The notes under the pieces are model-generated. The model saw only the letters and a program-made list of their open reading frames with translations, was not told the origin of the DNA and did no database searches. From positions 1,116,001-1,180,000 of the forward strand of contig NZ_FXXB01000008.1 in the NCBI RefSeq assembly GCF_900184245.1: DNA of 64,000 nt. The letters run 5' to 3'. Shown here one piece after another: positions 1-64,000 of this stretch; within the stretch, counting starts at the first letter, position 1; the number at the start of each line of letters is the position of its first letter. A program made the position numbers and the translations under genes. The stretch is from Brachybacterium massiliense (GTDB taxonomy: Bacteria > Actinomycetota > Actinomycetes > Actinomycetales > Dermabacteraceae).

Positions 1-1
1 C

Positions 2-640
2 CAGCGCCGTTTCGCCGCCGAGAACCAGTTCCTCAAGCAGCTCGTCGAGGAGGGCCGGCTGGGCCGGATCACCTCGGCGACCATCGAGGTGCCGCTGTGG
101 CGCAGCCAGGAGTACTACGACTCCGGGGCCTGGCGCGGCACCTGGGAGCTCGACGGCGGCGGCGCGCTGATGAACCAGGGCGTGCACCTGGTGGACCTCA
201 CGCTGTGGCTGCTGGGCGAGGTCGAGGAGCTGTTCGCGCACACCGGCCTGCTCGCCCATGAGCGTATCGAGGTCGAGGACACCGTGACCGTCACCGCCCG
301 GCTGGTCAGCGGTGCCCAGCTGACCTTCCAGGCCACCACCGCCGCGTACGGCAACCTGCCGATCCGCATGAACCTGATGGGGGATGCCGGATCGATCGTG
401 ACGGAGAACGAGCGCGTGGTGCACGTGCACTCGCGGGACGGGCTCGAGCTCCCGGAGTTCACCCCTCGCGACATCCTCCGCGAAGGGCTGATCGACTTTG
501 TGACGGCGGTGCAGCAGGGCACCGCCCCGCTGGTCACCTCGGCGGAGGCGCGCGCCGCCGTCGCATTCATCGAGGCGGTCTACGAGTCGGGTCGCACAGG
601 AAGGCCGGTGCGACCCGCCGCACTGCCGGTGGAGCCCTGA
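2..640 (+). CDS. Gfo/Idh/MocA family oxidoreductase, C-terminal part (5' end outside window)
   Basis: The reading frame is open from base 2 and ends at TGA 638-640, so the N-terminal NAD(P)-binding fold lies outside the window. The visible 212 residues are the C-terminal alpha/beta domain. It carries the family hallmark GGGALMNQGVHLVD (nt about 158-199), where the His and Asp sit at the sugar-binding site. Family members oxidise or epimerise sugars and cyclitols with NAD(P). The next gene starts 7 bases downstream, so they are probably cotranscribed. The position at the edge of a saccharide utilisation locus suggests catabolism of a released sugar. The exact substrate cannot be read from the sequence. 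Confidence 0.85.
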   Translation, partial: QRRFAAENQFLKQLVEEGRLGRITSATIEVPLWRSQEYYDSGAWRGTWELDGGGALMNQGVHLVDLTLWLLGEVEELFAHTGLLAHERIEVEDTVTVTARLVSGAQLTFQATTAAYGNLPIRMNLMGDAGSIVTENERVVHVHSRDGLELPEFTPRDILREGLIDFVTAVQQGTAPLVTSAEARAAVAFIEAVYESGRTGRPVRPAALPVEP

Positions 641-647
641 GACACCG

Positions 648-1574
648 GTGGCACCCGCGCAGGCGGAACGTGACTGGTGGCAGAAGCGGCTGGGGGCATA
701 CCCGGATGCCGAGGGCTCCTGGCACCACGTCGGCCAGCGCGCGCTGACACATCACGGGGTGAACGGCCGGATCGACCAGCTGGCGATCCGGAGTTTCGGC
801 TCCGAACTCGTGTGCGAGCTGCTGGTGCCCACGGCGGCGGCGCCGACCGGAATCGTGGTGGTCGTGCCGTTCTACGACACTCCACCTCTCTTCGGCGAGC
901 CCTCGCCGCGCACCGCTCTTCACGATCGCGACCCTGCCGATGGCGCGTACGGGCTGCGGCTCGCCGACGCAGGGCACGCCGTGCTCGCGGTGCCGTGGTG
1001 GTTCGAACAGATCGCCGCCGCGGATCCGGCGACCGCCACGGCCCGGAGCCTCGAGGAGCGTTACGGCCCTGCCGCCGCCCGCCACCGCCGTGAGCAGACG
1101 ATGACCGCTCTGGGCAGGAGCGTCGCCGATCTGGTGCTCGCCGTCACCGCGTTCGAGGAGTCCGGCCTCGCCCCAGGTGCCCGGCTCGCCGCCTTCGGCC
1201 ATTCCCTGGGTGGCAAGCTCGCCCTGCACCTGGCCGCCCTGGACCCTCGCATCGAGGCGGCCGCCGTGCACGAGCCCGGGCTGGGGTTCGCCCACTCCAA
1301 CTGGGCGGATCCCTGGTACCTGGACGGAGAGATTCCTCAGGAGCGCGACCAGGACGACCTGCTGGGACTGGTGGCCCCGCGCCCCTTCCTGCTGGCCGGA
1401 GGCGGGGACGGCGACGGCGCCCACACCCTCGATCTGTTCCGCTCCGCGGGCCGGCGCTGGCCCGCAGAGCAGGGACCCGACTTGCTGCTGCACGACGGCG
1501 GGCATCCGCTCCGGCCGCACGTCATGACCGCGATCGGTGCGTGGTTCAGCGAGAAGCTGCCGCGCCGGGCCTGA
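648..1574 (+). CDS. alpha/beta hydrolase (dienelactone hydrolase/acetyl xylan esterase-like)
   Basis: 308 residues from a GTG start 7 bases after the previous gene. The nucleophile elbow is GHSLGGK with Ser186. The likely catalytic His is His286 in HDGGHP, and the acid is one of the Asp residues around 254-256 (GGGDGDG). There is no signal peptide, so the enzyme is probably cytoplasmic. Tight coupling to an oxidoreductase suggests ester removal (for example acetyl groups) from an imported sugar. That role is inferred; other small-molecule esterase activities are possible. Confidence 0.75.
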   Translation: MAPAQAERDWWQKRLGAYPDAEGSWHHVGQRALTHHGVNGRIDQLAIRSFGSELVCELLVPTAAAPTGIVVVVPFYDTPPLFGEPSPRTALHDRDPADGAYGLRLADAGHAVLAVPWWFEQIAAADPATATARSLEERYGPAAARHRREQTMTALGRSVADLVLAVTAFEESGLAPGARLAAFGHSLGGKLALHLAALDPRIEAAAVHEPGLGFAHSNWADPWYLDGEIPQERDQDDLLGLVAPRPFLLAGGGDGDGAHTLDLFRSAGRRWPAEQGPDLLLHDGGHPLRPHVMTAIGAWFSEKLPRRA

Positions 1575-1619
1575 GTCCCGCGACGCAGCCGGCGCTGCCG
1601 GCTCGGAGCACCACACCCA

Positions 1620-1648
1620 TTGACGCCGGTGACCCCGGTCACTAACAT
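1620..1648 (+). promoter_or_regulatory. sigma70-like promoter for the 1700 gene
   Basis: TTGACG at 1620-1625 and TAACAT at 1643-1648 are separated by 17 bp. This places the transcription start near 1655, about 45 bases before the ATG at 1700. The same element order recurs at 13797 and, on the other strand, at 11355. Confidence 0.6.
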
Positions 1649-1655
1649 CTCGGTC

Positions 1656-1671
1656 AGCAAAGGTTTTCTCC
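1656..1671. promoter_or_regulatory. candidate LacI-family operator, copy 1
   Basis: AGCAAAGGTTTTCTCC lies immediately downstream of the -10 box. It fits the pseudopalindrome RGMAAMSSWTTTCT that is also found at 11311-11326 and 13837-13852. A central S-S step and rotational symmetry are typical of LacI-family sites. Its position over the start site suggests repression. Confidence 0.55.
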
Positions 1672-1699
1672 CTGTAGCTACCACCGAAGGGAAGCAACG

Positions 1700-4138
1700 A
1701 TGCTTCACCAGGACAGCACGCCCGAGCAGATCACCCCGAGTCGCCGAGCCGTGATGCGCGGCGCGCTGGGCCTCGGACTGGCCGCGACCGCCACCGCCGG
1801 GTCCGGGGTGCTCCCACTCCCCCGGGCCGTCGCCGCCGGCGAGATCCTCAACGCAGGCTTCGAGCAGGTCACCGACGGCTGGCCCACCGACTGGGAACCG
1901 TTCAACGCCGCCTCCAGGGAGCACATCGCCTCCGCCGACGATGCCGCCCACAGCGGCGACCGGTCGGTGCGGATCGCAGATCAGAGCACCACCTCGGTGG
2001 GCCTGCGCAGCTCGCGGCTGCCCATCGACGCGGGCACCGTCTACGAAGGGTCGGTGCAGGTGCTGGTCGAGGCCGGACGCGCCTCGGTGTACCTGGAATT
2101 CTGGGACGAGGCCGGGACCAGGGTCTCGAGCACGTTCCAGGAAACCCGATATCTGGGCGATTGGCACGCTGTGAAGGTGAGTGGGACAGCGCCCCGGACA
2201 GCCGTTCACGCCACTCTCCTGCTGTATTCACCGCAGTCCAACCAGGGCACCGCATGGTTCGACGAGGCGGCGATCGCGCAGGTGCGCACCCTCCCTGTCG
2301 AGCGGTACGGCACCGCCGCGTTCACCGCCGCGATCCGCGGCGCGACCCTCCTGGGCGACCGCCTCTTCGTGACCTCCCGCCACCCCGTCGACGGCAAGCT
2401 GAGGCTGGCCGAGGTGGATCTCGAGACCGGGGAGGCCCTCTGGTTCTCGGATCTGGACCTCGGCGGCGGCTCCGGCCAGCAGCTGGCTCATGACGGCACC
2501 CACCTGTACATCGGCGCCGCCGGCCATGGCTCGATCTGGCGCATGGACCCCGACACCCGCGAGGCCGAGGAGTGGGTGCCGATCGGCGGCTCCACGCTGT
2601 GGGCCTATGACCTGCGGTACCACGAGGGGTATCTCTACCTCGGCACCTATCCGGACTGCATGGTGCGGCGGATCCGGGTCAGCGACGGGCAGGTCGAGGT
2701 GTACGGGCGCGTCTCGACCTCGCTGTACGCCACCGCGGCTGTCGCGGACGAGGAGTACGTGTACGGAGGCTCCGCGAGCCCGGGCAGGCTCCTGCGATGG
2801 CCCAGGGAGGGCGGAGGGGAACCGCTGGATCTCACGCCGCAGCTGAGCGACTCCCCCGTCGGCATCCTCGACATGGTCGCCTCCGGCGGTCTGCTCTACA
2901 TCGCCAGCGGACGAGAGCTGATCTCGATCCGGCCCGACGGCTCGGAGCGCGTCTCCCGCTCGATCCCGGAGGAGGATCGCTACATCGACCAGCTGACGGT
3001 GGCTCCGGACGGAACGGTGTACGCGCTGGCACGCCTGACGACGAACATCTATCGCGTCGACGCCGAGACGCTGACACCGATCGCGCGCCCGCACGACGAC
3101 GTGGAGAACATCCTGCTCGACCTCACCGACGACGGCCGGTTCGTCGGTGTCAGCGGCGTGGGCGACGTGTGGACGGTCCTCCCCGGCGGGGAGGCGGAGG
3201 TCTTCAGCCTCACCTCGAGCTCGTTCGCCTATCCCGACGAGGTGCAGAGCATGCTGCTGCACTCCCGCGGGCAGCGCCTGTGGGTGGGCGGCCACTACTC
3301 GATGACGGTGCACAACCTCGGGGCTCAGACCTCCGAGAGCTTCTATGCCCCCGGGGAGCCCAAGGCCATGGTGCAGGGCGCCGACGGGACGGTCTACGCC
3401 GGCATGTACCCGAGCACGAACATCGTCGCGTACCACCCCCGCACCTTCGAGCCGACCGTGCTCGGAGCCATCGGGCACGGTCAGATGCGGGTCAAGGAGA
3501 TTCAGTACGACCAGGCGCGTCACCAGCTGCTGGTCGCGACCGGCGCCAGCAACGGGTCGTACTCCGGAGCTCTCACCTTCGTGGACCTGCGGACTGGGGA
3601 GTTCGACGTCCACGTCGACATCCTCCCCGGGCAGCGTCCGATGGACATCGCCGTGGCGGGGGATGTCGCATACATCGTCGGAGACACCTGGGGCGATGGC
3701 AACAGCGGCCCCAGCAAGCCCGCCGGCGACGTCGCGGCCGTGGACCTCACCACCCGCGAGGTGCTGTGGCGGCGGGAACTTGACCCGGACTGGCAGTCGT
3801 ACGAGGGGGTCGTCCACCAGGACGGCCAGCTGTACCTGATGGGGCGGCGACCGAGGGGTCCGTGGTTCCTCTACGACCTGGCGACCGAGAGCATCGTCCA
3901 TCGAGGGGATCTCGGCGGGTACGGCGAGTTCGGACAGTCCCGTGGACGGGTCTTCTCCTGGGTGCACTGGGCCTTCGACATCCGTGAACTGCCGAGCGCG
4001 AAGCAGGGGACGGAGCGGCTGCTCCACGCCGATGTCCCCAACGGTTGGTACAACAACCCGGAGTTCTGCTGGGCGCCGAACGGCAAACAGATCTGGGGCG
4101 TGTGGGGGCCGGACCTCGCGAGATTCACCCTGATCTAG
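1700..4138 (+). CDS. Tat-exported protein: carbohydrate-binding-like module plus beta-propeller
   Basis: 812 residues. The N-terminus carries a twin-arginine signal (SRRAVM at about residues 14-19, a hydrophobic stretch, cleavage near AVAAG at 46). Residues about 50-195 look like a jelly-roll carbohydrate-binding module (NAGFEQVTDGWPTDW and a following beta-rich segment). From about 200 to the end there are repeated blocks with Y-x-G, DG-x-V-YAG and W-x-V-type strands, as in PQQ-like or WD-type beta-propellers. No catalytic signature of a known lyase family was recognised. It follows a LacI-controlled promoter and precedes a second exported propeller protein, which suggests an extracellular role in binding or cleaving the polysaccharide. 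Enzymatic function is unproven. Confidence 0.6.
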   Translation: MLHQDSTPEQITPSRRAVMRGALGLGLAATATAGSGVLPLPRAVAAGEILNAGFEQVTDGWPTDWEPFNAASREHIASADDAAHSGDRSVRIADQSTTSVGLRSSRLPIDAGTVYEGSVQVLVEAGRASVYLEFWDEAGTRVSSTFQETRYLGDWHAVKVSGTAPRTAVHATLLLYSPQSNQGTAWFDEAAIAQVRTLPVERYGTAAFTAAIRGATLLGDRLFVTSRHPVDGKLRLAEVDLETGEALWFSDLDLGGGSGQQLAHDGTHLYIGAAGHGSIWRMDPDTREAEEWVPIGGSTLWAYDLRYHEGYLYLGTYPDCMVRRIRVSDGQVEVYGRVSTSLYATAAVADEEYVYGGSASPGRLLRWPREGGGEPLDLTPQLSDSPVGILDMVASGGLLYIASGRELISIRPDGSERVSRSIPEEDRYIDQLTVAPDGTVYALARLTTNIYRVDAETLTPIARPHDDVENILLDLTDDGRFVGVSGVGDVWTVLPGGEAEVFSLTSSSFAYPDEVQSMLLHSRGQRLWVGGHYSMTVHNLGAQTSESFYAPGEPKAMVQGADGTVYAGMYPSTNIVAYHPRTFEPTVLGAIGHGQMRVKEIQYDQARHQLLVATGASNGSYSGALTFVDLRTGEFDVHVDILPGQRPMDIAVAGDVAYIVGDTWGDGNSGPSKPAGDVAAVDLTTREVLWRRELDPDWQSYEGVVHQDGQLYLMGRRPRGPWFLYDLATESIVHRGDLGGYGEFGQSRGRVFSWVHWAFDIRELPSAKQGTERLLHADVPNGWYNNPEFCWAPNGKQIWGVWGPDLARFTLI

Positions 4139-4194
4139 AGCGCGACGCTCCCTTCTCTCCCCCTCCCCCTGCACACCTCAGAGAGGTCTCTTCG

Positions 4195-6492
4195 ATGACG
4201 CAGCACGACCGAACACCCATGCTCACCCGTCGACTCGCCCTGCAGGGCACCGCCGCCGGCGGGCTCCTCGCGCTCTGCGGCCTCGCGCCCGCCGCGGCTG
4301 AGGGAGAGCACAGAGCTCTTCCGGGCACGGGCGAGGCCGTCGACCTCGGCGAACCCGTCCACAAGACCCAGGCGCTCAGCTCGGCCGTCGGCACCGCACC
4401 CGATGGCGTCCCCCGCGGGTACTACGTGGTCGAGGGCAACGTGACCACGAACGCGGAGTTCACGGTGATGGACCTCCGTACCGGCGAGACGGTGCTGCAG
4501 ACGCGGGTGCCGCACGGGATCTCGAGCCAGCGCACGCTGGCGATCTCCCCCGTGGACGGCACCGTGTACTTCGCGACCTCCGAGGTCAGCCACGCGTACC
4601 GTCACACCCCCGGCACGGATTCGGTCGAGCACCTCGGCGCGTTCCCCACGGGGCAGCGGGCGTGGACGGCAGCGGTCGATGCGGACGGCACACCCTGGTT
4701 CGGCTCCTATCCGGGCGGCAGGCTCTACTCGCTGGATCCCGACTCCCTGGAGTTCACCGACCACGGCGTGGCGCTCGCCGGTGAGCAGTACGTCCGTGCG
4801 ATCTGTCCTGCGGGGGACTCGATGTACATCGGCACCCAGCAGACAGGTCACCTCCTCAGATTCGACCGGAGCACCGGCGCCTTCACGGAGATCCCGATGC
4901 CCGATGCGCATGCTCCCACCGGCATCGAGAAGATCTCGCTGAGGGGCGACCTGCTGTTCGTCGGCACCGACGGCATCTTCGTGCGCGATCTCAGCACGGA
5001 CACCTGGATCGACCACATCCCGGGGGCGAACCCGCGGGTGTCCCCGCCGGATCCGACGAACCCGGACCACGTCTACCTGCGCACCGACGGAGAGATCCAC
5101 CGCTACGACCTGGCCACGCGTGAGCTGAGCGGGACTGCTCGCCGCCCCAATGCCGCTCCCGAGTCCTGGGCATGGGTCCAGTTCGAGGGGGAGAGTCCCT
5201 CCCTCGTGCTGACCTACTGGAACCAGGGACGCACCTACTCGTTCAACTTCGTCGAGGGAGGCGGGACGTACCAGGTGCCCGACCTGATGGGAGCCGGCAC
5301 CAACATCGTCACGATCGGCGCAGGCCCTCTCGGGGACATCTACGCGGGCGGCTATCTGAGCCCGCCGGGGATGGGCCGCTACGACCCCGATCAGGGGGAG
5401 ATCGAACTGCTGGCCGGCTCCGGGCAGGTCGAGGGGTACGGCACGTACAAGGACGCGCTGGTCTTCGGCCGCTATCCGCAGGGATCCCTCTGGTGGTACC
5501 GCACCTCGGAGCCGTGGGAGCTGAACTCCAATCCCCCGGCACCGCTCGAGATCGGCGACGGCCAGAGCAGACCCCAGGCCTTCCTGGAGCTCACCTCGCT
5601 CGCCGACACCGTCGCTGTCGCCTCCGTCCCGGACGGCGGCCAGCATGGAGGCGCCATCACGCTCTGGCAGCCGGAGGAGCACTCCCATCAGGTCTTCCGC
5701 AACGTCGTCCCGGATCAGACCCCCGTCTCGCTCGTGGAGCATGACGGGCTGGTGATCGGCGGGACCTCGATCCAGGGCGGCTACGGCATCGACCCAGTCA
5801 CGTCCGAGGCACAGCTGTTCGGGTGGGATCCCGTCAGCGGCACCACGCAGTGGCAGATCGCTCCCGTCCCCGCTGCGGAGACCATCGCCGGACTGCTCAT
5901 CGACGAGGACGAGCGCCTGTGGGGAATCGCGAACGGAAGCACGGTCTTCGAGTTCGATCTCCGGGAGGGCCGAACCGTGCGCACGATCGTGATCGATGCC
6001 GACCACGGCCCCTCCCGATACGGCAACACGGATCGCCTGATGTTGGACGGTGCGCGGCTGGTGGGCTCGGCGGCGAACCGCATCTTCCTCCTGGACCGCG
6101 CCACGGAGGAGGTGACGACCCTCTACGGCGGGCCGGAGGCCTCACCCGCCGAGGCGATCGACGAGCTCGCGCAGGACCGCCACGGCGCTCTGTACTTCAC
6201 CCGAGCCGGCACGCACCTGATGACGCTTCCGATGCCTGCGGATCGGACTGCGCCGGAGGTGGCTGTCCGGACCGCGCCCCCGAACCCACGGCCGGGCCAG
6301 TCCGTGCGGGTGCACCTGCGAGCCCACGACGACGGCACGGCCGATCCCGTGATCCACTACCGGATCGATGACGGCGCCTGGACGCGGTACGAGCGTCCGG
6401 TCGCGGTACGGGCTGATCAGCGCCTGCAGTGCCGCGCGATCGACGATGCGGGGAACTCGAGCACGGTGGTCACCCTGGAGCCCCGGGCCTGA
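4195..6492 (+). CDS. Tat-exported beta-propeller protein with C-terminal Ig-like domain
   Basis: 765 residues from ATG 4195. A longer frame reaches back to 4045, but this ATG directly precedes the Tat signal (LTRRLALQG, RR at residues 12-13, then a hydrophobic run to PAAAE) and has a purine-rich GAGAGG upstream. The mature part is built of repeated propeller-like blades with motifs such as GTVYFATSEV and GDIYAGGYLSPPG. The last 80 or so residues (after DRTAPEV) resemble an Ig/FN3-like module with an IDDGAWTRY strand, as found at the ends of exported glycan-active proteins. It lies 56 bases after its propeller-type neighbour, probably in the same transcript. The pair could be lyases or glycan-binding proteins. 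Confidence 0.6.
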   Translation: MTQHDRTPMLTRRLALQGTAAGGLLALCGLAPAAAEGEHRALPGTGEAVDLGEPVHKTQALSSAVGTAPDGVPRGYYVVEGNVTTNAEFTVMDLRTGETVLQTRVPHGISSQRTLAISPVDGTVYFATSEVSHAYRHTPGTDSVEHLGAFPTGQRAWTAAVDADGTPWFGSYPGGRLYSLDPDSLEFTDHGVALAGEQYVRAICPAGDSMYIGTQQTGHLLRFDRSTGAFTEIPMPDAHAPTGIEKISLRGDLLFVGTDGIFVRDLSTDTWIDHIPGANPRVSPPDPTNPDHVYLRTDGEIHRYDLATRELSGTARRPNAAPESWAWVQFEGESPSLVLTYWNQGRTYSFNFVEGGGTYQVPDLMGAGTNIVTIGAGPLGDIYAGGYLSPPGMGRYDPDQGEIELLAGSGQVEGYGTYKDALVFGRYPQGSLWWYRTSEPWELNSNPPAPLEIGDGQSRPQAFLELTSLADTVAVASVPDGGQHGGAITLWQPEEHSHQVFRNVVPDQTPVSLVEHDGLVIGGTSIQGGYGIDPVTSEAQLFGWDPVSGTTQWQIAPVPAAETIAGLLIDEDERLWGIANGSTVFEFDLREGRTVRTIVIDADHGPSRYGNTDRLMLDGARLVGSAANRIFLLDRATEEVTTLYGGPEASPAEAIDELAQDRHGALYFTRAGTHLMTLPMPADRTAPEVAVRTAPPNPRPGQSVRVHLRAHDDGTADPVIHYRIDDGAWTRYERPVAVRADQRLQCRAIDDAGNSSTVVTLEPRA

Positions 6493-6592
6493 ACCGCCGC
6501 CGACGCCAGTGGGCACGGAGGGCTCGGCGCTCACCTGGGGGATGTACGGCATGAACCTGGCCTGGTTCCCGCTGCCGAAGTGAGTCAGCCGT

Positions 6593-6637
6593 GGTGAGCG
6601 GCCCGCAGTGTGCACATCATGCTGCGGACCGCTCACC
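6593..6637. terminator. bidirectional hairpin between convergent genes
   Basis: A 16-bp inverted repeat (6593-6608 with 6622-6637, one mismatch at 6602/6628) encloses a 13-base loop. It starts 100 bases after the propeller gene and ends just before the stop codon of the convergent AGE gene, so it could end both transcripts. No long T tract follows, which is common in high-GC genomes. Confidence 0.6.
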
Positions 6638-6639
6638 CG

Positions 6640-7935
6640 TCACGGCTCTCCGCCGGCCTCGAGCGCGTTCAGGAGCAGCAGGGACCGGGCGATGTGCATC
6701 GGGTCCTTGACCGGCAGGGCCACGACCTCGTCCAGCGGGCTGCCGTCACGGGAGCGGATCTGGATCCATTCCTGACCCCCCGGGTCCGGGAAGGTGGCCA
6801 TGGTGTACTCGCGCACCTGCTCGGCCCAGCGTGCGATCTCCGGGGAGCCGGTGCGGCGTGCCAGCAGTGCCGTGGCGTACAGGGTTTCGGCGTGCACCCA
6901 CCAGAGCTTGGTGTCCCAGGTGCGATGCACGAGCGACTCGTAGGGGGTGCCGAGCTCGCGCCCGTCAGGTGCCGCGCCGGTGTCGCGGTCGACGTAACGC
7001 AGCAGTCCTCCCTCCGCCTGATCCCATCCCGTCTCCAGGGCTCGGAGGGCGAGCACGGTGAGTGTGCCGTCCGGGACCGCCAGCTGCGGGTGCAGATCGC
7101 CGACGTGGACGAGCATCCACAGCAGTTCGAGCAGATGGCCGGGGGTGACGTGGCGGGCCAGCAGGGTGTCGTGGTCCGCGGGGTCGTCGGGCCGGTGCTC
7201 CCACCAGGTCTCGGGCCCGAGAAAAGCGCTCTCGCCGCCGAGGAGCACAGCCCGGGCCTCCGTCATGACGTCGGCGGCGAGCGCCGAGCCGGTGGCGCGG
7301 TGCAGCTCGGCGGCCACGTGGAGGAGAGTCATCGGGCCGGCGAGGTCGCGGAACCCCGCGGAGACCGGATACGGCTCGCTGCGGGCGGTGCGGTGATGCA
7401 GGGAGTCCGCGGCACCGCGCAAGGTGCGCTCCGCCTGGGCGAGCCATCGGGCGGGATCGGAGGCGGAGGCGGCAGCCGTGTCGGGCCTGCTCGGCTCGCG
7501 CGATGAGGAGCTCTCCGCGGCGCTGTCCGTCAGGCGCAGCGCGCCGGCCAGCCCGAGAACGGCGAACAGGTCGGCGAACACGCTGGTGGCCAGCTCGCCC
7601 TGTGCGTCGGCGATAGGTTCCCCGCGGGCGCTGAGCAGGAAGGCGGTGCGGCTATCGGGCAGGAAGGCGTGCTCGGCCAGGAAGTCCGCGGTGCGCAGCG
7701 CCCGCCGGTGCCACAGGTCGCGATCGCCCTGGAGCCGACCGGCGTCGATCTCCTCCACGATCAGGGCGCAGGTCCAGGCCCAGCGCCCCTGGGACCAGGT
7801 GTACTTCTCCGTGGTCCTCAGCTGCCCGCGGTTGGTGAAGCAGGTGCGGACGCCGCCGAGCTCGTCGTCGGCGCCGTGCCGGCTCCACCACGCGAGCACG
7901 TCGCGTTCCAGATGGGTGCGCAGGGAGTCCCTCAT
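6640..7935 (-). CDS. AGE family epimerase/isomerase
   Basis: 431 residues from ATG 7935; a longer frame upstream runs into the permease gene and is unlikely. The sequence fits the (alpha/alpha)6 barrel of N-acylglucosamine 2-epimerase-type enzymes: WSQGRWAWT near the N-terminus, a middle EHRPDDPADHDTLLARH block, and a C-terminal TWDTKLWWVHAETLYA stretch with the conserved His-Ala-Glu. These enzymes epimerise or isomerise free sugars in the cytoplasm. It is the last gene of the operon 11194-6640, after the sugar importer, so it probably acts on the imported sugar. A Ser/Ala-rich insertion at about residues 145-170 is low in complexity. Confidence 0.8.
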   Translation of the reverse strand: MRDSLRTHLERDVLAWWSRHGADDELGGVRTCFTNRGQLRTTEKYTWSQGRWAWTCALIVEEIDAGRLQGDRDLWHRRALRTADFLAEHAFLPDSRTAFLLSARGEPIADAQGELATSVFADLFAVLGLAGALRLTDSAAESSSSREPSRPDTAAASASDPARWLAQAERTLRGAADSLHHRTARSEPYPVSAGFRDLAGPMTLLHVAAELHRATGSALAADVMTEARAVLLGGESAFLGPETWWEHRPDDPADHDTLLARHVTPGHLLELLWMLVHVGDLHPQLAVPDGTLTVLALRALETGWDQAEGGLLRYVDRDTGAAPDGRELGTPYESLVHRTWDTKLWWVHAETLYATALLARRTGSPEIARWAEQVREYTMATFPDPGGQEWIQIRSRDGSPLDEVVALPVKDPMHIARSLLLLNALEAGGEP

Positions 7936-7994
7936 CGCTGCCGTGCCCGGAGCATCGGCGCCTGCGGCGAGGCATCGCCCGGAGCGGGGCTCAT

Positions 7995-8858
7995 CTACTT
8001 GATCCCGCTCATCATCACGCCGCGCACGAAGTACCGCTGGAGGAAGATGAACACCAGCAGCGCCGGGATGAACATGACCACGGCGGAGGCCATCAACGTC
8101 GCCAGGGAGACGTTCTGCGCCTGCAGGCCGTTCAGGCCCACCGTGAGGACGTAGTTCTCCGGTGACTGCTGGGCGACCAGCGGCCAGAGGAAGTCGTTCC
8201 AGTGCCACAGGAACACGAAGGTGCCCAGGGTGGCGAGGATCGGCTTGGTCTGGGGGAGGATCACCGACCAGTACACGCGCAGCTCGCCGGCGCCGTCGAT
8301 CTTGGCGGCGTCGATCAGCTCATCGGGGATGTCCTGCATGAACTGGCGCATCAGGAACATGGCCTGGGCGTTGGCGACGGTGGGCAGGATCAGGCCCCAC
8401 ATCGTGTCCAGCCCGCCGATCTGGCCCACCAGCAGGTACTGGGGGATGATCGTGAGCTGGTAGGGAATCATCAGCATCGCGATGAACACCCAGAAGATCA
8501 CCTCGCGCCCCAGGAACCTCTTCTTCGCGAAGGCGTACCCGGCCATGGAGGCGAACAGCAGCACCAGCACCACCGAGACCACGGAGTAGATCGTGGTGTT
8601 CAGGGCCCAGCGCGGGATGTTCGAGCTGCGCAGGGCCTGCCGGTAGGCGTCCAGCGAGATGTCGGTGTTGAAGAAGATCTCCGGCACCTGCACCGGGACC
8701 CCCGGGTGCAGGGAGATGACCACCATCGAGATGAACGGGAACAGCGTCAGCGCGCCGATCAGGATCATCGGGATGTGGATCAGCTGCTTGCGCACCCTCA
8801 CCGCACGGGGCGCACGGCGGGCGGCGAAGGGCTCGCGGCGCTCGGTGATCGCGCTCAT
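7995..8858 (-). CDS. carbohydrate ABC transporter permease (MalG-type)
   Basis: 287 residues from ATG 8858, which overlaps the stop of the preceding permease by four bases (ATGA). About six membrane segments are visible. The EAA loop reads DELIDAAKIDGAGELRVYWSVILP, placed as in MalG-like CUT1 permeases. The C-terminus ends RGVMMSGIK, typical of this subfamily. It forms the membrane channel with the 8855-9847 permease. No ATPase is encoded in this operon, so a shared MsiK/UgpC-type ATPase encoded elsewhere is expected, as is usual in actinobacteria. Confidence 0.9.
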   Translation of the reverse strand: MSAITERREPFAARRAPRAVRVRKQLIHIPMILIGALTLFPFISMVVISLHPGVPVQVPEIFFNTDISLDAYRQALRSSNIPRWALNTTIYSVVSVVLVLLFASMAGYAFAKKRFLGREVIFWVFIAMLMIPYQLTIIPQYLLVGQIGGLDTMWGLILPTVANAQAMFLMRQFMQDIPDELIDAAKIDGAGELRVYWSVILPQTKPILATLGTFVFLWHWNDFLWPLVAQQSPENYVLTVGLNGLQAQNVSLATLMASAVVMFIPALLVFIFLQRYFVRGVMMSGIK

Positions 8859-9847
8859 GTGTCGTTCCTTCCCACGAGGCGGCGTTGGATCAGGGAGAGG
8901 ATCAGGGTGATCACCAGCAGCACCACGCCCACGGCGCTGGCGTACCCGAACTCGAAGTAGCCGAAGCCCTGGTCGAAGATCATGAAGGTGAGGGTGTAGG
9001 AGCCGCGGGCGGGACCGCCGCCGGTCATCACGTAGATCATGTCGAAGGCCTGGAAGCTCTTGACCGTCTCCAGCACCAGCACGAAGAACAGCGCGGGCTT
9101 CAGCAGCGGCATGGTGATGTATCGGAAGCGGTGCCAGGCGCCGGCGCCGTCGAGCTCGGCGGCCTCGTAGTAGTCCGTGGGGATCGCGAGCATACCGGCG
9201 AGCAGGATCAGCATGTTGTAGCCGAAGCTCCCCCATGCCGCGACCAGGGCCAGGGCGGGCAGCACCAGGTGCTGGTTCTGCAGCCAGGAGCCCAGCTCGA
9301 GCCCGGCGGTGCTGAGCAGCTCGTCGATCGGCCCGCCGCCGCTGAACAGCCAGACGAAGATGATGCCGGAGATCACCGGCGAGGTCACCACGGGCAGGAA
9401 GAACAGGGAGCGGTAGAAGGACATCCCCCGCATCGTGCGGTTGCACAGCTGCGCCATCAGCAGCGAGAGCACGACGGACAGCGGGATCGCCAGAACCGCG
9501 TAGATGCCCGTCACGCGGAGCGAGTGCCAGAAGACGTCATCCGAGATCAGGCGGGCGAAGTTCTCCGTTCCGACCAGCCGGAACTTGCCCGACAGGGAGA
9601 CATCGCCGAAGCTCAGCAGCACCCCGTACAGCGCCGGCAGGATCCGGAACGCGACGAAGAACGCCACGTACGGGAAGATGAAGGCGTACGCGACGAGCGC
9701 GCCGCGCGAGGTCGCGAGCTCCCTCCACGTGACGGTGCGGGCGACCACCGCTGGGCGTCCGGTGTCGTCGTTCGGCCCTCCGGGTTCGCCGGGACTGCGG
9801 GGATCGCCGGTGGCATCGGGGGTTGCGGGGGCCACGGAAGTGGACAT
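8855..9847 (-). CDS. carbohydrate ABC transporter permease (MalF-type)
   Basis: 330 residues. A polar, Pro/Gly-rich N-terminus of about 45 residues is followed by six predicted membrane helices. The EAA loop (DYYEAAELDGAGAWHRFRYITMPLLKPA) is characteristic of MalF-like CUT1 permeases. It starts 75 bases after the lipoprotein gene and overlaps the next permease, so translation of the two channel subunits is coupled. Confidence 0.9.
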   Translation of the reverse strand: MSTSVAPATPDATGDPRSPGEPGGPNDDTGRPAVVARTVTWRELATSRGALVAYAFIFPYVAFFVAFRILPALYGVLLSFGDVSLSGKFRLVGTENFARLISDDVFWHSLRVTGIYAVLAIPLSVVLSLLMAQLCNRTMRGMSFYRSLFFLPVVTSPVISGIIFVWLFSGGGPIDELLSTAGLELGSWLQNQHLVLPALALVAAWGSFGYNMLILLAGMLAIPTDYYEAAELDGAGAWHRFRYITMPLLKPALFFVLVLETVKSFQAFDMIYVMTGGGPARGSYTLTFMIFDQGFGYFEFGYASAVGVVLLVITLILSLIQRRLVGRNDT

Positions 9848-9922
9848 GCCGCTCCTCTCTGAGCTGTGGTCTGCTCGGCGCCGGGCACGCGGTGCTCACG
9901 TGCCCGGCTCGGATGGGGCGTC

Positions 9923-11194
9923 TCAGCCGCGCTCGAGCAGCTCGTTGACCGCGGATTCCATGGTGTCCAGCGCCGCCTGCGGGTCCTTCCCCTGCAGCAG
10001 CACGGCCTGGATCTCGGGCTTCATCACGTCGATGATCTCCCTGGCCTGGGGATGGATGATCCCGGCGTTGACCACGTCGAGGTACTGCTCGAACTCGGAG
10101 ACCTGCTCATCATCGTCGTGGACGCCGGTGACATCGGTGCGCGGCGGGTAGTACGTGAAGTCCGAAGCCACGAACTCGATGAAGTCCGGTTCGGTGAGGT
10201 GATGGACCCATGCGGCCGCCGCCTCCGGCGACTCGGTGGTGTTGAAGATCGACAGCGCACCGACGGAGCCGATGGCGACCTGCTCCTTGTGCGTCAGCGG
10301 CGGCAGCACGGTCAGCGGGTCCTTGAGGATCTGGCGCACCTGGCCGATGTTCGAACCCATGCTGTACACGACCTTGCCCTGCGCCATGTCAGTCTGCTCG
10401 AAGGGCAGGGTGACGCTGATCGGCTCCTTCGGTGCCCAGCCGTTGTCCACGATCTCCTTGATGAACTCGAGTGCCTCGAGTCCTTCCGCGGTGTTGAACG
10501 CCGCAGTGCTCAGGTCATCGCTGAGCACGTTGCCGCCCGCCTGCCACAGGTACATGTAGTAGCTGTGGTTCAAGGTGCCGTCGCCGTGGTACTCGAGCAG
10601 GAAGTAATCCTTCTCCTTCGCCGCTTCACCGACGGCACGCAGCTCGTCCCAGGTGGTGGGCCCCTCCATGCCGAGCTCGTCGAGGATCTTCTGGTTGGCG
10701 AAGGTCTGCGAGGCCTGCATGAGCACGGGGGCCGCGTACAGAGTGTCCTCGTAGGTCATCGCCTCGAGGGAGGCGGGGACGAAGGCGCTGTCCCAGTCCT
10801 CGCGCAGGTCGTCGAGGCTGACCAGCAGGTCCTCCTCGGCGAAGCGTGGCACGAAGTCGGGGTTGAAGTAGACGACGTCCGGAGCGTTCCCGCCGCTGAT
10901 GGCGGTGGTCAGCTGCTCCTCGCGGTTCGCCCAGGGCTGCTGGACGACCTCGACCTCGACGTTGGGGTACTTCTCCTTGAACGACTCGACGAACGGGGCG
11001 TAGGACTCGGCGCTCGCGGTCTCTGCCAGCGGGTAGATCCACATGACGATCGAGCCGCTGAGCTCCTCGGAGCTCTCCGGCGGGGCCTCGGCGGTATCAC
11101 CGCCGCCGCTCCCGCCGCAGGCGGCGAGTCCGAGCGCGGCGGCACTGACGGCACCGGCACCGAGGGCACTGCGGCGCGAGATTCTGTCGACCAT
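9923..11194 (-). CDS. extracellular sugar-binding lipoprotein (ABC transporter, family 1)
   Basis: 423 residues. The N-terminus has an Arg-Arg pair (ISRRSALGAG) and a lipobox LAAC with Cys26, so it is probably a Tat-exported lipoprotein anchored on the membrane. The mature part has the family 1 solute-binding pattern (FKEKYPNVEVEVVQQPW, GNAPDVVYFNPDF, AAAAWVHHLTEPDF). It should deliver an oligosaccharide or monosaccharide to the two permeases encoded just downstream. First gene of an operon with a clear promoter and candidate LacI operator. Confidence 0.9.
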   Translation of the reverse strand: MVDRISRRSALGAGAVSAAALGLAACGGSGGGDTAEAPPESSEELSGSIVMWIYPLAETASAESYAPFVESFKEKYPNVEVEVVQQPWANREEQLTTAISGGNAPDVVYFNPDFVPRFAEEDLLVSLDDLREDWDSAFVPASLEAMTYEDTLYAAPVLMQASQTFANQKILDELGMEGPTTWDELRAVGEAAKEKDYFLLEYHGDGTLNHSYYMYLWQAGGNVLSDDLSTAAFNTAEGLEALEFIKEIVDNGWAPKEPISVTLPFEQTDMAQGKVVYSMGSNIGQVRQILKDPLTVLPPLTHKEQVAIGSVGALSIFNTTESPEAAAAWVHHLTEPDFIEFVASDFTYYPPRTDVTGVHDDDEQVSEFEQYLDVVNAGIIHPQAREIIDVMKPEIQAVLLQGKDPQAALDTMESAVNELLERG

Positions 11195-11310
11195 GTCTCC
11201 TCCTTGAAACAGGTGGGTCGCCGACGGGGGTCGGCGGGGGTCCCGGGTCGTGCGGCCAGTGGTGGCCGTCGTTGTGCAGCTGCGCTGCGGGCACCGGGCC
11301 CGAGCACGAC

Positions 11311-11326
11311 GGCAAACGATTTCTAT
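11311..11326. promoter_or_regulatory. candidate LacI-family operator, copy 3
   Basis: GGCAAACGATTTCTAT on the plus strand matches the motif shared with 1656-1671 and 13837-13852. Relative to the minus-strand sugar transporter operon it lies directly after the -10 hexamer, the same geometry as at the other two sites. Confidence 0.55.
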
Positions 11327-11355
11327 ACGCTAGCCCGCCATGTGACCCAGGTCAA
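11327..11355 (-). promoter_or_regulatory. promoter for the sugar transporter operon
   Basis: Read on the minus strand: TTGACC (11355-11350), a 17-bp spacer, and TAGCGT (11332-11327). The transcription start would fall about 125 bases before the lipoprotein ATG at 11194. The -35 box sits inside the loop of the inverted repeat at 11342-11370. Confidence 0.5.
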
Positions 11356-11370
11356 CATCCGGTGGGTCAC
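11342..11370 (-). terminator. inverted repeat after the enolase-superfamily gene (terminator or operator)
   Basis: GTGACCCA (11342-11349) and TGGGTCAC (11363-11370) are perfect arms with a 13-base loop. It begins 7 bases beyond the stop of the 11378-12712 gene, so it can serve as its terminator. Because the loop contains the -35 box of the next operon, an operator role is also possible. Confidence 0.4.
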
Positions 11371-11377
11371 GAGAGGA

Positions 11378-12712
11378 TCAAGCCCGGTGCGGGAGGGCCG
11401 TCAGGCCGAGTCCTCCCGGGTGCCAGGCCACGTGACCGTCCTGCACGATGACGGCCTCGGGCCGCCTCGCGGCCAGCTCGGCGTTGGCCCCCGGGGCGTA
11501 TTGGCGGCTGTTGTACTCGACCCCTGGCCAGGAGACCGGCAGCACCGCGGCGAGGCCGAGGGAGTGCTCGAGGGCGAGGTCCACCGCGGTGAGGTCCTGG
11601 ATGGCGACGCGGAGACCGGCGGTGCTCGCGAGCGCCTGGGTGATCATCGCGTGGCTCTGCCCCTTGGCCGCCTTGACCACGACGCCGGACCATCCCTGCT
11701 CCGCGAGCGTGGCCAGCTGGGACAGCCTGCTGTATCCCTCGTCGAGCAGCACCGGGATCCGGGCGGACACCCTGCGCAGCTGATCCGGATCCGGCTCCTC
11801 GTCCCGCGGGATCGGCTGCTCGAGATAGTCGATCGCGCTCAGCACCTCCGGCCCCTCGCGCGCGAGCGCATCGAGCAGCCCGGAGAGCGCGGGCAGGGCG
11901 TAGGACTCGTTGGGGTCGAGGGAGAGTCGCAGGTCAGGGCGCAGCGGGGCGGCGAGGCGGTGCACGGCGCGCAGGTGCTCGAGGTCCGCCCGGGCATCGC
12001 CGGTGAGCTTGAGCTTCAGATGGTGCACCCCGTCGGCCCGGATCCAGTCCTCGAGATCGCGCACTCCGGAGCCCGCCGCACCCGCCGCGAGCGGGTCCCC
12101 GACGCCGAGAGCGTGCTGCACCGGCAGCGCGCGGCGAGGCCGGCGCAGAGTGTCTGCGGGGTAGAGCCCCACCCCGAGCGCTCCGTGGCGGCTGAGGTCC
12201 TCGCGCAAGTGCTCCTTCGTGTACATCGAGGTCAGCGGGATCTCGGCGGCCCGGGACCAGGCGTCGTGGAGGGCGTTGTCGACCGGCCCGAGGGCGAGCA
12301 GCCCAGCCAGGCGCGGCATGCTCTCGATGCCGGCGCTGCGGGCTGCTTCCGCGAGCGTCGCGTCGAGCTGCTCGTACAGCGGGTGCCAGAGCACGAAGGG
12401 ATCGCCGAACCCCGGCGTCGCCGAGCGTGCGGCGAGCTCGCTCACCAGGTCCCGCAGCACCTGGTCTCGTGCGCCCAGTTCGATCCCGGAGCGGGGCCAG
12501 GACCAGGGGACCGAGAGGATCCCCGCCCCCACCCCCGTGGCGGTGCGCCCGCTCCTCGAGACGACCTCCAGGTGCACGGTGACCGCGGTGAAGTGGGTCA
12601 TCGGGCGGCCACTGATCACGAAGGGCGGCTCGAGCTCGACGTCCCGGAAGCGGACCTCCGCCTCCGTCACCCGGATGTCGCTGCTGCGCCCCTGCGGGGC
12701 CTGCTCGTCCAT
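11378..12712 (-). CDS. enolase-superfamily enzyme (mandelate racemase/muconate lactonizing type)
   Basis: About 444 residues from ATG 12712, which is preceded by GGAGGAG; a GTG at 12739 is an alternative. A capping domain is followed by a barrel with KLKLTGD (Lys-x-Lys base), LDPNE, YLEQPIP and LLDEGY (the three acidic metal ligands in order), and VVKAAKG (second Lys). This layout is that of the muconate lactonizing subgroup with acid/base Lys residues. Such enzymes abstract a proton next to a carboxylate, for example in dehydration, racemisation or cycloisomerisation. Next to a LacI repressor and saccharide genes, a sugar-acid substrate is likely. It is probably cotranscribed with the repressor (31-base gap). 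Confidence 0.75.
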   Translation of the reverse strand: MDEQAPQGRSSDIRVTEAEVRFRDVELEPPFVISGRPMTHFTAVTVHLEVVSRSGRTATGVGAGILSVPWSWPRSGIELGARDQVLRDLVSELAARSATPGFGDPFVLWHPLYEQLDATLAEAARSAGIESMPRLAGLLALGPVDNALHDAWSRAAEIPLTSMYTKEHLREDLSRHGALGVGLYPADTLRRPRRALPVQHALGVGDPLAAGAAGSGVRDLEDWIRADGVHHLKLKLTGDARADLEHLRAVHRLAAPLRPDLRLSLDPNESYALPALSGLLDALAREGPEVLSAIDYLEQPIPRDEEPDPDQLRRVSARIPVLLDEGYSRLSQLATLAEQGWSGVVVKAAKGQSHAMITQALASTAGLRVAIQDLTAVDLALEHSLGLAAVLPVSWPGVEYNSRQYAPGANAELAARRPEAVIVQDGHVAWHPGGLGLTALPHRA

Positions 12713-12743
12713 CGCTCCTCCTCCGATCCCGCTGTGCACGCGC

Positions 12744-13766
12744 TCAGGAGCTGCGGGCGGGCCCGGTCGATTCGCGCACCACCAGCTCGACGCCGAGGCG
12801 GCGCTCGATGGCGGCCTCGCCGTCGGCGGCGTGCGGGCGCATCGCGAGATCCAGGGCGCCCATCCCCATCTCCCGCAGCGGCAGGCGCACGGTGGTCAGC
12901 GAGGGCGAGAGGTCACGGGAGACGGCGATATCGTTGAAGCCGGCCACGGAGACGTCCCCGGGCACGCTGCGGCCGTGGTCGCGCAACTGGGCGAGTGCCC
13001 CCATGGCCATCTGGTCGGCGGAGCCGATCAGGGCGGTGAGACCGGGATGGTCGCGCAGCAGTGCGCCGGCGGCGTGGTAGCCCTCGTCTCGGTTCGGCGG
13101 GCCGTGGTGGACGATGAGTCGTGCCCCGACCTCGTCGAACGCCTCCTTCAGCCCCTCGTAGCGCTCCCGGCTGGAGCTCAGCGCCTCCGGCCCCGAGATC
13201 AGGGCGACCTCACGGTGGCCGAGTCCGGCGAGATAGCGGCCGAGCAGTCGGCCGCCTCCACGGTTGTCCACCAGGACCCGATCCATTTCGACCACGGGGG
13301 TGCCGATGCCCACCACGTGCCCGCCCGCGGCGCGGAAGGACGTCACGCGGGTCGCGATCCCCTTGCGGTACTCCTCGTCGCTGAGCCCCGACCCGGCGAT
13401 GATCACGGAGTGCGCACGATGGGCCTGCAGCATCCGGAAGTACCCCAGCTCGCGCTCCGGATCTCGCTCCGTGTGACAGATGGTGACCAGCAGGTTCTGC
13501 GCTGTGGCGCGTTCGTGGATCCCGTTGACGATCTCGGAGAAGTACGGGTCGCCCACGTCGCCCACGAGCACCCCGATGGTCCCGGTGTTGCCGCGCAGCA
13601 GCCCCTGCGCCTGGGCGTTGGGGACGTAGTCGAGCTCCTTCGCGGCGGCCAGAACGCGTTCTCTCAGCTCGTCGACCACCGGGTACGTGCTCCCCGAGAG
13701 CACGCGGGAGGCCGTCGGAACGGAGACACCGGCGCGCTGTGCCACGACTTTGAGGGTCACTGCCAT
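12744..13766 (-). CDS. LacI-family transcriptional repressor
   Basis: 340 residues from ATG 13766. The N-terminal helix-turn-helix reads TLKVVAQRAGVSVPTASRVL, with the hinge helix near LDYVPNAQAQGL. The rest is a periplasmic-binding-protein-like effector domain (TIGVLVGDVGDPYFSEIVNGI, GDVSVAGFNDIAVS). Longer upstream extensions of this frame run into the divergent promoter and are not needed. The gene is divergent from the 13885 operon and lies between the transporter and catabolic operons. It is the obvious candidate regulator of the three LacI-like sites in the window; the inducer is probably a pathway sugar. Confidence 0.9.
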   Translation of the reverse strand: MAVTLKVVAQRAGVSVPTASRVLSGSTYPVVDELRERVLAAAKELDYVPNAQAQGLLRGNTGTIGVLVGDVGDPYFSEIVNGIHERATAQNLLVTICHTERDPERELGYFRMLQAHRAHSVIIAGSGLSDEEYRKGIATRVTSFRAAGGHVVGIGTPVVEMDRVLVDNRGGGRLLGRYLAGLGHREVALISGPEALSSSRERYEGLKEAFDEVGARLIVHHGPPNRDEGYHAAGALLRDHPGLTALIGSADQMAMGALAQLRDHGRSVPGDVSVAGFNDIAVSRDLSPSLTTVRLPLREMGMGALDLAMRPHAADGEAAIERRLGVELVVRESTGPARSS

Positions 13767-13796
13767 GGCCGGAGGATACCCGGGACGCCCGCAGCC

Positions 13797-13825
13797 TTGA
13801 CGGCGGAACGGGTGCGGCATACAGT
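13797..13825 (+). promoter_or_regulatory. promoter for the 13885-17952 operon
   Basis: TTGACG (13797-13802), a 17-bp spacer and TACAGT (13820-13825). The predicted start site is near 13832, just before the operator-like sequence at 13837. Confidence 0.6.
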
Positions 13826-13836
13826 CCCACCTACGG

Positions 13837-13852
13837 GGAAACCCTTTTCTCA
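13837..13852. promoter_or_regulatory. candidate LacI-family operator, copy 2
   Basis: GGAAACCCTTTTCTCA lies between the start site and the GTG at 13885. It is also 71 bases upstream of the lacI-type gene, so it may serve both the operon and autoregulation. Confidence 0.55.
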
Positions 13853-13884
13853 CCCCGTTCACACCCCCGACGTGAGGACGATCA

Positions 13885-14943
13885 GTGTCGACCGCGATCA
13901 CAGCCAGCGCTGCCCCCCTGACCGCCCCGGCCGATGAGCAGGCCCTGGACGAGCTCCTCTCCCGGCCGCTGCCCGGCGTGGGCCAGGCTCTCGACGCGCT
14001 CGGAGGGGACATCGTGCTGCTCGGGGCCGGGGGCAAGATCGGCCCCACGATGTCCCTGATGGCGCGTCGCGCGCTGGACGAGGTGGGCTCCTCCGCCCGG
14101 GTCATCGCGGTCTCGCGCTTCTCTGACCCCGCCTCACGGGAGCTGCTCGAACAGGCCGGGGTGGTCGTCCATCCCGCGGACCTCTCACGCTCCGAGTCCT
14201 ACGCAGAGCTGCCGGATGCCGCCGGTATGTTCTACCTGGCGGCGATGAAGTTCGGCACCACCGGTCAGGAGCATCAGACCTGGTGGTCCAATGCGGCAAT
14301 GCCCGCCCTCGTGGCCGACAGGTACCGCGGTGTGCCGTCGGTCGTCTACTCCACCGGGAACGTCTACCCGCTGTCCCCGCTCACCCGGGGAGGCTCCACA
14401 GAGCAGGATGAACCGGCGCCCGTCGGCGAGTACGCGCAGTCCTGCCTGGCCCGCGAGCGCCTGTTCAGCTACGCGTCCCACACCTGGGGCACGCCCGTGT
14501 CGATCTTCCGGCTGAACTATGCCTGCGAGCTGCGCTACGGCGTGATCGCCGACATCGCCGAGAAGATCGCGGCCGGCCAGCCGGTCGATGTCACGATGCC
14601 GGCGGTCAACGTCGCCTGGCAGGGGGACATCAACGCCTGGGCGCTGCGGTCGATCGAGCTGGCCTCCGCTCCCCCGCGGCTGCTCAACGCCACGGGCCCC
14701 GAGACGGTCTCGGTGCGGCGCCTGGCGCACTGGCTCGGCGAGGAGATGGGGATCGAGCCGGTGATAGTCGGCGAGGAGTCCGCCGACGCCCTGCTGAGCG
14801 ACTCCTCCGAGATCCATGAGCTGTACGGCTATCCGTCGGTGCCGCTGCGCCGCCTGGTGCGCTGGGTGGGTGGCTGGGTCGCACGAGGTGGGCGTCAGCT
14901 CGGCAAGGCGACCAAGTTCCAGCAGCGGGAGGGGAAGTTCTGA
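13885..14943 (+). CDS. NAD(P)-dependent epimerase/dehydratase-like protein
   Basis: 352 residues from GTG 13885. A Rossmann nucleotide-binding loop, IVLLGAGGKIGPTMS, lies near residues 44-58, followed by an extended-SDR pattern: YLAAMKFGTTG, VVYSTGNVYPLS and LLNATGPETVSVRRLA. The usual YxxxK catalytic pair is not obvious; the corresponding stretch reads EYAQSCLARERL, with Tyr but Arg where Lys is usual. It may therefore be an atypical SDR. It heads a four-gene operon in which stops and starts overlap (TGATG at 14941). Confidence 0.7.
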   Translation: MSTAITASAAPLTAPADEQALDELLSRPLPGVGQALDALGGDIVLLGAGGKIGPTMSLMARRALDEVGSSARVIAVSRFSDPASRELLEQAGVVVHPADLSRSESYAELPDAAGMFYLAAMKFGTTGQEHQTWWSNAAMPALVADRYRGVPSVVYSTGNVYPLSPLTRGGSTEQDEPAPVGEYAQSCLARERLFSYASHTWGTPVSIFRLNYACELRYGVIADIAEKIAAGQPVDVTMPAVNVAWQGDINAWALRSIELASAPPRLLNATGPETVSVRRLAHWLGEEMGIEPVIVGEESADALLSDSSEIHELYGYPSVPLRRLVRWVGGWVARGGRQLGKATKFQQREGKF

Positions 14944-16094
14944 TGACCGATCTCGAGGATCGCGCCACCCGGCCGCCCGCGTCGTCGCACCCCGCCGCAG
15001 CTCCGGCGAGCGCGCCCGCCTCGCTGCACGAGCGGCTGGATGCGGGCGTGGTGGTGCCCGCTCATCCGCTCGCGCTCGATGATTCCTCGCGCCTGGATCC
15101 TGCGGCCCAGCGCGCGCTGACCCGCTACCAGCTGGATGCCGGGGCGCACGGCCTCGCCGTGGGCGTGCACTCCACGCAGTTCGAGCTGCACGACGACCCC
15201 GGCCTGCTGCGCACGGTGTGGGAGCTGGCAGCACGCACGGCCTACGAGCACGCGGCGGCGCCGAGCACCTCGGGCCCAGGGGCCGACGGGACCGCGGCGA
15301 GCGCTCCCCTGCTCATCGCCGGGCTGGTCGGCGACACGGCGCAGGCCGTGCACGAGGCGGAGGTCGCCCGCGACCTCGGGTACCAGGCGGTGCTCATGAG
15401 CCCGTGGGGCATGGCCGATCGCAGCGAGCCGCGGCTGCTCGAGCGCGCCGCCGCCGTGGGCGAGGTGCTGCCCACCATCGGCTTCTACCTGCAGGACAGC
15501 GTGGGCGGGATGCCGCTGTCGCGATCCTTCTGGCGCGCGCTGTTCGATCTCGACTCGGTGGTGGCGGTGAAGACCGCGCCGTTCAACCGGTATCGGACCA
15601 ATGACGTGATGCAGGAGCTGCTGGTCCATGACCGGTGGGACCAGGTGGCGGTGCTCACCGGCAACGACGATGCGATCGTCACCGATCTGCTGACCCCGTA
15701 CCGCCGCAGCGTCGGCGGGGTGCAGCGGCAGGTGCGGGCGCGCGGCGGCCTGCTCGGCCAGTGGGCCGTGGGCACCCGCGCCGCCGTCGACCTCGTGGCG
15801 CGGGCGAACGCCGAGGCGGAGTCCGGGGCGATCACCCCGGACCTCCTCGCCCAGGCTGCCGATCTGGTCGAGATCAACGCCGGGGTGTTCGACGTGCTCC
15901 ACGACTTCGCCGGGTGCGTGCCGGGGATCAACGAGGTGCTCCGCCAGCAGGGCCTGCTGCGCACCACGAGGTGCCTGGGCCCCGATGTCCTCTCCCCCGG
16001 GCAGTCCGAGCTGATCCGCTCGCTCCGGGAGCGCTTCCCGGTGCTGTTCGACGAGGAGTTCATCGCCGAGGGGCTCTCCCGATGGCTGGACTGA
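14943..16094 (+). CDS. dihydrodipicolinate synthase (DapA) family aldolase/lyase
   Basis: 383 residues, longer than DapA (about 290) because of an N-terminal Ala/Pro-rich extension of about 27 residues and an insertion at about 105-118. The Schiff-base Lys is Lys210 in VAVKTAPFNRY and the catalytic Tyr is Tyr182 in IGFYLQDS. Their spacing of 28 is the same as in DapA (Tyr133/Lys161 in E. coli). Family members cleave or form 2-keto acids, including 2-keto-3-deoxy sugar acids. In this operon a sugar-acid aldolase role is more likely than lysine synthesis. The start overlaps the previous stop, which suggests translational coupling. Confidence 0.75.
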   Translation: MTDLEDRATRPPASSHPAAAPASAPASLHERLDAGVVVPAHPLALDDSSRLDPAAQRALTRYQLDAGAHGLAVGVHSTQFELHDDPGLLRTVWELAARTAYEHAAAPSTSGPGADGTAASAPLLIAGLVGDTAQAVHEAEVARDLGYQAVLMSPWGMADRSEPRLLERAAAVGEVLPTIGFYLQDSVGGMPLSRSFWRALFDLDSVVAVKTAPFNRYRTNDVMQELLVHDRWDQVAVLTGNDDAIVTDLLTPYRRSVGGVQRQVRARGGLLGQWAVGTRAAVDLVARANAEAESGAITPDLLAQAADLVEINAGVFDVLHDFAGCVPGINEVLRQQGLLRTTRCLGPDVLSPGQSELIRSLRERFPVLFDEEFIAEGLSRWLD

Positions 16095-16933
16095 TCACCG
16101 AGCTCGTGGGGTGGGGGTCCTCCTCCATGGCGCTGCTGGCGCCGGCGATGGAGGCGGTGCTGGCCCCGTGCGGTGTGCGCTTCCACGATCAGGGCCGCGG
16201 CGGTGAGACCTCCCATCACACCGCCGCCCGCCTCGGGGCGATCCCGCTGGAGGTCTCCGTCGAGGGCGGCCGCCTGCCGAGCGCCGGGACGGTGCGCCTC
16301 GAGCCCACCGCGCTGGATCTGGTCGCGCACTTCCTGCGACCCTTCGCCGGTGAGGTGGCCGGTGTGCCCGCCGTGGTGCACGGCACCGAGGAGGGAATCT
16401 TCCTCACGCGCCTTCGCCCCGGGGATCCGGTCGCCGTCTCCGGGGACCCTTTCGTGCCCTCGAGCGGCAGCGCGCTGCGCGGCACCGATACTCTGCTGTG
16501 GATGGGCAAGAACGATCTGCTGCGCGGGCAGGACGCCGCAGGTGTGGTGGAGCGGATCATCGCCTCCGCCCGTCACCTCGAGCAGGCAGGGGCGCGGGTC
16601 GTGGTGATCGGCCAGTTCGTGAACAACGGCGCGGAGCCTGCCGTGCGGGAGAAGGTGCTCGCCGTGAACGCCGCGTGCCAGGAGCACTTCGGTGCGGCGC
16701 ACCTGGAGGTGCAGGAGTTCCTCACCTCGGCCGCTCTCGCGGAGCGCACAGGCATCCCGCCCACCCCGGCCGATCTGCGAGCCCGCGCCGACGGCGAGAA
16801 GCCGCCGTCGCTCTCCACCGATCCGGGACACTTCAACCAGCTCGGCAACGTCGCGATCGCCGGCCATCTTCGTGCCGGCCTGCAGGGTCTCGGCCTGCTC
16901 GAGAACCCCGGCCCCGAGAGGAAGACCTCATGA
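16082..16933 (+). CDS. SGNH-family hydrolase (cytoplasmic, esterase-like)
   Basis: 283 residues from ATG 16082, 13 bases inside the end of the DapA-like gene. Block I is GWGSSSM with the nucleophile probably Ser13, block III is WMGKND, and block V is DPGHFNQLGN (Asp and His of the triad). There is no signal peptide, so it probably acts in the cytoplasm. It sits between an aldolase-like gene and a dehydrogenase gene, so deacylation of an imported sugar or intermediate is a reasonable guess. Confidence 0.65.
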   Translation: MAGLITELVGWGSSSMALLAPAMEAVLAPCGVRFHDQGRGGETSHHTAARLGAIPLEVSVEGGRLPSAGTVRLEPTALDLVAHFLRPFAGEVAGVPAVVHGTEEGIFLTRLRPGDPVAVSGDPFVPSSGSALRGTDTLLWMGKNDLLRGQDAAGVVERIIASARHLEQAGARVVVIGQFVNNGAEPAVREKVLAVNAACQEHFGAAHLEVQEFLTSAALAERTGIPPTPADLRARADGEKPPSLSTDPGHFNQLGNVAIAGHLRAGLQGLGLLENPGPERKTS

Positions 16934-17952
16934 CCGCCGCTCTCCCCTCCCCCCGCGTGTACGTGGCGATCACGCCGCGCGAGCTCGCCGTCCTCTACGA
17001 CGCGCCCACCCTGGCGCGCCTGCGCGCGGTGGCCGAGGTGGTCCTCGCCCCCGAGACGGGCGAGGAGCGCGCGGCGGTGCCCGAGGGGATCGCCGACGAG
17101 TACGACGTCCTCATCACCTCCTGGAGCACGGCGCCTTTCGCACCAGCCCAGCTGGTCGGCTCGCGCCTACAGCTGGCCGTGCACACCGCCGGCACCCTCC
17201 GCGGCCTTTTCCCGAAGGAGGTGCTCTCGCAGGGTGTGCGCCTGGCCCAGGGCGGCTCGGCACCGATGGCCGCTGCGGTGGCGGAGCTGGCCCTCACGCT
17301 GACCCTGGTGCTGCTGCGGGACCTGCACTCGATGGACCGGCGACTGCAGGCCACCCGGGACTGGCACGAGGGCGGCTCCGGCCGGCTCACCCACGGGATC
17401 CGCGCCCAGAGAATCGGCATCGTGGGGCTCTCCCGGGTGGGCCGGGAGTACGCCTCCATGGTGCGCGGCCTGGGCGTGCAGGACGTCCTGGCGCATGACC
17501 CCTTCACGACTCCGGCCGAGGCCGAGGAGATGGGCGTCGAGCTGGTGGACCTCGCGCAGCTGTGCGAGCGCAGCGACGTGCTGGCGATCCATGCCCCGGT
17601 GACCGACGAGACCCGGGGGATGCTCGATGCGGGCCTGCTGGCCCGGCTGCGGGACGGAGCGATCGTGGTGAACACCGCCCGCTCCGCGGTGATCGACATG
17701 GAGGCGCTCACCGCCGAGCTGGTCTCGGGGCGGCTCCGCGCGGGCCTGGACGTGTTCGACATCGAACCGCTCCCCGCCGACTCCCCGCTCTACGGGCTCG
17801 AGAACGCGGTGCTCACCCCGCACGTGGCCGGAGGCACCGTGGAGGCGCGCCTGGCGCAGGGCGCCGGAGTGGTGGACGAGGTGACGGCGTTCCTCGCCGG
17901 CACGCCCATGCAGTACGAGGTCACCGAGGAGGTCTACGACCGCCTGTCCTGA
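16930..17952 (+). CDS. D-isomer-specific 2-hydroxyacid dehydrogenase
   Basis: 340 residues; ATG 16930 overlaps the previous stop (ATGA). The NAD-binding loop is GIVGLSRVG (residues about 163-171). Catalytic residues are Arg251 (NTARSAV), Glu279 (DVFDIEPLP) and His298 (TPHVAGG), in the order and spacing of the family. It interconverts a 2-hydroxy acid and a 2-keto acid with NAD(P)H. As the last gene of the operon it could process the keto acid made by the DapA-like enzyme. Confidence 0.85.
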   Translation: MTAALPSPRVYVAITPRELAVLYDAPTLARLRAVAEVVLAPETGEERAAVPEGIADEYDVLITSWSTAPFAPAQLVGSRLQLAVHTAGTLRGLFPKEVLSQGVRLAQGGSAPMAAAVAELALTLTLVLLRDLHSMDRRLQATRDWHEGGSGRLTHGIRAQRIGIVGLSRVGREYASMVRGLGVQDVLAHDPFTTPAEAEEMGVELVDLAQLCERSDVLAIHAPVTDETRGMLDAGLLARLRDGAIVVNTARSAVIDMEALTAELVSGRLRAGLDVFDIEPLPADSPLYGLENAVLTPHVAGGTVEARLAQGAGVVDEVTAFLAGTPMQYEVTEEVYDRLS

Positions 17953-17956
17953 ACGC

Positions 17957-18552
17957 TCAGGCGATGCTCGCAGGGGCGGCGTCCTCGGCGAGCGCGACCG
18001 CCTTCTCGACCGAGCGCACGGGCTCGAGCACCCGCAGCACCAGCTGCACCACCAGCCCCACGCCCAGCGCCGCGGCCCGAACCGGGCCACCAGCTCGGTG
18101 CTGAGGGTGAGGAGCAGCCCCTCCCCCGCGAGCGGCGTGGCCTTGGCCTTGACCTGGAAGACCACACCGATGCCCACGATGACGATGCCGCACACGGCGA
18201 GCAGCCACTGCTGCCAGTAGGTGGAGGCGGTGACGTCACGCAGCAGCCACAGCGCCGCGTCGTTGAGCACGCCGAAGGCGATCACCACGGGGATCTGCAG
18301 CAGCTGCAGCGGCGGGAACCGCCGGCGCAGGATCGCGACCTGCACACCGACGAACACGAGGTTCAGCAGGATCATCAGCGCGCCCACGGACAGCGGGGTG
18401 AGCAGGCTCAGCACGTAGGGCAAGCTCGAGATCGGTGTGGTGCCCAGGGCGCTGCGGATCGAGAAGGCGATACCGAGGGACATCAGGCTCAGCCCGAGCA
18501 GCAGCATCAGGTAGCGCAGCGCCCGCTCGATCACGCGATTCCTGCTGAGCAC
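17957..18552 (-). pseudogene. YczE/YyaS/YitT-type membrane protein, disrupted by an internal deletion
   Basis: From GTG 18552 the frame gives a normal N-terminal half: several membrane helices, RSALGTTPISSLPYVLSLL, and VKAKATPLAGEGLLLTLS. At about 18076, after LSTELVARFG, the frame shifts. The family-like C-terminus (AAALGVGLVVQLVLRVLEPV, ending APASIA) continues in another frame to TGA 17957. Compared with family members, roughly 30 residues containing one membrane helix are missing at the junction. The product cannot be a normal protein unless the assembly is wrong here. Confidence 0.65.
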
Positions 18553-18616
18553 CGAGCCTCCGGTCTCGCCGGCGCCGGCGAGATGACGGCGCACGAAAGC
18601 ACCGGAGCGCGCCGGT

Positions 18617-18630
18617 GGAAAAGTTTTGTC
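18617..18630. promoter_or_regulatory. weak match to the LacI-like operator
   Basis: GGAAAAGTTTTGTC keeps the left half of the motif but differs in the right half. It lies between the divergent membrane-protein pseudogene and the lyase gene, 266 bases before the lyase start. No good promoter pair was found next to it. Confidence 0.2.
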
Positions 18631-18896
18631 ACTTGTGAATGTATCGGTCGTGGATCGGCACGATTCAGCGAGACCGGTCACCTCGGGGGCTCGAGGTTGG
18701 CCGCGCCCGCTCTTGTCCGCTGGCGAACAAGCACGGCCGGAAACGGCTCACCGGCGCCGGCGGGAAGGGAGTGAGTGCCGCCGCTTCCCTGCTCACCGAC
18801 TGAACACGCCAGGGCATCAGCTCGTTAGTCTGGTTGCGGATGACCGCTGGGGAGCTCCCTGCTCCGGGAGGTGACCTGCTGACTCGAGAGGATGCG

Positions 18897-21293
18897 ATGC
18901 GCGAAGCGAGCGGGACGCGGGACGCGATCCCTCGCAGAGCATTCCTCGCCGGCGCAGGGGCCGTGACCGCGATCGGCGCCGTGCTGATTCCGGCTGCCCC
19001 TTCCCACACCCCCTTGGTCGAGTGGCCCGTCGATCTCCGTGAGCGTTGGATCGAGATGATCACGGCGCGGTCCAGGATCGACGTCGCCCAGCCTCGGGTG
19101 CGCACTCATCTCGAGGCGATGGACTCTGAGGTGCGCACCTACCTCGACAGCGCCGCTGACGCCGCGGACGGCACGGGCATCTTCGCGCGATTCCCCGTCG
19201 ACGGCGAGGACTCGGGCGCCTTCTCGAACTCTGCGACCTGGCTCGCGTCGATGGCGCGGGCGTGGGCGACACCTGGCTCCGAGTTCTCCGACAGCCAGCA
19301 GGTGCTCGAGACCGTCCTCGACGGCACCGAACAATTGCTCGCCTACGGGTACCACGAAGGCGCAGAGACCTACGACAACTGGTGGGACTGGGAGATCGGA
19401 GCCGCACGGCCCCTGGCCGATCTGATGTGCCTGCTGCGCGACGAGCTCCCCGGATCCGTGCTGCAGGACGCCGGCGCCGCGATCCGCTACTTCAACCCGG
19501 ATCCCACCTACAGCGAGCTCATGAACTATCCGACCACCGCGTCCAATCGCGTGAGCGCGGTGCGCAGCGCTCTCGTCGCCGCGATCGCGGAGGATGACAC
19601 CGCCCGGATCCGCGAGTGCGTGGGCATCCTTCCTTCCACGTGGGAGATCGTGGACCGACTGGACGGCTTCTACGCCGACGGCGGTTTCATCCAGCACATC
19701 GACATCCCCTACACCGGCAACTACGGCTCCGACCTGCTGCGGAACCTCGCCCCGATGCTCTCCCTGCTGCATGGGACCGATTACGACGTCGAGGGCCGCG
19801 AACAGGTATGGGACCTGATCGACTCGGCGTTCCTGCCGGTGATGGTCAACGGCCATGTTCTCGACGGTGTGCGCGGCCGCGCAGTGGGGCGAATGCGATC
19901 CAACGGCTCTGTGATCGGGCGGGGCCTGGTGGGAGCTATCGCCGAGATCGCTCGTACGGCGCCTCCGGCGAGATCCCAGCACTGGTTCGATCTGATCGGC
20001 TGGTGGGCGTCCGAGAATCCGACGGTGGATCTGCTGGCCGGCGGCGATCTGCCCGGAGCGGCGGCGCTCCAGCCCATCGCCGAGCGCCGGGTGAAGGAGG
20101 TGGAGGGCCCGCCCTCGACGTACTTCGCGTCCATGGACAGGCTCGTGCATCGCGCCGGCAGCTGGACTGCTGCGGTCTCGATGTGCAGCGATCGCATCGC
20201 CGCCTTCGAAGGCACCGAGGCGGAGAACTCCTGGGGGCTGCTGACAGGGAACTCGATGCGCTACCTGTTCATCGGCGATGATCCTGCACCGTTCGACGAC
20301 TACTTCTGGGCGACTCTGGACTACAGCCGCCCACCGGGCACCACCAATCATCGAGTCGCATTCGAACCGATGGTCACCCGAGGCGGGACGGACAACGTCC
20401 CGGACAGCGAATGGGCGGGAGGGCTCCTCGACGGGCAGCTCAGCGTGACGGCGATGCATCAGCCCGGGCTCGACGACGAGGCCCCCGGATGCCGGCGATT
20501 CTCCGTCGCGGGACCGGACTCGATCGTGGAGCTGGTCAGCGACATCCACAGCGACTTCCACGCCTTCACCACGGTCGAGAACCGGATGTTCCCCGAGGGA
20601 GCTCCCGCGACCCTCGTCGTCGACGGCGAGGAGATCCACGACCCCACGACCTTGCCCGATGCCCGCTGGGCTCACATCCAGGAGGTCGGCGGATACGTGC
20701 TCCTCCGACCGGGCACCGTGACAGCAGGGGTGACCCGTCGCGTGGGCAGCACCGTCCGTGTGGAGCGCGACGTCGAGGCGATACCCCGGGGCCAGCGGGT
20801 GGATCGGGAGTGGGCCGCGCTCGACCTGCACCACTCCGGGCCGGAGGGGGCGGCCTGGATGCTCCTGCCGGCCGCTTCCCTGGAGGCGACGCGCGACCTG
20901 GCCGACCAGCTCCTCGCCGGTGAGCACCCCACCCAGGTGGTGCGCAACGACGGCACGGCGCAGATCGTCTCCCTCGGTCCCGCTTCGCGGGCAGCGGCGG
21001 TCTGGAAGCCAGTCATGTTCGACGCTGCGGACGGCGTGCGGGTCGACTGCTCCCAGCCGCTGCTCATCTCCATCGCGCAGGAGGAAGGTCGGATCTCGCT
21101 CCGCCTCACCGAGCCGACGCAGAAGCTCCGCCAGATCACGGTGACGCTGAGCGGGACGTGGAGCCTGGACGAGGTCGAGGAGATCAGCACGGGGAACGTC
21201 ACGGTGCGGGACACCGGGAGCGGGACCCGCGTGAGCGCGCGCACCCAGAGCCGGGGCGGCCGGGCGTTCACTGTGCATCTGCGCACCGCCTAG
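18897..21293 (+). CDS. polysaccharide lyase family 8 (hyaluronate/chondroitin/xanthan lyase type), exported
   Basis: 798 residues from ATG 18897, chosen because GAGAGG precedes it and the Tat signal (PRRAFLAGAG, residues 12-21) follows at once. The (alpha/alpha) toroid carries NWWDWEIG (residues 161-168), Asn217 (TASNRV), His267 (DGGFIQH), Tyr276 (YTGNYG), Arg residues at 326-332 (VRGRAVGR), and Glu443 (ENSWGLLTGNSMRYLF). The Asn-His and His-Tyr spacings of 50 and 9 match those of known PL8 enzymes. The C-terminal half is the beta-sandwich part of the family. These enzymes cut uronic-acid polysaccharides by beta-elimination outside the cell. Substrate choice cannot be read from sequence alone. 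Confidence 0.88.
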   Translation: MREASGTRDAIPRRAFLAGAGAVTAIGAVLIPAAPSHTPLVEWPVDLRERWIEMITARSRIDVAQPRVRTHLEAMDSEVRTYLDSAADAADGTGIFARFPVDGEDSGAFSNSATWLASMARAWATPGSEFSDSQQVLETVLDGTEQLLAYGYHEGAETYDNWWDWEIGAARPLADLMCLLRDELPGSVLQDAGAAIRYFNPDPTYSELMNYPTTASNRVSAVRSALVAAIAEDDTARIRECVGILPSTWEIVDRLDGFYADGGFIQHIDIPYTGNYGSDLLRNLAPMLSLLHGTDYDVEGREQVWDLIDSAFLPVMVNGHVLDGVRGRAVGRMRSNGSVIGRGLVGAIAEIARTAPPARSQHWFDLIGWWASENPTVDLLAGGDLPGAAALQPIAERRVKEVEGPPSTYFASMDRLVHRAGSWTAAVSMCSDRIAAFEGTEAENSWGLLTGNSMRYLFIGDDPAPFDDYFWATLDYSRPPGTTNHRVAFEPMVTRGGTDNVPDSEWAGGLLDGQLSVTAMHQPGLDDEAPGCRRFSVAGPDSIVELVSDIHSDFHAFTTVENRMFPEGAPATLVVDGEEIHDPTTLPDARWAHIQEVGGYVLLRPGTVTAGVTRRVGSTVRVERDVEAIPRGQRVDREWAALDLHHSGPEGAAWMLLPAASLEATRDLADQLLAGEHPTQVVRNDGTAQIVSLGPASRAAAVWKPVMFDAADGVRVDCSQPLLISIAQEEGRISLRLTEPTQKLRQITVTLSGTWSLDEVEEISTGNVTVRDTGSGTRVSARTQSRGGRAFTVHLRTA

Positions 21294-21412
21294 CACCCGT
21301 TTCCGGATATGTGTCCAACTCGATGATGCTGCACAGCGTGCACCCGATTAGCATGGGTGAAATTCTCAAGCTTTCCCGCTAGGGGAGCACACACGTCGAC
21401 TCCGAGGACCTG

Positions 21413-22327
21413 ATGGCCAACTCTCGTTACCCGCGGGTGAACCCCAAGAGCGGACTCCAGGAGGAGTGGGACGACCACTTCCAGGTGCCCTCGGTGAAAC
21501 AGCGGTCCATCAGCTCGCTCCGCTTCAACGGGCAGTCCACTGCGGTGCACACCGTTCCCCTGGCGAATGGTCTCACGCTCGACTTCTATGCACGGCTGGG
21601 AGCGGCGGACGAGCTGGCGGTGACCTTCCACGGCGCATACCGCAAGGACAAGTACCTCTACCCGCGTTTCGAGCGGGTGCAGTCCCTCGAGAAGCTCTTC
21701 CCTGCGCACATCGCCTTCGCCGATCCGACCCTTCGCATGGACCGGTCCAAGTCGATGCTGCTCAGCTGGTATCTCGGCGGCCCCGGCTGGGACCCGATGG
21801 ACGACATCTTCAAGGTGATCGCGCGGGCGAAAGGCCGTTCGGGCGCCAAGCACGTCGTGTTCATCGGGGGCTCCGGAGGCGGGCACACCGCACTGCGCCT
21901 GTCCGCGCACTTCCCTGGGTCCCTCGCCTACGTCCAGGCGCCGGCGACCGACATCCATCGCTGCTTCCCCACCGCGAAGAAGAACTACTTCTCCACGGTG
22001 TGGCCGGGCTGGGATCCCGAGAAGCTCCTCGACGCATTCCCCGAGCGCTTCAACATGCCTGCTCTGTACAGGCGGCGCCCGATGGACAACTTCGTCTACT
22101 ACGCGCAGAGCACCCGCGATCCCCACTACCTGGACACCCATTTCGAGCCGTTCCGCGCAGCCCTCGGTGCCACCCCGACGGGCGAGGAGGAGCCTCGCGG
22201 CAAGCGCTGGCTGGCTCTGTACGAGGGGCAGAAGGAGGGTCACGGCGCGATGACTCCCCCGGAGTTCCGCGAGCATCTCGCACGAGCTCTGACATGGTGG
22301 CGAGCTCGCCGCCCCGCTGCCCGCTGA
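21413..22327 (+). CDS. alpha/beta hydrolase of the surface-polysaccharide cluster
   Basis: 304 residues. The nucleophile elbow is IGGSGGGHTA with Ser154; a likely His lies near KEGHGAM at the C-terminus. Preceding motifs FADPTL and LSWYLGGPGWD recur as ADPTL and GWYLG in the C-terminal domain of the 41945-44794 fusion protein, so the two are paralogues. No signal peptide is visible. The nucleotide-sugar dehydrogenase gene starts 58 bases downstream. It may deacylate or modify polymer or precursors; the substrate is unknown. Confidence 0.65.
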   Translation: MANSRYPRVNPKSGLQEEWDDHFQVPSVKQRSISSLRFNGQSTAVHTVPLANGLTLDFYARLGAADELAVTFHGAYRKDKYLYPRFERVQSLEKLFPAHIAFADPTLRMDRSKSMLLSWYLGGPGWDPMDDIFKVIARAKGRSGAKHVVFIGGSGGGHTALRLSAHFPGSLAYVQAPATDIHRCFPTAKKNYFSTVWPGWDPEKLLDAFPERFNMPALYRRRPMDNFVYYAQSTRDPHYLDTHFEPFRAALGATPTGEEEPRGKRWLALYEGQKEGHGAMTPPEFREHLARALTWWRARRPAAR

Positions 22328-22385
22328 CCTCTCCCCCACTCCCGATCCCTTTCCCGACACCGCTGACCCACCCGAGGAGCACCCC

Positions 22386-23654
22386 ATGATGGCGACCAAC
22401 CCGCTCGATTCCGTGAGCGTCATCGGCCTCGGATACATCGGTCTGCCCACCGCCGCAGTGCTCGCCCAGGCCGGCAAGCGGGTGATCGGTGTCGACCTCA
22501 ACGAGTCGGTGGTCGGCGCGGTCAATGAGGGGCGGGTCCCGTTCGTCGAGGAGGGGCTCGAGACCGTCGTCGCCGGAACGGTGGCTCGCGAGCGGCTGAG
22601 CGCGCAGGTCACCGTTCCGCCGGCGGACGCGTACATCGTCGCCGTGCCGACCCCCTTCAAGGACGGCCACACTGCGGACCTCACCTACATCGAATCGGCC
22701 GCCGGTTCGATCGCCGAGCAGCTCCAGGGCGGTGAGCTGATCGTTCTGGAGTCGACGTCCCCTCCCGGCACCACCGAGCGCATGGCCGAGGTGATCCTCG
22801 AGAAGCGCCCGGACCTCACCGCGGACCCGGGACTGCCCTCCTCCGTGTACTTCTCCCATGCCCCGGAGCGCGTGCTCCCGGGCAGGATCATGATCGAGAT
22901 GGTCGAGAACGACCGCATCGTCGGCGGCACCACCACGGAGGCCTCCGAGCTGACCCGTGACCTGTACGCCTCGTTCTGCCGCGGTGAGCTGCTGCTCACC
23001 GACGCTCGGACCGCCGAGATGGCCAAACTGACCGAGAACGCGTTCCGCGACGTGAACATCGCGTTCGCCAACGAGCTCTCCCTGATCTCCGACCAGCTGG
23101 ACATCGACGTCTGGGAGCTGATCGACCTCGCGAACCATCACCCGCGAGTGAACATCCTCCAGCCCGGTCCCGGTGTGGGTGGCCACTGCATCGCCGTGGA
23201 TCCCTGGTTCATCGTGGCCGCGGCGCCGGAGACGTCTCGGCTCATCAGCACGGCACGCCAGGTCAACGATTCGAAGCCCGACGCTGTGCTCCAGAAGACG
23301 CTCGAGATCGCGGAGCGTTTCAAGGCCCCGCGCATCGCCGCGCTCGGCATCGCGTTCAAGGCGAACATCGACGACCTCCGCCAGTCACCCAGCCGTACCA
23401 TCGTGGGCAACCTCGCCGAGAAGCTCTCCGAGGGGACCGTGCTCGTGGTGGAGCCGAACATCGATGAGCTGCCGTCCGAGCTCGCGGAGCGCTCGAACGT
23501 CGAGCTGAGTGAGCTCGACAACGCCCTGGAGCAGGCGGACATCGTGCTCCTGCTCGTCGATCACGCACCGTTCAAGGCCGTCGATCCCGAGAGCCTGCGC
23601 AGCAAGATCGTGCTGGACACCAAGGGGATCTGGAACAGCCGCGGCCGCGCGTGA
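22386..23654 (+). CDS. wecC: UDP-N-acetyl-D-mannosaminuronate dehydrogenase-type enzyme
   Basis: 422 residues, preceded by GAGGAG. The NAD-binding loop is VIGLGYIGLPTAA (residues about 11-23). The catalytic-Cys region is PGPGVGGHCIAVDPWF, and the central Lys/Asn helix reads EMAKLTENAFRDVNIAFANE. The ending IAVDPWF and the overall length fit WecC, which oxidises UDP-ManNAc to UDP-ManNAcA. The UDP-GlcNAc 2-epimerase needed before it is encoded at 38957-40162 in the same cluster. A related dehydrogenase at 37651-38913 may have a different substrate. Confidence 0.8.
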   Translation: MMATNPLDSVSVIGLGYIGLPTAAVLAQAGKRVIGVDLNESVVGAVNEGRVPFVEEGLETVVAGTVARERLSAQVTVPPADAYIVAVPTPFKDGHTADLTYIESAAGSIAEQLQGGELIVLESTSPPGTTERMAEVILEKRPDLTADPGLPSSVYFSHAPERVLPGRIMIEMVENDRIVGGTTTEASELTRDLYASFCRGELLLTDARTAEMAKLTENAFRDVNIAFANELSLISDQLDIDVWELIDLANHHPRVNILQPGPGVGGHCIAVDPWFIVAAAPETSRLISTARQVNDSKPDAVLQKTLEIAERFKAPRIAALGIAFKANIDDLRQSPSRTIVGNLAEKLSEGTVLVVEPNIDELPSELAERSNVELSELDNALEQADIVLLLVDHAPFKAVDPESLRSKIVLDTKGIWNSRGRA

Positions 23655-23666
23655 GGCAGCCGCTCC

Positions 23667-24386
23667 TCAGAGCAGCTCGGTGATCGCGCGCAGCTGCGCC
23701 CGGTAGGTCTCGGGGACGTAGTGGAAGTAGGCGGGGCCCCACTTGTGCCCGGTGTCCGCGATCGCGTCCTCCTGGCGCACTCGCGCCACCTTGAACCCTT
23801 CGCGCTCCGCTTCATCCCAGTAGCGCAGCACCTTCTCGTTGAACCACTCGGGGGTCATGCTGGAATCGGTCTTCATCCGCTCGCCGTTCTGGTCCACGGT
23901 GGCCCACGGAGTCGCGTTGATGATCACCTTGCCGCGCAGGTCGACCTCGCGGAGGGTGTCGACGAGCTTGTAGAGCGCCCACTTCCACTGGCGAAGATGC
24001 TCATCGGTGCCGAAGGTGTACGAACCTCCCAGCGCATCGGGCTGCACCCCTGCGCGCCGGGGCACGCCATTGCGCGTGATCATCCCTCCGGACCTGACCT
24101 TCTGAACTCCCACGCGCTCGATCATCAAGTCCCAGACCATGACGTCGATCTCGGCCGCGTTCTCGGCCAGGTGGGTCGGCAGGGTGCTGGCGATGTCGCC
24201 GCGCACCATGCGCCGCTGGAAGGTTCCTTCAATACCGGCAGTATCGAACAGCTTCGCGTCAGCGGGACGATACGCGCTGATCAGCGATTGCCGAGCGATG
24301 TAGCTGTGCAGTTCAAGACCGTAATCCTCGTAGTGGTCGACAGCATCTCTGCTGGTGCACCCACCGTAGATGAACACTTTGTGCAT
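23667..24386 (-). CDS. DUF6270-like protein of polysaccharide clusters
   Basis: 239 residues from ATG 24386 (GTG 24389 is possible). It starts with IYGGCTSRDAVDHY, a G-x-C-x-SRD motif that resembles the start of SGNH-like DUF6270 proteins, which are often found in capsule and glycan loci. Further conserved-looking blocks are DVMVWDLMIERVGV and PWATVDQNGERM. The C-terminal GHKWGPAYFHY may hold a catalytic His. Function unknown; a modifying hydrolase or transferase is possible. It is convergent with wecC and divergent from the ATP-grasp gene. Confidence 0.55.
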   Translation of the reverse strand: MHKVFIYGGCTSRDAVDHYEDYGLELHSYIARQSLISAYRPADAKLFDTAGIEGTFQRRMVRGDIASTLPTHLAENAAEIDVMVWDLMIERVGVQKVRSGGMITRNGVPRRAGVQPDALGGSYTFGTDEHLRQWKWALYKLVDTLREVDLRGKVIINATPWATVDQNGERMKTDSSMTPEWFNEKVLRYWDEAEREGFKVARVRQEDAIADTGHKWGPAYFHYVPETYRAQLRAITELL

Positions 24387-24604
24387 CACTCGAGCCTATC
24401 CCCCTGCAGAGCACTATGTGCGTGATCGCCTCGCGGGGTCCACAGAACAGATCGTGCGATGCGAGACCTCCCAGCGAACTACTATCGTCCACGGGCCGTC
24501 GAGAGGGGGTCCGCACCCTGCCGGGTGCATGCGGCTCCACCGCTGCCCGGCCACCACACCGCCTTCCCGGCATCGCACCGACGGTCACGACTCGAGGAGC
24601 CCCC

Positions 24605-26005
24605 GTGAGAAACAGCGAGATCCAGTCCTGGCCCGATCTCAGCCAGCCCTTCTTCAGCCTCTCCAACAGCCTCTGGGCGCTCGTCCCTCTCGAGGCGTGG
24701 CGGAGGGGGCTCGAGGTGACGCTGCGCCCCAACGCCCGGTACACGATCTCCGACGGGGAGTCGCGCCGCACCTTCTGGCAGACCCGTCTCACCAGTCCCA
24801 CGCAGGACGCGATCGCGAAGGCGAGCGGCGACAAGCAGGGCACTCGCGAGAGCCTGCTGGCTGCGGGCCTCCCCGCGCCGAGAGGTCGCGCGTTCCGCGG
24901 GGCGATCGACACCACGGAGGTGCTCGAGTACGCGAAAGAGCTCGGCTTCCCCGTGTGCTTGAAGCCCAACGCGTGGGCGAAGGGCCGCGGCGTGTATCCG
25001 CGACTGGAGAGCATCGTGGAACTCTCCTCTGCGCTCGATCATCTGGTGGGTGAGCTCGGCTGCGACGATCTGGTGCTTGAACAGCACATCCGCGGCGATG
25101 CCCTGCGCGTCTCCGTAGCCGGTGGGCGGGTCGTCGCGGTGACGCTCGCAGAACCTGGGAACGTCGTGGGTGACGGGGCCTCGACCATCCAGCAGCTGAT
25201 CGACGCCAAGAACAGCGCGCGCGACGGCAACCCGCACCTGCGCAACCATCGCCTGCGCCTGGATGAGCAATCCCTGCGGGTCCTCCAGGCATCGGGGCTC
25301 AGCAAGAGCTCCGTCCCGTCAGAGGGGCAGGTGGTCTACCTGAGGGAGGCCGCGAACCTGGCGCAGGGCGGCGACAGCTGGGATCTCACCGACTCGCTGC
25401 CGAAGGAGATCAAGCAGATCGCGATCGACGCGGTCACCGCGACCCGGGGGCTCGCCCACGCCGGCGTGGACCTGCTGGTGGAGGATGCGACGCGCGCAGA
25501 CTCCCCTGCCTTCATCAATGAGCTCAACCCCTCGGCCGGGCTGGGCGGGCACATGTATCCGGGCAAGGGTGAGCAGCGCGACGTCCCCTCCGCCATCGTG
25601 GACCAGTACTTCCCGGGGTCGGCCCGACTTCCGGGCTCGGACAGCTGGTACTTCCCGCTCGACCAGGTGAATCGCCTGCTGGTGTCGCGGTCCGCAGCGG
25701 CTGTCGAGATTCCCCCGATGCCCACCCTTCGCACGCCGGCATGGAACGTGCTCCGGCTCGATGGTGCCGCAGACCGCCTCCCGGCGCTCCGCTCGTCGCT
25801 GCTGGGGCGTTTGAACCGTACCGCCGTGCACGGCCAGCTGGGCCGCGTCCGAGACGGGCACTTCGAGATCGCGATCGCAGGCGAGGGGCAGGCGGTCGAC
25901 GCTGCCGCGAAGCTGATCCGACGCGAAGCGGTCGCCGCAGACGCGCGGATTCGGGTCGCCTCTCGAGCACAGTTCCCCGTCGCCATCGGGATGCGGCTGG
26001 CGTAG
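24605..26005 (+). CDS. ATP-grasp ligase, cyanophycin-synthetase-like, with acylphosphatase-like tail
   Basis: 466 residues from GTG 24605 with GAGGAG five bases upstream. The ATP-grasp core reads KASGDKQGTRESLLAAGLP, GFPVCLKPNAWAKGRGV, LVLEQHIRGDALRVSVAG, and the metal-binding FINELNPSAGLGGHMYPG. This is closest in style to the ATP-grasp half of cyanophycin synthetase and glutathione-synthetase-like ligases. The final 65 or so residues (VHGQLGRVRDGHFEIAIAGEGQAV) resemble an acylphosphatase fold. Such enzymes join a carboxylate to an amine using ATP. A second, truncated ATP-grasp gene follows, so the pair may attach amino acids to a uronic acid or to each other. Confidence 0.6.
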   Translation: MRNSEIQSWPDLSQPFFSLSNSLWALVPLEAWRRGLEVTLRPNARYTISDGESRRTFWQTRLTSPTQDAIAKASGDKQGTRESLLAAGLPAPRGRAFRGAIDTTEVLEYAKELGFPVCLKPNAWAKGRGVYPRLESIVELSSALDHLVGELGCDDLVLEQHIRGDALRVSVAGGRVVAVTLAEPGNVVGDGASTIQQLIDAKNSARDGNPHLRNHRLRLDEQSLRVLQASGLSKSSVPSEGQVVYLREAANLAQGGDSWDLTDSLPKEIKQIAIDAVTATRGLAHAGVDLLVEDATRADSPAFINELNPSAGLGGHMYPGKGEQRDVPSAIVDQYFPGSARLPGSDSWYFPLDQVNRLLVSRSAAAVEIPPMPTLRTPAWNVLRLDGAADRLPALRSSLLGRLNRTAVHGQLGRVRDGHFEIAIAGEGQAVDAAAKLIRREAVAADARIRVASRAQFPVAIGMRLA

Positions 26006-26052
26006 CCCTCCCGCACACCCACGACCCTCACGAACAACCAGGAGCCCCGCAC

Positions 26053-26610
26053 GTGGACGTCACCCACCTCGAATACATCCTCGATCAGCTGAGCGAGCGA
26101 CGACGCAACGTCTACGGCCAGGACTCGAGCACCACCATCATGGGGAACTGGATCCGGGCGGTCGAAGAGGTGGGGATCCCCCACACGATCCGGCACAACA
26201 AGAAGGGGCACCCCTTCGTCGAGATGCATCGGGCCGATGGCACGCGCCTCGCCTACATCCACACGCGGCTTCTGCCGAGCTGCCCGAAGGCGAGCTCCGC
26301 GATCTGCAACGACAAGATCGCGACGAACGAGATCCTCGAGGCTAAGGGGGTGCGCATCCCATGGTCCCGCACATACACCGAGGACGAGGCCGCACGTGCC
26401 CGCAAGGAGGCCTTCGCAGCGCATCCCGAGGTGGTGGTGAAGGCTCATTCGCTCACCCTCGGTGTCGGCGTCTATCTCAACGTGCGCGAGGCGAACTTCG
26501 AGGAGACATTCCGCGAGTGCATCGCCCTGCAGAAGCGGCGTGGCCATGAGGCCAAGGTGATCGTGCAGGAGATGGTGCGCGGATTCGAGGCTCTTCGCGG
26601 TTCGTGGTGA
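26053..26610 (+). pseudogene. second ATP-grasp ligase, 3' end removed by the insertion element
   Basis: Starts at GTG 26053 with AGGAG eight bases upstream. About 178 native residues remain: a preATP-grasp part and the first ATP-binding lobe (CNDKIATNEILEAKGVRIP, VVVKAHSLTLGVGVYLNV, KVIVQEMVRGFE). At 26589 the insertion element begins and the frame closes after seven foreign codons at TGA 26608. The second catalytic lobe is lost, so ligase activity is not expected. It lies 47 bases after the first ATP-grasp gene, probably once part of the same operon. Confidence 0.75.
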
Positions 26611-26611
26611 A
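26589..26611 (+). repeat. left terminal inverted repeat of the ISL3-family element
   Basis: Begins GGCTCTTCGCGG and ends GGTGAA. It pairs with 28011-28033 over 22 of 23 positions. Confidence 0.85.
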
Positions 26612-26632
26612 TGACCCTGCTGTAGCGGGTAT

Positions 26633-27919
26633 TCACGCTACGGTTCTCGCGGCGCTGGCTAACAGGATACGGGTCCGGTAGTTCTCCGCGTTACGGAAGC
26701 CGCGGCCGGTGCGTTTGATGTTCTTGATGCCGGTGTTCGCTGCCTCGACTCGGGCGGTGGTCGCGCCGGTGACGATGAGGACCTCGATCGCGTCCCACCA
26801 GGTCACGACGGTGTCGTAGAGCTTGGTCGCCTCGGGCATGTTCGCGAGCTGGGCGAAGTAGCCCATCCGCATCCGTTCGTCCCAGGCCTGGGCGAGGGTG
26901 TCGGTGGCCAGCAAGCGGCGGAGCTGCTCCTTGATGCCCCAGGCGGCCGAGAGCTCGTCGGTGGGGTCATCGGTGCGGAACACCGACTCCAACCGCTCCC
27001 AGGCCCGTGGAGTGAGGGTGTCAGCGCCGCGTAGCAGCAGCATCCGGTGGGCCCAGGCCGGGTCGTCCTTGCGGCCGCGACGACCGCGATGGGTGCGGGC
27101 TAGGCGTTGACGGACGGTGGTGACCATGTCGTTTCCGAGCTTGACGAGGTGGAACTTGTCGACCGAGACCGCAACGCGGGGCAGGTAGGTCCGCAGTGCT
27201 TTGCGGAACGCGGCCGAGGGATCGATGGCGACGATCTCGATCCGCTCCCGCCAGAGCTCGGAGCGCTGGGCGAGCCAGTCGCCGACGGCGGTGGAGTCCC
27301 GGCCGTCGACGATACCGAGGACCTGCCCGGTGGAGAGGTCGACCAGGGTCGTCATCCAGGGCTCGAACCGTCTCCAGGCACCGTCGTCGGTGCGGAACCA
27401 GCGCACCGACCGGTAGCGGTGCTCATCGATGCCCAGGCGCGTCACTGACACGTCCTCGGCGGTGGGCAGGACCACGGCGGCAGCCGCCAGCGCGGCCTGG
27501 ACCAGCCACCACGAGACGCCATGGGCCCGGGCGACTTCCGAGGCTGCCCGGCCAGAGGTGATCACCGCGGAGACGACCTGATCCCGCAGCCGGGTCGTCG
27601 AGCGCGCGCGGTGCGGGACCTGGTCGGTCGCTTCCCAGAACGTGCGCCGGGCGCAGGCCGACTCGAGGCAGAACCAGCGCCGCTTGGCCCACACCACCGC
27701 CATCGCCCCGGCCACGGGCACGTCTCGCACCTTCTGGGATCGGCGGGAGTGGGCCTTGGTCGCGAGCACCCCGCACGACGGACAGCCCGGCGGCTCGATG
27801 GATTCGATCACCACCCGCCGGCCTCCATCGGGCAGGTCGATCGCGTCGATGACGCGGTAGTCGGGCAGGTTGAAGATCGTGCTCGCAGCATCTCGCTGCG
27901 AACCCGTATTCTCATGCAC
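26633..27919 (-). CDS. ISL3-family transposase
   Basis: 428 residues from GTG 27919. An N-terminal zinc-ribbon (CPSCGV, CLESACARR) and a helix-turn-helix region precede the DDE-type catalytic domain. The motifs GIDEHRY, IDPSAAFRKAL and VDKFHLVKL are typical of ISL3, and the C-terminus GFRNAENYRTRILL carries the family ending. The frame is intact from start to stop and ends 22 bases from the left terminal repeat, so the element may still be active. Confidence 0.92.
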   Translation of the reverse strand: MHENTGSQRDAASTIFNLPDYRVIDAIDLPDGGRRVVIESIEPPGCPSCGVLATKAHSRRSQKVRDVPVAGAMAVVWAKRRWFCLESACARRTFWEATDQVPHRARSTTRLRDQVVSAVITSGRAASEVARAHGVSWWLVQAALAAAAVVLPTAEDVSVTRLGIDEHRYRSVRWFRTDDGAWRRFEPWMTTLVDLSTGQVLGIVDGRDSTAVGDWLAQRSELWRERIEIVAIDPSAAFRKALRTYLPRVAVSVDKFHLVKLGNDMVTTVRQRLARTHRGRRGRKDDPAWAHRMLLLRGADTLTPRAWERLESVFRTDDPTDELSAAWGIKEQLRRLLATDTLAQAWDERMRMGYFAQLANMPEATKLYDTVVTWWDAIEVLIVTGATTARVEAANTGIKNIKRTGRGFRNAENYRTRILLASAARTVA

Positions 27920-27962
27920 AGGCTCGTGGTCCTCTGGGATGTGGCTGTCTAGACAACACCCA

Positions 27963-28466
27963 TCACAGCAGGACCACGGGTCGTTCTACGCCAGCGACGC
28001 GACGCTCTCCTTCACCACGAGCCGCGAAGAGCCGCATAACGTGGTCCTTGTAGAGCCGGTCAACAAGAAGGGGAGAAATGTTTCCATTCTTGACATTATT
28101 GGTCCATGAATATTCAGTACCAATGATAAGCTCGGGCATTGGGGTGAAGTTTGCGATCCGCGCAAACAACTGCTCGAGCAGGGATTCGGTCCTCTTTGAT
28201 GCGACTGTATTGATAACAATCTGCTCGAACCCATTGAGCACCTCGACATTGCCATTAACTTCACTGTAGTGAAAGATCTCCACGGGGTGCCTACGAGAAA
28301 TCTCACGAAGAGCAGTAAAGTTGACGAGGCTCAGCCTCAGAGTCGAGTTCGGTCGCGCAAGAAAATCGGGCGATGTGTAGTATCTCGTGTCGAAACTGAC
28401 TTCAGGGTCAGCGACGTAGAGCTTGTGGATGGCATCCTCGAAGTGGACGACGGCGGTTCTCTTCAT
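27963..28466 (-). pseudogene. unidentified low-GC gene, 3' part replaced by the insertion element
   Basis: ATG 28466 has a strong GAGGAG eight bases upstream. About 144 native codons (28466-28034) encode MKRTAVVHFEDAIHKLYV and a mixed alpha/beta pattern ending near DRLYKDHVM. At 28033 the frame enters the insertion element and ends after about 24 foreign residues. The native part may be the N-terminus of a glycosyltransferase or another polysaccharide enzyme, but no motif confirms this. Codon usage is richer in A/T than in neighbouring genes, which suggests acquisition from elsewhere. Confidence 0.5.
28011..28033 (-). repeat. right terminal inverted repeat of the ISL3-family element
   Basis: Plus-strand end GCGAAGAGCC at 28024-28033 mirrors the left end. 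GC content drops sharply immediately to the right. Confidence 0.85.
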
Positions 28467-28699
28467 TACTTCTCCTCTGACATGTGCGTCCTGCACATTA
28501 GGATCATCCCTACATGTCCAAGTAGGTAACTAAACTACTCGCTAGGGAACTAGACAAGTGAACCTTCTTCCATCCAAGACGACTTCAGTATAGGTCGGGA
28601 CGGCGCTAGGCAGCTTGCTACATACGGAGCCAGCGCCAATCGCATATATCGACACGACCGTTGGGCAGAGCTCACTTGCCGTCCCGGTTGGAACACAAA

Positions 28700-30598
28700 C
28701 TACATTCTTCGCCGCATTACTCCGGTCCGCATAAGGTCGCTATCGACACGTTCAAATCCTTCCAGTTCTTCAGTCCACTTCCTGAGGATCTCCTGCTCGG
28801 CGGGACGATGGGTATCGTCCAGAAGGACGAGGCAGCTCCCTGAGAGTAGATGCTCTAGAACAGGAAGTGCGGGCATTCTCGCTTCGTCTCCAGTTGACTC
28901 CGGAGGACCATCAACTACGAGAACATCAAAGGGGCCTTCGAGACTCTCGATGACGTCAAGGTCATACCAACTAAATGACTCTCCGCCAATCTCCATCGGG
29001 CGCAGAGCGGCGTGATGAACAGTCACCACTTCCTGCAACCCGTGCGTTTCAACTAGCTCCCGCGTCTTCTGCGCGAACGAGCGATCATGCTCAAGCGAGA
29101 CCACCTGGGCGCCCACTCGTTCAGCAAATGTCCCGATCCAAACGCTCGAGGACCCACTGCCGACTTCTAGAATCTTTTTTGGACGCTCCCGCTCTATATA
29201 GTCAGACAAGAACAAGATGGTGTCTGCCGGGAGCGCCCACCATCCCAACGGCGGATATCTACGCGTAACGGTATCCACCCGTGGAAGCAATTGAGCAAGT
29301 GCCTCTACCTGACGCACAACGTCAATAGACTGGCGCTTGGCAAACCGTTCGAGCCTTCCAGTCTGCGCCTGAATGAGGGCTCTATTGGTGGATTCGATCG
29401 CTCGAGTCATCTGAGTCAACAGAGTGGACTCCCCAGATGTCGTCTCGACGACCGACTCCGGTTCCGCATTTTCAACCACTGCAGAGCTGTCGCCAGAAGC
29501 ACGCGTCTCCACGAGAGACGAAATCTTCTCTTCGAAGCTGCGGAGCCGGCCGTCCAGACTCGCCTCTGCTTGAGCAGATGCCTCTTCGAATGCGGACTCC
29601 TTGTTGGCCGCGCGCTCCAGCGCATCTGAAACAAACGTACTAAGGTTGTCCACACCCGCCGCCAACTGTGCTACGTCGCCAGTCAGTTCTGTGCGAACGT
29701 GCTGCAGATCCGCGGCAAGATCGCTATCAATTCGCGAAAGCTCTGAGCGCTCCTTCATAAGGTCCGCAAGAACTGCGGAATGCAACGCCGCCACTTGGTC
29801 TGCGTGGTCCAGTCCCGCAGTCTCCACCGCAGCAAGAACTCGTCGCTCCGCGGCAGTAAATCGGTCGAGCGCAGTTTGGATACTTCCGTCGCGACGGAGG
29901 AAGTTGTGCATCTTCTTCACGGCTACGTTCGCGGCTTCGACGTTGGTCGTGGCTTCAGAGATTGACTTGCTCTGGGCTGCCAGAGCACGCTGGAGAGCAT
30001 CTGCGCGCACCTGGCTATCACGATTCTCACTTCGGAGAAGATTCAAAATCTTCCGCTCACGCGACTCGATAGCTTCCGTCGTTCCGGAAATCTTGCGTAC
30101 ATGCGAGGCGAGTGAACGAATCTCTTCCAACTTTACCCCAGAAGCCAAGCTCTTCTCTAGGAGATCGCCCACGCCTTCCCGGGTCTCTCGCTGGGCGACC
30201 ATGATCTCAGCTAGCCGTTTGCGAGAAGTGTGGAACTCAGAACGCAGTACATTCTGCATCTTCCGCTGGTGTGCTTCTAGTTCAAAATCTTGCTGCCGAA
30301 CAGCGTCCAGCAGCTCACGCAGGGAGTTGAACTCGTCGGAAAATCTCTTATCGAGCGATTTCAATTCGCGGATGATTCGATTCGTCCCGAGAACTCTCTC
30401 TGCGCGAAGTTGTCGCGCGTTGAGGAGCCAACCCAGTACAGTCGCACCAAATACTAGGACGAAGGTGGCCAAGAAAACTATGAACAGACTGAATCGAGGT
30501 TCGCCAATTGCGGCAGCCAGCGCAATTATCGCGACGAGCGACACCGAAACGGACACGCCACCAATCGCTAGCAGCCCCTTAAGATCCAATTTCATCAT
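28700..30598 (-). CDS. membrane-anchored coiled-coil protein with C-terminal SAM-dependent methyltransferase domain
   Basis: 632 residues. Two membrane helices (about residues 10-32 and 37-58) are followed by roughly 340 residues of charged, heptad-like sequence (RELKSLDKRF, RKMQNVLRSEF, RKILNLLRSEN). The last 180 or so residues form a class I methyltransferase: ILEVGSGSSSVWIG (motif I, about 476-489), VVSLEHDRSF (motif II acid) and FDVLVVDGPP (motif III/IV). It resembles methyltransferases acting on sugars. The domain should lie in the cytoplasm, held at the membrane by the coiled coil. The start overlaps the stop of the upstream glycosyltransferase gene (ATGA). Base composition is lower in GC than the window average. 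Confidence 0.65.
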   Translation of the reverse strand: MMKLDLKGLLAIGGVSVSVSLVAIIALAAAIGEPRFSLFIVFLATFVLVFGATVLGWLLNARQLRAERVLGTNRIIRELKSLDKRFSDEFNSLRELLDAVRQQDFELEAHQRKMQNVLRSEFHTSRKRLAEIMVAQRETREGVGDLLEKSLASGVKLEEIRSLASHVRKISGTTEAIESRERKILNLLRSENRDSQVRADALQRALAAQSKSISEATTNVEAANVAVKKMHNFLRRDGSIQTALDRFTAAERRVLAAVETAGLDHADQVAALHSAVLADLMKERSELSRIDSDLAADLQHVRTELTGDVAQLAAGVDNLSTFVSDALERAANKESAFEEASAQAEASLDGRLRSFEEKISSLVETRASGDSSAVVENAEPESVVETTSGESTLLTQMTRAIESTNRALIQAQTGRLERFAKRQSIDVVRQVEALAQLLPRVDTVTRRYPPLGWWALPADTILFLSDYIERERPKKILEVGSGSSSVWIGTFAERVGAQVVSLEHDRSFAQKTRELVETHGLQEVVTVHHAALRPMEIGGESFSWYDLDVIESLEGPFDVLVVDGPPESTGDEARMPALPVLEHLLSGSCLVLLDDTHRPAEQEILRKWTEELEGFERVDSDLMRTGVMRRRM

Positions 30599-33105
30599 GC
30601 CGTCAGCCTTCCGGTTTTTCTTGCATCCACTTGTTCAGCAATGAACTTGACGAAAGGTTCTGAGGAGAATCTTTCCCGCACAAACTCCACCCCCCGCTCA
30701 GCAATGCCATCTTCGCGCGCCGATTCGCTCAAAAGTTTCCGATAAGTCAGAACCGCATCTTGCGGATCCACCCCTATGACCGCGTTACCGAAGACTCTTT
30801 CATACCTTGGTGAACAGAGCACCGGGGTCCCCGCTGCGAGGGCTTCAATGATCGCCCGGTCCCGAGATGCACCACGGGAGCGCCGATCAAAGTGGAACAC
30901 CACGTGCACAGATCTCCAGAAGTGAATCGGATCGTGTTCAACGTTCCTAAAGGTGGTCCAAGTCGGGGGAAGTCGACGCAACCCGAGGAGTGCCTGTCCT
31001 CCGGCAGAATCCCCAAGGATCCGCACGTCAACAGCGGGATCCGTGAGGTATGCGGCTTGTGTCTCGTCGGGCTCAGGCCAGTCGGACACGAACTGGCCGT
31101 TTCCACGACCCACGACGAGGCCGAGTTCGTTCGCTTGCCTTACGGGCCGAGCAAAATATCGTTCTGAGACAACGAGTGGGTAGTCAAGGTCAAGGCAGTC
31201 AACGTTGAATCGTCGGCTGAAATCCTCGGCCTCAAGACCTTCCTCGAGGACCCACGAGCCCTCCACGCCGGTGAGTCTTCTTGCTGCCCGTCCGACTCGG
31301 CTGGGGTCATAGGTCCTCCACTCATCCGTCCGATCGTGTGGCCGATCTGTAGCTATGAAAAGGAGTCGTTCTACCTGCAGAGCCATCTCGGTGGATCTCG
31401 CATAGTCAATGACTGCAGGATCTCGCACGATCATCAGGCGCACGAGGATGTCTTCATCCGGCATGACCTGAGTGACGACACCACCATTGATCCAAGCCTG
31501 GACTATGGGATTCAGTGCGCGCGGCGAGATCGCGACACTGAACGGGGAGTCCAGGTGGAGAATTCCCACGTTAGCGCCAGCCTCGATCACGGCTCCGATC
31601 TCATCGATCGCAGCGCGTTCCAGCTCACCGTTCGCACGCCAATCCGCCACGAAACAGACATCCAGCGCGTCAGCGGTCGCTTCCTGACCAGAGATCTTGC
31701 GGGGTGCCGTGAACGGACTGACTTGCGCCCTGCCTGTGGCCAGCGCTTCCAGATGGCCGTCCTTCTGCCCATGCCACGCTCGGTAGGCGCTAGAGAAGGC
31801 AAGACGGTGCGGCGCCGTCCATCCGTGCCTAAAGTCTGCTCGCGAGAGAGAACCATGAGAGAGCCGGGTCATATACAGCGGGTCGCTGAGCTCTTCGACC
31901 GCTCCGCCGGTGTGGAGCATCAGGCGCTCCCTGAACTCGCTGTCCGCACCCTTTCGCATCGGGAGATAGCCGCCCATCGCCACGGCGTCGTCGCGCCGGA
32001 ACATCAGACTCACTTCACATCGCCGTTGCGGCAAGAACCCGACCGCGGTCCGCACCAGTCGGTCATCAGTCCTATTCGCTGCGGCGACCACACCGGCAAG
32101 GTCTTGCCGGCCATGGAAGGCGCGTAGTTGCTTCTCGATGCGCTGCGGATGCGACCAGTCATCCGTGTCCTGGCCTGTGACGTACTCCCCCTCGGCCTCC
32201 TGGATGCCGGCGTTACGTGCCAGATACGTCCCGCCGTTCTGCGGCATGCGGATGACTCGTACTCGATGATCCATGGCCCGAAGCTCATCGAAGAGCGTAG
32301 TAGGAACCTCCGTCGAGTGATCATCAACGACGAGGAGTTCGATATTGCGCCACGTCTGATTCACGATGGACCGTACCGAAGTCAGGAGCTCTGCAGGCTG
32401 AGGATTGAACGTGGTGAGGATGACCGACACAAGTGGGCAGTCATCCGCCAACGAGTCGCCGCCGGACGTCCGTTCCGCCGCGGCATCCGCCTGGCTGAGT
32501 TCGGCGGGAGGGGTCCTCGTGGTGAGGCCGTCAAACGGCACTTCTGCACCGGGGGACACGTCGATCTCGGCGAGCCCATGGGCGCGAAAGACTTCATTGA
32601 ACTTGTCCAGCCAGAGATCGCTTCCCTGCCCGTCGCCGCGTACGTAGGGGTTCAGGAGGTCTGCCTCGAAATACCCATGGTAGAGCTGCGCTAGGTCGCT
32701 ATCCGCTGCCAGAACCTTCTCGGCATCCTCGAACCGCCCGTTCCAGAAGAGTAACTCGAAGTAGAGGCTCCTCAGCGGTATCGTCGCCGAGGTCTTGGGC
32801 GCTTCTGGCACAGAATGATCCATCGCCTTAAGGGCGAGGTCGTGCTGATACTCGAGCGCGGGGCGAACTGCAACGATGCGAAACAAGCGCGCCAAGTAGA
32901 GCGAGTCGTACCCATCGAACCGCGACGCGTCAACGTCATCCACGACCTGGGCGTAGGTCTTGGTGCCACTGGATGCGAGGTGTGCGAATATCTCCAGGGC
33001 AAGCATCGACTCCGACGAGATCGCCCATCGGTCGGCACGCCAGCCGAATAGCCGGAAGTAGGCGGCTTCTTCCGCGTTGACTATGAGCTCACTGCCCTCA
33101 CTCAT
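30595..33105 (-). CDS. two-domain glycosyltransferase (GT2 plus GT4-like)
   Basis: 836 residues from ATG 33105, with GAGG seven bases upstream (GTG 33111 is possible). Residues about 1-215 are helical with tetratricopeptide-like content. A GT2 domain starts at VSVILTTFNP (about 226), with DDHSTE and QDTDDWSHP as nucleotide and metal-binding sites. The C-terminal third, from DVCFVADW to the end, is GT-B/GT4-like (IIEALAAGTPVLCSP). It shares both catalytic regions with the 971-residue protein encoded next in the operon, including DWSHPQ and GADSEFRERL/GADAEFRDRV, so the two arose by duplication. Unlike that paralogue it lacks a membrane anchor. Confidence 0.7.
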   Translation of the reverse strand: MSEGSELIVNAEEAAYFRLFGWRADRWAISSESMLALEIFAHLASSGTKTYAQVVDDVDASRFDGYDSLYLARLFRIVAVRPALEYQHDLALKAMDHSVPEAPKTSATIPLRSLYFELLFWNGRFEDAEKVLAADSDLAQLYHGYFEADLLNPYVRGDGQGSDLWLDKFNEVFRAHGLAEIDVSPGAEVPFDGLTTRTPPAELSQADAAAERTSGGDSLADDCPLVSVILTTFNPQPAELLTSVRSIVNQTWRNIELLVVDDHSTEVPTTLFDELRAMDHRVRVIRMPQNGGTYLARNAGIQEAEGEYVTGQDTDDWSHPQRIEKQLRAFHGRQDLAGVVAAANRTDDRLVRTAVGFLPQRRCEVSLMFRRDDAVAMGGYLPMRKGADSEFRERLMLHTGGAVEELSDPLYMTRLSHGSLSRADFRHGWTAPHRLAFSSAYRAWHGQKDGHLEALATGRAQVSPFTAPRKISGQEATADALDVCFVADWRANGELERAAIDEIGAVIEAGANVGILHLDSPFSVAISPRALNPIVQAWINGGVVTQVMPDEDILVRLMIVRDPAVIDYARSTEMALQVERLLFIATDRPHDRTDEWRTYDPSRVGRAARRLTGVEGSWVLEEGLEAEDFSRRFNVDCLDLDYPLVVSERYFARPVRQANELGLVVGRGNGQFVSDWPEPDETQAAYLTDPAVDVRILGDSAGGQALLGLRRLPPTWTTFRNVEHDPIHFWRSVHVVFHFDRRSRGASRDRAIIEALAAGTPVLCSPRYERVFGNAVIGVDPQDAVLTYRKLLSESAREDGIAERGVEFVRERFSSEPFVKFIAEQVDARKTGRLTA

Positions 33106-33114
33106 GCGCACACC

Positions 33115-34650
33115 TCATTCTTCCTCTGGGCGACTCGGAACTCCTGAGCCAATTGTGGTCGCATTGACCGGCCACTTCGACCGCTCCACCATCTCGTGGA
33201 GAGCCTGGGCCGCCTCCGCAGCTCCTCGAGGCGCGTCGATGTTGGACAAAGACGACATGAGCTCTTCTCGAACACCGCGGGTGGTGATGCTCGCCAGAGC
33301 GTCCCGGAGCTCGGTGATGCTCTTTGCTGTCAGAACCAGGCCCTTCTCGGCGAGCAGCCTCGCCCGGCGCTCCTGATCATCAGTCACCGTTGCCAGGTCC
33401 GGTACGAGAATGGTGGGGATACCAAGAGCAACGGCTTCCTGGGACGAGTTGTACCCAGCAGCGGAGACGACGAAATCGAACGCGCGCACCAGCGGCATCA
33501 CCGGGTACACCTCGATCTGCTCAGCATGCGGGGAGCCAGATCCCGCCGCAGCGAGCGGGGACACCACCTGTACGGGCGTTGTCCCCGGGCACAACTCGCG
33601 AACCAGCTCAGGGACATCCACACTGCCAGACCCATCGCCATCGATAGCCTGCCGTCCCACGCTGACGAGGGCGTAGGCGCCCGCCGGGTCAAGGCCGAGC
33701 TTCTCGCATGCCTCCGTACGTGTGAGCAGATCTGATCGTGAGGTACGCACGATGGGACCCACGTGAAGTGGAGAGACACCCGGGCCGGCGTCAATGTCTT
33801 CGGAACCAGCGAAGTCCCCCGGAACGATTACTTCGTCAGCAACTTTGAAAACGTCGTGCCTCTGTCGAGACGTTCGGTCCTTCTCCTCTTTCCACATGCC
33901 GCGCTGGACCCAGATGAGGGGGATATCGTTCGCACGGCACACATCGGTGAGCCCCGAGTACACCCACGTGCCGTCGAAAACGACCGCTCGCGGACAGCGC
34001 TCCTCGACGAGACGACGGAAATAAGATCGGAAGACCCGGTTCCAGCGGTGTGGACGTTCCTGCGTTGCGTCGCTCGAGGGGAAATAGTGCACCGTCAGGC
34101 CTGGCGCCCGCACCTGCTCGTAGGCCTTGGACAGGGTGAGCAGTTCGTAACGGTAGCCGTCAGGCAGCTGCTCGGCGACAGCAAGCAGTCGCGTGACATG
34201 CCCCAGCCCGGCCCCATTACTCGTCACAAAGAGCACATCGATCTGATCGGATGGCTCGGTATGGATGAATCCTGCTGTTCCCGAGACCTGAATCTGTCGA
34301 AGGGCGTCTTCGATTCTGGCCAAGGATCGTGCCTGGCGCTTCACCTGGCGCGCTTGCTCTGCCTGTGCCGTGGAGATCTTCGTGGTGAGGGTTCTGCGCG
34401 CTTTCTGCTCGTCGTCCTGGCGCTTCTTGCGCTCCTCCCGAGAAGCGCGCAGCGCCTGCACAGCGATGTCCCTCTGGCGAACCGCCGCGTACGCTGTCAC
34501 TGCCCACCCCGCACAGACCAGTACCGCTCCCGCCGTGTCGGTGATCGACGAGGAGTCGAGGACAAGCAGCACAAGTCCAGTCACGAAAACAAACGCAGCG
34601 AGGGCCAGAATCGTCCTCGTTCCTGGTCGCCGCAGCCGTGAGCCAGGCAT
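33115..34650 (-). CDS. membrane-anchored GT-B glycosyltransferase (MurG/GT28-like) with coiled coil
   Basis: 511 residues. Two membrane helices (about 13-50) precede a basic coiled coil (residues about 55-115, ASREERKKRQDDEQKARR). The catalytic part begins DVLFVTSNGAGLGHVTRLL, the glycine-rich loop of MurG-like enzymes. It continues with AVVFDGTWVYSG and a C-terminal donor site AAGYNSSQEAVALGIPTILVP. It should transfer a sugar from a UDP donor at the inner face of the membrane. Its start overlaps the stop of the 34650-37565 gene by one base. Confidence 0.7.
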   Translation of the reverse strand: MPGSRLRRPGTRTILALAAFVFVTGLVLLVLDSSSITDTAGAVLVCAGWAVTAYAAVRQRDIAVQALRASREERKKRQDDEQKARRTLTTKISTAQAEQARQVKRQARSLARIEDALRQIQVSGTAGFIHTEPSDQIDVLFVTSNGAGLGHVTRLLAVAEQLPDGYRYELLTLSKAYEQVRAPGLTVHYFPSSDATQERPHRWNRVFRSYFRRLVEERCPRAVVFDGTWVYSGLTDVCRANDIPLIWVQRGMWKEEKDRTSRQRHDVFKVADEVIVPGDFAGSEDIDAGPGVSPLHVGPIVRTSRSDLLTRTEACEKLGLDPAGAYALVSVGRQAIDGDGSGSVDVPELVRELCPGTTPVQVVSPLAAAGSGSPHAEQIEVYPVMPLVRAFDFVVSAAGYNSSQEAVALGIPTILVPDLATVTDDQERRARLLAEKGLVLTAKSITELRDALASITTRGVREELMSSLSNIDAPRGAAEAAQALHEMVERSKWPVNATTIGSGVPSRPEEE

Positions 34651-37565
34651 CAGCTGGCTCCCCGCTCGTGCAGAGCGTTCTTCCCCTTTACCACGAGCGA
34701 TGAGAGCCTGCCGGAGAAGGATTCTGCGGAGTACCGCTCCATCACGACCTCACGGGCCCGCTGGCGCTGCGCCTGCAGCTGCTCGGGATCCTGCCAGTAC
34801 TCGCGGATCTTCTCCCGCACCTGGCCGGGTTCCGCATAGACGGCACCGTCATCGAAGTTCGGGCGCATGTAACGGGGCAGGAACACCACCAGGCCGCTGG
34901 CCATCGCCTCGACCGTGGACATCCCGAAGGACTCCGTCAGCGAATCCGAGTGGAAGTACGCCCAGAAATCCAGGCCCTGCAGGAACTCCTCGGGGGCCTG
35001 CTCGCCGAACTCGACGACCGTCGCGGCGGCGCGCAGCTCCTCCTGCAGCTCCTTCGGCTGTGACGTCACGCCTCCGAGGATACGCACGTCGAGCTCGTCG
35101 TCCCCGCCATACACGGACAGGGTGGTGGAGCGCTTGTCCGGCCACTTCAGCACTGCGTCACGGGAGTGGCGACCGAGCACCGGCACCTCGCCGCGAGGCT
35201 CGTCCTGCGCAGCGGGGCGGAACCGCTCGGTATCGATGAAGCCGGGCCAGTCGTAGTCCGCGAGCACGCTCGAGTGCACCATGGTGAGGGCCAGATGCCT
35301 GGTCACCTCGCTCTCCGGCGCGATATCGGGGGTGACACCGAAGAGCTTCGCCGCGTTGTCGCGCACCGTCTCCAGATCGAACACCACGCCGGTGCCGCCG
35401 GTGAGGATGGGCGGGTTGTTCACCACCACCACCACGTGACCCACCGCGAGCTTGGTGGTGAGCGACTCCGCGAACTGGAGCACCGTGGGATGGCGGACCA
35501 CCAGGAGGTTCACATCCGCTTGGTCGTTCAGCGACAGCACCTCGACGTTGTCGAGCTGCGCGACGTCCAGAGCGCGCAGCCCGATCGAGTCCTTCGTCGA
35601 GTTCATCGGGGAGTCCAGCTGGATCATCCCCACCCGAAGGCCCCGCTGCGCCGCGAACTCGATCTCGTTGGTGGTCAGCGAGGTGGTACCGCCCGGGAAG
35701 CGGAAATCGGTGGCGAAGACGACGTCGAAGGTTCCCAGGTGCTTACCCCGCATCCCCGGCTTCATGTTCAGCGGCCGCGGGAAGTCTTCCTGCTGGAGCT
35801 TTCCGTCCACCACCTCCGCGGAGTGCAGGGAGCGGAAGTATGCGGACTGGTAGAACAGCCGCGCCGGATCGATGTAGCCGCGGCCGATCTCCCCGGCGGT
35901 CAGCGAGGCGCCGTGGGTGCGGGTGAACGAGAGCGGCGCGGTGCCCACGATCTCCACCGGCTGCTCGGTCAGCTTCACCACGCGGTCGCGGAACTCGGCG
36001 TCGGCACCGCGGTTGACGGTGTCCCATCCGCCCAGCTGGTCCACGAGCTCCCGGCGGGTCAGGAGAGAGGAGAAGTTCGCCTGGGAGAAGGAGGGGTTGT
36101 TGTTGATGCGGGTGAGCTGCAGGTCCTCGGAGGTACGAGCATGGCGGGTCATGTTCGCCGCCTGCTCCGGGTGCTCCAGCAGATGGTTCACCTGGATCTC
36201 GAGCTTCTGCGGATGCGACCAGTCATCGTCATCGTGCACGGTGACGAACTCGCCGTCGGCAACGGTGAGGGCGCGGTTCCGAGCCATGTAGGCCCCGAGG
36301 TTCTCCGGCTGCAGCAGCAGGGTGACGTCCTCGTACCGGGCGCAGATCTCCTGCAGCCGCTCGCGATGAGCGGGATCCGAGAAGTCATCGACCACGATGA
36401 TCTCGAGGTTCTTCCAGGTCTGGCCGGCCAGGGAGTCGAGCGTGGTGGTGATGTGCTCGGAACCGTTGAAGGAGGGCACGAGCACGGAGACCTTCGGCCC
36501 GTCCACGCTCCGGGCCGGCGCCTCGCAGCGCAGCGAATCCAACAGCGTGGGCCCGAGCGGCTCCCGGAAGGCGACCGGGGCGAGCTCCTCCGCCGCGTAG
36601 ACGGAGTTGAGCGCTGCCGCCCAGCGATCACGGTTCTCGGCGCTGTCCAGTCCGCGCTTGTGCACGGCGTTGAGCTCCATGAGCTTCGCCTGCATCGGGT
36701 CCCGCCGGGACAGCTTGGACTCCCGGAACACGCGGGCGGCCTCGTTGTGCTGCCCCTCGAGGGCGAGCGCCTCGGCGAACACGTAGGCGTCGCTGCGGCC
36801 CAGCTTCCCCACCCCGAAGATGTCCTTCACGAGGCGGAACAGCAGCACGGCGTCACCGGAGTCGCTGGGGGTGAGACGCTGGTTCGCGACCACGCGCGCG
36901 GTGGCGAGAATCCCCTTCGCCGACCAGCCCTTCACCACCGATCCTGCGCCCGGTGCCTTGCCGGCGCGCAGAGCCCGCACGATCCGGAGCATCTCCCCGT
37001 AGTCGAACTGGAGGTTCGTCGCCGAGCGAGCGAACGCATCGCGCATCGCGACACTCTTCGAACGCAGGGCGAAGGTCTCGAAGTGCCCGGGCGCCTTGCC
37101 CGCGCGCTCCCCGTACTCGAACTCCGTGCCGATGCCGAAGTACGCGCCGCCGCCGCCCACGGAGTTGCCCGTCGAGGTCTTCTGCATGTCCTTGCGGAGC
37201 GACTGCTTCGCGTCCTCCAGCAGTGCCTTGGATCCGGCTTTCACCGCGCCGCTCACGCCTGAGGAGTCGAAGGAATCCGCCAGCTGCGTGACCTTCGCCT
37301 TCGTGGCAGCGGTGGCTTTCGAGGTCTTGTCGAGGCTGTGATAGAGGGTGCGGGTGTCCCGCTGCTGGATCTCTCGCGCACGGACAGTGCTGCGGACCGT
37401 GTACCCGTGGGACAGCAGGATCAGGCCGAACATTCCGATCACGGCGAGAGCGAGCACGGCGGCTCCCCACTGCGTCGCACCCACAGCGAACAGCACCACG
37501 GAGATCGCAGTCAGCGCGACGCCCGCCAGTGCGAGGAGACCGAATTTCGAGAAGAGGAGCTTCAC
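34650..37565 (-). CDS. membrane-anchored bifunctional glycosyltransferase (GT2 plus GT4)
   Basis: 971 residues. Paired membrane helices (about 5-50) are followed by a helical segment (SLDKTSKATAATKAKVTQLAD) and a Gly-rich linker. The GT2 domain starts near residue 358 (VSVLVPSFNG), with VVDDFSD and HDDDDWSHP as donor/metal motifs. The C-terminal region (about 610-960) is GT4-like, with FHSDSLTESFGMSTVEAMASG, containing an ESFG-x4-EAMA nucleotide-binding pattern. Two glycosyltransferase centres on one chain suggest a repeat-unit polymerase that adds two different sugars. It is a paralogue of the 30595-33105 protein. Confidence 0.72.
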   Translation of the reverse strand: MKLLFSKFGLLALAGVALTAISVVLFAVGATQWGAAVLALAVIGMFGLILLSHGYTVRSTVRAREIQQRDTRTLYHSLDKTSKATAATKAKVTQLADSFDSSGVSGAVKAGSKALLEDAKQSLRKDMQKTSTGNSVGGGGAYFGIGTEFEYGERAGKAPGHFETFALRSKSVAMRDAFARSATNLQFDYGEMLRIVRALRAGKAPGAGSVVKGWSAKGILATARVVANQRLTPSDSGDAVLLFRLVKDIFGVGKLGRSDAYVFAEALALEGQHNEAARVFRESKLSRRDPMQAKLMELNAVHKRGLDSAENRDRWAAALNSVYAAEELAPVAFREPLGPTLLDSLRCEAPARSVDGPKVSVLVPSFNGSEHITTTLDSLAGQTWKNLEIIVVDDFSDPAHRERLQEICARYEDVTLLLQPENLGAYMARNRALTVADGEFVTVHDDDDWSHPQKLEIQVNHLLEHPEQAANMTRHARTSEDLQLTRINNNPSFSQANFSSLLTRRELVDQLGGWDTVNRGADAEFRDRVVKLTEQPVEIVGTAPLSFTRTHGASLTAGEIGRGYIDPARLFYQSAYFRSLHSAEVVDGKLQQEDFPRPLNMKPGMRGKHLGTFDVVFATDFRFPGGTTSLTTNEIEFAAQRGLRVGMIQLDSPMNSTKDSIGLRALDVAQLDNVEVLSLNDQADVNLLVVRHPTVLQFAESLTTKLAVGHVVVVVNNPPILTGGTGVVFDLETVRDNAAKLFGVTPDIAPESEVTRHLALTMVHSSVLADYDWPGFIDTERFRPAAQDEPRGEVPVLGRHSRDAVLKWPDKRSTTLSVYGGDDELDVRILGGVTSQPKELQEELRAAATVVEFGEQAPEEFLQGLDFWAYFHSDSLTESFGMSTVEAMASGLVVFLPRYMRPNFDDGAVYAEPGQVREKIREYWQDPEQLQAQRQRAREVVMERYSAESFSGRLSSLVVKGKNALHERGAS

Positions 37566-37650
37566 AGGGCGACTTCCGAGTCGAAGGTGCGGGAGGAGTT
37601 CATGCCCGGGCTCTGGTCACGTGTCGCGCGAGCCCGGGCGGCGGGGATCG

Positions 37651-38913
37651 TCAGAGACGGACAGCCGGCTTCGGTGCGACGCCTCGGGTGTCGAGCATGA
37701 CCTTGGCCGAGCTCGCGAGCTTCTCGAGGTCGTAGGACTCGTGGGCCTGGAGCACCACCACCACGTCCGCACTGGCCACTGCGGCGTCGAGGTCGGCTTC
37801 GCGGGTGACGTTGCCGCTCTCCAGGTTCCAGGTCTCGACCATCGGATCGTGGAAGCGGATCACGGCGCCGCGCTCCCGCAGAGCCTCCGCCACCGGCATG
37901 GCCGGCGACTCGCGCTGGTCTGCGATGTCTGCCTTGTAGGTGACGCCCAGCAGCAGCACCTCGGAGCCATTTAGCGGCTTGCGATGGTCATTGAGCATCT
38001 CTCCCACTCGATCGACCACGTACCGCGGCATGGAGTTGTTGATCTCCTGCGCGAGCTCCACGAACCGGAACGGGTAGCCGAGCTGATTGCGCACCTCGTA
38101 GGAGAGGTAGTTCGGGTCGATGGGGATGCAGTGACCTCCCACGCCCGGTCCGGGCGTGAACTTCATGAAGCCGAACGGCTTCGTCGAGGCGCCGCGGATG
38201 ACCTCCCAGATGTCGATGTTCAGCTCCTTGCAGAACTTCGTCATCTCGTTCACCAGCGCGATGTTCACGTGACGGAACGTGTTCTCGAGCAGCTTGGCGG
38301 TCTCCGCCTCGCGCATGCCGTCCATCGGCACGGGCTCATCGATGAACGTTCCGTAGAAGGCCACCGCGGCCTGGGTGGAGGCGTCGTTGATGCCGCCCAT
38401 GAGCTTGGGCGTGTTCTTGATGCCGTAGTGCTTGGATCCGGGATCCACCCGCTCCGGGGAGTAGGCGAGCTGGAAGTCGGTTCCGGCGGTGAGCCCTGAC
38501 GCCATCTCGAGGATCGGCTTGACGATGTCATCGGTGGTGCCCGGGTAGGTCGTGGACTCGAGGATCACGGTGGTGCCGGAGGTGAGGTTGTCTCCCACGG
38601 AGCGGCTGGCGCCCTTGACCGCGCCGAGATCCGGGCTGCCGCCGTCGCCCAGCGGAGTGGGCACGCAGATGACCACCACGTCCGAGGTGGAGACCGCCGA
38701 CTGGTCCGTGGTCGCGCGATATCCCAGGTCGAGCATCTCCTGGATATCGGCATCGCTGAGGTCGTCCACGTGGGACTTCCCCGAGTTCAGCGCGTCCACC
38801 AGGGATTCCGTGACGTCGAGGCCGTTGACGGCCCATCCGGCGCGCACCGCAGCCTGCGCGAGCGGCAGCCCCACGTAGCCCTGCCCGACGATGGTGACTG
38901 TCTTGCTGGTCAT
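37651..38913 (-). CDS. UDP-N-acetylhexosamine 6-dehydrogenase (WbpA/TviB-like)
   Basis: 420 residues. NAD loop IVGQGYVGLPLAQAA, substrate helix EAETAKLLENTFRHVNIALVNE, and the catalytic Cys in PGPGVGGHCIPIDPNYLSY. The ending IPIDPNYLSYE separates it from WecC-type enzymes and is typical of UDP-GlcNAc/GalNAc dehydrogenases of the WbpA/TviB group. It would supply a UDP-aminouronic acid for the polymer. The gene lies between the glycosyltransferases and UDP-GlcNAc 2-epimerase, so UDP-ManNAc oxidation is an alternative. Confidence 0.82.
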   Translation of the reverse strand: MTSKTVTIVGQGYVGLPLAQAAVRAGWAVNGLDVTESLVDALNSGKSHVDDLSDADIQEMLDLGYRATTDQSAVSTSDVVVICVPTPLGDGGSPDLGAVKGASRSVGDNLTSGTTVILESTTYPGTTDDIVKPILEMASGLTAGTDFQLAYSPERVDPGSKHYGIKNTPKLMGGINDASTQAAVAFYGTFIDEPVPMDGMREAETAKLLENTFRHVNIALVNEMTKFCKELNIDIWEVIRGASTKPFGFMKFTPGPGVGGHCIPIDPNYLSYEVRNQLGYPFRFVELAQEINNSMPRYVVDRVGEMLNDHRKPLNGSEVLLLGVTYKADIADQRESPAMPVAEALRERGAVIRFHDPMVETWNLESGNVTREADLDAAVASADVVVVLQAHESYDLEKLASSAKVMLDTRGVAPKPAVRL

Positions 38914-38956
38914 CTTCTCAACTCCTTGGTCATGCAGTGGGGGTGAGCATCGCTGC

Positions 38957-40162
38957 TCATGGGGTCTTGTCGTTCTCAGCGGAGAAGTCCGAGGGTCTCT
39001 CTGCGCCGATGAACTTCCATCGGATCGCGCCCACAGCGCGCTCTGCGGCGTTCCCGTCTCCGTACGGGTTCACTGCGTTCGCCATGCCGTTGTAGGCCTC
39101 CTGCGAGTCCAGCAGCAGGGAGACCTCGTCGACCAGCCGCTGGCGATGCGTGCCGATCAGCTTCACCGTCCCGGCGATCACCGCTTCCGGTCGTTCGGTG
39201 TTCTCCCGCATCACCAGCACCGGCTTGCCGAGGCTGGGGGCCTCTTCCTGCACTCCCCCGGAGTCGGTGAGGACCACGTCCGCCAACGTGATCGCCTTGG
39301 TGAACTGAGCGTACGGAAGCGGCTCGAGGAGCACCACGTTCTCGCGCCCCTCGAGGAAGGGCACCACCGAGCTGCGCACCTTCGGGTTCATGTGCAGGGG
39401 AAAGACGATCAGGAGCTGGGGGTACTTCTCGGCGAGGTCGGCCACGGCCTGCCCGATCGAGGACATCGCCTCGCCGAGGTTCTCGCGGCGATGCGCGGTG
39501 ACGAGCAACACGGGCTGCTCGGACCCTTCGGCCTTCTCGCGCCGCAGCCTCTCGAGCCGGGGGTCCTGGAACTCCACCTCGAGGTTCTCCGCGGCGAAGA
39601 ACAGGGTGTCGATCACCGTGTTGCCGGTGACCACGATGTCCTTCTCCCTGATGGCCTCGCGCAGCAGGTTGTCGCGACTCGTGGGCGTCGGGGCCAGGTG
39701 GAGTGCAGCGACCTGCCCGGTGAGGCGCCGATTGGCCTCCTCGGGGAACGGTGAGTCGATGTTGCCCGAGCGGAGCCCGGCCTCGAGGTGGATCACGGGA
39801 ATGTGACGGTTGAAGGCGGCAATCGCAGCCCCCATGACGGTGGTGGTGTCGCCCTGGACGATCACCGCATCGGGCTCCTCCGCGGCGAGCACTTCGTCCA
39901 CCCCTGCGATCACCCGTGCCGCGATCTGATTCAGGCCCTGACCACTCGCCATGATGTTCAGGTCGTGATCAGGAAGGATGGCGAACATGTCGTTGACCTG
40001 ATCGAGCATCTCGCGATGCTGGCCGGTCACCACGACGATGTTCTCGAGCCCCTCGGCGCGCTCGATCTCCTTGATGATCGGGGCGACCTTGATCGCCTCC
40101 GGTCGAGTGCCGTAGATCGTCATGATCCGCCGGTTGCGCGCCGAAGCCTCCGTGCTCGCCAT
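38957..40162 (-). CDS. wecB: UDP-N-acetylglucosamine 2-epimerase, non-hydrolysing
   Basis: 401 residues from ATG 40162 (GTG 40165 possible). Family motifs: YGTRPEAIKVAPII, VVTGQHREML, DAVIVQGDTTTVMGAA, IHLEAGLRSG, LLVTAHRREN and TDSGGVQEEAPSLGKPVLVMRENTERPEA. It converts UDP-GlcNAc to UDP-ManNAc. With the dehydrogenases at 22386 and 37651 it gives UDP-ManNAcA, a usual building block of teichuronic-type polymers. It is the first gene of the minus-strand operon that runs to 28700. Confidence 0.92.
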   Translation of the reverse strand: MASTEASARNRRIMTIYGTRPEAIKVAPIIKEIERAEGLENIVVVTGQHREMLDQVNDMFAILPDHDLNIMASGQGLNQIAARVIAGVDEVLAAEEPDAVIVQGDTTTVMGAAIAAFNRHIPVIHLEAGLRSGNIDSPFPEEANRRLTGQVAALHLAPTPTSRDNLLREAIREKDIVVTGNTVIDTLFFAAENLEVEFQDPRLERLRREKAEGSEQPVLLVTAHRRENLGEAMSSIGQAVADLAEKYPQLLIVFPLHMNPKVRSSVVPFLEGRENVVLLEPLPYAQFTKAITLADVVLTDSGGVQEEAPSLGKPVLVMRENTERPEAVIAGTVKLIGTHRQRLVDEVSLLLDSQEAYNGMANAVNPYGDGNAAERAVGAIRWKFIGAERPSDFSAENDKTP

Positions 40163-40452
40163 CACGCGAGAGCCACCATGGCGGATGCGTCGGTCGAGGC
40201 GCCATGGGGGACGGGATTCAGGATGCTCACAAGTTTGAGACTACCCAACCCTGAAGGCGAGGTTGTGCATCGTTCACTAATTGTCACTAGGACGTCATTC
40301 ATGCTGTGTCCCACGACTCGCTACTGAAGGGTCACCCCTCGTCGTTCCCGAGCCGGCCGGCTCCGCGAGTCCTCCAGCGCAGCATCCCGGGCTCATGCGC
40401 CGCCCACCCCACCGTAAGATGACACAGCCCCCTCGCCGTCCTGGAGGTCTCC
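40163..40452. promoter_or_regulatory. divergent intergenic region between wecB and the GT4 gene
   Basis: 290 bases with no convincing gene. It is relatively A/T-rich around 40230-40300. TTGTGC at 40263-40268 with ACTAGG 17 bases further is only a weak promoter pair for the plus strand, and TAGTCT on the minus strand is a possible -10 for wecB. It must hold promoters for both directions, but none is convincing. GGAGG at 40441-40445 serves the downstream GTG. Confidence 0.35.
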
Positions 40453-41898
40453 GTGCCCGTTCCGCTCTCCCAGCGTGTGTCGTCCCTTCGCGCGGCCCTC
40501 TGGCACTTCCGCCAGGGCGGATTGCCGCAGCTTCGCCTGTGGTGGAGTCGGCAGGACTCCACCCGGTCCCTGCCGAAGGAGACGGTGGTCCGCAACGCGG
40601 AGCTGGCTCGGAACGGCTTCCCGCTGCCCGAGATGGCGGCGGAGCCCGCCTATGAGCCCCGTCGTGACCACGTCCTCTACCTGCTCCACAACTCGCTCCC
40701 CCATCACTCCGGCGGATACGCCACACGCACCCACGGCCTGCTCACCGAGCTGAACCGCAGCGGGTGGGACGTGGACGGCGTGACCCGCCTCGGCTACCCC
40801 TACGACATGCCGGGCATGGCCGATGCTCCTGATCTCCCGGCACATGAGCGGATCGGCGAGGTCGACTACCACCACCTCCTCGCGGGACGGGACATCGAGA
40901 AGAAGAATCCGATGTTCGACTACACCGAGCGCTACGCCGACCAGCTTCTCCCGCTGGCCCATGCCGAGCGCCCCGCAATCATCCATGCCGCCTCGAACCA
41001 CTGGAACGGCCTGACGGCGGTGAAGACCGCCCGCCGCCTCGGCATCCCCTCCGTCTACGAGGTCCGCGGCCTCTGGGAGGTCACCCGCGGATCCCGCGAT
41101 CCCGAGTGGGCCCGCAGCGACCAGTACACATACATCGCGCGGATGGAGGCCGACGCAGCGCGCGGAGCCACGCACGTCCTCGCGATCACCGAGGCACTGA
41201 AGGACGAACTCGTGGCGCGCGGTGTGGACAGCGACAAGATCACGCTCGTCCCCAACGGCGTGGACACAGAACGCTTCACCCCGATCCCTCGCAACGAGGA
41301 GCTCGCCGAGTCCCTCGGAGTCGCCGGCAAGACCGTCATCGGCTATGTGGGGACCATCGTCGACTACGAGGGGCTGGATCTTCTGCTCGACGCCGCGAAG
41401 CAGCTCGCTCGCTCACGAGCGGACTTCCACGTGCTCATCATCGGCGACGGGGCGCAGCTGGAAGCTCTTCGAGCCACCGCCGAGGCCGAGGGCCTCACCG
41501 ACGTCATCACGTTCACCGGGCGCGTGCCCCATGAGGAGGTCGAACGCTACTACTCGATCATCGACATCACGCCGTTCCCCCGCCTGCCGCTTCCCGTGTG
41601 CGAGATGGTCTCACCTCTCAAGCCGTTCGAGGCGATGGCGATGGGCAAGGCGGTGGTCGCCTCCGATGTCGCGGCCCTCGCCGAGATCGTCAGCCCGGGG
41701 CTCAACGGGCTCCTTCACACCAAGGGCAGCGCCGACTCCCTCGTCGAGCAGCTCGAGCGCCTGCTGGATGATCCGGCGTTCACCCGCCAGCTCGGCCTCA
41801 GCTCCCGGAGCTGGGTGGTCGAGCACCGCGACTGGCGCACCCTGTCCCAGCGGATCGCGAGCATCTACTCCACTCTCACCGCGTCCCCGCAGGCGTGA
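40453..41898 (+). CDS. GT4-family glycosyltransferase
   Basis: 481 residues from GTG 40453, with GGAGG seven bases before. N-terminal acceptor domain: HNSLPHHSGGYATRTHGLL. C-terminal donor domain: LVPNGVDTERF, VIGYVGTIVDYEGLDLLLDA, and the E-x7-E region SPLKPFEAMAMGKAVVASDVAALAE. The N-terminal motif and overall plan are shared with the 46747-48606 protein (TNSLPHTQSGYALRTHNIL), so the two are related. It opens a two-gene unit with the heparinase-like fusion. Confidence 0.85.
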   Translation: MPVPLSQRVSSLRAALWHFRQGGLPQLRLWWSRQDSTRSLPKETVVRNAELARNGFPLPEMAAEPAYEPRRDHVLYLLHNSLPHHSGGYATRTHGLLTELNRSGWDVDGVTRLGYPYDMPGMADAPDLPAHERIGEVDYHHLLAGRDIEKKNPMFDYTERYADQLLPLAHAERPAIIHAASNHWNGLTAVKTARRLGIPSVYEVRGLWEVTRGSRDPEWARSDQYTYIARMEADAARGATHVLAITEALKDELVARGVDSDKITLVPNGVDTERFTPIPRNEELAESLGVAGKTVIGYVGTIVDYEGLDLLLDAAKQLARSRADFHVLIIGDGAQLEALRATAEAEGLTDVITFTGRVPHEEVERYYSIIDITPFPRLPLPVCEMVSPLKPFEAMAMGKAVVASDVAALAEIVSPGLNGLLHTKGSADSLVEQLERLLDDPAFTRQLGLSSRSWVVEHRDWRTLSQRIASIYSTLTASPQA

Positions 41899-41944
41899 GC
41901 CACGGCCCCTGGCCGATCCGCACATCGAAAGGTCTGCACACCAG

Positions 41945-44794
41945 ATGAGCCTCGACTTCGCTGCTGCCGAACGGCAGTCCCTCGGCGGTTCCTACCGCGA
42001 AGGTGCCGTGCGGCAGCTCCTCTCCGGGGTCCTGAGCATGTCCCCGCATCCCGAGTGGCAGCTGCCTGCTGCGATCGACTGGGCTGCGGATCCTTTCCGT
42101 GACGTCAACTGGCGCAGCCAGTTCCACATGCTGCGATGGCTGGATCCCGTGCGCAGAGCGGGTGCGGACGGTGACAAGGACGCCCTGGCGATGTGGATCC
42201 GCTACGCCCGCGACTGGGTGTCGAGCAATCCGCGCCATGCCCCCGCGCACGAGTGGGTCTGGAGCGACATGGTGGACGGCATCCGCGCCATCAACCTCTG
42301 CCTCGCCGCACCGCTCCTTCGGGATCACAGCCCCGAGGACCTCGGATGGCTCGAAGAGACCATCCGCGACCACGCGGACCACCTCGCTGACCCGAGCAAT
42401 CTCGGCCATGCGAACCATGCCCTGCATCAGCACGAAGCGCTGTTCGTCTGCGGTCGCGTCCTCGGAGAGACCGAGTACTGGGAGCTCGCGGTGCGACGGT
42501 TCGATGCGCTGCTGGAGGAGGCGTACGACGAGCAGGGGGTGAACGCGGAGGGCGCCATCGCCTACCACTACAACAACTACCTCTGGTACGAGCGGGTGCT
42601 CAAGCGGTTCGACGCCGAGGGGCTCCCCCGCCCTGCCGCCGCCACTCGGCACGCCCTCGCTCCCGAGCAGATCGCACATGCCACGCGCCCGGACGGGACG
42701 TTCACGCCCATCGGCGATACCGACGGCGGGTCACCGAGAGGCGTCCGCTCCCCCTACACGGACTACGTCAGCTCCGGCGGCTCGGATGGCGAAGCTCCCG
42801 CGGATCTGCTGAAGATCTACGACCGCGGCTATCTCTTCGCCCGCAGCGGCTGGGGCGAGATGGAGAAGAACCTCGACGAGGAGACGTTCTTCTCCGTGAG
42901 CTTCGGGGCCTCCGACAGGGTGCACGGGCATCCCGACGGCGGTTCATTGACCATCAGCTCGGACACGGTGAACTGGGTGGTGGACCCCGGCAAGTACCAG
43001 TACGGCGGAGGCGTGGAGCGCAAATACATGCTCGACCGCGCCTCGCACAGCCTGGTCTCGATCGACGGCCTGCGGCCATCGAAGGGGGCGACGGTCGAGC
43101 TGACCCGCCGCACCATCACCCAGCGCGCCTACGACTTCCTGTTCAGCGACGACAGCTTCGCCGGGATCGATCTGACTCGTCGCGTCATCTACTCGCGCAG
43201 CGGCGACTATCTCGTGGTGATCGACCATGTGCGCTCCCCCGAGCAGGTCACCGCGCACCAACGATGGCAGCTTGGCGAAGGCGTCGATGCGCAGATCACC
43301 AGGAACCGGGTCGCGCTCCGGTCGGGGCAGCACCGGGCGCTTCTCGCCTTCGCGGGCACGGCGTCCGCTCTCGACCAGGTCACGGGCAGCGCCAAGCCCT
43401 TCGACGGCTGGGTGGCGACCGGGTGGAAGAAGAAGGTGCCGGCCACTGCGGTCACCGCGTCCAAGTCGGGGACGAGCTTCCGTTTCATCACCGTGTTCGC
43501 CACAGGGGACGGCACGGACCCCACGGTCTCCTCGATGCCTGTCGAGGGAGCTGTGTTCAGTCTCGAGGTGGCCACCGGCCGGGTGACCGAGCAGATGATC
43601 GTGCACCCCGATCATGTGGTCTTCCCGGGGGAGGTGGAGGAGGACACGGAGACCTCGCAGCCTGCGGTGCCGGAGCTGCCGCTCGCGCCTCGTCCGGAGA
43701 AGGGGGCACGCCCCGACCATCTCGACCCCGCGACGCGCCAGGAGATCTTCGGCCTCATCGCCGAGGCACGACGCGCCGCGTATGGCGCGACCGACGCGGA
43801 ACGCCGCCAGTCCGCCGGTGTGCTGGGCGAGGCGGCTCGTGCCCACGGGCTGACCCAGGACGTCGACCTCGGTGTGCTCGCCGCGATGACAGATCTGCGC
43901 CAGGTGGTCCGCGGCAGGATCGACCCGGCGAAGATCCAGCCGCAGCGCACGTCGTTGCTGAACTGGGCCCGGGACTCTCGCTGGAGGCCCACCCACTATC
44001 CGCTGCCGGTGCAGAACCACGGGACGGAGTTCTCTCTGCCCTCCCGCCCCCGCGCTGCAGCGATCCATACCGTCGACGTCGGCCCGCTGGTGCTGCCGAT
44101 CGCACTCCAGCCGGAGCAGGGAGACGTCCTCACGGTGCTCTTCCAGGGCGCCGTGGACCGCGCCAAGATGCGCCTGCCCATCTTCCTGCGCTGGCGCTAC
44201 CAGATCGAACTCGGCCTCGGCCCGACCCTCGCGCTGGCCGATCCGACTCTGGACCTCTCCGGTGCGATGCGGCTCGGCTGGTACCTGGGTACCGAGCACG
44301 ATGACCTGACCCCCCACCTGGCGACCGTGATCCGCCGCGCGGCCGATGCGCTGGGGGTGCGCCATATCGTGCTGGCGGGCAGCTCGGGCGGCGGCTTCGC
44401 AGCCCTCCAGGTCGCCTCCTTCCTGCCCGAGGCAGTGGTCGTCGCGATGAGCCCGCAGACCGACCTGCGTCAGTACTCGCGCAGGCTGGTGCATTCGGCG
44501 GTGGAGCCCGCGCTCGGCATCGCGGACATCTCCCGCTCGTCCTTCGACCCGAAGCGTCTCAGCGTTCTCGAGCGATATGCCACTGCCGGGACGTTCCCGC
44601 GCGTCGAGCTCGTGTCCAATCCCGAGGACAAGGTCCACGTCAAGCGGCACGAGGGACCGCTGCGCGCAGCGTTCCAGGCCGCCGGGCACGGGGAGCGGTT
44701 CAGCACCACCGAGATCGATCTCGGTCCAGGTCACCGTTCGCTGGGCAACGACGCGTACGGAGATCTCCTGCGCACTCTCTACTCCCAGCTCTGA
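41945..44794 (+). CDS. heparinase II/III-like domain fused to an alpha/beta hydrolase
   Basis: 949 residues from ATG 41945. The first part (about 1-560) has an alpha/alpha toroid (NLGHANHALHQHEALF, GAIAYHYNNYLWY) and a heparinase II/III beta-sandwich with HGHPDGGSLTI and WVVDPGKYQYGG. The C-terminal 300 residues form an alpha/beta hydrolase: LADPTLDLSGAMRLGWYLG, then AGSSGGGFAAL with Ser814, and a final His near GPGHRSLG. The hydrolase part is a paralogue of the protein at 21413-22327. No signal peptide is visible, so the enzyme may act on intracellular or membrane-linked glycan. A uronate-containing polymer is a suitable substrate for a lyase; the hydrolase may remove an ester. This fusion was not recognised as a known architecture. 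Confidence 0.7.
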   Translation: MSLDFAAAERQSLGGSYREGAVRQLLSGVLSMSPHPEWQLPAAIDWAADPFRDVNWRSQFHMLRWLDPVRRAGADGDKDALAMWIRYARDWVSSNPRHAPAHEWVWSDMVDGIRAINLCLAAPLLRDHSPEDLGWLEETIRDHADHLADPSNLGHANHALHQHEALFVCGRVLGETEYWELAVRRFDALLEEAYDEQGVNAEGAIAYHYNNYLWYERVLKRFDAEGLPRPAAATRHALAPEQIAHATRPDGTFTPIGDTDGGSPRGVRSPYTDYVSSGGSDGEAPADLLKIYDRGYLFARSGWGEMEKNLDEETFFSVSFGASDRVHGHPDGGSLTISSDTVNWVVDPGKYQYGGGVERKYMLDRASHSLVSIDGLRPSKGATVELTRRTITQRAYDFLFSDDSFAGIDLTRRVIYSRSGDYLVVIDHVRSPEQVTAHQRWQLGEGVDAQITRNRVALRSGQHRALLAFAGTASALDQVTGSAKPFDGWVATGWKKKVPATAVTASKSGTSFRFITVFATGDGTDPTVSSMPVEGAVFSLEVATGRVTEQMIVHPDHVVFPGEVEEDTETSQPAVPELPLAPRPEKGARPDHLDPATRQEIFGLIAEARRAAYGATDAERRQSAGVLGEAARAHGLTQDVDLGVLAAMTDLRQVVRGRIDPAKIQPQRTSLLNWARDSRWRPTHYPLPVQNHGTEFSLPSRPRAAAIHTVDVGPLVLPIALQPEQGDVLTVLFQGAVDRAKMRLPIFLRWRYQIELGLGPTLALADPTLDLSGAMRLGWYLGTEHDDLTPHLATVIRRAADALGVRHIVLAGSSGGGFAALQVASFLPEAVVVAMSPQTDLRQYSRRLVHSAVEPALGIADISRSSFDPKRLSVLERYATAGTFPRVELVSNPEDKVHVKRHEGPLRAAFQAAGHGERFSTTEIDLGPGHRSLGNDAYGDLLRTLYSQL

Positions 44795-44836
44795 CCAGGC
44801 CGGGCCCGTCCCGCACCGCCGCCGTGTGGCGACGCG

Positions 44837-45880
44837 TCAGCGCTCGTCGTCCGAGGGCAGGATCGCTCCCGGGAAGGGCTGGGCCTTCATCTCACGTTCG
44901 AAGATCTGGGCGAAGGGGTCCGGCTCGAGCTCGGGGACGCCGTCCGACGGCGCCTTCTCCTTGTAGCTCGGCAGGGTCAGATGCGCGGCCTTGCGCTGCG
45001 CCGCACCTTCGGTGATGCACTCTCGCAAGTGCTGGAAGGCTTCCTCGTCGCGCTCCTTCGCCAGGAAGTAGGCGAAGGTGCGGTACTTGCTGGATACCTC
45101 CTTGGTGTCGCCATCCATGACGATGCGCCCCTTCTCCATCCAGATCACGCGAGAGCAGACGTTCTCGATCGTGCGGGGAGCATGGTTCACCATGAACACG
45201 GTGCCGGCCTTCTCCAGCAGGTCGTCCATCTTCTTCGCCGATCGTTCGGCGAACGCGGCGTCTCCCGTGGACAGCGCCTCGTCGATCATGAGGATCTTCG
45301 GATCGGCCATCACGGAGATCGCGAACTTCAGCCGGGAAGCCATTCCCGAGGAGTACGTGCGCATCGGAAGATCGATTGCCTCGCCGAGAGCGGAGAGCTC
45401 GACGGCCGCGTCGAACTGCTCCTCAGCCTGCTCGGGAGACATCCCCAGCGCCAGGAACCCCATCTTGATGTTCTCGGCCCCGGTGAGATCTCCGATCAGC
45501 GCGGCGCTCACTCCGAGCAGCTGCGGCCGTGCGCTCGTCATGACCACGCCGGAGGTGGGCGGTTCGACGCCGGCGAGCATGCGCAGGAGGGTCGACTTCC
45601 CGGAGCCGTTCCGACCGATGATGCCGATGAACTCCCCTTCCCGTGCCGTGAGGTCAGCACCCCGCACAGCGGAGACGGAGACCATGTGGCGGCGGCGGGC
45701 CAGCTTGCCCAGCAGGCCCTTCCGCGGAGTGCGATCGGTGCGGGGGACCTTGTAGCGCATGCGCACGCTGTGCGCGACCACGGTGAGTGGGGAGTGCTCC
45801 GGCGGCACCCAGAGGTTGCTCGAGATGCCGGCTTCCTGCTCCCCTGGCTGCGTCCAGGTCTCAGCGGAGTTCTCGGCCAT
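44837..45880 (-). CDS. polysaccharide/teichoic-acid ABC exporter, ATP-binding subunit (TagH-like)
   Basis: 347 residues. Walker A GRNGSGKST, signature YSSGMASRLKF, Walker B ILMIDEAL and the His switch in MVNHAPR are all present. The signature differs from the canonical LSGGQ, as is usual for polysaccharide exporters. A C-terminal extension of about 80 residues follows the ATPase core. It overlaps the permease gene by 20 bases. Together they should export a lipid-linked glycan across the membrane. Confidence 0.88.
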   Translation of the reverse strand: MAENSAETWTQPGEQEAGISSNLWVPPEHSPLTVVAHSVRMRYKVPRTDRTPRKGLLGKLARRRHMVSVSAVRGADLTAREGEFIGIIGRNGSGKSTLLRMLAGVEPPTSGVVMTSARPQLLGVSAALIGDLTGAENIKMGFLALGMSPEQAEEQFDAAVELSALGEAIDLPMRTYSSGMASRLKFAISVMADPKILMIDEALSTGDAAFAERSAKKMDDLLEKAGTVFMVNHAPRTIENVCSRVIWMEKGRIVMDGDTKEVSSKYRTFAYFLAKERDEEAFQHLRECITEGAAQRKAAHLTLPSYKEKAPSDGVPELEPDPFAQIFEREMKAQPFPGAILPSDDER

Positions 45881-46757
45881 AGCTCTCCTCCCCTCGCCAG
45901 AAGAAGATGAAGCCTCCGAGCGGCAGCAGCACCGCCCAGGCTCCGAGGATCAGCCAGGACTTCATGTCCGGCACGGCGCCGTCGATGAGCACAGTGCGGG
46001 ACATGTCGATGACCCGAAACAGCGGGTTGAGCATCACGATCTCGCGGATGGTCGGGTCGCTGACGAAGCGTTCGATGGGGAACATGACGCCGGATCCGTA
46101 GCGGAGCATGCGGCTGATGATGGACATCAGGTTCGTCATGTCCGGGAAGTGGAATCCGATGCGAGCGGTGATGAAGGTGATGCCGAGGTTGACCAGCAGG
46201 TGCATCAGGAAGATCGGGATCAGCAGAGGCCAGGTGACCTGAGGCAGGGCATGCGGGGGCACGAGCATGATCGCCACGCACATCGCCGCCGTGGTGATGA
46301 CCGCGGTGAGACCGCTTTGGAGCACGTTCGAGATGGGGATCGCGGCGCGCGGGAACGAGAAGGCTCGGAGCATCGACTTCGCGCCGCGCATCGTGTTCGC
46401 GCCGGAGGAGAAGGCGCTGCTGGTCGCCTGGAACATCAGGATCCCGATGACGAGGAAGGCCGGGAAGTTCTCGATACCGCGATCCACCTCGAGCAGCACC
46501 GCGAAGATGAGGTAGTAGAACGCGGCATCCATCATCGGGCGGATCACCAGCCAGAGGTTCCCGAGGATGTTGCGGGTGTTCTGGGTGGCGGCACGGCGGC
46601 GGGAGTCGTACCAGATGAAGTGCCGGCGATCCCACAGTTGGCGCAGGTACTCCGGCAGAGGCGGCATGCCCCCGAAGGGGAAAAGACCGCTCGGATCCTG
46701 CCCTCGAGCCTCGAGCGCGCGCGCGACCTCGGAGTAGCTCTTCACCTCATTCGCCAC
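45861..46757 (-). CDS. polysaccharide ABC exporter permease (TagG/ABC-2 type)
   Basis: 298 residues from GTG 46757, which overlaps the end of the glycosyltransferase gene by 11 bases; a longer frame from 46793 would overlap more. An amphipathic N-terminus (LPEYLRQLWDRRHFIWYDSR) and six membrane helices match ABC-2 permeases for O-antigen and teichoic acid. The stretch NTRNILGNLWLVIRPMMDAAFYY is typical of this family. Partner of the 44837-45880 ATPase. Confidence 0.88.
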   Translation of the reverse strand: MANEVKSYSEVARALEARGQDPSGLFPFGGMPPLPEYLRQLWDRRHFIWYDSRRRAATQNTRNILGNLWLVIRPMMDAAFYYLIFAVLLEVDRGIENFPAFLVIGILMFQATSSAFSSGANTMRGAKSMLRAFSFPRAAIPISNVLQSGLTAVITTAAMCVAIMLVPPHALPQVTWPLLIPIFLMHLLVNLGITFITARIGFHFPDMTNLMSIISRMLRYGSGVMFPIERFVSDPTIREIVMLNPLFRVIDMSRTVLIDGAVPDMKSWLILGAWAVLLPLGGFIFFWRGEESYGRELR

Positions 46758-48606
46758 GTCGGGTCCCCTCGGCCGTTTTCTCCACGAGGGCACGATACGC
46801 GACCTCGTAGCGCTTCATCATGGCTGGCCACGTGCGATCCATCGCTGCCGCTCTGCCGCGGGTGCCCAGATCGGCTCTCCGGGCATCGTCGTCCAGCAGA
46901 TCGTGGATCGCCGTCGCCAGCTCTCGCGGTGACTCCGGGGGCACGAGGACTCCGAGATTCTCTCCGCCCGCGCCGATGAGCGTCTCGCGGAGCGCGGGAA
47001 GGTCGCTCGCCACCACGGGCCGTCCCAGAGCCATCGCCTCCGCCGGCTTCTGCGGCGTCACCGTGCGCGTGACCTCGAAGTCCTTCCGCGGCACCGCCAC
47101 GAGGTCGAGCGCCTGCACCCAGGTTCGAGCCTGTGAGCGGGGCACCCGTCCCGGCATCACCAGCCGGTCGCTCAGGCCGAGCCCGGCGGCGAGCTCGGCG
47201 AGATGAGGCGCGGTGACGCCGTCGCCGACGATCACCACGTACAGGCGTTCCTTGAGCTGATCCGGGACGCTGTGATCCGCGAGGATGTGGGCAATCGCTC
47301 GCAGCAGGACGTCGTGTCCCTCGTAGTCGACGAGGGCGCTCACCGAGCCAACCGCCAGCGCGTCGCCGGGAAGCTGCAGCTCGAGCCTCGCACGTGCCTC
47401 GGCGGGATCGAGTCGCTCCTCCAGCAGCGAGGCATCGACCCCGTTCGGCACCAGGGACATCCGCTCCGCCGGCACGCCTCGATCGTTCAGCGTCTCGGCC
47501 ATCGTCCGGGACAGGGTCACCACTGCACCTGCCTCGCGCGCGAGTCCGCTCTCCTGCTCGACGATCCGCCGCACCTTCTCCGAGTCCGCCGCGACCTGCC
47601 GGAGCTCCTCGATGCGGTGACTCGCGATCCACGTCTGCTCCATCAACCCGCGGACCTCGAACAGCCACGGGATCCCGGTCGCCTCGCTAACGGCTTGGGC
47701 GACCAGGGCATTCCTGTAGTCCGTCGTGGCATGCAGGACATGGGGGCGGAACTCGTTCACGAGCTCGAGTGCTTCCTCGACCTCCTGCCGGAGGCGCCCC
47801 TCGGGCGTGCTCGCCAGTTTCGCGGGCAGAGCTCGGCGGTAGTGGATCCCGTCGACCACATCCTCGTCGGCGCACCAGGGCTTGCCGATCATCACCGGGT
47901 ACCCGGTGCGGGTGAGGGCGAGGGAGTCGATCCCGTGATCCCGCAGCCCTCGAAGGATGTTGTGCGTGCGCAGCGCATATCCGGACTGGGTGTGAGGCAG
48001 GGAGTTCGTGATCAGATGCAGCACCCGCAGGCGCTCACCTCGTGCAGCACGCGTGCGGTGAACGGCGTTCCGCGGCGCCTCGACTCTGTGGCCGGCCGTC
48101 AACAGATGCAGTTCGCTGCGCAGTCGGCGCGCCTGGGGAGACGTCCCTCGACCCGCGGAGTCGAGGATCGCCACCGCACCGCTGAGATCGCCCATCGCCC
48201 AGGCGGCGCGCGCTCGGGTCGAGGGCGATGATTCCTCCGTGACCAGGTCGGGCCGGCCAAGAAGAATGGCGACCTCGCCCTTCAGTGCGGTGGAGCTGCC
48301 AGGTTCCTCGACGATCTCGCTCGCCCGGTCGATGTCTCCCGCCATGAACGCTCCCAGCGAGGAGATTCCAGCTCCGCGAGGGACGAGTGCTCCGAGCAGA
48401 GTGAGGGTCCGACCCGCTCCCACCCGGGCGGCGAGCGGCATCCTGCGGCTGATCTGGACGGCGAAGAGGGCAGGATCGTCGATCAGATGCTGCACGGCGG
48501 AAGCACCCAGCGTGCGGGCGTTCCGGAGGGTGCGCGGCCCACTCTGCCGTGCCCTGGCCACCATCGACGTCATCCGCCGAGAGGCGTGCACGGGAAGGGA
48601 GTTCAC
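46747..48606 (-). CDS. GT4-family glycosyltransferase with N-terminal helical region
   Basis: 619 residues from GTG 48606. About 190 residues of mainly helical sequence precede the GT4 fold, which starts at LRVLHLITNSLPHTQSGYAL. The donor site carries SLVPNGVDASLLEE, VGSVSALVDYEGHDVLL, VMPGRVPRSQA and KPAEAMALGRPVVASD. The product should be a cytoplasmic, membrane-associated transferase that extends the exported polymer. It is the first gene of the exporter operon. Confidence 0.82.
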   Translation of the reverse strand: MNSLPVHASRRMTSMVARARQSGPRTLRNARTLGASAVQHLIDDPALFAVQISRRMPLAARVGAGRTLTLLGALVPRGAGISSLGAFMAGDIDRASEIVEEPGSSTALKGEVAILLGRPDLVTEESSPSTRARAAWAMGDLSGAVAILDSAGRGTSPQARRLRSELHLLTAGHRVEAPRNAVHRTRAARGERLRVLHLITNSLPHTQSGYALRTHNILRGLRDHGIDSLALTRTGYPVMIGKPWCADEDVVDGIHYRRALPAKLASTPEGRLRQEVEEALELVNEFRPHVLHATTDYRNALVAQAVSEATGIPWLFEVRGLMEQTWIASHRIEELRQVAADSEKVRRIVEQESGLAREAGAVVTLSRTMAETLNDRGVPAERMSLVPNGVDASLLEERLDPAEARARLELQLPGDALAVGSVSALVDYEGHDVLLRAIAHILADHSVPDQLKERLYVVIVGDGVTAPHLAELAAGLGLSDRLVMPGRVPRSQARTWVQALDLVAVPRKDFEVTRTVTPQKPAEAMALGRPVVASDLPALRETLIGAGGENLGVLVPPESPRELATAIHDLLDDDARRADLGTRGRAAAMDRTWPAMMKRYEVAYRALVEKTAEGTRRGE

Positions 48607-48676
48607 GACGATGAGACTACCGGCCTCGGCCGCCGCTTCGTCTCGGACCCCTCTCCCGCCTGTGGTCGAGCCGTCC

Positions 48677-49465
48677 TCAGTGCTCGATCGCTCCGGCGAT
48701 CTTCTCCCTCAGCTCGATGAACTCCGGGGTCCGGCGCATCTCCTCGCCGAGCATCCGCCCCGCCTGCGCGGAGAGCATCACCGGCTGGTCGAGCACCACG
48801 CGGCCCGGTCGCGCGCTCATCACCAGCACGCGGTCCCCCAGGAACACCGCTTCGTCGACGTCGTGGGTGATGAAGAAGACCGTGCGCTGTTCGGCGCGCT
48901 GGATCGCGAGCAGATCTGCCTGCAGCTTCGCCCTGGTGATCGCGTCGAGAGCGCCGAAGGGCTCGTCCATGAGGATCACGTCAGTCTCGTTGGCGAGCAC
49001 GCGGGCGATCTGTGCGCGCTGCTGCATCCCTCCGGACAGCTCGTAGGGCTTGGCGTCACCGAAGTCGCTGAGCCCCACCAGGTCGAGGTACCGCTGCGCC
49101 TTCTCCGCGCGTTCCTTCTTGCCCACCTTGCGCATGCGCATCCCCAACGCCACGTTGTCGCGCACGGAGTACCAGGGGTAGAGGTTGGGCTGCTGGAACA
49201 CGACCCCGCGCTCGGCGCCGGGCTTCGTGATCGTCGTCCCGCGGTATCGCGCGGTGCCGCCCGTCGGGGTCAGGAAGCCCGCGATGATCTTCAGCAGCGT
49301 CGTCTTCCCACAGCCGGAGGGGCCGACCACGCTGACGAACTGCCCCTGGGGGATCCTCAGGTCGGTCTCGGCGAGCGCATGGACCACATCGCCTGCGTCG
49401 GTGACGAAGCGCTGGGAGACGTCCTCCAGGGTGACCACCGGCTCGTGAGCTGCTGCGTCGTTCAT
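48677..49465 (-). CDS. ABC transporter ATP-binding protein (TauB/SsuB-like)
   Basis: 262 residues from ATG 49465. Walker A GPSGCGKTT, Q-loop VVFQQPNLYPWYSV, signature LSGGMQQR, Walker B VILMDEPFGALD and switch ITHDVDEA are all intact and typical of the nitrate/sulfonate/taurine importer family. The start overlaps the stop of the binding-protein gene (ATGA). Last gene of the three-gene importer operon. Confidence 0.92.
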   Translation of the reverse strand: MNDAAAHEPVVTLEDVSQRFVTDAGDVVHALAETDLRIPQGQFVSVVGPSGCGKTTLLKIIAGFLTPTGGTARYRGTTITKPGAERGVVFQQPNLYPWYSVRDNVALGMRMRKVGKKERAEKAQRYLDLVGLSDFGDAKPYELSGGMQQRAQIARVLANETDVILMDEPFGALDAITRAKLQADLLAIQRAEQRTVFFITHDVDEAVFLGDRVLVMSARPGRVVLDQPVMLSAQAGRMLGEEMRRTPEFIELREKIAGAIEH

Positions 49466-50550
49466 CGGGCCACCTCCTCGATCGCCTCGCCGTAGGGCAT
49501 CTCGGCGTAGGTGCCCTCCTCGGCGAGGGCATCGATCTCGCCCTGTTCCTCGAGGAACTCTGCGGTGCCCAGGAGCGCCCCCGAGAGTCCCTCCCCGCCG
49601 AAGTAGTCCGGGCCCTCCTGCTCCTCGAGCGTGGGATAGATGTATCCCGCCAGGAGCTTCTCCGCCTCCTCCTGCGAGATGCCGAGCTGCACGGCGATGG
49701 AGGTGGCTGCGGCGTCCGGTTCCTCGTTCAGCAGCCGGGTGCCCTCGGCCTGGACGATCGTCCACATCCGCATGAACTCCGGGTTCTCCTCGACGAAGGT
49801 CTCCGTCCCGGCGATCAGGTCATAGGTGGGAGCACCGAGTCCGGCGCTGTCCTCGCTGGAGAGGATGGTGTGACCTTCGTTCGTAAGGAGTTCGGAGAGG
49901 GTCGGCTCCCAGACCCAGGCGGCGTCGATCTCGTCCCGCTGCCAGGCGGCGAGGATCGCGTCGGTGGCGAGGTTGATGACCCGAACATCTCCGAGCAGCC
50001 CGCCCTCGCCCAGCGCGGTGAGCAGGGAGTAGTGCGCCGTGGAGCCGAATGGCACGGCGATCGTCTTGCCGGAGAGGTCGGCAAGCTCCTCGACCTCCGG
50101 GTCCTTGACCACGAGGGATTCGGCGTCCCCGATCACGTCGCTGATCCAGAGCACCTTGATGTCCTTGGACAGCGGCGGGGAGGCGGACTTCACCGCCGGG
50201 CTCGAGCCGACCTGGGAGATGTCCAGGGAGTCGGAGCCGAAGGCCTGGATGACGTCGCCGCCGGAGTTCATCTTGAGCCAGGAGATGTCCGCTTCGGGCA
50301 TGCAGGCCTCCAGGAGCTCGAGGTCCTTGACCACGAGGTCGCCGTTCGGGATGGCCTGCCAGGCGATGCGTGCCGAGGTGGTGATGCTGGGGTCCGGCTC
50401 GACAGGGCAGCCGATCTCGCCCGCGAAGTTGTCCGGGTGGCTGGTGCGGCCGGACTGGACGCAGCCGCTCAGCGCCAGGGTCAGGCCGAGCGCCGCGGCG
50501 GCGACGCGCATGGCGGTGTTGCGCGCCAAGGGGTGAAAGGGGGCATTCAC
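49462..50550 (-). CDS. ABC transporter substrate-binding lipoprotein (TauA/SsuA/NMT1-like)
   Basis: 362 residues from GTG 50550, with GAAAGG upstream; ATG 50511 is an alternative start that keeps the signal peptide. The lipobox is LALSGC with the Cys near residue 30. The mature part follows the NMT1/SsuA pattern: IAWQAIPNGDLVVKDLELL, GDVIQAFGSDSLDISQVGSSPAV, and KTIAVPFGSTAHYSLL, ending AAWQRDEIDAAWVWEPTLSELL. Substrates in the family include taurine, alkanesulfonates, nitrate and pyrimidine precursors. No desulfonation gene is near, so the substrate is open. Confidence 0.85.
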   Translation of the reverse strand: MNAPFHPLARNTAMRVAAAALGLTLALSGCVQSGRTSHPDNFAGEIGCPVEPDPSITTSARIAWQAIPNGDLVVKDLELLEACMPEADISWLKMNSGGDVIQAFGSDSLDISQVGSSPAVKSASPPLSKDIKVLWISDVIGDAESLVVKDPEVEELADLSGKTIAVPFGSTAHYSLLTALGEGGLLGDVRVINLATDAILAAWQRDEIDAAWVWEPTLSELLTNEGHTILSSEDSAGLGAPTYDLIAGTETFVEENPEFMRMWTIVQAEGTRLLNEEPDAAATSIAVQLGISQEEAEKLLAGYIYPTLEEQEGPDYFGGEGLSGALLGTAEFLEEQGEIDALAEEGTYAEMPYGEAIEEVAR

Positions 50551-50555
50551 GTTGT

Positions 50556-51479
50556 TCAGACCTTTCCGTGCCAGGGCACCAGGCGGCCGCCGATCCACCG
50601 GATGACGCCGTCGAGGGTGACTGCGACGATGCCGATCACGATGATGCAGGCGATGGTGAGTGCGGTGTTGAGCTGGGTGCCGGAGATGTAGGCGAGTCCG
50701 CCGATCCCCGGGATGCCGTTGTTGAGCTCGGCGGCGACGACGGTGGTCCAGGCGAAGCCGACAGCGAGGCGAACACCGGAGATGATCGACGCCGTCGCAG
50801 CGGGGAGCACGACGAAGCGCGCCACCTGCGTGGTGCCTGCTCCCATGCTCCGCGCCGCTGAGAGGTAGTCCTCCCGCACACCGCGCACTCCGTCGATGGT
50901 CGCGATGACGATGGGCGGGAACGCGGCGAGGAAGAGCAGCAGGTACTTCGAGGTGTCCCCGATCCCCACCCACACGATGATCAGGCCGATGTACCCCAGC
51001 GGCGGGAGCGCGCGCAGGAAGTTCAGATATGGCGCCAGTGCGGTGTTCGCCGGCTCCCACAGGCTCATCAGGAATCCGAGGAGGATGCCGGCGAGCGCGG
51101 CGAGGGAGACGCCCACCCCGATGCGCTGGAGCGAAGCGATCAGGTGCTCCCAGAGGTAGTAGTTCTGGACTCCGCAGACCGTGCGGCCGGAGGCCTCGTC
51201 CACCACGAGGCAGCGGTTCGCGTCGACAAACGCTCCCAGCACGGCCTGCGGGCTGGGCAGGTAGAGCGGGTCGATCAGCTTCAACGCGGTGATCAGCCAC
51301 CACAGGAGGATCAGGCCGAGAAGCGTCCCGCCCTGGAGCGTGAGGTTCCGCCGTGAGCGACGGGAGCGGCCACGCCGTGCCGCGGCCTTCACATGCTCCG
51401 ATTTCTCCGTCTCCAAAGAGGTGCCGGCGTCTCCCGGTGTTGGCTGTGCCGCAGCAGTCGCGCGTGCTTCATCGTTCAT
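50556..51479 (-). CDS. ABC transporter permease (TauC/SsuC-like)
   Basis: 307 residues with a basic, Ala-rich N-terminus and about six membrane helices. The EAA loop reads EDYLSAARSMGAGTTQVARFVVLPAATASI. A periplasmic insertion with two Cys (NRCLVVDEASGRTVCGVQ) between the first two helices is not usual for TauC and might form a disulfide. It heads the importer operon; the binding-protein gene follows after 5 bases. Confidence 0.88.
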   Translation of the reverse strand: MNDEARATAAAQPTPGDAGTSLETEKSEHVKAAARRGRSRRSRRNLTLQGGTLLGLILLWWLITALKLIDPLYLPSPQAVLGAFVDANRCLVVDEASGRTVCGVQNYYLWEHLIASLQRIGVGVSLAALAGILLGFLMSLWEPANTALAPYLNFLRALPPLGYIGLIIVWVGIGDTSKYLLLFLAAFPPIVIATIDGVRGVREDYLSAARSMGAGTTQVARFVVLPAATASIISGVRLAVGFAWTTVVAAELNNGIPGIGGLAYISGTQLNTALTIACIIVIGIVAVTLDGVIRWIGGRLVPWHGKV

Positions 51480-51662
51480 GGATCGCTTTCCGCTCCCTCG
51501 CCCCTCGCCGAGTTGCTGGGGAGACAGTACCTTCCACGCGTCACGCGCACTTCACGCGATCACGGCAGCTCCATGGAGCTTCGCGAGGGGCACGAGCGGC
51601 CCTGCCTCTCTGGGGCCGACCACTCGCCCCGCTGGGTGGACGGCCGCCGGCACGGTGATCGC

Positions 51663-52748
51663 CTATCGGGGGTGAGGGCACAGCCTCCTGCGTCCCTGCC
51701 TGCAGCGCCGAGAAGCAACCGCATGCATCACCGACGGCGGGACCGCTGCCGCGAGCCGCGCATGCCCCCGAGGGTTCACGTGGGTGCCGTCATGATCCAC
51801 GGCCGGGTCGAGGGTTCCATCGGGCAGAGACACCGCAGCAGCGAGATCTATGACTCCTGCGAAGAGTCCGGATTCCTGCAGCCATTCGTTATAGGCGATG
51901 CGCGTCTGCTCATTGGGCGGGCGTTTTCGTCGCGGCGTGATCGTCGTACCGAAGATGGGGGCGTCTGTCCGTACGCGGATCCCCCCGATGGTGGTCTCCA
52001 CCCTGTGCTGCAAGACAGCGAGGCTCACTCTCTCGGCCCAATCATTCGACCCCATGGCGTACAGCACTGCGTCCACCGGCACGGCCTCGTCGCCGTAGAG
52101 GCTCCACTTCCGATTGGAGACCGAGGACCACGCCAGTGCCTTGTCGCCCGAATGCGCGACGAACATCGGCACGACTCCGTGTTCACGCGCCCACAGCCCG
52201 AACCAGGAATCGATGAGCGGCCGCTCCGCCCCGACTCCCGCCGCAGTGGATGAGCCGAAGACAGCGACCACAGGTGTCGATGTCGGCACTTCGACCTCGA
52301 ACCAGGAGAACAACGGGGGAAACGGGTCGCGTACACCGTCGGTCCACCCGGTGCCCAGGCATCTCACGACGTCTCGGCCTTCCCATCGGTACTGCAGGAC
52401 GATCTCTGCTCCCCTGAATGATGCGGGCACATCAGTCCATCCGGAGTCATAGGCAGTCGCTCCAGCCGGAAGCTCCACCCAGCCCGTGCCCCTGCCGTCC
52501 CCGGTGTGCCGCCCGATCTTCACCTCGATCAATGCCACGGCCCGCTGGTCTGCGAAGACATACCTCGGATTCCAGTTGCGGATCGTGAGCCGTACCCGTT
52601 GAGCGGCGGGAGGCAGGTACTGGATCACGGAGGTTCTGCCTGATCCCGATGTGCGACGCCCACCGAATCCGGTGGTCACAGCGAGCGGGGCAGTTTTCGT
52701 CGAGGGCGCTGAGGGAGTGAAGAACCTGCGCTTCCACAGATGCAACAT
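51663..52748 (-). CDS. SGNH/GDSL-type hydrolase
   Basis: 361 residues. An N-terminal beta-rich domain (about 1-155) precedes the SGNH core: VVAVFGSSTAAG (block I, Ser near 165), LYAMGSNDW (block III) and VDHDGTHVNPRGH (block V with Asp and His). No signal peptide or lipobox is visible. Such enzymes hydrolyse esters, often acetyl groups on glycans. It stands alone between the importer operon and the symporter remnant, so the substrate is not indicated. Confidence 0.75.
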   Translation of the reverse strand: MLHLWKRRFFTPSAPSTKTAPLAVTTGFGGRRTSGSGRTSVIQYLPPAAQRVRLTIRNWNPRYVFADQRAVALIEVKIGRHTGDGRGTGWVELPAGATAYDSGWTDVPASFRGAEIVLQYRWEGRDVVRCLGTGWTDGVRDPFPPLFSWFEVEVPTSTPVVAVFGSSTAAGVGAERPLIDSWFGLWAREHGVVPMFVAHSGDKALAWSSVSNRKWSLYGDEAVPVDAVLYAMGSNDWAERVSLAVLQHRVETTIGGIRVRTDAPIFGTTITPRRKRPPNEQTRIAYNEWLQESGLFAGVIDLAAAVSLPDGTLDPAVDHDGTHVNPRGHARLAAAVPPSVMHAVASRRCRQGRRRLCPHPR

Positions 52749-52809
52749 GATTCAAGCATCTCAGGGAAAATATTCTGTGACCAGGACGAACGGCCCCAAC
52801 TCGAGTACG

Positions 52810-54060
52810 TTACTGATTCGTTGCCCGTCGCTGGTCAACTCGGGTTCGACGGCGAGTTCCCCTCATAATGACGAAGAAGAACGCGTTGACCGCGACGGCG
52901 ATCACGAAAGCGATGTTGGCGTCGGTCGCGCGGGCGCGCTTGTTCACGATCCCGAACAGGAACGCGCCGAGCAGCCCGCCGTAGGTAATGCCGGCGACGT
53001 CGAAGGCGAGCACCACGATGTTGCCCTCGTCGGAGCGGAAGATCGCGGCGGGGGCGATGAACGCGAGTCCCCAGCCGATCGTGGCCCAGCGCCCGATCCG
53101 CAGGCCCTGCGCATCGCTCATCGGGGCGCGGCTCAGCTTGGCGACCACGTCGGTGACGGTGGAAGAGCTAAGGGCGGACAGCGAGGAGGACAGGGTGGAC
53201 ATCGCGGCGGCGAGGATGCCGGCCAGCAGCCGCCCGGACAGGCCCGTGGGCATCGCCTCGACGATGAACAGGGGGAAGATCTCGTCGTCGCGGGTCAGGC
53301 CCAGCTCCGCCGGGGCGGTGGCGCCTACCAGCCCACAGTGCGAGCCCCACCAGCAGGGAGACCCCGAACTGCACGGTGACCATCACGCCGGAGACGATGA
53401 TCGCCTTCTGCGCCTCGGCCTTGGAGCGGCAGGCCAGCAGGCGCTGGACCACGAGCTGGTCCGAGCCGTGGGAGGCCATCGCGAACACGGCGCCGCCCAG
53501 CAGGGAGACGAGGAAGGAATCGTCGGCGCTGAGGGGATTGCCGGACCACGCGAACATCTGGGTCTTGCCGGCGTCGGCCGCGGCGCCGAGCCAGTCAATG
53601 CCGATGCTCGAGGCGACGATGAGGATCGCGATGATGCCGCCGGCGACGTAGAGGAGCATCTGGACCACGTCCACCCACACCACGGCGGTGATTCCGCCGA
53701 TGAAGCTGTACAGGATGGTGACCACGGAGAGGATCACGGTGATCGCGAAGGAGGAGAGGTCCACGCCGAGGCCGTCGAGGATGACCTTCAACGGGATCGC
53801 GGCGGCGATCACGCGAATGCCGTCGGCCATCAGGCGGGTGACCGGGAACCTGATTCCGGCGGTGGTCTGGGCGCTCGAGCCGAAACGTTTGCCCAGGCAC
53901 GCGTGGGCGGTGACCATCTCGCTGTCGTAGTGGCGCGGCAGCATGAAGAAGGCGACCAAGACACGGCCCGGGATGTAGCCGAGGCCGAGCTGGAGGCAGG
54001 GGAACGGGGGTGTGGCGTCGGGGCGTCGCCCCTCCCCTGCCGCCCGCAGGACGTAGGTCC
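52810..54060 (-). pseudogene. sodium:solute symporter, N-terminally degraded and frameshifted
   Basis: Two frames together spell a symporter of the SSS family. One runs from about 54030 to 53330 (LQLGLGYIPGRVLVAFFMLP, VILSVVTILYSFIGGITAVVWVDVVQ, ASHGSDQLVVQRLLACRS). The other continues from about 53330 to TGA 52810 (LFIVEAMPTGLSGRLLAGI, AAAMSTLSSSLSALSSS). The join is near LALW/VGATAPAELGL. About 70 N-terminal residues have no counterpart upstream, and the C-terminus also looks shortened. The multiple defects make a sequencing error unlikely as the only cause. Confidence 0.75.
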
Positions 54061-54309
54061 CCAGACTTTCCTGGCCGCAGTGGAAAAAGGACAGGTGTCG
54101 CCATCGCCACACGGCGTTCCATCTTCGTCTGTCCCATCGGTAGATGAAGATGGGATCACTCGGCGCTCCTCTCTTGGACAGGCGCTCCGACGCCGAAGGA
54201 CTGCAGTGCGGCACACCGGTTCGATCTGACGCCGGCGCCACCCCTTCGGCTGTTTCCCCCTACCCCATGGGGCGTCGTCGTGCGCCCGAGAACCGAGACA
54301 GGAGTGCTC

Positions 54310-55118
54310 ATGTCCACCACGGACCCGCAGGGGCAGTACCAGCCCCAGAACGACCCCGCAGCCCACCAGCCCCCGGCGGTGCTGCTCCCGGGCAGTCCGC
54401 CCCGGCCGCGCCCAAGAAGGGTGGCAAGGGCAAGTTCATCGCCCTGGGCTGCGGCCTTCTCGCGCTGCTGGCGATCCTGGTCTTCGGCGGCTGCACGGTG
54501 TTGATGGTCAGCAGCAGCGATAGCTCCGATGACGCGGCCCCCGCGCAGTCGGTCACCGAGGAGGAGGCTCCCGCCGAGGAGGCCGCTGCGGACGAGGCCG
54601 TCGAGGAGGATGTCGTCGAGGACGAGGCGCCGGCCGAGGAGGCCGAGGAAGAGGCTCCCGCGAAGGATGTGCCGGCTGAGTTCACCTCTGCGCTGACCTC
54701 TGCCGAGACGTACTCGGATCTGATGAACATGTCGAAGCAGGCGATCTTCGATCAGCTCACCTCGGAGTTCGATCAGTTCTCGGAGGAGGCCGCGCAGTAC
54801 GCGATCGACAACATCGATGCGGACTGGAACGAGAACGCGCTGAAGTCCGCCGAGACCTACTCAGACACCCTGCACATGTCGAAGCAGGGCATCTTCGATC
54901 AGCTCACCTCCGAGTACGGCGGCCAATTCACCGAGGACGAGGCGCAGTACGCGATCGACAACGTCGACGCTGACTGGAAGGAGAACGCCCTGGAGTCCGC
55001 GAAGGTCTACCAGGAGGAGATGGCGATGTCTCCTGACGCGATCCACGACCAGCTGACCTCCGAGTACGGCGGTCAGTTCACCCAGGAAGAGGCCGACTAC
55101 GCGATCGAGAACCTCTGA
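54310..55118 (+). CDS. Ltp-family lipoprotein with three repeats, frameshifted near the 5' end
   Basis: AGGAG precedes ATG 54310, whose frame gives MSTTDPQGQYQPQNDPAAHQ. At the five-C tract 54370-54374 the frame leaves the rest of the protein. One extra C would join it to SAPAAPKKGGKGK, a membrane helix with lipobox-like VFGGC, an acidic Glu/Ala/Pro linker, and three Ltp repeats of about 45 residues (SAETYSDLMNMSKQAIFDQL, SAETYSDTLHMSKQGIFDQL, SAKVYQEEMAMSPDAIHDQL). Ltp proteins in streptococcal phage TP-J34 block DNA entry of other phages, so immunity is one possible role. The defect may be genuine, phase-variable or a sequencing error. Confidence 0.75.
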
Positions 55119-55134
55119 GGTTCCTTCCTTCTGC

Positions 55135-55175
55135 GCGAGGGGCTTGCAGCTATCCTTTCAGAGCGAGCCCCTCGC
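55135..55175 (+). terminator. candidate terminator after the Ltp lipoprotein gene
   Basis: GCGAGGGGCT (55135-55144) and AGCCCCTCGC (55166-55175) form a perfect 10-bp stem with a 21-base loop, 17 bases after the stop codon. No T run follows. Confidence 0.5.
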
Positions 55176-55219
55176 ACGAACTCCCCATCACCCCGCACCA
55201 GCCCACTCAAGGACTCAGG

Positions 55220-56371
55220 ATGTCGGATACCAGGCGAGAAGATCAGGCCAGCGAACAGGATCTTCTGGATGAGCCCGTCGGTCTCGGCGGTGCTGCCGAT
55301 GACGCAGAGCGGGAGGCCGTCGAACGGGAACATGCGAAGCTCCGAGAGTTCGTGGACACGCTGTCCATGGCGGATATCCGTTCAGGCAACTGGTTCGAGA
55401 AGCTGTGCGCCTACGCGCTGCAGAGCTACACCGAGAAGGTCGATTGGCAGTATTTCCAGACGAAGTACCCGGGATTGCCAGCTGACAACATCGTCGATCA
55501 GCGCATCCGGCTCGCCGCCCGCTACGCATCGCTCGAAGGCGTGATCTCTGCCGGCGCGTACACCGGCGCTGTCGCTGCCACCATCGGCTCCGCCGGTGGT
55601 GCGTCCCCGGTCGCAGTTCCTGCAGGGGTAGCCTCGGTGATGGTGGACATCGCCTACCTCACCCGTCTCCAGATGCACCTCGCGTACGACATCGCTGTCC
55701 TGTACCGCGTCCCGTTGGATCTGGCGGATCCCGAGGATCTGTGGAAGTTGATCCGAGTGGCGTTCGGGATCAAGGTGAGCGAAGCCGTCGGCGGCGGTGC
55801 GATGAGGATAGTTCCGCTCATGGTTCGCCCCATGGTCAAGCGTTTTATCTCCGGCCCGAACCTCGCCGCTGTCCGGGCTCTGCCTGTTGTCGGGCGGCAC
55901 CTGCTCCAGCGCAACATCATCAAGATCGGGATTCCGCTCGTCGGCATCCCTCTCGCTGCTAGCATCAATTTTTACTCGACGAAGGTGATCGGCACTCATG
56001 CACGAACGATCTTTCGCAATGAAGCGAGGATCATCGAGATCGCTGACAAGCTGTGTGCCCGCAGCCGGAACCCTCATCTGCTGCTGTGGGTGGCTTTGAC
56101 CGTCATCCGTGCTGACGGGAAGACGTCTGAGGACGAGACCGTGCTCCTGCAGCATTTGGTGCAGAAGCTCGAGGCACATCACAACCTCGTCGATGAGGAG
56201 TTCTCTCAAGTCATCGATCTGGAACCCTCTGCCGTGTGGGCCAAGGTCCGATCTGTCTCCGGCGACAAGAGCGACCTCGTCGAAGTCGCTGAACTCGTTG
56301 CCGCAGTGGACGGTGCCGTAAACAAGCATGAGCTCCGCGTGCTTCAGGAACTTCGCGTCTCTATCCGCTGA
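55220..56371 (+). CDS. EcsC-family protein with TerB-like C-terminus
   Basis: 383 residues; AAGGACTCAGG precedes the ATG. Residues about 60-230 fit the EcsC family: IVDQRIRLAARYASLEGVISAGAYTGA, a small-residue-rich segment (AATIGSAGGASPVAVPAGVAS), and VDIAYLTRLQMHLAYDIAVLY. The C-terminal 100 residues (LLLWVALTVIRADGKTSEDE, ending VAAVDGAVNKHELRVLQEL) are all-helical and resemble TerB-like modules with acidic loops. Roles of EcsC proteins are poorly defined; membrane association and stress are discussed. It directly follows the Ltp lipoprotein gene. Confidence 0.75.
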   Translation: MSDTRREDQASEQDLLDEPVGLGGAADDAEREAVEREHAKLREFVDTLSMADIRSGNWFEKLCAYALQSYTEKVDWQYFQTKYPGLPADNIVDQRIRLAARYASLEGVISAGAYTGAVAATIGSAGGASPVAVPAGVASVMVDIAYLTRLQMHLAYDIAVLYRVPLDLADPEDLWKLIRVAFGIKVSEAVGGGAMRIVPLMVRPMVKRFISGPNLAAVRALPVVGRHLLQRNIIKIGIPLVGIPLAASINFYSTKVIGTHARTIFRNEARIIEIADKLCARSRNPHLLLWVALTVIRADGKTSEDETVLLQHLVQKLEAHHNLVDEEFSQVIDLEPSAVWAKVRSVSGDKSDLVEVAELVAAVDGAVNKHELRVLQELRVSIR

Positions 56372-56760
56372 AGTTCTCGCAGAGGTTGCCCTTCCGGAAT
56401 CGACTGTCGATCTGCGGACCGGTCGATGATCTCCTCAGTCCCGTCGGCCCGCAGCCTCGCGCGCCCTTCCCGCATCGCCCGCACGCTCGCCCCGCTGTGG
56501 CGGGGCCAGTCCTCCAGCTCCCGCATCACGCGCACCGGCGCGAGGGGGCGGTAGGAGCAGGTGGGGTTGCCGAAGAACCGTTCCTCGGTGATGTTCGGGT
56601 CGTCCTCGATCTACCCCGGGCGCGCACCGCCCTGGGGCCGTGCAGGTCGTTGCCCGCCTGAGACACCTCGAAGGGGACGGGTTCGGTATCAGGTGCTCGC
56701 GTCCCTCGCCGCGGTGACGGCCACGCCACTCGGGCAGTCCCGTCGGCCCACCAGGGCGCC
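56372..56760 (-). pseudogene. degenerate coding remnant of unknown family
   Basis: 389 bases without an intact gene. On the minus strand a patchwork of frames reads VPFEVSQAGNDLHGP, then IEDDPNITEERFFGNPTC, then APVRVMRELEDWPRHSG. These look like protein-like blocks split by frameshifts. No family was recognised, and the region could also be non-coding. Confidence 0.25.
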
Positions 56761-57855
56761 TCACTCCCCCGACTCCTCCTCCGTGTACTGCCGCTGGCGC
56801 TCCCGCTGCCCGTGGGTGATCTGTCGCAGATCCGTGTCGTCGTCGAAGCTCGAGCCGAGCGCGCCGGCCACCACGCCCATCGCCGCGCTCAACCACGCGA
56901 TGTCGAGGTATCTGGCCACGGTGGGCTCCTGCTCGAGCACCGAGGCGAGATACTCCGGGTCGATCACGATCACCGCGCCGATGAAGATCGCCGCCACCAG
57001 CGCCATATAAAGCAGCGCCACGACCGTCAGCAGAGTGAGCACGGTCGAGAGGTTGTACAGCAGCACCACCCTCGACAGCCCCGCTCGCTTCGGGCTGTCC
57101 CACAGGCGGTTGCCGAGGATCAGCCAGGCGGTGATCGCGACCATCGCAAGCGCCCCGATGCCGAGCAGCCTCAGCGGGCTCAGGTGCATCGACATCGACC
57201 AGATCGAGGAGTAGAAGATGCCGAACGCTCCCGTGGCGGACGCTGCCGCGAGCGCTTTCGAGAGCTTCGGTGCGGTGCGCAGCGGCTCGTTCCCGGTCAC
57301 CATCCCCGCCACGGTGCGTGCGCCGCCGATCCCTCGCGAGCCCAGCATCAGCTGGTGCTCCTCGGCCCCGGTCACCTCCTGCCAGTGCGCCCAGCGCCGC
57401 TCGTAGCGGGAGGAGTCGCGCTCCTCGCGCGTGGACTTCATCCGCACCGTGCAGGCCATCAGCGTGTCGAGGATGCGTCGGCGAGAGGTGAGCACTCCCA
57501 AGGTGGGGCAGGAGACCACCGCGATGTTGTGCTCGGGGAAGATCTCGGCGATCAGCGGCCTGCCGTCCTGCACCCGCGGAATCTCGGTGAGCAGCAGCAC
57601 CGCGTCCGGCTCGCCGATGGAGCGTGCCTGGTCGAGCGCCTGGGACAGGTCGAGCGACCCGTCCGCACGCAGCCGCAGCATCGCGGTGCGCACCTCCAGC
57701 TCGATCGGTGGGCTGTACACCTCGTTCAGCAGCTGCTGGAGGTCCTCCTGGATCGATTCGGCCCGGCGCGTGGGCAGCCCGGGATCGGCGACCAGCAGCA
57801 CCCGCACCCCTGCGGCGGGATCCGCAGCCTCCGAGTTCTCGCTCGAGCGCTCCAT
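56761..57855 (-). CDS. membrane protein of unknown function
   Basis: 364 residues from ATG 57855, with GGGAGG six to seven bases before it; the frame is open further upstream to 57912. The first 190 residues are soluble (VRVLLVADPGLPTRRAESI, DAVLLLTEIPRVQDGRPLIAEIF, NIAVVSCPTLGV), with a Rossmann-like alternation of strands and helices. Then come about five membrane helices (IGALAMVAITAWLILGN, TLLTVVALLYMALVAAIFIGAVIVI). The C-terminus is acidic and polar. No known family was recognised. The plan, a cytoplasmic sensor-like domain plus a membrane part, is all that can be said. Confidence 0.6.
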   Translation of the reverse strand: MERSSENSEAADPAAGVRVLLVADPGLPTRRAESIQEDLQQLLNEVYSPPIELEVRTAMLRLRADGSLDLSQALDQARSIGEPDAVLLLTEIPRVQDGRPLIAEIFPEHNIAVVSCPTLGVLTSRRRILDTLMACTVRMKSTREERDSSRYERRWAHWQEVTGAEEHQLMLGSRGIGGARTVAGMVTGNEPLRTAPKLSKALAAASATGAFGIFYSSIWSMSMHLSPLRLLGIGALAMVAITAWLILGNRLWDSPKRAGLSRVVLLYNLSTVLTLLTVVALLYMALVAAIFIGAVIVIDPEYLASVLEQEPTVARYLDIAWLSAAMGVVAGALGSSFDDDTDLRQITHGQRERQRQYTEEESGE

Positions 57856-58042
57856 GCTCTGCCTCCCAGCGTCCACGACCACCCCGGGCACGGCGGACCC
57901 GCGCCCTCGCACGGACGGCGGCCTCCACAGCGGGAGCTGACGTCGATGGCTCCTGAGAACGGGTGTACCAGATGCCCGCAGCGGCGATCAACAACGCGAC
58001 CGCATGGTCGCGCCCAGCGCCGCCGGAAGCGCCGGGCGGACG
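57856..58042. other. intergenic region with no feature recognised
   Basis: 187 bases between the membrane-protein gene and the remnant operon. No convincing promoter, hairpin or gene was seen. Confidence 0.4.
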
Positions 58043-58367
58043 TCAGTGCTCCTGCTGGAGCATCTGCGCGTAGCCGCTGCGGAAGTCCGGGTGGACCAGA
58101 TCGCTGAGCACCGTACGCAGCAGGCGGTCGCGGCCCGGGCCGTAGATCCCGGCCGGCCTCACCACGAGCGCGCCGAACAGGTCCTCGGCGATCCGTTCCC
58201 CCTCCCTCAGCGCCCGGGCGCGCTCGCTGCGAGCGGAGGGGGGATCCTGTTCGGTGAGCAGCGGCGCGGGATCCGCGGCCGCAGCGCGACAGGAGCTCCT
58301 CTCCCACGCGTGCCCCCAGCCGGCCGTATCCCACCCACAGGGTGCGCGGCGGGATCCTGCCCGTCAC
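58043..58367 (-). pseudogene. remnant of an NAD(P)-dependent SDR-type oxidoreductase
   Basis: GTG 58367 begins a Rossmann start, PPRTLWVGYGRLGARVGEEL. After about 28 codons the frame is lost. In another frame the sequence continues REGERIAEDLFGALVVRPAG, then IYGPGRDRLLRTVL, to TGA 58043. These are the N-terminus and a late part of one extended SDR protein; the middle (more than 100 residues) and the normal end are gone. The start overlaps the stop of the MarR-like remnant (GTGA), so the two once formed an operon. Confidence 0.6.
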
Positions 58368-58590
58368 CAGGACACCTCCGGCGCGGCCGCACTGCCCCGC
58401 GCGGGCGCCACTGCGCGGTCATCGGATCCGCCGGCAGGATCAGCGGCCTGTGGGGCCGGCGCCTGCCCGAACTCCTCGAGCGACTGGTTCAGCCCCTGCA
58501 GGAAGCGGATGACCACCTCGCGCTCAGAAAGAGTGAGCTGCTCGACCACCGCCATCATCCGCGCGTCGGTGAGCATCCGCCAGGGCGCCG
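58364..58590 (-). pseudogene. C-terminal remnant of a MarR-like regulator
   Basis: The frame ending at TGA 58364 contains RMLTDARMMAVVEQLTLSER and FLQGLNQSLEEFG, like the dimerisation helix of MarR proteins, plus an Ala/Pro-rich tail. Upstream of about 58590 the frame continues but no longer looks like MarR, so the DNA-binding part is missing. Confidence 0.45.
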
Positions 58591-58592
58591 CG

Positions 58593-58742
58593 TTCGCGGA
58601 GGCTGTCGACGCCGTGATGGAGAACGTGGTGCCCGCCATGGAGATGGCCCTCGGGTGCGCTTTCACCGCGAACACGATCGACTTCTCGGTTCATGGGCTC
58701 GGTATCGCGCCGGACGGCGCCGCCACCCTCTCCATCGTCTGA
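58593..58742 (+). pseudogene. C-terminal remnant of an unidentified plus-strand gene
   Basis: About 49 codons in the plus frame ending at TGA 58740-58742 read AVDAVMENVVPAMEMALG, then TIDFSVHGLGIAPDGAATLS, which look protein-like. The sequence meets the MarR-like remnant of the other strand at about 58590, suggesting a deletion junction. Family unknown. Confidence 0.3.
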
Positions 58743-58779
58743 GCTGCCACCGATCGTCGCCACGCCGTATCCTGCACCG

Positions 58780-59898
58780 ATGGATCTCACCCCTGCTCTC
58801 GTCGGCGCCCTGCCCAAGGTCGCCCTGCACGATCACCTCGACGGCGGGCTGCGTGCGCAGACCGTGCTCGAGCTGAGCCGCGAGCTCGGCCTCGAAGTGC
58901 CCGGCACCGCCACCGGCGACGAGGCGCAGCCGCCGGACGCCCAGTCCGTTGCCGACTGGTTCCACACCGCCGCCGACTCCGGCTCCCTTCCCGCCTACCT
59001 CTCCACCTTCGAGCGCACCGTGGCGCTGATGCAGACAGCTCCGCAGCTGCGCCGGATCGCTCGCGAGTTCGTGGAGGACATGGTGGCCGACGGAGTCGTG
59101 TACGCCGAGACCCGGTGGGCCCCGCACCAGCACACCGGCGGCGGGCTGAGCCTGGACGAGGCGGTCCAGGCCGTCCAGGACGGGCTCGACGAGGGCGTCG
59201 CCGCGGCGGAGGCCGCCGGGAAGCGGATCGTGGTGGGTCAGCTGCTGTGCTACCTGCGTCATCTCGACCCCACCGATGACCTGGTGGAGATCGCCATCGC
59301 CCGCCGCGACTCCGGTGTGGTGGGACTGGACCTCGCCGGGCCGGAGGAGGGCTTCCCCGCCTCCTGGTTCCGTGCCCAGTTCGAGGCGGCGCGCGCAGCG
59401 GGCGTGCGGGTGACGATCCATGCCGGGGAGGCCGACGGGCCCTCCTCGATCGCCGACGCCCTGGACTGCGGCGCCGAACGGCTCGGCCACGGCGTGCGCC
59501 TGATCGAGGACATCACAGGCGGCGACGTCGAGAGCGCCGCGCTCGGCACCGTCGCCGAGCGCGTGCATCGAGCGCAGATCTGCCTCGAGGTGTGCCCCAG
59601 CTCCAACCTGCAGACCGGCATCGCGACCGAACTCGCGGACCACCCCGTGGACCGCCTCCACCGCCACGGCTTCGCCCTCGCCCTCAGCAGCGACAACCGC
59701 CTGATGAGCCGCACCAGCACCTCACGGGAGATGCTGCGGGTGGCGCAGACCTTCGACTGGACGCTCGCGGACCTCGAGCACGTGGTCCTGACCGGGCTCG
59801 AGAACGGCTTCGCCCCCGCCGCGCTGCGTGAAGCGCTGCGCGACGAGGTGGTGCTCCCCGCTTTCCGCGCAGTGCGCGGCGCCGAGCCCGACGCCTGA
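58780..59898 (+). CDS. add: adenosine deaminase
   Basis: 372 residues from ATG 58780; the frame is open further upstream, but this start gives the normal N-terminus PKVALHDHLDGGLR with the first metal-binding HxH. Further sites are VTIHAGEADGP (metal His, catalytic Glu), AERLGHGVRL (His) and LSSDNRLMSRTS (metal Asp). Length fits bacterial adenosine deaminases. It converts adenosine and deoxyadenosine to inosine forms in purine salvage. It is transcribed alone and ends in a strong hairpin. Confidence 0.92.
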   Translation: MDLTPALVGALPKVALHDHLDGGLRAQTVLELSRELGLEVPGTATGDEAQPPDAQSVADWFHTAADSGSLPAYLSTFERTVALMQTAPQLRRIAREFVEDMVADGVVYAETRWAPHQHTGGGLSLDEAVQAVQDGLDEGVAAAEAAGKRIVVGQLLCYLRHLDPTDDLVEIAIARRDSGVVGLDLAGPEEGFPASWFRAQFEAARAAGVRVTIHAGEADGPSSIADALDCGAERLGHGVRLIEDITGGDVESAALGTVAERVHRAQICLEVCPSSNLQTGIATELADHPVDRLHRHGFALALSSDNRLMSRTSTSREMLRVAQTFDWTLADLEHVVLTGLENGFAPAALREALRDEVVLPAFRAVRGAEPDA

Positions 59899-59943
59899 GC
59901 CGGGCCGAGGCCCGAGCAAGGCCGAGGCCCTCGTCGGCCCGGC
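59899..59943 (+). terminator. terminator hairpin after adenosine deaminase
   Basis: GCCGGGCCGA (59899-59908) pairs perfectly with TCGGCCCGGC (59934-59943), starting right after the stop codon. The loop is itself GC-rich. Confidence 0.6.
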
Positions 59944-59955
59944 CCACGCCCGCCC

Positions 59956-59998
59956 GACAAACCTGGGGTTATCGGGTGCTCATAACCCCACTTTTGTC
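59956..59998. repeat. palindromic intergenic repeat, copy 1
   Basis: Arms 59956-59972 (GACAAACCTGGGGTTAT) and 59982-59998 (ATAACCCCACTTTTGTC) pair over 15 of 17 positions around a 9-base loop. Related copies lie at 63841-63887 and 63955-64000. It lies between the convergent add and kinase genes. Confidence 0.7.
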
Positions 59999-60075
59999 GC
60001 ACTCGGCGGGAAGGCCAGCGGGAAGACCCACGGGGAGGGCCACAGGGAAGCTCCACGGGGGAAGGTGAGCAGGGC

Positions 60076-61377
60076 CTACACGCGCCGGCCGGGGGCGCCG
60101 GGGCGGGTGACGAGCACGCTCGCGGTCTCCGGGGCGTCCTCCGCGCGGAGGTAGCGCTCCCGCCAGGCGGCGGCGAACTCGTCGGCGTCGGCCGTCGGCA
60201 CGAGAGCCCAGACGCTCCCGCCGAACCCCGCACCGAAGGCGGAGGCCGCCTGCGCGCCGAGCTGGCCGGCGATCCGGGCCAGCTCGAGGGTCTGCGGTAC
60301 CTGATTGCGCAGGTGGGTCTCAGCGAGCTGCTGCGAGGTCGCCGTCGCGACGGCGAAGGCGTCGAGATCGCCGCATGCCAGGGCGTCGTGCGCGCGGGGC
60401 ACGAGCACCGCGGATTCGAGCAGGAACTGATCCAGGCGGTCGCGCTCGGTCCCGTCGGCCGCGAGGGCGCGCAGCGGGGCGAGCCGCTCATCGAGCGCGA
60501 GCGGGGAGTCGCCGAGCGCGCCGCCCGCGGGCAGGGGCGTGGTGAGATCCACGCCCGGCAGCAGCGGGGCCTCGAGGTCCTCTCCCACCAGAGAGCGCAG
60601 CGCCGCGTGCACGGAGGCATCGGCGCGGCCGGTGCGGGTGTTCCAGCGCTCCACCAGGGCGTTCAGCAGAGCGGGGCCGCGGTTGTAGAGCTCCTGGGCG
60701 GCGCCGGTCTTCTCGGCGAGCACGCCGCTGACGGCCACCACGAAGGACCACTCCTGTCCCAGCGGGACCCGGCCGATCAGCCGCATCGGATCGAACTGGG
60801 CGTAGGAGATCTGGCCCGCCTCGCTCGCGAGCATGCCGGTGTGGTCCAGCGAGCCGCCGCTGGTGCCCACGCCGGGCCGGCCCGCGAACGACTTGAAGGT
60901 CTTGCCGTTCTCGATCGAGGCGGCGTACCCGGCAAGGCTCATCCGGTCCGGCAGCTGCGCGGTCCACGTCTCGGAGGTGCTGATCCCGGCCAGATCCGCG
61001 AGCGCCATCGCGGCGCCGGTGATCACCGCCGAGGAGCTGGACATCCCCGAGGCCGGCGGCAGGGTCGAGGCGACGGTGAGGCGCGCGGCAGGCAAGGGGC
61101 CGAAGTTGTCGGTGAGTCTGGCGAGGACGGTGTGGACGTACCGCCCCCAGTGCCCCGCCGGGAGCTCCGGGATGGTGCCCGCTGCGAGGTGGAGAGTGCC
61201 CGGATAGGCCTCGCTCACGGCCTCGAGGGTGCCGGGGCTTCCGGGGATCTCCTCGGCGCGCACGGTGAGGCCGCGGTCCACGGCGCAGACCAGCACGCGG
61301 CCGCCGCCGTAATCGGTGTGCTTGCCGAGCACCTCGATCCGCCCGGGCATCTCCCAGGTGATCGGTCCGCGCCTCAC
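60076..61377 (-). CDS. GHMP-family sugar kinase, galactokinase-like
   Basis: 433 residues from GTG 61377, which overlaps the stop of the upstream gene (GTGA). The galactokinase-type signature appears as GRIEVLGKHTDYGGG, but the usual Asn and Asp/Glu of GRxNxIG[DE]HxDY are Glu and Lys here. The ATP-binding loop LPPASGMSSSSAV and the C-terminal GAGFGGSVWAL are intact. GHMP kinases phosphorylate sugars at the anomeric or another hydroxyl. The altered substrate motif argues against simple galactose, and the preceding nucleotidyltransferase suggests formation of a sugar-1-phosphate for NDP-sugar synthesis. Confidence 0.75.
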   Translation of the reverse strand: MRRGPITWEMPGRIEVLGKHTDYGGGRVLVCAVDRGLTVRAEEIPGSPGTLEAVSEAYPGTLHLAAGTIPELPAGHWGRYVHTVLARLTDNFGPLPAARLTVASTLPPASGMSSSSAVITGAAMALADLAGISTSETWTAQLPDRMSLAGYAASIENGKTFKSFAGRPGVGTSGGSLDHTGMLASEAGQISYAQFDPMRLIGRVPLGQEWSFVVAVSGVLAEKTGAAQELYNRGPALLNALVERWNTRTGRADASVHAALRSLVGEDLEAPLLPGVDLTTPLPAGGALGDSPLALDERLAPLRALAADGTERDRLDQFLLESAVLVPRAHDALACGDLDAFAVATATSQQLAETHLRNQVPQTLELARIAGQLGAQAASAFGAGFGGSVWALVPTADADEFAAAWRERYLRAEDAPETASVLVTRPGAPGRRV

Positions 61378-62263
61378 AGAGCGACCTCGGTGCCTGCCAG
61401 ACGACGCTCCACCTCATCGATGTCATCGCGGCGCGAGAGGTCCAGCACCCCGCCCGCGAAGGGGATGACCTGCACCGTCCCGAGCTCGCGCACGGCGTCG
61501 ACGATCTCGAGCTCCCCGCGCGGGGACGGCTCGATCCGCGCGCACGCCTCGAAGATCTCCGGGGTGAAGGCGAAAGCGTTCATACTCACCAGCGCGTCCT
61601 CGCCCGCGGCGGCGAGGGTATCCGCGTCGGGCTTCTCCACGATCCGCTCGAGCCGGCCCTCGGTCTGCTCGATCAAGGCGAAGGCGGCGATGCGATCGGC
61701 AGGGATGTTGCTGCGCGCCACCAGGGCGGCGCGCTCGAAGCCGAGCAGGGCGCTGCCCGTCGCCTGCAGCAGGCGCGCGATCCCCTCGCCGGGATAGAGG
61801 TTGTCGCCGTTGACCATGATGAACGGCTCCCCCGCCACGGCGTCGCGGGCCGAGGCGACGGCGTCGGCCGTGCCGCGCGGCTCCTGCTGCACGGCGAAGA
61901 GCACTTCGAGCCGGGTGGGGGCGAGCTGCGCGATGTGCTGGGCGAACTCCTCGTGCTCGGGCGCGACCACGAGCACGGCCCTGCGGATGCCGGCGTCGGC
62001 CAGAGCGCTGAGCGAGTAGTCGATCAGGCGATGCTCGCCGATCGGCATGAGCGCCTTGTGGCCCGACGCCGCCGCGGCGGCCTGCGCGGGGGTGAGATCT
62101 GACCCTCCGGCGGCCCGCATGCGGCTGCCGAGCCCGCGGGCGAGGAGCACGGCGGTGGTGATGGCAGGGGCGTGGGCGGGCGTGGCGGCGTCGGCGGTGG
62201 ACGGGGCGTCGGCGGGGGGGTGGCGGCGTCGGCGGTGGACGGGGCGTCGGCGGGGGTCATCAT
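61374..62263 (-). CDS. sugar-phosphate nucleotidyltransferase, 5' end out of frame
   Basis: The catalytic frame starts at GTG 62150 (LLARGLGSRMR, the nucleotide-binding loop) and runs to TGA 61374. Other motifs are HKALMPIGEHRLIDYSL, NGDNLYPG (metal-binding Asp) and IVEKPDADTL. The natural start is probably ATG 62263 or 62260, which overlaps the mutase stop, but a tandem duplication (62183-62256) leaves that start two bases out of frame. Without two Gs of the 7-G tract the protein would read MTPADAPSTADAAT and so on into the catalytic domain. It may be made from GTG 62150, be switched by slippage, or be inactive. Confidence 0.7.
62183..62256. repeat. 38-bp tandem duplication with G tracts of 7 and 5
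   Basis: 62183-62220 and 62221-62256 are copies of one unit beginning TGGCGGCGTCGGCGG. The first ends in seven Gs (62214-62220), the second in five (62252-62256). On the minus strand each codes ADAPSTADAAT-like residues. The period of 38 is not a multiple of three; 36 would be. Confidence 0.85.
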
Positions 62264-63678
62264 GCTCCCAGGTCGTAGTGGTCGGCGACGGTGCGCGAGA
62301 GCTCGCGGGCGCCCTCGGCGGTCTCCGCCTCGGAGAACACGCGGATCACGGGCTCGGTGCCGGAGAAGCGGATGGTCAGCCAGGAGTCGTCGGCGAAATA
62401 GACCTTACAGCCGTCCTCCCAGGCGATCCGCGCGATCTCGCGGTCGAAGGCCGGCAGCTCGTGCTCGGTGAAGATCCGTCGTTGCAGCTCCTCCCGACGC
62501 TCAGGCGTGTACCCGTAGGCAGCCTCCTCCATCACCAGCGCGCCGTGCCGCTCCACCAGCTCCGCGTACAGCTGGGAGAGCTTCTTGCCGGAGCGGGCCA
62601 CCATCTCCACCAGCAGACCGGCCGCCTGGATGCCGTCCTTGCCAGGGATGTGCCCGCGCACCGTGAGACCACCCGAGGACTCCCCGCCGATCACGGCATC
62701 GGTCTCGGCCATCTTGGCACTGATCCACCTGAAGCCGACGGGCACCTCATGGCACTCCTGCCCGTGCGCGGCCGCCACCCGGTCCAGCAGATGCGTGGTC
62801 GAGAAGTTCCGCACCACGGGCCCCTCCCAGCCCTTGCCGGTGAGCAGGTACTCGTACAGCAGCACCAGCACCTGGTTGGGGCTGAGGTAGTTGCCCTGGT
62901 CATCGATGATTCCGAGACGGTCCGCGTCGCCGTCGGTCGCGATCCCCAGATCCGCGCCGTGCTCGAGCACCGCCTGGCGCAGCGGCGAGAGGCTGCCCTC
63001 GGCCGGGGACGGCATGCGCCCGCCGAACAGCGGATCGTGCCGGGCGTTGATCACCTCGACCTGGCAGCGGGCGCTGACCAGGATGGTCTGCAGGCTGGTC
63101 TGGGCCACGCCGAACATCGGGTCCAGCACGATGTTCAGGTGCGCGTGGCGGATCGCGTCGAGGTCCAGCTGAGAGATGATCGCATCGAGGTACCAGTTGA
63201 TCGAGCTCTGCTCGGTGACCAGCTCGCTGCCGCGCACCTCGTGCGGGGGCAGGGAGCGGACATCCTCGGCGGTGAGGGTCGCGACGTGCGCGCTGAGCTC
63301 GTCAGTCACGCCGAGATCCGCGTCCCGGCCGCCCGCGGTGAAGATCTTCAGCCCGTTGTACAGCGCCGGGTTGTGGGAGGCGGTGACGGCGATGCCGTAC
63401 GCGGCCTCGGTCTGCTTGACGGTCCACATGCACATCGGGGTGGGCACCGGGCGAGTGATCACCCGCACCGGGATCCCGTTGCCGGCCAGCACCTCGATCG
63501 CCCACCACGCGGCGACATCCGAGAGGAACCTGCGGTCATAGCTGATCACCAGGCCCCGCTCGACCACACCCTCGGCGTGCATCCGGTCCGCGAGCCCCTG
63601 CGCGAGCAGGCGCACGTTCTCCCGGGTGAACTCGTCCCCGATGATGGCTCTCCAGCCACCGGTCCCGAACTGGATCAT
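62260..63678 (-). CDS. phosphoglucomutase/phosphomannomutase family protein
   Basis: 472 residues from ATG 63678, with GGAG upstream; the frame extends to 63747 but lacks a better start. Active-site Ser101 in TASHNP (99-104), the metal loop DGDADR (249-254), the sugar-binding GGESSGG, and the phosphate-binding RFSGTEPVIRVF are all intact. It interconverts hexose 6-phosphate and 1-phosphate. As first gene of an operon with a nucleotidyltransferase and a kinase, it probably feeds NDP-sugar formation or salvage. Confidence 0.88.
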   Translation of the reverse strand: MIQFGTGGWRAIIGDEFTRENVRLLAQGLADRMHAEGVVERGLVISYDRRFLSDVAAWWAIEVLAGNGIPVRVITRPVPTPMCMWTVKQTEAAYGIAVTASHNPALYNGLKIFTAGGRDADLGVTDELSAHVATLTAEDVRSLPPHEVRGSELVTEQSSINWYLDAIISQLDLDAIRHAHLNIVLDPMFGVAQTSLQTILVSARCQVEVINARHDPLFGGRMPSPAEGSLSPLRQAVLEHGADLGIATDGDADRLGIIDDQGNYLSPNQVLVLLYEYLLTGKGWEGPVVRNFSTTHLLDRVAAAHGQECHEVPVGFRWISAKMAETDAVIGGESSGGLTVRGHIPGKDGIQAAGLLVEMVARSGKKLSQLYAELVERHGALVMEEAAYGYTPERREELQRRIFTEHELPAFDREIARIAWEDGCKVYFADDSWLTIRFSGTEPVIRVFSEAETAEGARELSRTVADHYDLGA

Positions 63679-63738
63679 CGTCGCTCCTTCGCCACGGGGA
63701 GGGGCGCTGCGCCGAGTGCGCCGGGCTCGCTTCCCCAA

Positions 63739-63750
63739 AACGTTCACGTT
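63739..63750. promoter_or_regulatory. candidate operator upstream of the mutase operon
   Basis: AACGTTCACGTT is a perfect inverted repeat of 5-bp arms (AACGT/ACGTT on one strand) around a 2-base centre. It lies just after the -10 box, where a repressor would block initiation. It differs from the LacI-like motif of region A. Confidence 0.35.
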
Positions 63751-63756
63751 CAGAAC

Positions 63757-63786
63757 AAACTAGGTGGGGGTGGGTAAGAGTGTCAA
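63757..63786 (-). promoter_or_regulatory. promoter for the mutase-nucleotidyltransferase-kinase operon
   Basis: On the minus strand TTGACA (63786-63781), an 18-bp spacer and TAGTTT (63762-63757). The start site would be about 70 bases before the ATG at 63678. Confidence 0.6.
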
Positions 63787-63840
63787 GGGAGGGCCCGGCG
63801 GGGGTGGGACCAGCCCCCACGCCCCACGCCCCACGCGAGC

Positions 63841-63887
63841 GTCACAAACATGGGGTTATCCGGGCTCCATTCCCCCAGTTTCGTCAC
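63841..63887. repeat. palindromic intergenic repeat, copy 2
   Basis: GTCACAAACATGGGGTTATC is followed by a short GC-rich loop and then ATTCCCCCAGTTTCGTCAC. Same orientation as copy 1, with more mismatches between the arms. Confidence 0.65.
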
Positions 63888-63954
63888 ACTCGCCCGGCAC
63901 GCGGGGGCTCGTGACGAGCAGGTGGGAGGTTCACGCCCCGCGCCACGTCCGAGA

Positions 63955-64000
63955 GTGACAAAAGTGGTGTTATCCAGGGGCTATTCCCCCAGTTTCGTCA
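63955..64000. repeat. palindromic intergenic repeat, copy 3 (runs to the window edge)
   Basis: GTGACAAAAGTGGTGTTATC is followed by CAGGGGCT and ATTCCCCCAGTTTCGTCA at the last base. Same orientation as the other two; about 67 bases separate it from copy 2. Confidence 0.65.

Follow-up and report, generated by a model that had tools for sequence, protein, structure and literature searches.

Four contiguous genes in a 64,000-nucleotide stretch of DNA from Brachybacterium massiliense (the whole stretch is called the window hereafter) encode three glycosyltransferases and a putative O-methyltransferase, MT632, whose catalytic domain is predicted to sit at the far end of a long helical stalk that starts from a membrane hairpin. 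We propose that this stalk-mounted methyltransferase works with a membrane complex of polymerizing enzymes, caps the chain and, through its stalk, biases chain length. As a whole, this is the best explanation that we can offer, and we give it an even chance of being right. To our knowledge, it is largely an open question how Gram-positive actinobacteria control the chain length of their wall and capsule polymers.

The gene cluster and its surroundings

The original prediction described four contiguous ORFs, overlapping by 1-4 bases at two of their junctions. All four are present on the minus strand, and both overlaps are there. The features of the cluster are as follows:

23667..24389, minus strand: DUF6270 protein, a possible further cluster member beyond an ISL3 insertion
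28700..30598, minus strand: MT632; hairpin at aa 9-56, predicted helical stalk with heptad periodicity at about aa 60-440, COMT-like class I O-methyltransferase domain at about aa 442-632
30595..33111, minus strand: GT838; GT2 domain and a weakly matched GT4-type domain, without membrane helix; GT2/GT4 paralogue of GT971
33115..34650, minus strand: GTB511; hairpin at aa 13-57, charged linker without heptad signal, GT-B domain (Glyco_tran_28_C)
34650..37565, minus strand: GT971; hairpin at aa 10-52, low-confidence linker to about aa 156, helical region at aa 160-324, GT2 and GT4-type domains
37651..38913, minus strand: WecC-like nucleotide sugar dehydrogenase, probably a UDP-N-acetylmannosamine dehydrogenase by its profile matches; 85% identical in the G026 cluster (see below)
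38957..40165, minus strand: WecB-type UDP-GlcNAc 2-epimerase (TIGR00236, 9.8e-136)
44837..45880, minus strand: Wzt/TagH-like ABC ATPase of the exporter; a 61% relative stands beside wecB in G026
45861..46793, minus strand: Wzm-like ABC2_membrane permease of the exporter; 51% identical in G026
46747..48606, minus strand: GT4-family glycosyltransferase adjoining the exporter, probably an adaptor or a further polymer transferase; a partial relative stands beside wzm in G026

In transcript order the genes run wecB, wecC, GT971, GTB511, GT838 and MT632, with gaps of 43, 85, -1, 3 and -4 bases. The exporter genes (44837-46793) are separated from wecB by 4671 bases that hold opposite-strand ORFs, namely an stp3-like GT4 transferase and a heparinase II/III-like ORF with an extra C-terminal part (40453-44794, plus strand), which interrupt the polysaccharide cluster. 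A search of 118 relatives gave a methyltransferase match in just one further genome of the genus, G026, which carries a contiguous row of a partial GT gene, wzm, wzt, wecB, wecC, a GTB gene (with hairpin), a gene of the GT838 type and a methyltransferase gene, MT720; no separate GT971 gene was seen in this row. Since the same set is contiguous in G026, the window genes probably represent one interrupted cluster. The G+C content declines from 0.673 in GT971 through 0.628 in GTB511 and 0.604 in GT838 to 0.557 in MT632, and the cluster therefore looks patched together by transfer.

The UDP-GlcNAc epimerase passes its equivalog model. For the dehydrogenase, only the subfamily model TIGR03026 is passed, with the UDP-ManNAc dehydrogenase models ranking next, below their cut-offs; hence, its exact sugar can be named only tentatively. 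Together, the genes would specify the machinery that assembles, at the cytoplasmic face of the membrane, a surface polysaccharide exported by the ABC system; this polymer would be capsular or teichuronic-acid-like and would probably contain N-acetylmannosaminuronic acid.

Several other genes nearby deserve mention. An ISL3-family transposase (26633-27919, minus strand) lies between the DUF6270 and ATP-grasp genes on one side and MT632 on the other; Zn_ribbon_ISL3 has 13 matches in the window's genome, and the ORF at 25741-26610, which adjoins the transposase, may be cut short. The ATP-grasp protein (24416-26005, plus strand) resembles the ligase part of cyanophycin synthetase (9.6e-57, 7.2e-55), has relatives in loci L052 and L064 as well, and could possibly decorate the glycan with amino acids. 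Near the synthesis cluster, 18834-21293 (plus strand) encodes a member of polysaccharide lyase family 8 that starts with a single hydrophobic segment in its N-terminal part. Six further methyltransferase loci, from actinobacteria and Lysobacter, encode relatives of the DUF6270 protein (L090, 10819-11631; L095, 5353-6249; L108, 5407-6210; L192, 5958-6728; L087 and L214, which seem to be one record, 3209-4060); that of L090 is 63% identical to the window's protein and adjoins the methyltransferase gene. In these proteins the motif G-[GS]-C-x-[SA]-R-D is conserved close to the N-terminus and H-x-W-G towards the other end, a pattern that looks SGNH-like. No mention of DUF6270 was found in a search of open-licence papers.

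MT632 carries a predicted helical stalk between hairpin and catalytic domain

On the Kyte-Doolittle scale, MT632 begins with a pair of membrane segments (9-27/38-56), and the flanking charges weakly place both ends of the hairpin in the cytoplasm. The stalk that follows, of about 390 residues, has a heptad contrast of z 3.9; in MT720, its relative in G026, the contrast is z 9.9. AlphaFold models the MT632 stalk as nearly all helix (34-153, 157-236, 239-261, 266-367 and 381-440) with modest confidence, there being blocks of pLDDT 40-73 between 61 and 420, and in the model the methyltransferase domain lies at the far end of the stalk, opposite the predicted hairpin.

The catalytic domain matches Pfam Methyltransf_24 (3.9e-11), and its modelled fold is COMT/TrmR-like, with matches to TrmR (Z 20.1, rmsd 2.4, 182 aligned) and COMT (Z about 18). 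WbdD is not among the fold matches listed, which is uninformative either way, and no kinase domain was found in MT632. Across 30 aligned sequences, D563 and D595 are invariant and D594 is nearly so; matched by motif order, these three may correspond to the COMT metal ligands (two Asp, one Asp/Asn). MT632 is probably an active O-methyltransferase, its catalytic domain joined to the membrane by the hairpin and the predicted stalk.

Paired membrane helices in three neighbouring enzymes

Two of the glycosyltransferases also start with a membrane pair, GTB511 at 13-31/39-57 (the second segment scores 1.65, barely above the cut of 1.6) and GT971 at 10-28/34-52, with flanking charges that fit both hairpin ends inside the cell; GT838 has no membrane segment on the same scale. 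The paired N-terminal helices predicted earlier for three of the four enzymes are thus borne out, and they exceed chance, since an N-terminal pair with no further membrane segment is present in 12 of 937 coding-like control ORFs of related loci, at least half of these 12 apparently being second methyltransferase copies or the G026 GTB relative.

What follows the hairpins differs among the three. The same prediction spoke of coiled-coil or helical linkers, which holds in part: it fits the MT632 stalk, but the linkers of GTB511 (z -0.6) and GT971 (z -1.6) lack heptad periodicity and do not resemble the stalk. The GT971 linker is modelled as helix to residue 99, but with pLDDT below 50 over 69-85 and 96-147. 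Given that the heptad signal is confined to the methyltransferase stalk, the idea that all three enzymes assemble through coiled coils is not supported.

The GTB511 catalytic part matches Glyco_tran_28_C (27.9 bits, cut-off 22). In GT971, the GT2 domain is nearest to heparosan synthase 2 (8vh7_A, Z 29.2, rmsd 2.3, 260 aligned) and the GT4-type domain has weak Pfam matches; such a two-module layout is what would be expected of a polymerase.

It may be asked whether the common N-terminal plan is a coincidence, with hairpins being easily gained and the enzymes acting independently at the membrane. No convincing sequence similarity was found among the N-termini of MT632, GTB511 and GT971 (best blastp E 0.15; phmmer at most 6.6 bits), as such a reading would have it, and only 3 of 46 GT2/GT4 proteins, the window's two included in the 46, have the pair (window GT971, one from Arachnia and one from Luteimonas; a fourth, in G067, locus L054, is outside the 46 counted). 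As a shared plan, then, the membrane pair is not fixed in GT2/GT4 proteins. However, pairs are rare in the controls, yet three neighbours bear one, and the catalytic parts are linked by the fusions and co-occurrence described below. We therefore regard coincidence as quite improbable.

Co-occurrence and gene fusions

Whether the three hairpin-bearing proteins occur together in other genomes was checked in 118 related genomes, with cut-offs of E 1e-3 for MT and GTB and 1e-20 for GT971. Each pair co-occurs above expectation: MT and GTB in 7 genomes (1.76 expected), MT and GT971 in 5 (1.10 expected), and GTB and GT971 in 6 (1.36 expected), with p from 2.4e-4 to 1.4e-3, or 1e-3, 6e-3 and 1.7e-3 without the window's own genome. 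All three are matched in 4 of the 118. The matches are not always neighbours, GTB being about 27 kb away in G075 and on another contig in G063 and G071.

Fusions of neighbours are found as well. Among 19 GTB511 relatives in loci selected for a methyltransferase (window and G026 included), 12 are fused to GT2/GT4-type modules. One, of 1410 residues, from Arachnia, consists of a hairpin, GTB (aa 166-518) and a GT838-type part (aa 603-1406); in the other 11, the GT4 half of a GT971-type protein is followed by GTB. Both fusion types repeat the gene order of the window. The hosts of the 11 are nine Jiangellaceae-type genomes, one Cellulomonas and one Arachnia, and since nine come from one group, the 11 stand for few independent events. 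Gene fusion is the best evidence that the products work together, and it argues better for a complex than coils do.

Taken together, the co-linear genes, the co-occurrence and the fusions make a membrane complex of these enzymes, which the original prediction had put forward as a possible glycan assembly complex, likely. Within it, GT971, GTB511 and GT838 would form one membrane-held polymerase that adds the repeat sugars in turn.

Free hairpin-helix proteins and the possibility of docking

In methyltransferase loci we also found free proteins of 108-217 residues made of a membrane pair and a charged tail. They are present in 10 of 35 loci with GT2/GT4 genes versus 1 of 109 others (p 2e-6), and several of their genes abut a GT2/GT4 gene. 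These counts derive from 31 small two-helix ORFs, of which 12 were short methyltransferases, 6 were omitted by eye as their tails did not look helical, and 13 were used; one more GT2/GT4 locus, L077, which would be the eleventh, came up under looser search conditions and is not part of the count, and the 35 loci include at least three pairs that resemble one genome twice (L078/L188, L080/L186 and L073/L187).

The tails of 12 free proteins were compared with 87 methyltransferase stalks by phmmer. There were 26 matches at E <1e-3, chiefly from L072, L100 and L103, versus none with reversed stalks and none with ten shuffled sets; at E 1e-2 there were 50, versus 10 reversed and 0-4 shuffled. A subgroup of free proteins (L051, L069 and L128) resembles chiefly itself. 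This controlled comparison replaced a loose motif search for a shared stalk segment, which had given 8 of 87 stalks (shuffled mean 1.2, highest 5).

These proteins bear on an alternative in which the stalk is chiefly a docking platform: by pairing of its helices with those of hairpin-helix partners, fused in GT971 and GTB511 and free elsewhere, the methyltransferase would nucleate the polymerase. The enrichment of the free proteins in GT2/GT4 loci, the tail-stalk matches and the hairpin-helix that heads the fused GTB-GT838 protein of Arachnia all favour docking. On the other hand, the six ORFs omitted by eye are all in loci without GT2/GT4 genes, and with them restored the contrast drops to 10 of 35 versus 7 of 109 (p 1.2e-3); moreover, the window's GT linkers lack the periodicity of the stalk, and most GT2/GT4 loci have neither a free nor a fused hairpin. 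We rate docking as the main role of the stalk at somewhat under an even chance.

Spacer length varies widely in the methyltransferase family

Genome contigs scanned with full-length MT632 gave no relatives. With an alignment of seven catalytic domains, 248 were found in named genomes; of these, the 79 best-matching loci were taken, so that this sample leans towards the window's sequence. At E 1e-25, the domain is present in 69 of 394 genomes of the class. Among the best 79 of the 248, a membrane pair precedes the methyltransferase domain in 68, one segment in 5 and none in 6, and the spacer between pair and domain spans 29-364 residues. MT632 of the window (391) and MT720 of G026 (473) exceed this range. 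When all 144 distinct methyltransferases are counted, the pair is present in 113. In L100 (Stackebrandtia albiflava), two ORFs of 667 and 680 aa behind the methyltransferase gene (11045-13048 and 13143-15185) likewise have an N-terminal membrane pair and no further membrane segment.

Of the 68 paired relatives in the best 79 of 248, 27 have spacers of at most 50 residues and 9 of at least 170. Spacers of 50 residues or fewer cannot be long rulers; hence, the basic role of the family must be something else. On a tree of 112 of the 144 methyltransferases (those paired and with a usable domain; L224, a weak and odd match, was left out of the tree and the rank tests), the long-spacer state (at least 170) changes six times, at least five of these changes being forced by well-supported branches. 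Long-spacer members come from actinobacteria, Lysobacteraceae and one Myxococcota bin.

MT632 might then be an ordinary anchored O-methyltransferase whose methyl groups decorate the repeat unit or an acceptor sugar, and whose stalk is a tether or scaffold that has no effect on length. This would suit the 29 of the 68 paired relatives (best 79 of 248) whose spacers of at most 60 residues cannot measure long chains, many short-spacer relatives coming from Bacteroidota, Balneolota, cyanobacteria, Planctomycetota and Chloroflexota, and it would also suit the presence of an end-reading module in only one of the scanned exporters, that of L105 (see below). It leaves unexplained, however, the repeated changes of stalk length on the tree and the weak trend of long stalks towards loci with an ABC exporter. 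Plain decoration is, in our estimate, a substantial possibility that falls well short of even.

Exporters and the ruler hypothesis

An ABC exporter is found within about 10 kb of 6 of 10 methyltransferases with a spacer of at least 170, as compared with 3 of 133 others (Fisher 1.5e-6), the window being left out of these counts as its exporter is 14 kb away. Against other paired methyltransferases only, the figures are 6 of 10 versus 3 of 102 (6.7e-6); when the exporter rule is relaxed, L070 (spacer 124) and L136 (spacer 44) gain an exporter, giving 5 of 102 (p 8e-6). Among loci with GT2/GT4 relatives, 6 of 8 with long spacers have the exporter versus none of 30 others (rank test 5e-4), and a rank test over all loci of at least 14 kb is weak (p 0.02). 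No exporter was found in the examined stretch of the long-spacer loci L090, L083, L180 and L137, or in that of L098 (spacer 183 by one measure, 159 by the other). Thus, long spacers tend to adjoin ABC exporters, but the association is suggestive only, because the cut-off of 170 was picked after the data were seen, the trend is gone at a cut-off of 130, and correction for kinship leaves 6 independent pairs with about 2.6 in the expected direction and 0.1 opposite (sign test p 0.25).

Wzt_C, the end-reading module of WbdD systems, has no match at E 0.01 in the window's Wzt and none in the exporter ATPases of L077 and L108, while it is present in one of the two ATPases of L105; the scan covered these four loci, with L095, L118 and G026 outside it. 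Given that Wzt_C was not found in the window, L077 and L108, a stalk that worked as a ruler with no such end-reading module would imply that export is controlled otherwise than in the E. coli model.

Proteins of at least eight helices beside the methyltransferases were considered as Wzy or Wzx candidates and rejected, as 7 of 8 scanned are Acyl_transf_3 plus SGNH acyltransferases; the eighth, from L118, has no Pfam match. By Pfam, such acyltransferases stand near the methyltransferase in L067, L072, L074, L100, L103, L078 and L108 (693-707 aa, with 677 in L067 and 968 in L108), and by length and helix count alone in L075, L076, L079, L080 and others. They occur in loci with an ABC exporter, such as L108, and in loci without one.

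Returning to the capping methyltransferase that we prefer, MT632 would most likely methylate the non-reducing end of the growing chain. The stalk would keep it away from the polymerase, such that only chains above some length could reach it; with this distance, stalk length would bias product length, as it does in WbdD. These steps are not equally secure. That the glycan is methylated by MT632 we consider fairly likely, that MT632 caps the chain is in our view evenly balanced, and that the stalk controls chain length, as the analogy would suggest, is possible but on balance doubtful.

The findings may also be seen more broadly, as a modular scaffold used in several phyla: a hairpin with a helical stalk, fused or free, would dock enzymes, and terminator stalks that have repeatedly grown longer, reaching about 470 residues, would set the length of ABC-exported polysaccharides in actinobacteria and Lysobacteraceae, mostly without an end-reading exporter. 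We offer this generalization as tentative and rather unlikely in its entirety. The family is a test case in any event, with natural spacers of 29-473 residues on one kind of enzyme and defined partner genes, in which stalk length can be set against polymer length. The free hairpin-helix proteins, for their part, would represent a new class of small scaffold subunit that annotation easily misses.

Comparison with known systems

In WbdD of E. coli O9a and O8, a long helical spacer holds the methyltransferase apart from the membrane end, and the system includes an ABC exporter and a multi-module GT polymerase (PMC3482155, PMC11231755); the O8 enzyme is methyl-only (PMC3482155). Coiled-coil rulers with a distal terminator are described for the E. 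coli O9a and Klebsiella systems (PMC11231755, PMC3482155). The likeness to WbdD drawn in the original prediction, with the long coil as ruler or scaffold, stands as far as geometry goes: MT632 has a predicted membrane end, a predicted helical spacer and a distal methyltransferase, in a cluster with an ABC exporter and several GT modules. It does not extend to the exporter's end-reading module, and since this was looked for and not found, we do not file the window's system as a member of the WbdD type. Unlike WbdD, MT632 also has the reverse order, with hairpin first and catalysis last, a predicted membrane hairpin in place of an amphipathic helix, a COMT-like methyltransferase with no kinase domain found, and an actinobacterial host. 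The window's system probably works in a similar manner.

In K. pneumoniae O7 ORF6 and O12 WbbB, terminator and polymerase modules are on one coiled-coil protein, and the O4 and O7 polymerase partners interact in two-hybrid tests (PMC11231755). The window resembles the O7 and O12 systems in having a putative terminator distal on a predicted coiled coil and polymerase modules that are variably fused or split; it differs in that its enzymes are encoded as individual proteins, and three of these bear their own hairpin. A Gram-positive precedent for a capping O-methyltransferase in an ABC system is WsaE of the Geobacillus S-layer glycan, which combines the methyltransferase with GT modules and is encoded with wzm/wzt (PMC2943079). 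Unlike MT632, WsaE is described as a soluble, trifunctional single protein with the methyltransferase N-terminal, and its methylation is independent of chain length in vitro (PMC2943079). The teichuronic acid synthetase of Micrococcus luteus (TUAS) is a membrane-bound transferase complex that makes a ManNAcA-glucose polymer (PMC3005890) and is, as proposed for the window, a complex at the membrane for a ManNAcA polymer in an actinobacterium. Its subunits of 54 and 52.5 kDa, however, do not match GT971 or GT838 in size, and the portions of PMC3005890 examined give no genes and mention no methyltransferase.

A search of open-licence papers turned up no title dealing with a stalked actinobacterial methyltransferase, which makes for a weak negative. 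The polysaccharide cluster as such is ordinary, and the stalk and the modular anchors are what is unusual. What seems to be new is the combination of a hairpin-anchored COMT-like methyltransferase with its domains in reverse order, a spacer of extremely variable length, a distribution across many phyla and free hairpin-helix partners.
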